Assembly (NCBI GenBank): GCA_025355995.1
Contig: JANXYQ010000104.1
Location: 1 to 32,063 of the forward strand
Reading direction: 5' to 3'
DNA length: 32,063 nt
From: Spirochaetaceae bacterium
GTDB lineage: Bacteria > Spirochaetota > Spirochaetia > Treponematales > Rectinemataceae
A model generated the notes under the pieces. That model did no database searches. It saw only the letters and a program-made list of their open reading frames with translations, and was not told where the DNA came from. Below, piece by piece: positions 1 to 32,063 of this stretch (the first letter of the stretch is position 1; the number at the start of each line of letters is the position of its first letter). The position numbers and the translations under genes are program-made.

Positions 1-1431
1 CCCCACGAGATCGCCAACGTCCTCGGCTATGAGGGCATGCGCTATATGCTCGCCTCGAGCGAAGGCCTCCCCATCGACGTCTACCTGATGGTTCCCTCCT
101 GCGTCCCGGCCACCGACTTCGACACCGCGGGAGCCGCCCTCTACGCCTCGGACATGCACCCCTTCCTCCGCGAGCCGCGCGTGCTCGGCCTCGGCGAGGT
201 GATGAACTACCCGGGAGTCCTCTACAAGGACCAGAAGCTCCTCGACAAGATCGCGCTCTTCCGAGACGCCGCCAAGCCGATAGACGGCCACGCCCCCGGG
301 CTCTCGGGCGGCGAGCTCTCCGCCTACATCGCCGCGGGCATCGGCTCGGACCACGAGTGCACGAGCCCCGCCGAAGCGCTGGAGAAGCTCTCCAAGGGCA
401 TGTACGTCATGCTGAGGGAGGGATCGACCGCCCGCGACCTCGGGAACCTCATACCTGCGATCAGCCCGCGCACCTCGTCCCACTTCCTCATCTGCTCGGA
501 CGACCGGCACGCGAACGACCTCGTCGACGAGGGCCACATGGACCACGCGATGCGCCTCCTCCTCGCGGGCGGGGTCGACCCGATCGACGCCTTCCGCATC
601 GCCTGCCTCAACCCCGCCCGCTGGTTCGGCCTCAAGACCTCGGGCGCCGTGGCCCCCGGCTACAAGGCGGACTTCGTCATATTCGACAACCTAGAGGACT
701 TCCGGGCGCGGATGGTCTTCAAGGACGGCGTCCTCATCGCGGAGGACGGCAAGCTCCTCGTGGAGCCGCCCGGGGCGAGGCCGCCCGCGAGGGACTCGGT
801 CAATATCAAATGGCTGACCGAGGAGGATTTCCTTATTCCCGCGGCCTCCGGCGTCATCGGAGCAGGCGCCCGCATCCGGGTCATAGAGGCGAGGCCCGGC
901 TCGATCATCACCGGCGAGAGGATCATGGAGCCCAAGATCGCGGGCGGGCTCTGCGTCGCCGACGTCTCGCGCGACCTGCTCAAGATCTTCGTTATCGAGC
1001 GGCACACGGGCTCGGGGAATATCGGCAAGGGCTTCATCACCGGCTTCGGGCTGAGCCGGGGTGCCATCGGCCTCACCATCTCCCACGATTCCCACAACAT
1101 GATAGTCGCGGGAGTGGACGACCGCTCCATATTCAGGGCGGCCAAGCACCTCAACAAGATGAAGGGCGGCATGGTCTTCGCCGTCGGCGACGAGGTCATC
1201 ATCGATCTCCCCCTCCCCATCGCTGGCCTCATGAGCGACAGGGGCGCGGCGGAGGTGGTGGAGCGCCTGAGGGCCTTCGAGGAAGTCTTCGCGCGCGAGG
1301 GCCTGTCCAACCGCACACCCCTCATGACCCTCTCCTTCATGGCCCTGCCCGTGATCCCCAAGCTCAAGATAACCGACAGGGGCCTCGTCGACGTCGAGCG
1401 CTTCGTACCCGTCGGGCTCTTCGTCGACTAG
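1..1431 (+). CDS. ade: Adenine deaminase, 5' end outside the window
   Basis: This enzyme converts adenine to hypoxanthine plus ammonia (EC 3.5.4.2). The frame is open from base 1, and residues encoded before the first ATG at 37 (HEIANVLGYEG) already match the family, so the true start lies upstream. About 476 codons are present of a family length near 570-600. The missing N-terminus should carry the first HxH metal motif. Visible family signatures are PSCVPATDFDTAG, RVLGLGEVMNYPGV, IDGHAPGLSG, SDHEC and the CSDDRH segment with its metal-ligand Asp, followed by the C-terminal adenine-deaminase domain. It ends with TAG 17 bases before the SDR gene. Its product is a substrate of the xanthine dehydrogenase encoded from 8038, so it fits functionally with the purine operon although 6 kb of other genes lie between. 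Identity is confident; promoter and start cannot be seen. Confidence 0.93.
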   Translation, partial: PHEIANVLGYEGMRYMLASSEGLPIDVYLMVPSCVPATDFDTAGAALYASDMHPFLREPRVLGLGEVMNYPGVLYKDQKLLDKIALFRDAAKPIDGHAPGLSGGELSAYIAAGIGSDHECTSPAEALEKLSKGMYVMLREGSTARDLGNLIPAISPRTSSHFLICSDDRHANDLVDEGHMDHAMRLLLAGGVDPIDAFRIACLNPARWFGLKTSGAVAPGYKADFVIFDNLEDFRARMVFKDGVLIAEDGKLLVEPPGARPPARDSVNIKWLTEEDFLIPAASGVIGAGARIRVIEARPGSIITGERIMEPKIAGGLCVADVSRDLLKIFVIERHTGSGNIGKGFITGFGLSRGAIGLTISHDSHNMIVAGVDDRSIFRAAKHLNKMKGGMVFAVGDEVIIDLPLPIAGLMSDRGAAEVVERLRAFEEVFAREGLSNRTPLMTLSFMALPVIPKLKITDRGLVDVERFVPVGLFVD

Positions 1432-1448
1432 AAGCAGGAGGCCGGACA

Positions 1449-2348
1449 ATGCCGAGAAGATGGACCGCCGCGGATATTCCGCCGCTGGGCGGCAAATACG
1501 CCCTCGTGACCGGAGCCAACCGGGGCCTGGGCCTCGAGATATCGCTGGGCCTCGCCGGCGCGGGGGCGACCGTCGTCATGGCCTGCCGCGAGCCCGGAAA
1601 GTCGCGGTCGGCGATGGGAAGGATACTCGAACGCAGCCCGGGCGCCCGCATCGAGCTCATCCAGGTCGATCTCTCGGAGCTAGCCTCGATCCGGAGATTC
1701 GCCGCCGAATTCGCGTCCCGCTTCCCGAGGCTGGACCTGCTCTTCAACAATGCCGGGGCGATAATCCAGCCATACGGGAAGACGGCCGACGGCTTCGAAC
1801 TGCATTTCGGGACCAATCATCTCGGGACTTTCGCCATCACGGGCCTGCTGATGGATTGCCTCCGGGCCTCCGAAGGCGCCCGCATCGTGAATACTGGCAG
1901 CATGTCCTATCGGATGACCGCAGGCCTCGACCTGGAGGACCTCGACTACGCGCGCAGGACATATACGGCGATGGACGCCTACGGTCGCAGCAAGCTGGCT
2001 ACCCTCCTCTTCACCCTGGAGCTCGCCCGCAGGCTCGGAGAGGCGAACAGCGGGATCATCGCCCTCGCGGCCCACCCGGGCTGGGCGAACACCAATCCCG
2101 AGAAGGGAGGCCCGCTGATGGGGCTTGTCGGCGCGCTCATGGCCCAGAGCCCGAGCATGGGAGCCCTGCCCGCCCTTTTCGCGGGCTGTTCGCCCCAGGC
2201 CGCCAACGGGGAATACTACGGCCCCGGCGGATTCCAGGAGCTGCGCGGCTATCCGGCGAAGGCGGGCCGCAGCCCGGCCGCCCTGGACCCGGCGGCCGCG
2301 GCGCGATTATGGAAGCTGTCCGAGGAGCTCACGGGAGTCCGCTTCTAG
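1449..2348 (+). CDS. Short-chain dehydrogenase/reductase, retinol-dehydrogenase-like
   Basis: This is a 299-residue NAD(P)-dependent SDR oxidoreductase, probably cytoplasmic. It shows the Rossmann cofactor motif TGANRGLG near residue 24, the structural motif NNAG, the catalytic Ser in the NTGSMSY segment, and the YGRSK Tyr/Lys pair. The later HPGWANT segment is typical of the retinol-dehydrogenase/protochlorophyllide-reductase-like branch of SDRs. The ATG at 1449 is chosen because AGGAGG (1436-1441) sits 7 bases upstream and the protein then begins just before the Rossmann strand. It follows ade closely and could be co-transcribed with it. The substrate cannot be told from sequence; members of this branch reduce or oxidise a broad range of alcohols and carbonyl compounds. 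Nothing in the motifs suggests loss of activity. Confidence 0.9.
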   Translation: MPRRWTAADIPPLGGKYALVTGANRGLGLEISLGLAGAGATVVMACREPGKSRSAMGRILERSPGARIELIQVDLSELASIRRFAAEFASRFPRLDLLFNNAGAIIQPYGKTADGFELHFGTNHLGTFAITGLLMDCLRASEGARIVNTGSMSYRMTAGLDLEDLDYARRTYTAMDAYGRSKLATLLFTLELARRLGEANSGIIALAAHPGWANTNPEKGGPLMGLVGALMAQSPSMGALPALFAGCSPQAANGEYYGPGGFQELRGYPAKAGRSPAALDPAAAARLWKLSEELTGVRF

Positions 2349-2379
2349 GCAGTCGGGATCAGCCTGCAGGAGGCAGAAT

Positions 2380-2985
2380 ACGTTCGTACAAAGCGGCCGG
2401 ATAAACGCCCTCTTCACCCTCGCGGCGATATTCCTCTCCGCGGCCTGCGGGGCCCAGGGCCTCGGGCCCGACGCCTCGGGGAACCTGCCCCCTGTGAGCC
2501 AGCCTCCCTGGCCCGCAGCGATCCCGGGCTATACCGAGCTCGACCCCGACACGGGGCTGCACATGACGGGCCGCCCGCAGCGCATCGAGCTAGCGAGCTA
2601 TAGGCTGAAGGTTACGGGGAAGGTGGACCGGCCGCTCAGCCTGAGCTTCGACCAGCTCCGCCGCCTGCCCCGCCTCTCATCCAAGCCGGCCCTGATCTGC
2701 CAGGGCTATTTCGAGGACTACGCCGCTTGGGCCGGCGCGTCGCTGGCGGCTATCCTCGACGCCGCGAAGCTCCGCCCCGACGCGAAGGAGGTCGACCTCG
2801 TCAGCGCGGACGAGTACTCGACCTATTTGAGCCTGGCCGAGGCCCGTTCGCCCGACGCCTACCTCGCCTACGAGCTGGAGGGCAAGCCCCTGCCGGTGCT
2901 CCACGGCTTTCCCTTGCGGGCCGTCTTCCCCGGCCTGCTCGGCAACAAATGGGCGAAATGGATCGTCGAGATCAGGGTGAAGTAG
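2380..2985 (+). CDS. Small exported molybdopterin-binding-domain protein, possible ACG start
   Basis: The protein of about 201 residues matches the oxidoreductase molybdopterin-binding domain of the sulfite oxidase/MsrP class (PF00174-like). It has Cys near residue 107 in LICQGYFED (the position that ligates molybdenum in the family), a WAGASLAAIL segment, and the closing pattern GFPLRAVFPG...KWAKWIVEI. It lacks the extra dimerisation domain of sulfite oxidases. The N-terminus looks like a lipoprotein signal peptide: Arg, a hydrophobic run, then LSAAC with a relaxed lipobox. No ATG, GTG or TTG occurs in frame before the signal. An AGGAGG at 2368-2373 lies 6 bases before an ACG codon at 2380, which would give exactly a signal peptide, so ACG is used here provisionally. 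A one-base sequencing error or a frameshift is the main alternative. Location is probably outside the cytoplasm. The substrate is unknown. Confidence 0.7.
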   Translation, partial: TFVQSGRINALFTLAAIFLSAACGAQGLGPDASGNLPPVSQPPWPAAIPGYTELDPDTGLHMTGRPQRIELASYRLKVTGKVDRPLSLSFDQLRRLPRLSSKPALICQGYFEDYAAWAGASLAAILDAAKLRPDAKEVDLVSADEYSTYLSLAEARSPDAYLAYELEGKPLPVLHGFPLRAVFPGLLGNKWAKWIVEIRVK

Positions 2986-2995
2986 GCTCGCATGA

Positions 2996-3025
2996 TTGGC
3001 GGAGCGCCGTCCCCTCGTCTATAGT
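2996..3025 (+). promoter_or_regulatory. Putative sigma-70-type promoter for the sigma-factor gene
   Basis: TTGGCG (2996-3001) and TATAGT (3020-3025) are separated by 18 bases, matching the -35 and -10 consensus at 4/6 and 5/6 positions. A start of transcription about 7 bases downstream would fall around 3032, only a few bases before the ATG at 3035. The mRNA would then be nearly leaderless, which explains the lack of a Shine-Dalgarno sequence there. Confidence 0.4.
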
Positions 3026-3034
3026 GCTCCTGCG

Positions 3035-3724
3035 ATGACCAGCCTTGGGCTTTTCGATCGAATTCTCCTAGCCTCCGCCCTGGCCTCGATGGGCGACGAG
3101 GGCGAGGAGGCCTTCAGGCGATCGATGGTCGAGCAGCATCACTACCTGCTGGCCCTCCTCAGGTACAAGACCAACGACGACGGCCTGGCCGAGGACCTCC
3201 TCCAGGAGACCTACCTCTCCTTCCTGGCCTCGCGTCCCGATCGTCGCCGCTTCGCCGACGCGGCCGGGCTCAGGAACTATCTTACGACCATAGCCCTCAA
3301 CAAGCTCCGCGACCATTGGCGCAGGGAGGGCGGGACCCGTCGTCGACAGGCGGCCTTCCGCAGCCGCGAGGAGGCGGACGCCTGGCTCGAAAGCCTGCCC
3401 TCCGCGCAAGGCGATCCCGCGGGAGCGGCGCTCGACGAGGAGGAGGCCAAGCGCGTCGAACGGACCGTCGCCCTGGCCATGGAACGCCTGCCGGAGCGCC
3501 GGAGGCTCGCGCTCGAGCTGAAATTCGCGAAGAACCTCGACAACGGGGAGATCGCGGCGAAGCTGGGCCTGGGAATCAAGGCGGTCGAGTCCCTGCTATT
3601 CCGCGCCAAGGCTCAGTTCAGGAAAGAATTCGCGATCTTGGCTGCCGAAGAGAATGAATCGGTCTACGGCTGCGTTGATTACGAAAGGGACGGAGGACAT
3701 GGCCCGCAAAAAACCACTCGATGA
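3035..3724 (+). CDS. ECF-type RNA polymerase sigma factor
   Basis: This 229-residue protein has the two-domain layout of an extracytoplasmic-function sigma factor. Region 2 runs from about residue 30 to 105 (LAEDLLQETYLSFL, then LRNYLTTIALNKLRDHWRR, the -10 recognition and DNA-melting part). Region 4 is near residues 150-210 (ERLPERRRLALELKF, then NGEIAAKLGLGIKAVESLLFRAK, the -35 helix-turn-helix). ATG 3035 is preferred over TTG 2996, because 2996 coincides with the likely -35 box and ATG 3035 gives a usual ECF N-terminus. The next gene begins inside its 3' end (26-base overlap), an arrangement common for sigma/anti-sigma pairs. It probably directs transcription of envelope genes in response to the FecR-like membrane protein downstream. 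The regulon is unknown. Confidence 0.87.
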   Translation: MTSLGLFDRILLASALASMGDEGEEAFRRSMVEQHHYLLALLRYKTNDDGLAEDLLQETYLSFLASRPDRRRFADAAGLRNYLTTIALNKLRDHWRREGGTRRRQAAFRSREEADAWLESLPSAQGDPAGAALDEEEAKRVERTVALAMERLPERRRLALELKFAKNLDNGEIAAKLGLGIKAVESLLFRAKAQFRKEFAILAAEENESVYGCVDYERDGGHGPQKTTR

Positions 3725-5390
3725 CGCCAGCCTCGGCATCCTCCTCAAGGGCTATCGGCGCCCAAGCCTGGGCGCCGAGGCGCTGGGCCGCATTCTGTCC
3801 GGCGCCGCCGCGCCACCGGCCCAGGCCGGGCGGAGGCGCGCGATAGGCGGCTGGGCCTGGGCCTCGATGGCCGCTGGGCTGGCGATCGCGACGGGCCTGG
3901 GCGCCCTGGCCTATCTGCGGCTAGGCGAGCTTCCCTCGCCGGTGGCCGTCCTAGGGGATCGGCTGCCCGAATCGACCATGACGAGAGGAGGCTCGATCAA
4001 GGCCGAGGCCGAGCCGCTGAGGCTGCGCAGCGCCTCCGAAACCCTGGTGCTCGAGGCGGGCGGCCGATTGCGAATCGACTCCGATCCTTGGAGAAGGCTC
4101 CGCGGCGCTTCGGGGAACAGATACTACCTAGACAGCGGCAAAGTCTATATCGAGCACGCCGCCCTCCCGGGGCGAGGCGATTTTTCCCTGGTCATCCCCT
4201 GGGGAACGATCAGCCCGCTTGGCACGATCCTGAGCTGCGAGGTCGCGCAGGGGCGAGCGGACCTGATCTGCCTGGACGGGAAGCTGCGCTTCGTCGCCTC
4301 CGGCCGACGCGTATACGACATCAACGCGGGCATGGTCTTGAGCCTGCGCGACGACGGCAGGAGGATCACCGTCGAACCGGAGACGCGGTCGCCTGCGGCG
4401 CTCGGCCAGTCGCCTTCATTGACGAGGGCGATCCCGGCTCCAGCCGCACCGAAATCGAAGGACGCGTTGGCGAAGGCCTGGTCGCGGGACCTGGGGGAGT
4501 GGCCCCAAGAGGTCTACGTCGAAGGGCCCTGGGCGATCGTGATCTCCACGGGCGAGATCCAAGTCCTGGATAGGTCCGACGGCGCCTCGATCGCCCGAAT
4601 GGGGCTACCCAAGCCGCTCGGCACCTATGCCGTGAGCGGCGACAGCCTGATCGTATACGCCTCTGCCGGGCTCCGAAGGCTGAGCCTGCCCAAGCTCGAC
4701 GAAGTCTGGTCTACGCCGACGGGCAACCTCGCCTTCACCTCCTTCAGTCTGGCGGACGGGAAAGTGTTCTTGCCCTCCGCGGAGGGGAGGCTATACATCC
4801 ACGACCTGGCCAGCGGCCGGCTCATCGACGGCATAGACGCCGGCATCGGTCTCTACGGCAAGCCGCTGGTCGCCGGAGGCAGGATCATCGTCAGCGGCCT
4901 CGATCGGCGCCTGAGGGCCTTCGACGAAGGCGATCACCGGAAGCTTTGGGAATACCTGTCCGATGAGGGGTTGGTGAACGACGAGCCTCGGGCCCTGGGA
5001 AATGCCATCGTCGACTATACGAAGGACGGAAGCCTATTCGCCCTCGACGCGAGGACGGGAGAGCTCAGGTGGAAGACGGCTCCCGGCTCGGCGGTGGCGC
5101 AGGCCCCGCTGAACTGGGCCTCGCGCCTGGTCTATCGCGATGCGCGGGGGGCGCGGAGCGTGACGGCCGAGGGGATAGTGGCGGAGATCGCGGGAGGCGA
5201 AACCGGCTTCGGCCTGGGCGGCGACGCGAGCCTCTATCTAGCCGGACCCCTCGGCATCGAACGCCTCGGCCCGACAGGCGAGAGGGTGCGGCTAGGCGAT
5301 ATGCCGACCCTCCTGCTCCGCGTCGGCAATGGGGCGATCGCGACTGTCGACGCCGCCGCGCGCCTCTCTCTCTATCGCGTCGGCGAGTGA
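3699..5390 (+). CDS. Membrane FecR-like protein with PQQ-type beta-propeller, probable sigma regulator
   Basis: This 563-residue protein has a basic cytoplasmic N-terminus, one membrane segment at about residues 48-70 (ASMAAGLAIATGLGALAYL), a FecR-like domain at roughly 100-220 (YYLDSGKVYIEH, GTILSCEV, LDGKLRFVASGRRV), and from about 275 to the end a PQQ-like propeller. Propeller repeats include GSLFALDARTGELRWKTAPG, GRLYIHDLASGRLI and IQVLDRSDGASIARM. FecR proteins sense an outer signal and control an adjacent ECF sigma factor, so anti-sigma/sensor function for the product of 3035-3724 is inferred from order and overlap. The short N-terminal cytoplasmic part has no clear zinc-type anti-sigma motif. 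The start is uncertain: ATG 3699 gives a natural N-terminus (MARKKPLDD), with ATG 3654 in the same frame as the alternative. FecR fused to a propeller is an unusual architecture. Confidence 0.75.
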   Translation: MARKKPLDDASLGILLKGYRRPSLGAEALGRILSGAAAPPAQAGRRRAIGGWAWASMAAGLAIATGLGALAYLRLGELPSPVAVLGDRLPESTMTRGGSIKAEAEPLRLRSASETLVLEAGGRLRIDSDPWRRLRGASGNRYYLDSGKVYIEHAALPGRGDFSLVIPWGTISPLGTILSCEVAQGRADLICLDGKLRFVASGRRVYDINAGMVLSLRDDGRRITVEPETRSPAALGQSPSLTRAIPAPAAPKSKDALAKAWSRDLGEWPQEVYVEGPWAIVISTGEIQVLDRSDGASIARMGLPKPLGTYAVSGDSLIVYASAGLRRLSLPKLDEVWSTPTGNLAFTSFSLADGKVFLPSAEGRLYIHDLASGRLIDGIDAGIGLYGKPLVAGGRIIVSGLDRRLRAFDEGDHRKLWEYLSDEGLVNDEPRALGNAIVDYTKDGSLFALDARTGELRWKTAPGSAVAQAPLNWASRLVYRDARGARSVTAEGIVAEIAGGETGFGLGGDASLYLAGPLGIERLGPTGERVRLGDMPTLLLRVGNGAIATVDAAARLSLYRVGE

Positions 5391-5408
5391 AGCGGGGAAC
5401 GAGTGAGA

Positions 5409-6506
5409 ATGGCACGGATCGAGCGTCGTCTCCTGCTGGCGAGCTTAGCCGCGGGATTCCTGTCGTGGACGGCCCCTTGCGCCGCGGGAGCCCAGGAGGC
5501 CGACGGACCCGCGACCATCGCCGTCTTCCCCTACTTCAGCCCCGACCCCGCGATAGCCGAGGGCTTCGCCTACGCACTATACGCGGTTCCCGACCTGCTC
5601 CGCGAGCGGCTGATGGCGGACCCGCGCTTCGCCGTCGCGGGTAGGGCGGCCGTGGACGCGGCGATCGCCGCCGAGGGTTTCAAGGCCGACGCGGCGGCCG
5701 TAGACGCGGGCAGGCAAGCCGTCGCGCGGCGCTGCGGCGCCGATTACTTCATATGGGGCTATATACTGCGATCGGGCGAGGGGCTCAGGGTATTCCACGC
5801 CCTCGTCGAGGTCGAGACCGGGAGGACGCTTCACCTGGTCAACAGAGTCCTGCCCGAGGGCCCCGAGCTCATCGACGCCATGTCCGATTCCGTGCTGGCC
5901 CTCCATGATTGGACGAAGGCCGGCCTCGAACCCCTTCACCGGCCGGAAAGGATCGTCGAGAAGACCGTCGTAGTCGAGAAGACCCTCGTGGTCAAGGAGA
6001 CACAAACCCTCGTTCGGAAGGTCGGGCTCTCCCTGTCTCCATCCATAAGTTATCTTTTATTCCCTTGGTCCTTCAGCGCCGACCTGCGCCCCGTTCCGGC
6101 GGCGGGCCTCGAGGTCTCCTGGACGCCGGGGAACGGGAGCCCCTTCGACGCGGGCCTGGACCTGCAGTTCTCCACGCTGCGGAACAAGGACGGCGCGGGT
6201 ATCTCGGCGATCGACGTCATCATGCTGCCGGTCCTGGCCGAGGCGGGCCTGCGATGGATGCCCTCCGAGCGCTTCGGCCTCCGCGCGGCCGCCGCGGGAG
6301 GCTTCAGCCTGATCTTCGGGAGGGTGAACGCCATCCTCATGGACTACCCGCGTCCCCTGATCTCGGCCCGGGTCGACGCGGAATGGCAGCCGAGCCAGGG
6401 CTTCTCTGCGAGGGCCGGAGCGCGGCTCTATTACGGCTTCGGCTTCTACTCCGACCAGGACATGCTATTCCTCGCGCCCGAGGCGGCTGTCGCCTTTCAT
6501 CTATAG
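5409..6506 (+). CDS. CsgG/FlgO-like periplasmic domain with C-terminal beta-barrel-like region
   Basis: This is an exported protein of 365 residues. It starts with a signal peptide (RRLLLASLAAGFLSW, cleavage near AAGAQ). Residues about 35-165 resemble the CsgG/FlgO/TolB-N-like fold (ATIAVFPYFS, a VAGRAAVDAAIA helix, RRCGADYFIWGYILR, VFHALVEVETGRTLH). A charged repeat VEKTVVVEKTLVVKE links to a C-terminal half of alternating hydrophobic strands rich in aromatic residues and Gly (SPSISYLLFPW, ARAGARLYYGFGFYSD), ending in AVAFHL as outer-membrane barrels often do. This design is familiar from spirochaetal surface proteins (recollection, not searched). GTG 5403 is an alternative start two codons upstream. 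The spacing to GGGGA at 5394-5398 does not settle the choice. It follows the FecR-like gene by 18 bases, so joint expression is likely. A role in envelope assembly or transport is possible but not demonstrated. Confidence 0.7.
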   Translation: MARIERRLLLASLAAGFLSWTAPCAAGAQEADGPATIAVFPYFSPDPAIAEGFAYALYAVPDLLRERLMADPRFAVAGRAAVDAAIAAEGFKADAAAVDAGRQAVARRCGADYFIWGYILRSGEGLRVFHALVEVETGRTLHLVNRVLPEGPELIDAMSDSVLALHDWTKAGLEPLHRPERIVEKTVVVEKTLVVKETQTLVRKVGLSLSPSISYLLFPWSFSADLRPVPAAGLEVSWTPGNGSPFDAGLDLQFSTLRNKDGAGISAIDVIMLPVLAEAGLRWMPSERFGLRAAAAGGFSLIFGRVNAILMDYPRPLISARVDAEWQPSQGFSARAGARLYYGFGFYSDQDMLFLAPEAAVAFHL

Positions 6507-6618
6507 TCCCACCTATTGTCCCCATATCGATTCCCGCCGAATTCCCGCTCTCGCGCGAATGAGCAGGGGGCCGGACGCGTTTATCTAGGCGATCCAACAC
6601 CATTCCTAGGAGGGAATA

Positions 6619-7248
6619 ATGAAGAAGATCGCTCGGTTCACGACGGCCGCAATCGCGCTGGCCGCAGCGGCGCTGCTCAATGGCTGCCAGCCTGCCTCGC
6701 CGGCGCCCGTCGGCGTCTCCATAAGCGCCGGCCTAGCCGGGTCCTCGGCGAAATCCGCTCGCGCCTTGGTCGGTGGCGAGGCGATACAGCCCATTACGGC
6801 CTACAGGGTCGTTTTCAAGAAAATCGAGATAGGCAATTCCGAAAGCGACACGTTCACGCTCTGGGAGAGCGCGGAGGGAGAGGTCAAGGACGTGGCTTCG
6901 ACCGTGGGCTTTTCCGACGTGCAGGCGGTCTACCCGGGCACCTACAACTATGTTCGGCTGACTATCGGCGATACTCTGTCGGTTGATGGCAAGGTCACCG
7001 ACGCCGCCACCGGAACGGTCTATTCCGGCACCGGCAGCTGCCTGCTGGACGCCGCGGTCTTCCTCTGGGGTTCGGAGATTCCCAACGCGAGCGGAGAGAT
7101 AACCCTCCGCTCGCCGATTACGATCGCGGAGGGATCGAGCCTCGGCTTCGACTTCGCCGTCGACGGAACCGTGACCTATAAAAGCGGCACGGCCCAGAAT
7201 GCCCTCCTCGGAGTGACGAAGCCGACGCTGAGCCTGACGGTCGAGTAG
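6619..7248 (+). CDS. Lipoprotein with DUF4382-like beta-sandwich
   Basis: This is a 209-residue predicted lipoprotein. MKKIARF is followed by a hydrophobic stretch and LLNGC, a lipobox with Asn at -2, giving Cys23 as the lipidated residue. After a low-complexity Ala/Ser/Pro linker, the body (ITAYRVVFKKIEIGN, FTLWESAEGEVKDVAS, VYPGTYNYVRLTIGDTL) resembles DUF4382-type domains, where an LPxGxYxxIRL-like strand follows a KIEI strand. A strong AGGAGGG (6608-6614) lies 4 bases before the ATG, suggesting efficient translation. It lies 112 bases after the barrel protein, so it may have its own promoter, although no convincing -35/-10 pair was found in 6507-6618. The function is unknown; a surface-exposed structural or binding protein is likely. 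Confidence 0.78.
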   Translation: MKKIARFTTAAIALAAAALLNGCQPASPAPVGVSISAGLAGSSAKSARALVGGEAIQPITAYRVVFKKIEIGNSESDTFTLWESAEGEVKDVASTVGFSDVQAVYPGTYNYVRLTIGDTLSVDGKVTDAATGTVYSGTGSCLLDAAVFLWGSEIPNASGEITLRSPITIAEGSSLGFDFAVDGTVTYKSGTAQNALLGVTKPTLSLTVE

Positions 7249-7269
7249 CCGTAGTTCCTCGTTTCGCGT

Positions 7270-7301
7270 CCCGCGCCATCGGCCTCGGCCGACGGCGCGG
7301 G
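7270..7301 (+). terminator. GC-rich inverted repeat, terminator-like but without an adjacent U-tract
   Basis: Arms of 15 bases (7270-7284 and 7287-7301) pair with a single A.C mismatch around a TC centre, forming a very stable hairpin 21 bases after the lipoprotein stop. The next T-run (TTTT, 7327-7330) is 26 bases further on, so this is not a classical intrinsic terminator. It may slow polymerase or protect mRNA 3' ends, and it separates the lipoprotein from the GntR promoter. Confidence 0.4.
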
Positions 7302-7353
7302 CGCTAAACACCCAGCCCTCCTCGACTTTTAATTGTAAAAGGACCTTAAAAAC

Positions 7354-7382
7354 TTGACGCCGTCTTGTATACAGAATACAGT
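7354..7382 (+). promoter_or_regulatory. Probable promoter of the GntR-purine operon
   Basis: TTGACG (7354-7359) and TACAGT (7377-7382) have the ideal 17-base spacer. An A+T-rich block (7327-7353, including TTTTAATTGTAAAA) lies directly upstream, standing out in this high-G+C DNA and resembling an UP element. The predicted transcription start (about 7389-7391) coincides with the ATG at 7391, again implying a leaderless transcript. It is the only clear promoter found for the following 20-kb gene run. Confidence 0.55.
7365..7374. promoter_or_regulatory. Candidate GntR/FCD operator inside the promoter spacer
   Basis: The palindrome TGTATACA (7366-7373, in the context TTGTATACAG) resembles the TTGTATACAA-type sites bound by FadR-subfamily GntR regulators. 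It lies between the -35 and -10 boxes, where a bound repressor would block polymerase. The adjacent gene encodes just such a regulator, so autoregulation and control of the purine operon are inferred. Confidence 0.5.
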
Positions 7383-7390
7383 ATCCGAAG

Positions 7391-8041
7391 ATGATCACCC
7401 GCGAAAGGCTCAGCGCCGACGTCCACCAGGAACTGCTCAATCGGATTATCCGAGGCGAAATAGCGCCCGGCCAGCGCCTCAGGGACTCGGAACTCGCGGA
7501 GGAGCTCGGCGTGAGCCGGACTCCCATACGCGAGGCCCTCCTGAGGCTCGAGCGCGAGGGTTTCATCGTCTCGCAGAAACACCTCGGCTTCACGGTCAAG
7601 CGCCTCCAGGAATCCGAGATCCACGAGGTCTACCCCCTCATCAGCATCCTGGAGTGCGCCGCCCTAGATTCCGCGCCCCTACCGGGCAGCGCCAAGATCA
7701 AGGAGCTCAAGGAGCTCGAACGCTCGCTCAAGCTCGAGGGCTCCGACCCCCTGCGGCGCATCGAGCTCGATTCCTGCTGGCACGAGGCCCTGGTCGAGGG
7801 CTCGGGCAACTAGCATCTCATGCGCATCCTCTCCGAGCTTAAGCGCATCCTCCTGCGCTACGAATACGCCTTCATGCGGGACGATGCTCTAGTCTCGGAA
7901 TCGGTCGCCGAGCACGACGCGATAGCCCTCGCCCTGTCGCGGGGAGATCGCCGAGAGGCCGTGCGCCTGCTCGGCGCCCACTGGGAGCGCTCCAACAAGG
8001 TGATCCTCTCCGACTTCCTCGCCAACGGGGGCGACTCATGA
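7391..8041 (+). pseudogene. GntR-family (FCD) regulator interrupted by an in-frame TAG
   Basis: The product would be a FadR/FCD-type transcription factor of about 216 codons, the normal family length. Residues 1-75 form the winged helix-turn-helix (IIRGEIAPGQRLRDSELAEE, LGVSRTPIREALLRLEREGF). The rest is the helical FCD ligand domain, with the family motif WHEALVEGSGN. Directly after Asn140 comes TAG (7811-7813), and the same frame continues with HLMRILSELKRILLRYEYAFM and the closing SVAEHDAIALALSRGDRREA motif to TGA 8039-8041. Only one codon is wrong. A CAG-, AAG- or GAG-to-TAG change, amber readthrough or a sequencing error would all explain it. TAG is the ordinary stop of several genes here, so general recoding is unlikely. 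The downstream part includes the ATGA overlap with xdhA. If the stop is real, the ligand domain is halved and regulation could be lost. Confidence 0.85.
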
Positions 8042-9522
8042 AAGTGCGCTTCCTCGCGAACGATTCCCTCGTCGAGACCGAGGCCTGGGCCCTCGCCCCC
8101 GCCCTCGATTTCATACGCGGGGAGCTCCGCCTCACCGGCGCGAAGGAAGGCTGCCGCGAGGGCGACTGCGGCGCCTGCGCCGTCATAGTCGGCGTCAGGA
8201 ACGAATCGCCGACCGGCCTGCGCGCCGGTAGCGGCTTCGCGTACGACGCTCAGCCGTCCTGCCTACTCGCCCTGGGCGAGCTCGAGGGCAGGCAGCTCGT
8301 GACCATAGAGGGCCTGGCCGCCGCGGGCCCGACGCCTGTGATGCGCGCCCTCGCCGAGGCGAACGGCAGCCAGTGCGGCTTCTGCTCGCCGGGCTTCGTC
8401 GTCTCGCTCACCGCCTACCTGATTAACGGCGACGAGCGCCGAGGCGCGCTCTCGGTCGAGGGAGCCTTCGCCGCGGTCGAGGGCAATCTCTGCCGCTGCA
8501 CGGGCTACGGAGCCATCAAGCGGGCGGCGGCGAGGCTGGTGGAGGAGTTCGCGAGCCTGCCGCTCGATCCCTACGCCCGACTCGACGCCCTCGTCGCGGC
8601 TGGCGTAGTCCCCGCCTCCTGCGCCTCCTTCGCCCGCGGCGAAATCCTGCCGTCGCTCGCCCGCGGCGAACCTTCGGTCGAGGGCGGCAGTCTGGCCCTG
8701 GGAGGCGGATCCGACTTCTTCGTCCGCAACCCCCATCCCGACCCGGCCGCATTCCCCGCCTTCTCGCTACTGGATCGCGAGCCCGCGCTCAGGCGGGTCG
8801 AGAGGAGGACGGCGGGAGGCGAGGAGCGCCTCGAGATCGGCGCCGCCCTCAGCTGGCGCGAATTCTTCTCGGACCCGGATATCCTAAAGCTCGTGCCGGG
8901 CATCGAGCGCTTCGAGAAGCTGCTCGCGAGCCCCCTGGTGAGGGAGCGCGCGACGATAGGCGGCAATTTAGCCAATGCCTCCCCGGTCGGCGACCTGACC
9001 GCGATGCTATTGGCCCTGGGCGCCTCGCTGCGGCTCGAGGGCCCCACGGGCTCGCGCGAGTTGCCCCTGGACGAGCTCTACCTCGGCTACAAGAAGCTCG
9101 AGCTCCGGGCCGGCGAGCTCATCGCCGCGGTCATCCTGAGGGCTTCCCGCCCCTTCTCCCTCTTCAACTTCGAGAAGGTCTCCAAGCGCGAGCGCCTGGA
9201 CATCGCGGCGGTGAACACCGCCGCGGCCTTCGAGGCGGAGGATTCCGCCGGGGGCGGGCCGCTGATAAGGCGCGCCAGGATCTCCGCGGGGGGGGTGGCA
9301 CCGGTGCCCCTCCTCCTGAAGAAGGCCTCCGCCTTCCTGGAGGGCCGGCCCCTGACCGCCGCCGCGGCCCTGGAGGCCGCGCGCATCGCCGCCGCGGAGG
9401 CCTCGCCGATCGGGGACGTGCGCGGCAGCGCCGACTACAGGCGCCGCCTCCTCGAACGCCTCGTGCTCGCGCATTTCGTCGTTCTCTTCCCCGGCTCCGG
9501 CGTCGAGGAGGCCATATCGTGA
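8038..9522 (+). CDS. xdhA: Xanthine dehydrogenase FeS/FAD subunit
   Basis: This small subunit of 494 residues passes electrons from the molybdenum centre through two [2Fe-2S] clusters to FAD. The plant-ferredoxin-type cluster uses Cys39, 44, 47 and 75 (EGCREGDCGAC...SC). The second cluster uses Cys113/116 (QCGFCSPGF) and Cys152/154 (LCRCTGYG). The FAD domain follows from about residue 215 (LGGGSDFF), with ATIGGNLANASPVGD at 305-319, and the CO-dehydrogenase-flavoprotein C-terminal domain ends the chain. Length and domain order match bacterial XdhA of the two-subunit enzyme. The ATG overlaps the regulator's TGA (ATGA), which suggests translational coupling. If translation halts at the regulator's TAG, 225 bases upstream, coupling may be weakened. 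The partner subunit is encoded next, and all visible cofactor ligands are intact. Confidence 0.93.
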   Translation: MKVRFLANDSLVETEAWALAPALDFIRGELRLTGAKEGCREGDCGACAVIVGVRNESPTGLRAGSGFAYDAQPSCLLALGELEGRQLVTIEGLAAAGPTPVMRALAEANGSQCGFCSPGFVVSLTAYLINGDERRGALSVEGAFAAVEGNLCRCTGYGAIKRAAARLVEEFASLPLDPYARLDALVAAGVVPASCASFARGEILPSLARGEPSVEGGSLALGGGSDFFVRNPHPDPAAFPAFSLLDREPALRRVERRTAGGEERLEIGAALSWREFFSDPDILKLVPGIERFEKLLASPLVRERATIGGNLANASPVGDLTAMLLALGASLRLEGPTGSRELPLDELYLGYKKLELRAGELIAAVILRASRPFSLFNFEKVSKRERLDIAAVNTAAAFEAEDSAGGGPLIRRARISAGGVAPVPLLLKKASAFLEGRPLTAAAALEAARIAAAEASPIGDVRGSADYRRRLLERLVLAHFVVLFPGSGVEEAIS

Positions 9523-11804
9523 AGCCGACCAAGGAATCCGAGCTCAACCTGAGCGGAGCCACTCGCTATCTGGACGACCTGCCGGCTACGGAGGGCATGC
9601 TCTACGGCGTTCCGCTGACGAGCCCCTGCGCGAGGGGACTGCTCAGGGGAATCGACGCCTCCGCGGCCCTGGCCCTGGACGCTTCCGTCAGCGTATTGAC
9701 GGCCTCCGACATCCCCGGGGAAAACCAGCTCGGCGAGGCGGTCAGCGACGAGAGCCTCCTCGTGGATGGCGAGTGGAGCTACCTGGGGCAGTGCCTGGCC
9801 CTGGCCCTCGCGGCCACGCCGAGCCTGGCGCGGAAGGCCGCCGCCCTCGTGAGGATCGTCTACGACGAGCTCGAGGCCGTGACCGACGCGCGGGCGGCCG
9901 CCGAGTCGGGCAGCTTCATACTTCCCTCGCGCACGATGAGGTCCGGCGATCCCGCCTCGGCCTTCTCGCGCTGCGCGATCGTGGTCGAGGGAAGGGTCGA
10001 GTCCGGCGGCCAGGAGCACGTCTACCTCGAGGCCCAGGGAGCCATCGCCGAGAGCCTCGAGGGCGGCCGCGTCCGCGTCGTATCCGGAACCCAGGCTCCC
10101 TCGGGCGTGCAGCGCGCCATAGCGCGGACGCTCGGGCTAGGCATGCACGACGTCGAGGTCGAGGCGAGGCGCCTGGGCGGGGCCTTCGGCGGGAAGGAAG
10201 ACCAGGCGGCTCAATGGGCGGCGCTCGCGGCCCTCGGCGCGGCCAGGACGGGCAAGACGGTCAAGGTCTACCTGAATCGCCGCGAGGACATGAATTGGAC
10301 GGGCAAGCGCCATCCCTACTCGAGCGACTACAAGCTTGGGCTCGACGCCGAGGGGCGGATCCTCGCCTACGAGGCGGACTACTATCAGAACTCCGGAGCC
10401 TGCTGTGACCTCTCGCCCGCCATCCTCTCGCGCACGCTCTTCCACGCGGCGAGCGCCTATCGCATACCCAACCTGCGCGTAACGGGCAGGATGTGCCGGA
10501 CTAACCTCCCGCCCTTCACCGCCTTCCGCGGCTTCGGCGCGCCCCAGGGCGTCTTCGTCATCGAATGCGCCCTCGACGCCGCGGCCCGCGAAGGCGGCTG
10601 GGACCCCGTCGAGCTCAGGCTCAAGAACCTGCTCGCCGAGGGCGACAGCTTCCACTTCGGCCAGCCGGTAGCCGACTGCCGCGCGAGGAGGACCGTCGAC
10701 CGGACCCTCGAGCTCTCGCGCTGGACGGAGCTGCGAGCCGAGATCGATTCGTTCAATTCCGCCCATCGCCTCGTGAAGCGGGGCGCGGCCATCCTCCCCA
10801 TCTGCTTCGGCGTCTCCTTCACCAAGCTCGTGATGAACCAGGGCGGGGCCCTCGTCCACGTCTACGGCGACGGTTCGGTCTCGGTCTCGACCGGGGCGGT
10901 GGAGATGGGCCAACAGGTCGCCCGCAAGATCCAGGTGATCGCCGCGCGGTCCCTCGGCATACCCGAAGGGCTCGTGCGGGTCGAGTCCACGCGGACAGCC
11001 TCGGTCGCCAACACCTACTCCACGGCGGCGAGCACGGGCTCGGATATAAACGGCATGGCCGCGCTGGCCGCCTGCGAGGAGATACGCGGCCGCCTCCTCG
11101 GCCTCGCCGCGCGCATGCTGGGCGCGGACAAGGGCGAGCTGCGCATCGAATCGGGCTTCGTGACCAAGGGCTGCGAGATTACCGAGCTCGCGTGGAAGGA
11201 GCTCGTCGACAAGGCCCACCTCGACCGCATCGACCTGTCAGCCCACGGCTTCTACGCCACGCCCGGGCTCTTCTACGACATGAAGGCCGAGAGGGGCAGT
11301 CCCTTCGCCTATCACGTGTACGGCTGCTCGGCCGTCACGGCGACCCTCGACGCGCTGCGCGGGACCTATCGTTTCGACGAGGCCTTCATCGTCCACGACG
11401 TCGGCGAGAGCATCGACTACGACGTCGACCTGGGACAGGTCGAGGGCGCCTTCGCCCAGGGCCTCGGCTGGGCAGCCCTCGAGGACCTCCGCTACGACGA
11501 GAGGGGCAGGCTCCTGTCCGACACGCTATCGACCTACAAGCTGCCCGACCTCCGCTTCATGCCTTCGGCCGTCAAGATAGAGTTCCTCGAGGGAGCGCCC
11601 AACCCCAAGGCGGTGATGCGCTCGAAGGCGATAGGCGAGCCGCCCCTGCTCTACGGAATAGCGGGATACTTCGCCATATTGGACGCCCTGCGCGCTGTCG
11701 ATAGGACCCATCCCACGAAAGCGCCTAGCTCGGCCCCCTACGCCTATGATCTCCCAATGACGCCCGAGAAGGCCCTCGACTTCATCCAAGGAGTCCGCCG
11801 ATGA
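9519..11804 (+). CDS. xdhB: Xanthine dehydrogenase molybdenum subunit
   Basis: This 761-residue subunit holds the molybdopterin cofactor and hydroxylates hypoxanthine to xanthine and xanthine to urate. Substrate-site residues known from bovine xanthine oxidase are present: Glu227 (GGAFGGKE, bovine Glu802), Arg305 (ILSRTLFH, Arg880), Phe339 (FRGFG, Phe914), Phe434 (FGVSF, Phe1009) and the catalytic base Glu707 (KAIGEPP, Glu1261). The first four are spaced exactly as in the bovine enzyme (78, 34 and 95 residues). GGQEHVYLEAQ and VEMGQQ are further family motifs. This makes a true purine enzyme very likely, rather than a nicotinate or aldehyde hydroxylase. The start is GTG 9519, overlapping the TGA of xdhA as GTGA. 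The preceding subunit provides FeS and FAD. The maturation factor XdhC is not in the window. Confidence 0.95.
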   Translation: MKPTKESELNLSGATRYLDDLPATEGMLYGVPLTSPCARGLLRGIDASAALALDASVSVLTASDIPGENQLGEAVSDESLLVDGEWSYLGQCLALALAATPSLARKAAALVRIVYDELEAVTDARAAAESGSFILPSRTMRSGDPASAFSRCAIVVEGRVESGGQEHVYLEAQGAIAESLEGGRVRVVSGTQAPSGVQRAIARTLGLGMHDVEVEARRLGGAFGGKEDQAAQWAALAALGAARTGKTVKVYLNRREDMNWTGKRHPYSSDYKLGLDAEGRILAYEADYYQNSGACCDLSPAILSRTLFHAASAYRIPNLRVTGRMCRTNLPPFTAFRGFGAPQGVFVIECALDAAAREGGWDPVELRLKNLLAEGDSFHFGQPVADCRARRTVDRTLELSRWTELRAEIDSFNSAHRLVKRGAAILPICFGVSFTKLVMNQGGALVHVYGDGSVSVSTGAVEMGQQVARKIQVIAARSLGIPEGLVRVESTRTASVANTYSTAASTGSDINGMAALAACEEIRGRLLGLAARMLGADKGELRIESGFVTKGCEITELAWKELVDKAHLDRIDLSAHGFYATPGLFYDMKAERGSPFAYHVYGCSAVTATLDALRGTYRFDEAFIVHDVGESIDYDVDLGQVEGAFAQGLGWAALEDLRYDERGRLLSDTLSTYKLPDLRFMPSAVKIEFLEGAPNPKAVMRSKAIGEPPLLYGIAGYFAILDALRAVDRTHPTKAPSSAPYAYDLPMTPEKALDFIQGVRR

Positions 11805-13183
11805 TCATCAGGAACGGCCTCGTGGCCCTGCCCGGCGAAGGCGACTTCCGCCGCGCCTCGATCCGGGCGCGGGGCGAGAGGATCGCCGAGATAGCGGAGG
11901 GCCTCGAGCCGCTGCCAGGCGAGGAGGAGATCGACGCGTCGGGCCTCCTCGTCCTCCCCGGAGCCATCGATCCCCACGTGCACTTCGACGAGCCCGGCTT
12001 CACGTCGCGGGAGGACTTCCTCCACGGCAGCTCGGAGGCGGCCCGCGGCGGGGTCACGACGGTGATAGACATGCCCTGCACCTCGCTGCCGCCCGTGATC
12101 GACCTCGCCGCCTTCGAGAACAAGCTCGCCCAGGTCGCGAAGGGCGCCGTGGTCGACTTCGCGCTCTTCGGCGGCGTCTCGGGCCACCGGGTCTCCGACA
12201 GCCTCGGCTCCGGCGGGGCGGGGGCGATGGCGGCCCTCGCGCCCAAGGTCGTGGGCTTCAAATGCTATTTCATCTCCGGCATGGACAGCTTCACTCGGGT
12301 GACCCACGACGATTTCACGCGGGTCGTGGCCGAGGGGGCGCGCCTCGGCCGCCCCGTCCTGCTCCACGCCGAGGACCTCGATTACGTGACCGCCGCCGCT
12401 TCCCGCGTCAAGGCGGAGCGCGCGGCCGGCCGCCGCTCGGCGGACTCCGGATGGGACGACTACTACGAATCCCGGCCCGAGGCGGCCGAGCTGGCCGCTG
12501 TAGCCGCGGCGCTGGCCCTCGCCAAGGGCCGGGAGGCCAGCCTCCATATAGTCCACGTCGGCACGTCCGCGGCGGCCGAGCTCGCGCACTCCGCGGGAGC
12601 CACCTGCGAGACCTGCGCCCACTACCTCGCCTTCAGCCGCGAGGACTTCGCCTCCAAGGGAGCCGCCTTGAAGACCGCCCCCGTCGTAAAGGGACGCGGG
12701 GAGCGCGAGGCCCTCTGGTCCCTCCTGGCCGCGGGCCGCATAGACTTCCTCGCCAGCGACCACGCTCCGAGCACAATAGCGGAAAAGGAGACGGGCGACG
12801 CCTGGTCGGCCTACGGCGGCATACCCGGCGTAGGCACGGGCTTCCCGTACCTCTACTCCGAGGGCCTCGCTCGGGGCCGCCTGAGCCTGCCGCGCTTCCT
12901 CGAGGCGACCTCGGGCGCGGCCGCGAGGCGCTACGGCCTGGACGCTCGCAAGGGCGCCATCGCCCCCGGGAAGGACGCTGACCTCGTTCTCGTCGATCCC
13001 GCCCGGACGACGAGGATAGAAGGCGCGAGGCTCCTCTCCAAGGGGCGGATAACGCCCTTCGAGGGGATGGAACTCGCGGGCTCGATCGTCGCGACCTACC
13101 TACGCGGCCGCCTCGTATACGACGGATCGAGGATCATAGCCGCGCCCGGCACCGGGCGCTTCCTAAGCTGGGGGTACGCATGA
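11801..13183 (+). CDS. hyuA: HyuA-like cyclic amidohydrolase (hydantoinase/allantoinase family)
   Basis: This 460-residue dinuclear metal hydrolase opens cyclic amide or ureide rings. Metal ligands can be placed: HVHF (His59, His61; DPHVHFDEPGFTSREDF), a probable carboxylated Lys154 (GFKCYFISG), His189 (LLHAED), a His in the HIVHVGT strand and the Asp of ASDHAPS. The EPG...REDF signature is closer to allantoinase/dihydroorotase than to classical dihydropyrimidinase. E. coli HyuA, in the purine-linked ygeW-hyuA-ygfK-ssnA neighbourhood, has the same length. The ATG overlaps the xdhB stop (ATGA), with AAGGAG seven bases upstream. In this operon it probably opens one ring of a reduced purine-derived intermediate. 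Allantoin or hydantoins are alternative substrates. The exact substrate is inferred from context only. Confidence 0.87.
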   Translation: MIIRNGLVALPGEGDFRRASIRARGERIAEIAEGLEPLPGEEEIDASGLLVLPGAIDPHVHFDEPGFTSREDFLHGSSEAARGGVTTVIDMPCTSLPPVIDLAAFENKLAQVAKGAVVDFALFGGVSGHRVSDSLGSGGAGAMAALAPKVVGFKCYFISGMDSFTRVTHDDFTRVVAEGARLGRPVLLHAEDLDYVTAAASRVKAERAAGRRSADSGWDDYYESRPEAAELAAVAAALALAKGREASLHIVHVGTSAAAELAHSAGATCETCAHYLAFSREDFASKGAALKTAPVVKGRGEREALWSLLAAGRIDFLASDHAPSTIAEKETGDAWSAYGGIPGVGTGFPYLYSEGLARGRLSLPRFLEATSGAAARRYGLDARKGAIAPGKDADLVLVDPARTTRIEGARLLSKGRITPFEGMELAGSIVATYLRGRLVYDGSRIIAAPGTGRFLSWGYA

Positions 13184-16100
13184 GCAAGGTCATGGACGCT
13201 ACGGGATTGAAAAATCTGCTCGGGCGGATCGCGGGCGAGTACCGCGCGAAGGGCTCCATCTACGAGATACCCGAGAAGGCCTTCCGCAAGGCCTTCGAGC
13301 TCGAGGCGGGGAGCCCCGGCCTCGAAGTGATGGGAGGCCTCGTCTCCCTGCCCGTGGGGCCCGCGGCCGGCCCGCACAGCCAGATCGCGCCGAACCTGGT
13401 CGCCGCCTATCTCGCGGGGGCCCGCGTCTTCGAGCTGAAGACAGTCCAGGAGAACGACGCCCTGGAGATCGCCAAGCCCTGCATCGACGCGCTCGACGAG
13501 GGCCACAACACCGAATGGTCGACCGAGCTGTCGCTCGGAGCGGCCCGCGAGGAATACCTCCGGGGATGGATGGCGGTCAACCTCCTCGCCTCGATATTCT
13601 CCTCCTCGCCCCGGGCCTTCATATTCAACATGTCCGTGGGCTACACCCTGGCGGGGATCAAGGGCGCCAAGATGGACGCCTTCATCGAGGGAGTGCGCGC
13701 GCCCGCCGGGACCGAATTCTGGCAGGCCGCGTTGCGCGACCTCGGTTCCTTCGTCGAATCCGTTTCCTTCCGATCGACCTTCGGCGGGGAGGCCCTCGCG
13801 AAGGCGCGCGCCCTGCTGTCGGACTTCCCCTCCTCCCCCGTCCACTCGGTCACTCTGTCCACCATGCACGGCTGCCCGCCCGACGAGATCGGGCGCATCG
13901 GCTCCTACCTCGTCGAGGAGAAGGGCTTCGATACCTTCATCAAGCTCAACCCGACGCTGCTCGGCTTCGATACGGCGCGCCGGATCCTCGACGAGACCGG
14001 CTGGAAGCGCATCGGCATCAGGCGGGACAACTTCGAGCGCGACCTGCAGTTCGCGGATGCGCTCGGCCTCATCGCCGCCCTGGACGCGAAGGCCAGGTCG
14101 CGGGGAAGGCGCTTCGGGATAAAGCTCTCCAATACGCTCGCCAACGCCAACCCCGGGGGCTTCCTCCCTGGCGACGAGCGCTACATGTCCGGGCGCGCCC
14201 TCTTCCCGCTCACGATCAGGCTCGCGGCCGAGCTGGCCGAGGCCATGCGCGCCTCGCTGCCCGGCTGGGACTCCCGCTTCTCCTACTGCGGCGGCGCCTG
14301 GGCGGCGAACGCCGGCGCCCTCGTAGCGGCGGGCCTGGGCCCGCTCACGATCGCGACCGACATCCTCAAGCCCGGCGGCTACCTGCGCCTCCTCCCGGCG
14401 GCCCGCGCCGCCGTGGCGGCCCTGCCTTCCTCGCCGGGCCGTCCCGACGCCGCCGCCCTGGCGCGCCTCGCGGACTCCGCCCTCGCCCTGCCGGAGTACC
14501 GCTCGGGCTGGAAGTCCGGGACCGCCCGGATAGGGAAGCCCTTGCCCGCCTATGATTGCTTCGCCGCCCCCTGCGTCGAGGCCTGCCCCGTGGGACAGAA
14601 GGTCCCGGAGTACATCAGGCTCGAGGCCGAGGGAAGGCGCGAGGCCGCCTTAGCCTCGATCCTCGCCGACAATCCCCTGCCCTTCGTCACCGGCACGTTG
14701 TGCGATCACGTATGCCAGGAAGCCTGCTGCCGCAACGACTACGAGGGCAGCGTGGAGATACGCGCCGTGAAGCTCGCCTGCGCGAGGGCTGCCTCGCTTC
14801 CCGCGACGCGGCCGACCGTCGCCGCTTATAAAGGCAAGGTGGCCATCGTAGGCGCCGGCCCCGCCGGGCTCTCGTGCGCCCACCACCTCGCCCTCGCGGG
14901 CGTGGGCGTCACCATCTTCGACGCCTCTAAGGAGCCGGGCGGAGTGCCCGCCAACGTGATCCCGCGTTTCAGGATCGAGCGGGCGGACCTGGCCGCCGAC
15001 GTGGGCAGGATACGGTCCCTCGGCGTCGAATTCCGCTTCGGCGCCCGGATAGGCTCCCTCGTGGGCCTCGAGGCGGAGGGCTTCACGGCCGTCTTCGTCT
15101 GCACAGGCGCCCCCGACGCGAAGGAGCTCGCGCTGGAGGGCGACGTAGTCCCCGTCGTCGACGCCCTCTCATTCCTCGCGGCCGCCTCCTCCCTCGTCGG
15201 GGGATCGGAAGAGGCCTGGCCCTACGGCAGACCCAAGGATATCGTCGTGGCCGGAGGCGGCAATACCGCCATGGACGCGGCGCGCGTCGCCCTGAGGCTC
15301 CCCGGCGTCGAGCGCGTCCGCATCTCGTACAGAAGGGCGCGGGAGGACATGCCCGCGGACGAGGAGGAGCTGCGCAACGCCCTCGAAGAGGGCGCGAGGC
15401 TCATGGAACTCACCCTGCCCGAGCGCTCCTACGACGCTCCCGAGGGCCCGATGATCTCCCTGCGCGTGATGGAGCCCGGGGAGCCCGACTCCTCCGGAAG
15501 GAGCTCCCCCGTCCCGACGCCCGAGACCGAGAGCGTCGATTGCGACCTCCTCGTTGCGGCGGTGGGCGAAAAGCCCGACGCGGCGCTCCTCGCAAGCCTG
15601 GGCATCCCGGTCGGCCCGAAGGGCCTCCCTGCCTACGACCGCGAGACCCAGGCGGTCTCCCGCCCCAGCCCTCGCGCCGACGCCTACGTCGGGCCCGACG
15701 TCTACGTCGGGGGTGACGCCGCCCACGGCCCCGCCTCGATCATCGAGGCCGAGGCCGACGGGCGCAGGGCCGCCTACGCCATCCTCCGCTCGGCGAGGAT
15801 CGAACCGCCGCGTGAAGCCTACGCTCCGAGCCCTCCCGACGCGGACAAGCTCGCGGCGCGAGGCGAATTCTACCCGAGCGAGGCCGCCAATTCTCCCTCC
15901 TTCGTCTCGAGGGAGGCGGAGCGTTGCCTGCGCTGCGATTCGGCCTGCCTGCGCTGCGTCGAGGTCTGCCCCAATCGCGCCAACTTCGCGCTTCCGATAG
16001 GGTCGGGCTTCGCCCAGTCCATCCAGATCCTCCACGTCGACTCGCTCTGCAACGAGTGCGGCAACTGCGGCCTCTTCTGCCCCTACGAGGGCGAGCCCTA

Positions 16101-16350
16101 TCGCGGCAAGCCCACCCTGTTCAAGGATCGGGCGGCGCTCGAGGCGTCGCGCAACGCCGGATTTTGCTATGTCGCCTCCGGCGGCGGCGCCCCGTCGGAG
16201 CCGGGCCTCCTCTGCCGCGAGGAGCCGGGAGCGGCCCTCGCCGAGCTCGGCTTCGCTAAATGGTCCGCCGAGGGGGCCGGAGGGAGGCTCGCCGCGATCG
16301 CGCGCGAGATATTCGCCAGCCATGAATACCTGATAGGAGGCGAGCGATGA
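13180..16350 (+). CDS. ygfK: YgfK-type flavin/iron-sulfur oxidoreductase (putative urate or selenate reductase subunit)
   Basis: This large protein of 1056 residues has three parts. Residues about 1-430 form a dihydroorotate/dihydropyrimidine-dehydrogenase-like FMN barrel (SLPVGPAAGPHSQIAPN, MHGCPPDEIG, FIKLNPTLLG, IKLSNTLANANPGGF). A Cys-rich linker at about 460-525 (CFAAPCVEACPVGQ, CDHVCQEACC) leads to a glutamate-synthase-small-subunit-like FAD/NAD(P) module with IVGAGPAGLSCA near 555 and VVAGGGNTAMDAA near 690. Two [4Fe-4S]-type motif sets lie at about 915-970 (CLRCDSACLRCVEVCP, CNECGNCGLFCP). The layout mirrors dihydropyrimidine dehydrogenase and matches E. coli YgfK (about 1030 residues). 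It presumably uses NAD(P)H or another low-potential donor to reduce a purine-ring compound, urate being the leading proposal. The old selenate-reductase name rests on weak evidence. It is coupled to hyuA and ssnA by ATGA overlaps. Confidence 0.9.
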   Translation: MSKVMDATGLKNLLGRIAGEYRAKGSIYEIPEKAFRKAFELEAGSPGLEVMGGLVSLPVGPAAGPHSQIAPNLVAAYLAGARVFELKTVQENDALEIAKPCIDALDEGHNTEWSTELSLGAAREEYLRGWMAVNLLASIFSSSPRAFIFNMSVGYTLAGIKGAKMDAFIEGVRAPAGTEFWQAALRDLGSFVESVSFRSTFGGEALAKARALLSDFPSSPVHSVTLSTMHGCPPDEIGRIGSYLVEEKGFDTFIKLNPTLLGFDTARRILDETGWKRIGIRRDNFERDLQFADALGLIAALDAKARSRGRRFGIKLSNTLANANPGGFLPGDERYMSGRALFPLTIRLAAELAEAMRASLPGWDSRFSYCGGAWAANAGALVAAGLGPLTIATDILKPGGYLRLLPAARAAVAALPSSPGRPDAAALARLADSALALPEYRSGWKSGTARIGKPLPAYDCFAAPCVEACPVGQKVPEYIRLEAEGRREAALASILADNPLPFVTGTLCDHVCQEACCRNDYEGSVEIRAVKLACARAASLPATRPTVAAYKGKVAIVGAGPAGLSCAHHLALAGVGVTIFDASKEPGGVPANVIPRFRIERADLAADVGRIRSLGVEFRFGARIGSLVGLEAEGFTAVFVCTGAPDAKELALEGDVVPVVDALSFLAAASSLVGGSEEAWPYGRPKDIVVAGGGNTAMDAARVALRLPGVERVRISYRRAREDMPADEEELRNALEEGARLMELTLPERSYDAPEGPMISLRVMEPGEPDSSGRSSPVPTPETESVDCDLLVAAVGEKPDAALLASLGIPVGPKGLPAYDRETQAVSRPSPRADAYVGPDVYVGGDAAHGPASIIEAEADGRRAAYAILRSARIEPPREAYAPSPPDADKLAARGEFYPSEAANSPSFVSREAERCLRCDSACLRCVEVCPNRANFALPIGSGFAQSIQILHVDSLCNECGNCGLFCPYEGEPYRGKPTLFKDRAALEASRNAGFCYVASGGGAPSEPGLLCREEPGAALAELGFAKWSAEGAGGRLAAIAREIFASHEYLIGGER

Positions 16351-17702
16351 CCATATTCGAAAACGTCCGCGTCATCTCCTTCGAGCCGCCGGCCGTTTCG
16401 GAGCCCATGGACGTGGTTACCGCCGTACCGGGCACGGGCGCCTCGCCCGGTACGATAATCGAGACCGGCTCGGCGCTCGGGGCGAAGTACCCCGGCGCAA
16501 AGCGGGTATCCGGGTCCTACCTGAGCCCCGGCCTGGTCTGCGCGCACACGCACCTGTATTCGGCCCTCGCCCGCGGCCTCATGGTCGACATTGCGCCGTC
16601 CAAGGACTTCGCCCAGCAGCTCCGGCACCTGTGGTGGCGGCTCGACCGCGCCATAGACCTGCCCATCCTGGAGGCGAGCGCGCTCGCCGGCTGCGCGGAC
16701 GCCGCCCTGTCCGGGGTCACCAGCGTCGTGGACCACCACGCCGGCCCCGAAGCCATAGACGGCAGCCTCTCCGTGATACGGCAAGCCTACGAGGAGGTCG
16801 GCATCAGGGGCCTCCTCTGCTATGAGACCACCGACAGGAACGGCATGGAAGGCGCCCGCGCAGGAGTCAGGGAAAACCTCCGCTTCGCACGGGAGATCGA
16901 CGGCGATCGCGCGGCCGGCAAGCGGCCCCTCGTCGACGGCGCGATCGGCGCCCACGCGGGCTTCACCGTCGGGGAGGAGACCCTCGGGGCCCTCGCCGAC
17001 GCGGTAAGGACTTCCAAGCGGGGACTGCACGTCCACCTGGCCGAGGACAAGTTCGACGCCGTGGACTCCCGCTACCGGTTCGGCTCCGACCTGGTCGCGC
17101 GCTTCGACGCGGCGGGCTGCCTCGGCCCCAAAACGATCGTCGGGCATGGCGTATGGCTCAGCCAAGCCGAGGTCGAGACCCTCAACGCCAGGGGCTCCTT
17201 CCTCGCCCACAACGCTCGCAGCAACATGAACAACGCCGTCGGCTACAACGCCCTCCTGCCCCGATTCGACAACGTCGTCCTCGGGACGGACGGGATGAGC
17301 GCGGACATGCTCGAGGAGTTCCGCTTCGCGGCCTTCAGGCACCGCGAGTCGGGCGGCCCCTGGTGGCCTGGCGACTTCCTGCGCTGCCTCGATCGCGGCA
17401 ACCGGGTGATGGAGCGCTACCACGGCGCTCCCGTCGCCTCCGGCTCCGGGGCCTTCGGACGAGTCATCGCGGGCGCCGTCGCCGACCTCGTGCTCTGGGA
17501 CTACGATCCGCCGACGCCCCTCGTGGGCGGGAACATCGCCGGCCACCTCGCTTTCGGCCTGTCGTCCCGCTCGGTCAAATCGGTAATGGTAAACGGAGCC
17601 TTCGTCGTCGAGGACAGGGCGCCGGCCTTCGACGCCGACGGCATCGCCTCGAAGGCGAGGGCCGAGGCTATACGGCTGTGGAAGCGCATGGAGGAAAGAT
17701 AA
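16347..17702 (+). CDS. ssnA: SsnA-type amidohydrolase
   Basis: This 451-residue metal-dependent hydrolase belongs to the TRZ/ATZ (COG0402) family. It is close in length to E. coli SsnA and shares its context next to ygfK. The metal motif CAHTHLYSALARG provides His67 and His69. Later ligands are in GLHVHLAED (second-shell His/Glu), VGHGVWLS (His) and VLGTDGMSADM (Asp). The segment NARSNMNNAVGYN is typical of SsnA-like members. Family enzymes deaminate or open heterocyclic rings, so a ring-opening step on a purine intermediate is inferred; the substrate is not proven by sequence. The start overlaps the ygfK stop (ATGA) and its TAA overlaps the ygeY ATG by one base (TAATG), so all three are probably translated as a coupled unit. 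The residues needed for metal binding appear complete. Confidence 0.9.
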   Translation: MTIFENVRVISFEPPAVSEPMDVVTAVPGTGASPGTIIETGSALGAKYPGAKRVSGSYLSPGLVCAHTHLYSALARGLMVDIAPSKDFAQQLRHLWWRLDRAIDLPILEASALAGCADAALSGVTSVVDHHAGPEAIDGSLSVIRQAYEEVGIRGLLCYETTDRNGMEGARAGVRENLRFAREIDGDRAAGKRPLVDGAIGAHAGFTVGEETLGALADAVRTSKRGLHVHLAEDKFDAVDSRYRFGSDLVARFDAAGCLGPKTIVGHGVWLSQAEVETLNARGSFLAHNARSNMNNAVGYNALLPRFDNVVLGTDGMSADMLEEFRFAAFRHRESGGPWWPGDFLRCLDRGNRVMERYHGAPVASGSGAFGRVIAGAVADLVLWDYDPPTPLVGGNIAGHLAFGLSSRSVKSVMVNGAFVVEDRAPAFDADGIASKARAEAIRLWKRMEER

Positions 17703-18898
17703 TGAGCATTCTAGAGCAGGCGAGGAAGTACAGTGACTACACGGCCAAGAACCTCTCGGAGATGATCCAGGTCCCCGGTTTCAGCTGCACCGAGAAGGAC
17801 AGGATCAAGCTCCTGAAGAAGATGTGCAGGCAGGCGGGCATGGAGGACATCCATACGGACGGCCTAGGCAGCCTCCTTGGCCGCGTCGGGAAGGGGAAGA
17901 AGGTCCTCGTTTTCGACGCGCACATAGACACGGTCGGCGTCGGCGACCCGAGCCAGTGGAAGACCCCGCCCCATTCGGGCATCGTCAGGGACGGCCTCGT
18001 CCTGGGCCGGGGTTCTTCCGACCAGCTGGGCGGAGCGGCGTCCATGATCACAGCCGCCCGCATCCTGAAAGAGGCCGCCTACGCCGGCGACTACACTATC
18101 TGGTTCGCCTTCACCGTCATCGAGGAGGACTGCGACGGCCTGTGCTGGAAGTACCTCATCGAAGAAGAGGGCTTCAAGCTCGACTTCGCCGTGTCCACCG
18201 AGCCGACGAGCTGCCGCCTCTACCGCGGCCACCGCGGGCGCATGGAGATCCAGATAGACATCAAGGGCGTATCCTGCCACGGCTCCGCGCCAGAGCGCGG
18301 CGAGAGCGCCGCCTACAAGGCCGCCCGGGCCGCCCTCGCCCTGGAATCGCTCAACGCGCAGCTGAAAAGCGACGACGACGGCTTCCTCGGCAAGGGCACG
18401 ATCGTCGTATCGCAGATCAAGGTCCAGGGCCCCTCCCAGTGCGCCGTGCCCGACCAGGCCATGCTCTACTGCGACAGGCGCCTCACCTGGGGAGAGGACG
18501 ACAAGCTCGCCATCGGCCAGGTCGAGAAGGCCCTCGAAGCCGCGGGCGTGGACAAGTTCTCCGTGAAAATGCCCGAGTACGCGCAAGCCGCCTACACCGG
18601 CAAGCTCTACAAGCAGGAGCTCTACTTCCCCACCTGGAAGATACCCGCGGACCACCCCCTTGTGCTCTCCGGCATCGACGCCTACTCGGGCCTCTTCGGC
18701 CTTGCCCCTGTAGTCGACAAGTGGACCTTCTCGACCAACTGCGTCGCGATCTGCGGCAGGCACAAGATCCCCTGCATCGGCTTCGGCCCCGGCGACGAGT
18801 CCCAGGCCCACGCGCCCAACGAGATCAACAGGATCGACGATCTCGAGAAGGCCGCCGCCTTCTACGCCGCCCTTCCCTACTCGCTGGAGCGCGGCTAG
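17702..18898 (+). CDS. ygeY: YgeY-type M20-family metallohydrolase
   Basis: This 398-residue M20/ArgE/DapE-like zinc hydrolase compares with about 403 residues for E. coli YgeY. It shows FDAHIDTV (His74, Asp76), GRGSSDQLGG with the bridging Asp107, the VIEEDCDG Glu pair (general base and zinc ligand), STEPTSCRLYRGHRGR, and the C-terminal FGPGDESQAHAPNE with the last His ligand. The lid domain lies between about residues 180 and 290 (ISCHG-like VSCHGSAPERGES). Such enzymes cleave amide or carbamoyl bonds of small amino acid derivatives. Here it likely hydrolyses an N-carbamoyl (ureido) or formyl intermediate of purine breakdown. The ATG at 17702 follows GGAGGAAAG and shares one base with the ssnA stop. 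A 17-base gap separates it from the PLP enzyme downstream. The family call is firm; the substrate is inferred. Confidence 0.92.
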   Translation: MSILEQARKYSDYTAKNLSEMIQVPGFSCTEKDRIKLLKKMCRQAGMEDIHTDGLGSLLGRVGKGKKVLVFDAHIDTVGVGDPSQWKTPPHSGIVRDGLVLGRGSSDQLGGAASMITAARILKEAAYAGDYTIWFAFTVIEEDCDGLCWKYLIEEEGFKLDFAVSTEPTSCRLYRGHRGRMEIQIDIKGVSCHGSAPERGESAAYKAARAALALESLNAQLKSDDDGFLGKGTIVVSQIKVQGPSQCAVPDQAMLYCDRRLTWGEDDKLAIGQVEKALEAAGVDKFSVKMPEYAQAAYTGKLYKQELYFPTWKIPADHPLVLSGIDAYSGLFGLAPVVDKWTFSTNCVAICGRHKIPCIGFGPGDESQAHAPNEINRIDDLEKAAAFYAALPYSLERG

Positions 18899-18915
18899 TC
18901 GCCGCGAGAGCGCGC

Positions 18916-20070
18916 GTGAAGTGGAACTATAGGTGCCCGAGCTGCGGCGCGGAGTACGCGATCGAGCCGGGGCGCTACCTCTGCGAGCCCTGCGCGTCGC
19001 GCAACGCGCCAGGCCTGCCCCTCCACGGGGTCCTCGAGTGCGCCTTCGAGGGCAAGGTGGAGCCGGGCTCGGTGCCCCTGCCGGTGGAGGCGGAATTCTA
19101 CCCGGCATTGCCGGTGGGGAATACGCCGCTCTGGCGGCCGGAACGCCTACGCTCCGAGCTCGGAGCGCCCGGCCTCTGGCTCAAGGACGACACCTGCGAG
19201 CCCTCCGGCTCGTACAAGGACCGCGCCTCCTATCTCGTAGCCGCCTTCGCGCGCAAGCACGGCATCGGGGAGGTCGCCCTCGCCTCGACGGGCAACGCGG
19301 CCTCCAGCATGGCCTGCGTCGGCGCGGCAGCCGGGCTGAAGGTGACCGTCTTCCTGCCTAGGTCCGCTCCGGTCGCGAAGAGGATCCAGGTGCTCCAGTA
19401 CGGGGCCGAGCTGCGGGAGATCGACGGCAACTACGATCTCGCCTTCGACACCTGCCTCGCCTACACGAAGGAGACGGGGGTCCTCTCGCGCAACACGGCC
19501 TACAATCCCCTCACGATAGAGGGCAAGAAGACCGCGGCCTTCGAGATCGTCCGCGACCTACGGACCTCGCGTGGCCTACCGGTCGCGGTGGACCACGTCT
19601 TCGTGCCGACGGGCGACGGCGCGATAATCGCGGGAGTCATCCGTGGCTTCGAGGACCTCCTCCTCATGGGCGAGATCGAGCGAATGCCGAGGATCTGGGC
19701 GGCCCAGGCCGAGGGGTCGAGCGCCCTCGCCCGCGCCCTCGATACCGGCGAATTCGAATTCCGCGCATCGGGCACGTTAGCCGACTCGATAGCGGTGGAC
19801 GCGCCGCGCAACGGGATATTCGCCCTCGCGAAGCTCAAGAAGCACGGCGGCTCGGCAGTCATAGTGACGGACGAGGAGATTCTCGAGGCCCAGGTCCTGG
19901 CCTCCTCGCGCGCGGGGCTCTTCGCCGAGCCTTCGAGCGCCTGCGCCCTCGCGGGTTTCATCAAGGCCCGTCCCTCCCTGGGGAAGGGCGAGACCGCAGT
20001 GGTGATGCTCACCGGATCGGGACTGAAGGATATCAAGAGCGCCGCCAGGGCCGTAGGCGCGAGCTATTAA
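18916..20070 (+). CDS. Threonine-synthase-like PLP enzyme with N-terminal zinc ribbon
   Basis: This 384-residue fold-type II PLP enzyme has a GTG start six bases after GAGAG. Cys7/Cys10 (YRCPSCGAEY) and Cys23/Cys26 (YLCEPC) form a zinc-ribbon-like N-terminus seen in one class of threonine synthases. PLP Lys101 lies in PSGSYKDRAS, and ASTGNAASSMACVG is the substrate/cofactor Asn loop. The chain ends with the phosphate-site-like VMLTGSGLKD. General sequence pattern is threonine synthase, but the operon position is where other clusters of this kind carry YgeX (2,3-diaminopropionate ammonia-lyase), whose motifs are different. A beta-elimination or replacement reaction on a diaminopropionate- or serine-like product of purine breakdown is therefore more likely than threonine synthesis (inference). 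No threonine biosynthesis genes are nearby. True threonine synthase remains the alternative. Confidence 0.8.
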   Translation: MKWNYRCPSCGAEYAIEPGRYLCEPCASRNAPGLPLHGVLECAFEGKVEPGSVPLPVEAEFYPALPVGNTPLWRPERLRSELGAPGLWLKDDTCEPSGSYKDRASYLVAAFARKHGIGEVALASTGNAASSMACVGAAAGLKVTVFLPRSAPVAKRIQVLQYGAELREIDGNYDLAFDTCLAYTKETGVLSRNTAYNPLTIEGKKTAAFEIVRDLRTSRGLPVAVDHVFVPTGDGAIIAGVIRGFEDLLLMGEIERMPRIWAAQAEGSSALARALDTGEFEFRASGTLADSIAVDAPRNGIFALAKLKKHGGSAVIVTDEEILEAQVLASSRAGLFAEPSSACALAGFIKARPSLGKGETAVVMLTGSGLKDIKSAARAVGASY

Positions 20071-20092
20071 GATCGCAGGCAAGGAGCAATCG

Positions 20093-21550
20093 ATGATCGA
20101 CCTTAACGTGAACGAAGCCCAGAGGAAGAAGAACATACAGCGCTGCAAGGAGAAGGGCATCATCCTTCCCACCTACGCCCAGATGCGCGACCCGAGCAAG
20201 GTGCCGGAGTCCGTCAAGAAGGAGTTGTCGGGCATCGGCCTCTGGGACGTCCACGTCCGCAACCTCTTTCGCGTAACCTGGCACAACGAGCCGAAGGAAA
20301 AAGGCGGGAATTTCGGCGGGGTCAACTTCCTCGAACTGCCGAGTTCGATAACCGGAACGAAGGCGCGCATCGTGGGCCTGTCGGGAAAGTGGTTCCCCAC
20401 AGGGGCGCACAAGGTCGGCGCGGCCCTCTCCTGCCTCCTGCCCGAGCTCGTCACGGGCCGCTTCGACCCGACCACCAAGAAGGCCGTGTGGCCCAGCACG
20501 GGCAACTACTGCCGCGGCGGGGCCTACATCTCCCGCCTCCTCTCCTGCCCCAGTATCGCCATCCTCCCGGCGGGCATGTCCCGCGAGCGCTTCGACTGGC
20601 TCAAGACGATGGCCGAGGAGGTCATCGCGACGCCAGGCACCGAGTCTAACGTCAAGGAGATCTTCGACAAGTGCATCGAGCTCGAGCGCACCCGGCCCGA
20701 GGCCGTCATCTTCAACCAGTTCGACCAGCTCCCGAACCACCTTTGGCACTATGCCGTCACCGGTCCCGCGATGGAGGAGGTCTTCAGGAAGATCGCCCGC
20801 CCCGGCGACCACGTGGCGGGCTCTGTGCTCAGCTCCGGCTCCGCGGGGACCCTGGGCGCGGGCTCCTACCTGCGCGACACCTTCCCCGGCGCCAAGGTCG
20901 GCGTGGCCGAGGCCCTGCAGTGCCCCACGATCCTCGAGAACGGCTTCGGCGAGCACCGCATCGAGGGCATCGGCGACAAGCACATCCCTTGGATCCACAA
21001 CCTCCGCGATACCGACGCCGCCATAGGCATCGACGACGAGCTGCCCGTGCGCCTCATCCGCCTCTTCAACGAGGAAGCCGGCAGAAAGGTCCTGGCCGAG
21101 CAGGGCGTCCCCAAGGACCAGCTCGAAAGGCTCGACTGGATGGGCATCTCCGGCGTCGGCAATCTCCTGGGCGCGATCAAGTTCGCCAAGTACTACGAGC
21201 TCGGACCGCAGGACGTCGTCTTCACCATGTTCACCGATTCCATGGACATGTATGGCAGCCGCCTCCGGGAGATGACCGAAGCCCGCGGAAAGTACGACCA
21301 GCGCCAGGCGGACAGGGATTACGACCGGCTCCAGGGCACCTCCGTCGATCACGTCCTCGAGCTAAGCCAGGTCGACAAGCGCCGCATCCACAACCTCAAG
21401 TACTTCAGCTGGATCGAGCAGCTCGGCAAGGACGTCTCCGAGCTCCGGGCCCAGTGGGACGACTACCGGGCCTACTGGGGCGGACTGCGGGCCCAGGTCG
21501 GCGCGCTCGACTCGATGATAGACGACTTCAACCGGGAGGTGCTTCGGTGA
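20093..21550 (+). CDS. TrpB-like PLP-dependent enzyme of unknown reaction
   Basis: This 485-residue protein is of the tryptophan-synthase-beta-like fold-type II PLP superfamily. The Schiff-base lysine is Lys107 in FPTGAHKVGAA, closely resembling the GAHK motif of TrpB. Further support comes from WPSTGNYCRGGAYIS (Asn/Gly substrate loop) and SSGSAGTLGAGSYL (glycine-rich phosphate-binding loop). It has long extra segments compared with TrpB (an N-terminal 45-residue helix-rich part and a C-terminal, possibly coiled tail after about 410) and no indole-channel partner gene. AAGGAG precedes the ATG; its stop overlaps the GTG of the 8-oxoguanine deaminase gene. It probably catalyses an elimination or replacement on an amino acid released in this pathway, perhaps together with the preceding PLP enzyme. 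The substrate is not known. Confidence 0.78.
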   Translation: MIDLNVNEAQRKKNIQRCKEKGIILPTYAQMRDPSKVPESVKKELSGIGLWDVHVRNLFRVTWHNEPKEKGGNFGGVNFLELPSSITGTKARIVGLSGKWFPTGAHKVGAALSCLLPELVTGRFDPTTKKAVWPSTGNYCRGGAYISRLLSCPSIAILPAGMSRERFDWLKTMAEEVIATPGTESNVKEIFDKCIELERTRPEAVIFNQFDQLPNHLWHYAVTGPAMEEVFRKIARPGDHVAGSVLSSGSAGTLGAGSYLRDTFPGAKVGVAEALQCPTILENGFGEHRIEGIGDKHIPWIHNLRDTDAAIGIDDELPVRLIRLFNEEAGRKVLAEQGVPKDQLERLDWMGISGVGNLLGAIKFAKYYELGPQDVVFTMFTDSMDMYGSRLREMTEARGKYDQRQADRDYDRLQGTSVDHVLELSQVDKRRIHNLKYFSWIEQLGKDVSELRAQWDDYRAYWGGLRAQVGALDSMIDDFNREVLR

Positions 21551-22953
21551 TCCTCCTCAAGGGCTGTCTGGCGGCCTACAGGCCGGAAGCGGCCCTGAGC
21601 GGCCGCGTGGATATCCTGATAGACGGAAATCGCATAACGCGCATCGCCGCCTCGGGGGCCGCGGGGTCGGCGGACGGCATCGCCGTCCCCGAGGGGGCCA
21701 AGATCATCGACGCCTCCCGCCACGTGGTCCTGCCCGGCCTCGTCAACGCGCACCACCATTTCTATCAGACCCTGACCCGAGCCCTGCCGGCCGTGCAGGA
21801 CGCCAAGCTCTTCGACTGGCTGGTTTACCTCTACGAGATATGGAAGGGCGTCGACGAGAACGCGGTGCGATGGTCCTCGCGGCTCGCGATGGCCGAGCTC
21901 TTAAAGACGGGCTGCACCCTCACGACGGACCACCACTACCTCTATCCCAAGTCCTTCAAGGACGATCTGCCGGGCATCCAGTTCGAGGCCGCCACCGACC
22001 TCGGCCTCCGCTTCGCGCCGACCCGCGGCTCGATGTCGCGGTCCAAGAAGGACGGCGGACTGCCGCCAGACTCCGTCGTGCAGGACGAGGACAGGATCCT
22101 CGCCGAGTGCGAGGCGACCATTTCGAAGTACCACGACCCGGCCCCCGACGCGATGCGCAAGGTCTCGCTCGCCCCCTGCTCGCCCTTCTCCGTCTCGGAG
22201 AAGTCGATGCGGGAGGCCGCCGAGCTCGCGCGGAGTCGCGGCGTGAGGCTGCATACCCACCTCGCCGAGACCTCCGACGAGGAGGAGTTCTGCGTGGCCA
22301 TGTACGGCCGCAGGCCACTTCGGCTCATGGAGGACTGCGGCTTCGTCGGGAGCGACGTCTGGTACGCGCACGGCATCTACTTCGACGACGCCGAGCTCAG
22401 GCTCCTCGCCCGCACCAAGACCGGGGTTGCGCACTGTCCATCCTCGAACATGCGCCTCGGCTCCGGGATCGCTCGAGTGCGCGAGATGCTCGACCTCGGC
22501 GTCCCGGTGGGGCTCGGCGTGGACGGCTCGGCCTCCAACGACTCCTCCGACATGCTCGGCGAAGCGCGGCAGGCCTTGCTCCTCCAGCGCGTGCGCTACG
22601 GCTCGGCGGGCCTGACCGCCCGCGAGGCCCTGGGGATCGCCACCGAGGGAGGCGCCAGGATGCTCGGCTTCGAGAAGCTGGGGCGGATAGAGGAAGGATG
22701 GATAGCCGACCTCGCCCTCTTCGACGTGATGAGGCTCGAGTACACGGGCGCCCTCTCGGACCCCGTGGCGGCCCTGCTCCTGTGCGGCTACAACCACGGG
22801 GCCGACCACGTGATCGTGAACGGGAAGCTCGCCCTGGAGTCCGGCCGCCTCGTTGGGCCGGGGGCGCGGGCCGGGACGGACGAAGAGGCGATCAGGATGG
22901 GCGCCGATCGCGCCTCGCGCGCGTTGCTGGCGAAGGCGGGATTAAGCGCATGA
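21547..22953 (+). CDS. 8-oxoguanine deaminase
   Basis: This 468-residue amidohydrolase of the TRZ/ATZ family is close to the 8-oxoguanine deaminase/hydroxydechloroatrazine hydrolase branch. The segment VNAHHHFYQTLTRALP (metal His69-71 region) followed by FDWLVYLYEIW is the branch hallmark. Later ligands are in HTHLAETSDEEEF, WYAHGIYF and GVDGSASNDSSDM (Asp). It would release ammonia from 8-oxoguanine and give urate, thereby feeding the same pool as XdhAB. It starts at GTG 21547, within GTGA shared with the previous stop, with GGGAGGT five bases upstream. It ends in an ATGA overlap with the FAD subunit gene. Guanine deaminase is a less likely alternative, because that family has a different HxH context. 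Confidence 0.87.
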   Translation: MILLKGCLAAYRPEAALSGRVDILIDGNRITRIAASGAAGSADGIAVPEGAKIIDASRHVVLPGLVNAHHHFYQTLTRALPAVQDAKLFDWLVYLYEIWKGVDENAVRWSSRLAMAELLKTGCTLTTDHHYLYPKSFKDDLPGIQFEAATDLGLRFAPTRGSMSRSKKDGGLPPDSVVQDEDRILAECEATISKYHDPAPDAMRKVSLAPCSPFSVSEKSMREAAELARSRGVRLHTHLAETSDEEEFCVAMYGRRPLRLMEDCGFVGSDVWYAHGIYFDDAELRLLARTKTGVAHCPSSNMRLGSGIARVREMLDLGVPVGLGVDGSASNDSSDMLGEARQALLLQRVRYGSAGLTAREALGIATEGGARMLGFEKLGRIEEGWIADLALFDVMRLEYTGALSDPVAALLLCGYNHGADHVIVNGKLALESGRLVGPGARAGTDEEAIRMGADRASRALLAKAGLSA

Positions 22954-23855
22954 AAAGCGTCCAGCGTTACGCGAACCCGTCGAGCCTCCAGGAAGCCCTG
23001 GCCGCGAGGAAGGCGGATCCCGGCGCCTCCTATCTCGCGGGCGGCACCTGCCTCCTCGCGGGCGACGGCCGAGACAGGCCCGAGTCGGTCATCGACGTCG
23101 GCCGCTCGCTGCCGCGGGAAATCCTCCGCGAAGGCTCGCTCTTGAGCATCGGCGCGGGAGCGACCTTCCAGGAGCTCGCGGAATCGAGGGAGCTTCCGCC
23201 CTGCGTCACCGATGCGGCCCTATCGATGGTCAACCGGAACACCCGCAACCGGGCGACTCTCGGCGGCAACCTCGGCGCGGACAAGTCCTGCTCGAGCCTC
23301 ATCCCCATCCTCATCGCCCTCGAGGCCGAGGTCGAGGCGGCGTCCCCGTCGGCCTCTCCCGCGAACCCGCCCGGTCTCGAACGCTTCGGGCTCGAGGCCT
23401 GGCTCCGCTCCCGGGCGGAGGCTCCCGATATCTGGCGCGCCGCCGACCTCGTCGTCCGGGTCCTCGTGCCCCTGGTCGAGGGCCGGCGAGCCGCCTATCG
23501 GCGCTGGAACCGCGTCGCCTGCGACCTCTCGGTGCTCGGCGTCGCGGCCTCCTACCGGATCGAGGACGGCGGCGTCAGCGGGCTTCGCCTCGCTCTCGGC
23601 GGCCAAGGCCCCAAGCCGCGCCGCTTCCCGGCGCTGGAGGCCCTCTTCGAGGGGGTCGCCCTGCCTTCGCGCGAGGTCATCGAGGAGGCGGTCTCTCCCC
23701 TCCTCCGCCCGATAGACGACCTCAGGGCGAGCGCGGCCTTTAAGCGCCTGCGCGGCGCTCAGCTCGTCGCCGACGCGCTACTAAGCGCGTCGGCGCAATA
23801 TGGAGCGTCAGCGCTTTCAGGCGCCTCCGACCATCGCGGGGAGCGGATATGGTGA
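22950..23855 (+). CDS. ygfM: YgfM-like FAD-binding subunit of molybdenum hydroxylase
   Basis: This 301-residue protein matches the CO-dehydrogenase-flavoprotein-like FAD subunit of the xanthine dehydrogenase family. The N-terminal FAD contacts include YLAGGTCLL, a variant of the usual GGGT loop, and RNRATLGGNLGADKSCSS, the equivalent of the TIGGN motif. The C-terminal domain starts near residue 180 (RRWNRVACDLSVLGVAASY). E. coli has the same pair in the same order, ygfM then xdhD. It starts with an ATGA overlap with the deaminase gene and overlaps the xdhD-like gene by 7 bases. It should therefore form a complex with that 971-residue FeS/molybdenum protein, taking electrons from the substrate to NAD or another acceptor. 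It lacks FeS motifs, which are supplied by the partner. Confidence 0.87.
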   Translation: MKSVQRYANPSSLQEALAARKADPGASYLAGGTCLLAGDGRDRPESVIDVGRSLPREILREGSLLSIGAGATFQELAESRELPPCVTDAALSMVNRNTRNRATLGGNLGADKSCSSLIPILIALEAEVEAASPSASPANPPGLERFGLEAWLRSRAEAPDIWRAADLVVRVLVPLVEGRRAAYRRWNRVACDLSVLGVAASYRIEDGGVSGLRLALGGQGPKPRRFPALEALFEGVALPSREVIEEAVSPLLRPIDDLRASAAFKRLRGAQLVADALLSASAQYGASALSGASDHRGERIW

Positions 23856-26764
23856 CGACATTCAAGCTGAACGGCAAAACCGTGGCCTGGGAGCTAGACC
23901 CAGGCCTATCGCTGCGCGACGCGCTCAGGGCCAAAGGCGTGATATCCGTACGCAACGGCTGCGACGGCGAGGGCTCCTGCGGGCTCTGCGCCGTGCTGCT
24001 GGACGGCCGATCCGTGAACTCCTGCCAACTCCTCGCCGTCCAGGCCGCGGGCCGCGACGTACGCACGGTGGAGAGCCTCTCGAAGGGCCGCGAGCTCGGG
24101 ATCGTGCAACGCGCCCTCGTAGACGCGGCCTGCGTGCAATGCGGATACTGCACGCCTGCCGTCGCCCTCGCCATCGAGGAGCTCCTCCGCCGTGACAAGA
24201 ATCCCTCGCGCGAGGCCATAGCCGACGCGCTTTCGAGCACCATGTGCAGGTGCACCGGCTACGAGCAGTTCTTCGACGCGGTCCGCATAGCGTCCAAGCG
24301 CCTCGCTGATCCCTCGTACGCCGAGCCGGCCGGCCCCGAATTCCGGCCCGACCTGCGGCACATCGGCAAGGACCGCGATAAGGTTGACGCGGCCCGGCTC
24401 GCCCTCGGGGAGAGGGCCTTCGTCGAGGACCGCGTCGACGCGGACGCCTGCCACCTGAAGATGCTGCACAGCCCGCACGCCCACGCCTGGATCAAGGCTA
24501 TAGACGCGTCGGCGGCCGAGGCGATGCCCGGCGTCGTCGCCGTGCTCACCCACCTCAACTGCCCCGACCAGGTCTACACGACCGCCGGCCAGGGTTTCCC
24601 CGAGCCCTCGCCCTACGACCAGCGCATGTTCTCCAAGAAGGTGAGGCACGTGGGGGACAGGGTCGCCGCGGTCCTCGCCGAGACGCCCGCGGAGGCCCAG
24701 GCCGCCCTCGAGGCCATCGTGGTCGAGTACGAGACGCTCAAGCCCGTCCTCTCCATAGCCGAGGCCAAGGCCCCGGGCGCGCCCATCGTCCACTCGGGAG
24801 CCGTGAGCTACGTCGTCGGAGGCCCGCCCGAAGGGACGAGCGTAGAGGGCGACGGGCGAGACGACCCCGTCGTCTATCAGTTCCCCCTCCACTCCGACCC
24901 CCACCGGAACCTCGCCGCGAGCGCAGCCGACGGGATAGGCGACATCGAGGCCGGTTTCGCGGATGCCGACCTGGTCATCGAGCGGAAATACAAGGGCAAC
25001 CGCGTCCAGTGCACGCCCATGGAACCGCACGTGGTCTACGCCCGCATCGACTCGGGCCGCCTGGTCCTGCGCGCGTCCACCCAGGTTCCCTGGCACGTGA
25101 GGCGGATCGTGGCCCGCGCCATCGGCATACCCGAGAACAAGGTGCGGGTGATCAAGGAGCGCGTGGGCGGCGGCTTCGGGGCGAAGCAGGACATCGTCGT
25201 CGAGGACGTCGCCGGCTACCTCGCCTGGAAGACGGGCAGGCCGGTGTTCTTCCGCTACGACCGCGAGAAGGAATTCATAGCCTCGCGCACGCGCCACGTC
25301 ATGGAGATCGAGGTCAAGCTCGGGGCCAAGCGCGACGGGCGCCTCACCGCCATACAGATGCGCCTGGACGCGGACACCGGCCCCTACGGGCAGCACTGCC
25401 TCACCGTGCCGATGAACGCCATATCGAAGAGCCTTCCCCTCCTCCTCTGCGACAACGTGCGCTTCGAGGTCAAGTCCTATTATACCAATCTCTCGCCGGC
25501 CGGCGCCTACCAGGGCTACGGCGCGCCCAAGGGCTCCTTCGCCTTGCAGACCTGCCTGGCGGAGCTCGCCGCGGAGCTGGGCATCGAGCAGCTCGAGATG
25601 ATAGAGCGGAACAGGGTCCGCTCGGGCACGCGCATCGAGATACTTAGGAGCCTAGGAGAGGGCCGCGCGGGAACGGCGGTCACCCTGGGCGAGTGCGGCC
25701 TAGGCGACATGCTCGCGCGCGGCAAGGCTGCCTTCGCGTGGGACCTCGCGAAGGAGCAAGCTCCTTCGCATGCGGTTTCGGCTTCGCCGAAAGCTTCTGA
25801 AATTCCATATGCCCAAGGAGATTGGAAGATCGGGCGCGGCGCGGTGATCATCCAGCAGGGCTCGGGGCTCCCGGGCCTCGACGCCGCCAACGCCGAGCTG
25901 CGGCTCCTCGCCGACGGGACCCTCCTCATGCTGTCCGGCGGCGCCGACCTCGGCACCGGACTGGACACGGTCACCGCGAAGGCCGCGGCGGAGATCCTCG
26001 GCCTGGACATGGAGGACGTCGAGGTCGTCTCCGGCGACACGGACGTGACTCCCTTCGACAAGGGAGCCTACGCCTCCTCGGGCACCTACTTCTCGGGCAA
26101 CGCAGCCGTGCGCGCGGCGGAGGACTTGCGGGACAAGGTCCTGGCCGCCGCGGCCGCCGTCCTCGGCGAGGACGCCGGCCGCCTCAAGATCGCGCATCGC
26201 GGCAGGGTGGTCGGCGAGCGCGGAGAGGTGAGCCTCGCGAGGCTCGCCCATATGTCCATCCAGGGAGAGGGGCACCACGAGCTCGTGGGCTTCGGCAATT
26301 TCAAGACCGAGCACGCTGCCTTCCCCTACGGGGCGCACTTCGTCCAGGCCGCCGTGAACGAGCGCACCGGCGAGGTCAGGCTGAGCAAGTACTATGCCTA
26401 CCAGGACTGCGGCACACCGATCAACCCCGCCCTCGCCGTCGGCCAGATATACGGCGGCGTGATGAAGGCGGTCGGCCACTCGCTCTACGAAGAGATGATC
26501 TACGACGAGACCGGGCGCTGCGTCAACCCGCGCTTCCTCGATTACAAGATCCCCTCCATCCTCGAGGTGCCCGAGGACTTCCGCGTCGAGCTCATGCCGG
26601 TCGCGGACGAGGTGGGGCCCTTCGGCGGGAAGAGCGTCTCCGAGATCGCGCTGAACGGCGCAGCCCCGGCGATATCGATCGCGATACACGACGCCGTCGG
26701 GGCCTGGGTACGGGAATGGCCATTCACGCCCGAGCGAGTGCTCAGGGCGATGGGAAAACTATAG
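23849..26764 (+). CDS. xdhD: XdhD-like fused FeS/molybdenum hydroxylase
   Basis: This 971-residue fusion compares with about 956 for E. coli XdhD. The [2Fe-2S] domains come first: Cys38, 44, 47, 59 (NGCDGEGSCGLC...SC), Cys98/101 (QCGYCTP) and Cys133/135 (MCRCTGY). The molybdopterin domains follow from about residue 175, with MEPHVVYARI, VGGGFGAKQD near 440-448, YYTNLSPAGAYQGYGAP, GGADLGTGLDT, and the C-terminal GPFGGKSVSEIALNGA with a probable catalytic Glu. Where true xanthine dehydrogenase has Glu802, this protein has Gln447, and the FRGFG motif is YQGYG. It probably therefore acts on a different ring compound from XdhAB, for example another purine or an 8- or 2-position hydroxylation. XdhD of E. 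coli is only tentatively called a hypoxanthine oxidase. An unusual palindromic insertion occurs at residues about 634-656. The FAD subunit is encoded just upstream. Confidence 0.88.
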   Translation: MVTTFKLNGKTVAWELDPGLSLRDALRAKGVISVRNGCDGEGSCGLCAVLLDGRSVNSCQLLAVQAAGRDVRTVESLSKGRELGIVQRALVDAACVQCGYCTPAVALAIEELLRRDKNPSREAIADALSSTMCRCTGYEQFFDAVRIASKRLADPSYAEPAGPEFRPDLRHIGKDRDKVDAARLALGERAFVEDRVDADACHLKMLHSPHAHAWIKAIDASAAEAMPGVVAVLTHLNCPDQVYTTAGQGFPEPSPYDQRMFSKKVRHVGDRVAAVLAETPAEAQAALEAIVVEYETLKPVLSIAEAKAPGAPIVHSGAVSYVVGGPPEGTSVEGDGRDDPVVYQFPLHSDPHRNLAASAADGIGDIEAGFADADLVIERKYKGNRVQCTPMEPHVVYARIDSGRLVLRASTQVPWHVRRIVARAIGIPENKVRVIKERVGGGFGAKQDIVVEDVAGYLAWKTGRPVFFRYDREKEFIASRTRHVMEIEVKLGAKRDGRLTAIQMRLDADTGPYGQHCLTVPMNAISKSLPLLLCDNVRFEVKSYYTNLSPAGAYQGYGAPKGSFALQTCLAELAAELGIEQLEMIERNRVRSGTRIEILRSLGEGRAGTAVTLGECGLGDMLARGKAAFAWDLAKEQAPSHAVSASPKASEIPYAQGDWKIGRGAVIIQQGSGLPGLDAANAELRLLADGTLLMLSGGADLGTGLDTVTAKAAAEILGLDMEDVEVVSGDTDVTPFDKGAYASSGTYFSGNAAVRAAEDLRDKVLAAAAAVLGEDAGRLKIAHRGRVVGERGEVSLARLAHMSIQGEGHHELVGFGNFKTEHAAFPYGAHFVQAAVNERTGEVRLSKYYAYQDCGTPINPALAVGQIYGGVMKAVGHSLYEEMIYDETGRCVNPRFLDYKIPSILEVPEDFRVELMPVADEVGPFGGKSVSEIALNGAAPAISIAIHDAVGAWVREWPFTPERVLRAMGKL
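25748..25792. repeat. Tandem palindromes within the xdhD-like gene
   Basis: Two perfect inverted repeats lie back to back: 10-base arms (25748-25757 and 25760-25769) around AA, and 7-base arms TTTCGGC/GCCGAAA (25776-25782 and 25786-25792) around TTC. They are linked by CGCATGCG. The local composition is less G+C-rich than the flanks and encodes a Ser/Ala/Pro/Lys linker. It resembles an in-frame palindromic insert; no second copy was noticed in the window. Confidence 0.65.
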
Positions 26765-26783
26765 GGGATTCGGGAGGAACGAG

Positions 26784-27980
26784 ATGGGCGCGAACGAGAT
26801 AAAGAACATCATCGACCGGCTGAAGACGAAAAAAATCGACATGGACGGCAAGGACTTCCTCCTCACCTGGGAGAAGTCGCGGGACGAGATTGAGGCGACC
26901 TTCCTGGTCGCGGACGCCCTGCGCGCGATGCGCGACGCCGGCATCTCCCCGCGCGTGTGGGACTCGGGTATCGCGGTCTCCAACTTCCGCGACAACTCGA
27001 CGAGGACCCGCTTCTCCTACGCCTCGGCCTGCGACCTCCTGGGCCTCTACGTCCAGGACCTCGACGAGGGCAAGAGCCAGATCGCCCACGGCGAGACCGT
27101 GCGGGAAACGGCCAACATGATCAGCTTCCTCACCGAGGCGATTGGCATCCGCGACGACATGTACCTGGGCGAGGGCGACAAGTACCAGAGGGAGGTGGGG
27201 AAAGCCCTTGACGAGGGCGTGGCCTCCGGCGTCCTGCCCTCGCGCCCCACGGTGGTGAACCTCCAGTCAGACATCGACCACCCCACCCAGGCGATGGCCG
27301 ACTTCCTGCACCTCTCCCATTACTACGGCGGCCTCGACAAGCTCAAGGGCAAGAAGATCGCGATGAGCTGGGCCTACTCTCCCTCCTACGGCAAGCCCCT
27401 CTCGGTGCCCCAGGGCATCATCGGGCTGGCGAGCCGACTCGGCATGGAGATAGTCCTCGCCCACCCCGAGGGCTACGACCTCATCCCCGAAATCGTCGAG
27501 CTGGCCGAGCGCCAGGCCAAGGCCTCGGGCGGCGCTTTCAAGCGCGTGCACTCGATGGACGCCGCCTTCCAGGGCGCCGACATCGTGTACCCGAAAAGCT
27601 GGGCTCCCTACGACGTGATGCAGAAGCGCGTCCCCCTCCTCCACGAGGGCAACCAGGCCGGTCTCAAGGAGCTCGAGAAGCAGTGCCTCGCGAACAACGC
27701 CAAGTTCAAGGACTGGGAGTGCACCGAGGCGAGGATGAAGCTGACGAAGGAAGGCAAGGCATTGTACATGCACTGCCTCCCCGCCGACATCACCGATGTC
27801 TCCTGCGAGGCGGGCGAGGTCGCCGCCTCGGTTTTCGACCGCTATCGCGACGACACCTACCGCGAGGCGAGCTACAAGCCCTACGTCATCGCGGCGATGA
27901 TCCTCCTGGGCAAGTCGAAGGACCCGGCGGCGACCCTCGCCGGCCTGCTCAAGAGAAGCTCGGCCCGCAGCGCGATCTGA
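26784..27980 (+). CDS. ygeW: Knotted carbamoyltransferase YgeW
   Basis: This 398-residue aspartate/ornithine-carbamoyltransferase-fold protein compares with about 396 for E. coli YgeW. The carbamoyl-phosphate motif is NSTRTRFSYAS (Ser72 to Arg76), followed by HPTQAMADFLHL near residue 167 and HCLPADI near residue 330, the two other conserved carbamoyltransferase sites. The N-terminal ERATFL-like helix IEATFLVADAL is typical of the knotted branch. GGGAGG lies upstream of the ATG, 19 bases after xdhD. Family members of this branch do not act as normal OTCase or ATCase. In purine-degrading clusters, the proposed role is phosphorolysis of a ureido compound, yielding carbamoyl phosphate for ATP formation. 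A carbamate kinase is not in the window. It is the last intact gene of the operon before the decayed stretch. Confidence 0.93.
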   Translation: MGANEIKNIIDRLKTKKIDMDGKDFLLTWEKSRDEIEATFLVADALRAMRDAGISPRVWDSGIAVSNFRDNSTRTRFSYASACDLLGLYVQDLDEGKSQIAHGETVRETANMISFLTEAIGIRDDMYLGEGDKYQREVGKALDEGVASGVLPSRPTVVNLQSDIDHPTQAMADFLHLSHYYGGLDKLKGKKIAMSWAYSPSYGKPLSVPQGIIGLASRLGMEIVLAHPEGYDLIPEIVELAERQAKASGGAFKRVHSMDAAFQGADIVYPKSWAPYDVMQKRVPLLHEGNQAGLKELEKQCLANNAKFKDWECTEARMKLTKEGKALYMHCLPADITDVSCEAGEVAASVFDRYRDDTYREASYKPYVIAAMILLGKSKDPAATLAGLLKRSSARSAI

Positions 27981-28007
27981 TCCCCGGCTGCAACGCAAAC
28001 TCGAAGC

Positions 28008-28408
28008 ATGGACGAAGCGGAGGCGCGCGACGAGCTCGAGACCAGGTCCGCGGGCTTTCCTTCCGGAGCGACCAGAGCCTGGGCCACCTAACCGAGCTCC
28101 TCGGAATACCGGCGACGGATTCCTGGAGACGGCCATCGCCGCGGGCCGCTGCCTCCTGTCGAGGGACCGCTCGCTCCTGTTCAGGAGGGAAGCCCCGCGC
28201 TCGCACCACGGCATGCTCCACCTGCGGCAGGCCCCTCGAGCCGGTGCCCGCCTCAGAGGCCGAAGCTCTCGTGCCGCCCTTGGTCGCGCTGTGCTACCGG
28301 AATTTCACTCTTTGCCGCTCATGCCGCAAGACCTACTGGAGGGGGGATCACGCCCGCGACAGTGACGCTCTCCTCGAGCGCCTCGAGGGCGGCATGCCGC
28401 GGCGCTAG
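28008..28408 (+). pseudogene. Decayed Mut7-C nuclease-domain gene
   Basis: Recognisable pieces of a Mut7-C (PIN-like RNase with zinc ribbon) protein lie in different frames. One frame gives FRSDQSLGHLTELLGI (usual N-terminal DxxLGRLAxxLRLLG pattern). The next frame gives FLETAIAAGRCLLSRDRSLL (from 28120), the classic acidic/RDR core. The first frame returns with CSTCGRPLEPVP, then LCRSCRKTYWRGDH and the stop at 28408, the zinc ribbon and YWxGxH ending. The usual spacer of about 30-45 residues between the RDR core and the first CxxC is missing, so an internal deletion and two frameshifts have broken the gene. The start is unclear; ATG 28008 is one possibility but its own frame closes early. 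The function is presumably lost. Confidence 0.68.
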
Positions 28409-28423
28409 TGCCCGGCGAAGGCC

Positions 28424-28769
28424 TCAACTCTTCTTTCCCCGGAGCCTGACGAAGGCAACTCCCTCCAAGCCGTCCCTGACCAGGGCCGGGCCGCGAGGGG
28501 GGCGGCGGCATAGCCGCAGCCGGCGCCCACCTAGAGCAGGCGCAGGCCGGGAGCGAGCTCGAGGGTGTCGAGCAGGCCCGCCCGGGACCGATGGGGACCG
28601 GCGTGTCGCGATAGGCTTCGCCCCGCGCATCGGCCGGCAGAAAGGAGGCCCCGTCGATGGCGCGCATGGCCTCCAGCACGCGGACATCCGGCGAACCACT
28701 CCCGAGATAGGAGCCGGCCCTGCGCCTCACGAGCACGACGAGCTCGTCGTCGGTCTCGGGATACCACAT
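28424..28769 (-). pseudogene. pcm: Decayed protein-L-isoaspartate O-methyltransferase gene
   Basis: On the minus strand, ATG at 28769 opens a frame reading DVRVLEAMRAIDGASFLP, then AYRDTPVPIGPGRACSTPS, which is the substrate/cofactor segment of Pcm (repair of isoaspartyl residues in proteins). The frame then shifts to LDTLELAPGLRLL, a TAG replaces the Glu expected in the SAM-binding motif, and VGAGCGYAAA continues. About 100 residues are missing. A third frame holds the family's C-terminal end ALVRDGLEGVAFVRLRG, finishing at TGA 28426-28424. A deletion, a nonsense codon and frameshifts make a functional product impossible. It lies tail to tail with the broken Mut7-C gene, so both are part of one decayed block. 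Confidence 0.72.
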
Positions 28770-28917
28770 CGATGGCAAGATGGTAGCACCTCCCCCGGCG
28801 CCATGGTGCAGGAAGCGCGCGGAACGGGAGGGAGACGGCCGGGATTGCCATTCCGCAACTTTTTTTCTCCGTGGACACACCCGAAACCCGCCCCGTCCGT
28901 CGATATACCTGAATAAC

Positions 28918-29340
28918 ATGGAAGACGACGAGCGAAATACGACCGGCGAATCTCGTCGACGGCTCGAGGAAGCCTACGTCAGCGAGGGGCCGCGCCTCAT
29001 TGCCAGGCTCCGCGCCAAGGGGCGTAGCTTCGAAGAGGCCGAGGACTTCGTGCACGATATCTATTCCGAAGTCATGGGACGGATGTCCCTGATCGCGCGG
29101 ATCGTCAACCTGCCCGCCTGGATCAACTCGCTCTTCACCAGGCGCCTCATCGACGCCTGGCGCCACGAGCGGGTGCGCCGGGCCGCGGGCGAGGCCGAAC
29201 TGGCCGAGGGAATCCTCGAGGAGGTCATCTCCGGCATCGGCCTCGACCCCCAGGACGAGCTCGTTCGATCGAACCTCGTCGACGCGCTGAACTCGGCCCT
29301 TCGCGCCCTGCCCGATGCCCAGCGCGAGGGCGACCCGGAG
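28918..29340 (+). pseudogene. Truncated sigma-70-family factor lacking region 4
   Basis: From ATG 28918 the protein has an ECF-like sigma region 2 (EEAEDFVHDIYSEVMGRM, LPAWINSLFTRRLIDAWRHERVRR) and the linker up to SALRALPDAQRE, the usual entry of region 4. The -35-binding helix-turn-helix that should follow is missing; the sequence runs instead into GDPEEEAN and the start of the small membrane protein gene at 29351. No stop occurs in this frame, so the frame passes through the next gene and joins the DUF6326 gene in phase, ending at 30072. A deletion that removed region 4 is the simplest explanation. The end given here is the apparent junction, not a stop codon. A region-2-only sigma would not be expected to work normally. 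Confidence 0.65.
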
Positions 29341-29350
29341 GAGGAAGCAA

Positions 29351-29710
29351 ATGTCCGAGAACAGTCGCGATTTCGAGGCCTGGTGGAGCGACCAGAGCCT
29401 GCCCGTCAAGATCCTGGTGGTGATCGGCTTTGCCATACTGGGATTCGGGATTCTCGCCCTCTTCGGCTGGGCGGTGATGCTCCTGTGGAACTGGATCGTA
29501 CCGGAGACCTTCGGGCTCAAGCCCCTGACCTACTGGAAAGCCTGGGGCCTCTTCCTGCTGTGCTCCATCCTCTTCAAAGGCATGAGCACCAGCTCGAACG
29601 GCTCAGGCAAGCGGGCCGACCGCAAGCGCAAGGAGCAGTTGCGGAGCTACATGAAAGGCGCGAGCGATCAGGGCGAAGGCTCCGGCAATGCCCCCGAGGC
29701 CCGGCCATGA
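29351..29710 (+). CDS. Small two-helix membrane protein linked to sigma factor
   Basis: This 119-residue protein has a short acidic start (MSENSRDFEAWWSDQSL), a membrane segment at about residues 19-45 (ILVVIGFAILGFGILALFGW), a second hydrophobic segment at about 60-80 (YWKAWGLFLLCSILF), and a basic tail. I recall similar proteins downstream of ECF sigma genes in other bacteria, where they may act as membrane anchors or anti-sigma factors; this is context only. A strong GGAGGAGG lies 7-8 bases before the ATG. Its TGA overlaps the next ATG (ATGA). The frame of the truncated sigma gene runs through it in another phase. It appears intact. Confidence 0.75.
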   Translation: MSENSRDFEAWWSDQSLPVKILVVIGFAILGFGILALFGWAVMLLWNWIVPETFGLKPLTYWKAWGLFLLCSILFKGMSTSSNGSGKRADRKRKEQLRSYMKGASDQGEGSGNAPEARP

Positions 29711-30072
29711 AAGACACAAAGGCTACCCTTTCCTCCTTATGGATCTTCGCGATGTTCAACTACCTGTACGCCGATGTCATGGGGCTGATGGATCCCGCCC
29801 TGCAGCGGGCCATCGCCGCGGGCCAGGCATTGGCGGCGACCATCAACGAGGGATTCCTCTTCGGAGCGGCGGTCCTCATGGAGACCGCCATCGCGGTGGG
29901 CATCCTCCAGACCCTGGCCGTGGCAGGATCGCTCTTCGTCGGCAAGCCCGTTTCGTTTTACATCTTCTTCTCGGTCCTGGAGATCGCCTGCACCTGCTAC
30001 ATCGTCTGGCGGGCCTGGACCTGGAAAAGCGATACCGCGGCCGCAGGCCCGGCCCAAGGCGCTGCCGCATGA
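29707..30072 (+). CDS. DUF6326-family membrane protein, apparently shortened
   Basis: This 121-residue protein begins MKDTKATLSSLWIFAMFNYL and contains NEGFLFGAAVLMETAIAVGIL and YIFFSVLEIACTCYIVWRAW, the pattern of DUF6326 membrane proteins, probably with four membrane helices in full-length members. The usual basic loop with an NRWANI-like motif, expected between the AVGIL and AVAGSLFV helices, is absent, so around 16-20 residues seem to have been lost in frame. The ATG overlaps the preceding TGA (ATGA) and its own TGA overlaps the DUF4386 gene. The function is unknown. I am moderately confident of the family and less so of the deletion, which rests on memory of the family pattern. Confidence 0.72.
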   Translation: MKDTKATLSSLWIFAMFNYLYADVMGLMDPALQRAIAAGQALAATINEGFLFGAAVLMETAIAVGILQTLAVAGSLFVGKPVSFYIFFSVLEIACTCYIVWRAWTWKSDTAAAGPAQGAAA

Positions 30073-30785
30073 GCGCCGCCGCGATCGCCCCGGGAGGGGA
30101 AACCATCCCGAGGAGCTTGGCGAAGAAGGCGGGTGTCTGGTACGCCGCGGTAGCCGTCACGTCGATGTTCGGCATGATCTTCGTAGACCATCGACTCTAC
30201 GTCGAGGGAAACGCAGCCGCCACAGCCGCGGCGATCCTGGCGAACGAACGGCTCTATCGCATCGGCATGGCTCTCGTTCTCGCGGGACGGGCGGCCCAGG
30301 TACCCCTTGTCCTGAATCTCTATCGCCTATTCAAATCGACGAGCAAGGAATTGGCTAGAACGATGCTCGCCCTCGAGCTCGTGATGGTCCCCATCGCCTT
30401 CCTCGACATGCTCTGCAAGTTCGCTCCCCTGGTTCTCCTGAAGGGCAGCCCGCTCGCGGCAGTCTTCACTCCCGCCCAACTGCAGGCGCTCTCGCTTCTG
30501 TCCCTCGACCTGTACCAAGACGGCATCGTCATCGCCGGCGTCTTCTGGGGCCTCTGGCTTCTCCCCTTGGGACTCCTTGTCTGGAAGTCAGGACTCTTCC
30601 CCAGGATCTTCGGAGTCCTGCTGCTGATTGGCTTCGCGAGCTACATGGTCGACAGCCTCTGCGCCTTCGTCCTCCCGGAGGCCAGGCAGGCCCTCTCGCC
30701 CTTCGTCGTCGCAGGAATGAGCGTCGCGGAATTGCCCTTCGTCCTCTGGCTCCTCATCATGGGCGCCCGGGAAATGGCGAAATGA
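30069..30785 (+). CDS. DUF4386-family integral membrane protein
   Basis: This 238-residue protein has about six hydrophobic segments: AGVWYAAVAVTSMFGMIFV, MALVLAGRAAQVPLVLNL, MLALELVMVPIAFLDML, GIVIAGVFWGLWLLPLGLLV, IFGVLLLIGFASYMV and MSVAELPFVLWLLIMG. The segment order, the GNAAATAAAILANERLYRIG loop and the SGLFPRIFGVLLL motif fit DUF4386. No function has been assigned to the family as far as I know. It overlaps its neighbours at both ends by ATGA, so it belongs to the same transcript as the DUF6326 and flavodoxin genes. Confidence 0.82.
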   Translation: MSAAAIAPGGETIPRSLAKKAGVWYAAVAVTSMFGMIFVDHRLYVEGNAAATAAAILANERLYRIGMALVLAGRAAQVPLVLNLYRLFKSTSKELARTMLALELVMVPIAFLDMLCKFAPLVLLKGSPLAAVFTPAQLQALSLLSLDLYQDGIVIAGVFWGLWLLPLGLLVWKSGLFPRIFGVLLLIGFASYMVDSLCAFVLPEARQALSPFVVAGMSVAELPFVLWLLIMGAREMAK

Positions 30786-31276
30786 GCGAGGAGGCCCGTG
30801 CGCTCGTCATCGTCGCCTCCTATCACCACCTGAACACCGAGAGGCTCGCGTGCGCTATCGCGGGCATCCTCGGGGCCGAAGTCAGGGGACCCGGCGAGGT
30901 CGCACCTGACGAACTGGGGGGCTTCGGCATCGTGGGTTTCGGCTCGGGCATCTACGACGCGAAGCACCATGAGAGCCTGCTGCGCCTGGCCGCGACCCTG
31001 CCTCCCGCCCAGGGAAGGAAGGCCTTCATCTTCTCGACGAACGGAATGCCGATCGCCGTGGCCGGCAAAGCCTTGGTGGCGGGCAACTCGGCGAACAGCC
31101 ACGGCGAGCTTCGCGGGAGGCTCGTCACCGCGGGCTACGAGATCGTCGGAGAGTTCGGCTGCGCGGGCTTCAACACGAACAGCTTCCTGAAGCTCTTCGG
31201 AGGCATCAACAAGGGAAGGCCAAATGACGAGGACCTCGAGGACGCGAAGGAATTCGCGCGGCGCCTACTCAATTGA
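30782..31276 (+). CDS. Flavodoxin-family protein
   Basis: This 164-residue cytoplasmic protein has a flavodoxin-like Rossmann fold. The first strand and FMN phosphate loop are VIVASYHHLNTERLA, slightly different from the usual SxTGNT pattern. FGIVGFGSGIYDAKHH is the central strand plus the second FMN loop, and RKAFIFSTNG starts the next strand. NANSHGEL-like and GCAGFNTNSF segments near the end match the flavodoxin family seen next to MarR/TetR or DUF4386 genes. It presumably carries electrons with FMN. The ATG overlaps the upstream TGA, and its own TGA overlaps a TTG start of an EFR1-type flavodoxin/ferredoxin gene, so an electron-transfer pair is likely. The partner enzyme is unknown. Confidence 0.83.
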   Translation: MSEEARALVIVASYHHLNTERLACAIAGILGAEVRGPGEVAPDELGGFGIVGFGSGIYDAKHHESLLRLAATLPPAQGRKAFIFSTNGMPIAVAGKALVAGNSANSHGELRGRLVTAGYEIVGEFGCAGFNTNSFLKLFGGINKGRPNDEDLEDAKEFARRLLN

Positions 31277-32063
31277 GTAAGGAAATCTACTATTTTTCTG
31301 GAACCGGCAATTCCCTCGTGGTGGCCAAAGCCATCGCCGAAAGAACCGAGGGAAAAGCGACCTCCATTCCCTCGGTATTGGATAGACAAAGAATTTCGAC
31401 GGATGCCGATAGCGTTGGGATTATTTTCCCCTGCTACCTGGCTCAACTCTACGGCATACCCTTGATCGTGGAAGCCTTCATCAAAAAAATGGAAGACCTC
31501 GAGGGGAAATACATTTTCGCGGTCTGCACCTACGGGGGCTTCGGGCCTGTCAATGCGCTTCCGACATTAAAGAACCTATCAAGATTGATCCGGTCGGCGA
31601 ATGGAAAGCTGTCGGGGGCGTTTTCCGTACGGCTTCCGATGAACAACCTGGATTACGATCATATTCCAATTCCTCTGGAAAGAGATCAGGAGAATATCCT
31701 TAAAAGAGCCGACCGGAAAATCGATTCTATCTGCCGCCGAATCCTCCGCGGGAGAGGCACCAGGCATGCATGGATAAAATCCCTGACAGGCTTCCTCCTA
31801 GTCCCCATGTATTCCTTGATGAGGAAATATATCGAGGATTCGCTGAAAATCGCCGCGAAAGTAGAGGTGGGTTCTGCCCTCGGCTTTCATGAATTGATTC
31901 CCTTGACCGACAAGAGCATTACCATCAACGACAGATGCAATGGTTGCGGGATCTGCTCCGCGGTGTGCCCCGTCAAGAATATCGAAATAAGCGGAGGCAG
32001 ACCTGCCTGGCTTCACCACTGCGAAATGTGTCTTGCCTGCGATGAATGGTGCCAAGAAGGCGA
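31273..32063 (+). CDS. EFR1-type flavodoxin/ferredoxin protein, 3' end outside the window
   Basis: An open frame without stops runs from TTG 31273 to the window's end (263 codons). Residues 1-170 are flavodoxin-like: EIYYFSGTGNSLVVAKAIAE is a perfect FMN phosphate loop, with SVGIIFPCYLAQLYGIPL and FAVCTYGGFGPVNAL as later FMN contacts. Near residue 218 come ferredoxin motifs CNGCGICSAVCPVKNIEI and then CEMCLACDEWC, which should bind two [4Fe-4S] clusters. This is the EFR1 family layout. The second set has Gln in place of the usual Pro after its last Cys. The TTG shares TTGA with the flavodoxin stop. The DNA is clearly richer in A and T than its surroundings and uses codons such as AAA, ATT and TTT more freely, a sign of recent acquisition. 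Confidence 0.87.
   Translation, partial: MSKEIYYFSGTGNSLVVAKAIAERTEGKATSIPSVLDRQRISTDADSVGIIFPCYLAQLYGIPLIVEAFIKKMEDLEGKYIFAVCTYGGFGPVNALPTLKNLSRLIRSANGKLSGAFSVRLPMNNLDYDHIPIPLERDQENILKRADRKIDSICRRILRGRGTRHAWIKSLTGFLLVPMYSLMRKYIEDSLKIAAKVEVGSALGFHELIPLTDKSITINDRCNGCGICSAVCPVKNIEISGGRPAWLHHCEMCLACDEWCQEG

What the first reader, a model, noticed from the sequence alone, without database searches (positions are those of the whole stretch)
18916..21550. Two unusual PLP enzymes stand where YgeX is expected
The operon lacks any gene with YgeX (2,3-diaminopropionate ammonia-lyase) motifs. In its place are a zinc-ribbon threonine-synthase-like enzyme (Lys101) and a 485-residue TrpB-like enzyme (Lys107) with long extra segments. 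Neither belongs to an evident amino acid biosynthesis unit. They may form a non-orthologous terminal step, perhaps acting in turn or as a complex on a diaminopropionate-like or ureido amino acid. This is the least explained part of the pathway.
Basis: partly seen in the sequence, partly recalled or inferred. Interest (0 to 1): 0.78.

Follow-up and report, generated by a model that had tools for sequence, protein, structure and literature searches.

The report
Two-enzyme stand-in for YgeX
In this spirochaete's operon for breaking down uric acid without oxygen, the known last enzyme (YgeX) is missing and two other vitamin-B6 enzymes stand in its place; the same two turn up together in bacteria of many phyla that mostly lack YgeX, so they are probably an unrecognised alternative ending of the pathway, which is still unproven at the bench.

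Summary
Two PF00291 enzymes, PLP1 (18916-20070, Lys101) and PLP2 (20093-21550, Lys107), sit directly after ygeY in a reductive uric-acid operon. No YgeX exists in this 95%-complete genome. PLP1 has a threonine-synthase fold but lacks the arginine kept in threonine synthases (0 of 43 relatives), and a separate ThrC-like gene exists. PLP2 is not a TrpB but a cysteine-synthase/CBS-type enzyme with long extra segments. An invariant Asp295 aligns with Asp232 of the Fusobacterium cysteine (hydroxyl)lyase, which makes L-serine.

The two co-occur strongly: 11 genomes have both, 2 only PLP1, 2 only PLP2, 154 neither, and PLP1 is in 48 of 50 PLP2-bearing genomes from many phyla. YgeX is in only 3 of those 50. 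In betaproteobacteria the pair forms an operon with a TRAP transporter, two ureido-hydrolases and L-serine ammonia-lyase; in Accumulibacter ygeW and ygeY lie beside the pair instead.

Best reading: a YgeX-independent ending acting on 2,3-diaminopropionate, PLP1 as likely YgeX stand-in, PLP2 perhaps releasing L-serine. No activity has been shown. The published census counts YgeX by PF00291 alone, so it cannot separate these enzymes from YgeX.

The parts
18916..20070 (+). PLP1: PF00291 enzyme of threonine-synthase fold, not a threonine synthase by motif; catalytic Lys101 (19216-19218); Thr200 (19513-19515) where threonine synthases have Arg; N-terminal Cys7/Cys10/Cys23 zinc-ribbon-like
20093..21550 (+). 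PLP2: 485-aa PF00291 enzyme of cysteine-synthase/CBS type; catalytic Lys107 (20411-20413); Asp295 (20975-20977) aligned with Asp232 of Fn1055; C-terminal extension after about residue 400
17702..18898 (+). ygeY: M20 hydrolase that removes a ureido group (TIGR03526, 475 bits, cut-off 321)
16347..17702 (+). ssnA aminohydrolase (47% to E. coli SsnA)
13180..16350 (+). ygfK reductase (TIGR03315, 963 bits, cut-off 835; 41% to E. coli)
11801..13183 (+). hydantoinase in the HyuA slot, nearer to allantoinase (28% to E. coli HyuA)
8038..11804 (+). xanthine dehydrogenase, small and large subunits (two genes)
21547..22953 (+). 8-oxoguanine deaminase (NF006055, 593 bits, cut-off 532); start overlaps the PLP2 stop
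22956..23855 (+). FAD subunit, YgfM slot (28% to E. coli YgfM)
23849..26764 (+). xdhD molybdenum subunit (52% to E. coli XdhD, the enzyme making yanthine)
26784..27980 (+). ygeW carbamoyltransferase (64% to E. coli YgeW)

Best explanation
The operon encodes the reductive (yanthine) uric-acid pathway, and PLP1 plus PLP2 form its YgeX-independent ending, acting on 2,3-diaminopropionate (DAP) left after YgeW and YgeY remove the two ureido groups. PLP1 most likely takes the place of YgeX: it forms an aldimine with DAP through Lys101 and eliminates the beta-amino group, giving aminoacrylate, then pyruvate and ammonia. PLP2 most likely works on the same beta-amino acid (perhaps one stereoisomer) by cysteine-synthase-type chemistry through Lys107, with Asp295 facing the beta position; by analogy with Fn1055 it may add water to the aminoacrylate and release L-serine, which L-serine ammonia-lyase then turns into pyruvate. 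Shown here: presence, order, co-occurrence, absence of YgeX, family identity, conserved residues. Inferred: the substrate, the split of labour and the products.
For: YgeX is absent from the genome. The genome's other five PF00291 genes look by sequence like CysK, a D-cysteine-desulfhydrase/ACC-deaminase-like enzyme, two TrpBs and ThrC (my reading, not a family scan). The neighbours are bona fide pathway genes (pathway from PMC12507026). Spirochaetota, 169 genomes: both 11, PLP1 only 2, PLP2 only 2, neither 154, Fisher p about 1e-13. Among 29 YgeY-positive genomes: YgeX-positive 1 of 22 have PLP1; YgeX-negative 6 of 7 have PLP1. Across many phyla: PLP1 in 48 of 50 and YgeX in 3 of 50 PLP2-bearing genomes. 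PLP1 alone follows ygeY in G074:C285. The two PLP2-positive spirochaetes without PLP1 (G008, G021) have a YgeX-like enzyme that keeps Lys77, Asp120 and Asp189. Betaproteobacteria carry allantoate-amidohydrolase-like, N-carbamoylputrescine-amidase-like, PLP1, PLP2 and L-serine ammonia-lyase genes with a TRAP transporter (L014, L018, L019; L015 without the transporter in view), while Accumulibacter L017 has ygeY, ygeW and a TRAP transporter near the pair. PLP2 Asp295: 55 of 55, also in 41-47% relatives; it aligns with Asp232 of Fn1055, and the D232N mutant 5b55 shows Asn there; Fn1055 makes L-serine.
Against: No activity is known for either enzyme. In G003, G016 and G039 PLP2 sits with xanthine dehydrogenase and 8-oxoguanine deaminase, at a distance from PLP1, which sits with ygfK and ssnA. 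PLP2 coexists with YgeX in G008, G021, G074 and three of the 50, so it is not simply a replacement. G018 has PLP1 and YgeY but no PLP2 found. Five PLP2-bearing spirochaetes of one family, plus G025 and several genomes of other phyla, show no PF03313 serine dehydratase, so a serine route via that enzyme cannot be general. PLP1 keeps neither acidic residue of YgeX (Asp120 is Thr125, Asp189 is Asn193). The genome samples are not phylogenetically independent: 18 of 22 YgeX-positive genomes are one genus.
Confidence: 0.55

Rival explanations
1. PLP1 alone is the YgeX replacement; PLP2 belongs to a different, purine-linked step next to 8-oxoguanine deaminase and xanthine dehydrogenase and only travels with the pathway.
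For: PLP1 follows ygeY without PLP2 in G074:C285; PLP2 is kept beside or with YgeX in G021 and G008; PLP2 pairs with 8-oxoguanine deaminase in many loci.
Against: In betaproteobacteria PLP2 is with PLP1 and ureido-hydrolases; L014, L018 and L019 show no purine-ring gene of the query set within their loci. PLP1 is in 48 of 50 PLP2-bearing genomes.
Confidence: 0.25
2. Stereochemical split: PLP1 racemises or handles D-DAP and PLP2 handles L-DAP; together they do what the ambidextrous YgeX does alone.
For: E. coli YgeX is reported active on both isomers and an R configuration has been proposed for the ureido intermediates. PLP1 also has serine-racemase-fold matches.
Against: No racemase-specific residue was identified in PLP1; the YgeX-like enzyme in G008/G021 keeps both acids, so PLP2 is not needed there for one isomer.
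Confidence: 0.15
3. PLP1 is a threonine synthase and the pair is an amino-acid biosynthesis unit.
For: Best solved matches of PLP1 are threonine synthases, 33-35% identity, VIA Z about 40 over 319 residues.
Against: All five solved threonine synthases shown have Arg in the NPxR(I/L)EG motif or its plant equivalent; 43 of 43 PLP1 relatives lack that Arg (30 Thr, 8 Leu, 4 Met, 1 Gln) and have EGKKT instead of EGQKT. All hits are under the ThrC cut-offs. A separate ThrC-like gene is at G000:C25.
Confidence: 0.05

Closest known systems
YgeX, 2,3-diaminopropionate ammonia-lyase (E. coli b2871, TIGR03528)
   Same: PF00291 fold type II; sits next to ygeY; the end of the same pathway
   Different: PLP1 matches at 22 bits against a cut-off of 532; Asp120 and Asp189 of YgeX are Thr125 and Asn193 in PLP1; PLP2 gives no listed match to the model
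Threonine synthase (ThrC; 2zsj, 2d1f, 6cgq, 1uim, 1e5x)
   Same: PLP1 fold, 33-35% identity to bacterial enzymes, SxKDR lysine motif
   Different: the conserved Arg is absent, EGKKT replaces EGQKT, GDG replaces the GN motif, ADS replaces the AT motif; below the family cut-offs
Cysteine (hydroxyl)lyase Fn1055 of Fusobacterium nucleatum (5b53, 5b55)
   Same: among the nearest solved enzymes to PLP2; Asp232 = Asp295, Gln147 = Gln209, TSGN loop = STGN loop; VIA Z 31.9 over 313-314 residues
   Different: 22% identity; Fn1055 has about 336 residues and acts on cysteine; PLP2 has 485 residues with a long N-terminal segment and a C-terminal extension
Cystathionine beta-synthase / O-acetylserine sulfhydrylase (CysK)
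   Same: PLP2 core fold and amino-acid carboxylate-binding motifs; NCBIfam best CysK 72 bits
   Different: far below the cut-off (351 bits); about 20-25% identity; Ala at the Asp295 position in CysK, Tyr in CBS
OrtB, 2-amino-4-oxopentanoate thiolase (NF040741)
   Same: similar length to PLP2, PLP enzyme of amino-acid fermentation
   Different: PLP2 gives no match to NF040741 at E 0.001; a true OrtB exists separately in G192, a genome that also has PLP2

Membership tests
Reductive uric-acid degradation cluster (Li et al. 2025) | XdhD, YgfK, SsnA, HyuA, YgeW, YgeY homologues together | tested here: met
   the HyuA slot is an allantoinase-like hydantoinase
Reductive uric-acid degradation cluster (Li et al. 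2025) | YgeX at the end | tested here: not met
   no YgeX in cluster or genome; two other PF00291 genes instead
YgeX / DAP ammonia-lyase (TIGR03528) | score over 532 bits | tested here: not met
   PLP1 22 bits, PLP2 no match listed
YgeX / DAP ammonia-lyase (TIGR03528) | Asp120 and Asp189 (roles recalled from the literature) | tested here: not met
   PLP1 has Thr125 and Asn193
YgeX / DAP ammonia-lyase (TIGR03528) | turns DAP into pyruvate and ammonia | not testable with these tools
   needs an enzyme assay
Threonine synthase (TIGR00260) | score over the family cut-off | tested here: not met
   PLP1 138 bits, cut-off 167; also under the cut-offs of the PRK threonine synthase models
Threonine synthase (TIGR00260) | Arg of the NPxR(I/L)EGQKT motif (phosphate site, recalled) | tested here: not met
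   0 of 43 PLP1; present in 5 of 5 solved enzymes shown and in 9 of 9 threonine-synthase controls
Tryptophan synthase beta (TrpB) | match to TrpB models | tested here: not met
   no TrpB model among the PLP2 matches at E 0.001; the genome has two TrpB-like genes elsewhere
Cysteine (hydroxyl)lyase Fn1055-type | Asp at the Asp232 position | tested here: met
   Asp295 in 55 of 55
Cysteine (hydroxyl)lyase Fn1055-type | release of L-serine by beta-replacement with water | not testable with these tools
   needs an enzyme assay
OrtB (NF040741) | score over 550 bits | tested here: not met
   PLP2 not matched at E 0.001; model exists

The most novel reading that the evidence does not exclude
PLP2 is a 2,3-diaminopropionate (hydroxyl)lyase: it swaps the beta-amino group of DAP for water, so that in these bacteria uric acid is degraded to L-serine, an amino acid usable for one-carbon metabolism and biosynthesis, rather than directly to pyruvate.
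Probability: 0.27. Interest if true: 0.68.

Novelty: new variant of a known kind. Interest (0 to 1): 0.56.

Why it matters
The reductive uric-acid pathway was worked out biochemically only in 2025 and is tied to human urate balance. Its published distribution counts the last enzyme by Pfam PF00291 alone, which PLP1 and PLP2 also pass, so a different ending in spirochaetes, Chloroflexota, Halanaerobiales, Atribacterota, Bipolaricaulota, Acidobacteriota and betaproteobacteria could not have been told apart. If right, two widespread uncharacterised enzyme families get a substrate to test, and the betaproteobacterial operon predicts uptake and use of diureidopropionate or a similar ureido amino acid.

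Tried and rejected
PLP2 as OrtB: no match to NF040741. PLP2 as TrpB: only the lysine motif is similar. PLP1 as threonine synthase: motif absent and a ThrC-like gene elsewhere. PLP1 as a hidden YgeX: acids not conserved. Obligate complex: genes lie apart in several genomes. Loss of one YgeX stereo-acid in genomes that keep PLP2 but lack PLP1: not seen, both acids are kept. A tree of PLP1 relatives did not resolve PLP1 and threonine synthases as two clean clades (long branches for OrtB, YgeX and L122), so the motifs, not the tree, carry the distinction. L-serine ammonia-lyase as a general partner of PLP2: absent from several PLP2 genomes. A wider census in the order of G179 found only 4 of 399 genomes with PLP2. 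YgeX structures are not among the listed matches of PLP1, which excludes nothing. No paper found in the searches made describes either family.

Full report
What is there. The window carries a run of genes on the + strand from about 8038 to 27980: xanthine dehydrogenase small and large subunits, a hydantoinase, ygfK, ssnA, ygeY, PLP1, PLP2, an 8-oxoguanine deaminase, an FAD subunit, xdhD and ygeW. Identity to the E. coli uric-acid cluster is 64% for YgeW, 52% for XdhD, 49% for YgeY, 47% for SsnA and 41% for YgfK, so this is the reductive pathway of Li et al. (PMC12507026): uric acid to yanthine, ring opening to 2,3-diureidopropionate, removal of both ureido groups to 2,3-diaminopropionate (DAP), and DAP to pyruvate and ammonia by YgeX. 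PLP1 starts 17 bp after ygeY, PLP2 22 bp after PLP1, and the next start overlaps the PLP2 stop.

YgeX is missing. The YgeX model TIGR03528 finds only PLP1, at 22 bits against a cut-off of 532, in the whole 95%-complete genome. The genome has seven PF00291 proteins; besides the two here they read as CysK, a D-cysteine-desulfhydrase-like enzyme, two TrpBs and an E. coli-type threonine synthase (assignments by eye).

PLP1. Predicted with pLDDT 92, its nearest solved structures are threonine synthases (bacterial ones: VIA Z about 40, 318-319 residues, rmsd 2.0-2.2, 33-35% identity). But all five solved threonine synthases shown carry Arg in the NPxR..EGQKT motif or its plant equivalent, as do nine threonine-synthase controls (eight sequences from this phylum and Aquifex), whereas 43 of 43 PLP1 relatives have Thr, Leu, Met or Gln there, and EGKKT, GDG and ADS motifs instead. 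It also lacks the two acids of YgeX (Thr125 and Asn193 at the places of Asp120 and Asp189). PLP1 is therefore neither a threonine synthase nor a YgeX by these tests.

PLP2. Predicted with pLDDT 90. It is not TrpB-like overall: sequence and structure place it near cysteine synthase and cystathionine beta-synthase. The second-best solved match of its profile is Fn1055 of Fusobacterium nucleatum, a cysteine (hydroxyl)lyase that makes L-serine by putting water in place of the thiol. Fn1055's Asp232 aligns with PLP2 Asp295; the numbering is confirmed by the D232N structure 5b55, which shows Asn in that column. Asp295 is kept in 55 of 55 relatives and in relatives of 41-47% identity, where CysK has Ala. 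An acid at the beta position would suit a substrate with a beta-amino leaving group; that step is inference.

Distribution. In 169 Spirochaetota genomes, PLP1 (253 bits and more, clearly apart from threonine synthases at 164 bits and less) and PLP2 occur together in 11, PLP1 alone in 2, PLP2 alone in 2, neither in 154 (Fisher p about 1e-13, not corrected for relatedness). Of 29 genomes with YgeY over the cut-off, 22 have YgeX, of which 1 has PLP1 and 3 have PLP2; 7 lack YgeX, of which 6 have PLP1 and 5 have PLP2. Eighteen of the 22 are one genus, so the number of independent events is small; at genus level all five genera without YgeX have both enzymes, and of four genera with YgeX two have neither. 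Outside this sample, 50 genomes chosen because they carry PLP2, from many phyla, hold PLP1 in 48 and YgeX in 3. No YgeX is found within the 80 PLP2 loci. Of these 80 loci, 53 hold at least one further gene of the purine or ureido kind, 44 hold PLP1, and in 23 the two genes lie within 300 bp, in either order; no background rate was measured.

Gene order separates the roles in part. In G074:C285 PLP1 alone follows ygeY, and PLP2 is on another contig. In G003, G016 and G039 PLP1 is with ygfK and ssnA while PLP2 is with xanthine dehydrogenase and 8-oxoguanine deaminase, several kilobases away. G008 and G021 have PLP2 and a YgeX-like enzyme with all three key residues, and no PLP1. These cases favour PLP1 as the YgeX stand-in and warn that PLP2 may do something else.

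A natural swap points to the substrate. In betaproteobacteria L014, L018 and L019 the order is TRAP transporter, allantoate-amidohydrolase-like, N-carbamoylputrescine-amidase-like, PLP1, PLP2, L-serine ammonia-lyase; L015 has the same from the hydrolases on, and L111 shows PLP1, PLP2 and the serine enzyme. In Accumulibacter L017 a ygeY, a ygeW and a TRAP transporter lie near the pair. Two unrelated sets of enzymes that remove ureido groups thus feed the same pair, as expected if the pair acts on their common product DAP. The substrates of the betaproteobacterial hydrolases are read from family names only. The serine enzyme at the end fits L-serine as a product, but five PLP2-bearing spirochaetes of one family, G025 and several genomes of other phyla have no PF03313 serine dehydratase; this genome has one, in two pieces on different contigs. 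The serine step is therefore a hypothesis with about 0.27 probability.

Verdict. The published network counts YgeX by PF00291 within 15 genes of ssnA, a criterion that PLP1 and PLP2 also meet.

Noticed in passing
L014 3700-12690, L018 3640-12690, L019 3716-12690, L015 6250-12360: Betaproteobacterial operon of TRAP transporter, two ureido-hydrolase-like genes, PLP1, PLP2 and L-serine ammonia-lyase, suggesting uptake and use of an external ureido amino acid.
   Followed up: partly
window 11801-13183: The HyuA slot holds an allantoinase-like hydantoinase (TIGR03178 344 bits, cut-off 358), only 28% identical to E. coli HyuA.
   Followed up: no
window 8038-11804 and 22956-26764: Two separate xanthine-dehydrogenase sets flank the pathway genes; only the second is the XdhD type.
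   Followed up: no
L109 11959-13458, L110 12070-13404, L113, L114: A second PLP2 subfamily (41-47% identity) in Rhizobium and Bosea plasmids near TauE-type exporters and, in Bosea, a RidA protein, and in two genomes next to a gene that reads like a CoA-transferase subunit.
   Followed up: no
L078 2475-3044 and 19 further loci: A conserved family of about 190 residues without an NCBIfam match lies near PLP2 in 20 loci, nearly all Chloroflexota.
   Followed up: no
window 8038-27980: No carbamate kinase gene was recognised in the window although YgeW is present; elsewhere carbamate kinase is common near PLP2 (18 of 80 loci).
   Followed up: no
G000:C80:1-591 and G000:C135:14521-14853: The genome's L-serine dehydratase (PF03313) appears as two pieces on two contigs, one at a contig end, so it is probably one gene broken by the assembly.
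   Followed up: no
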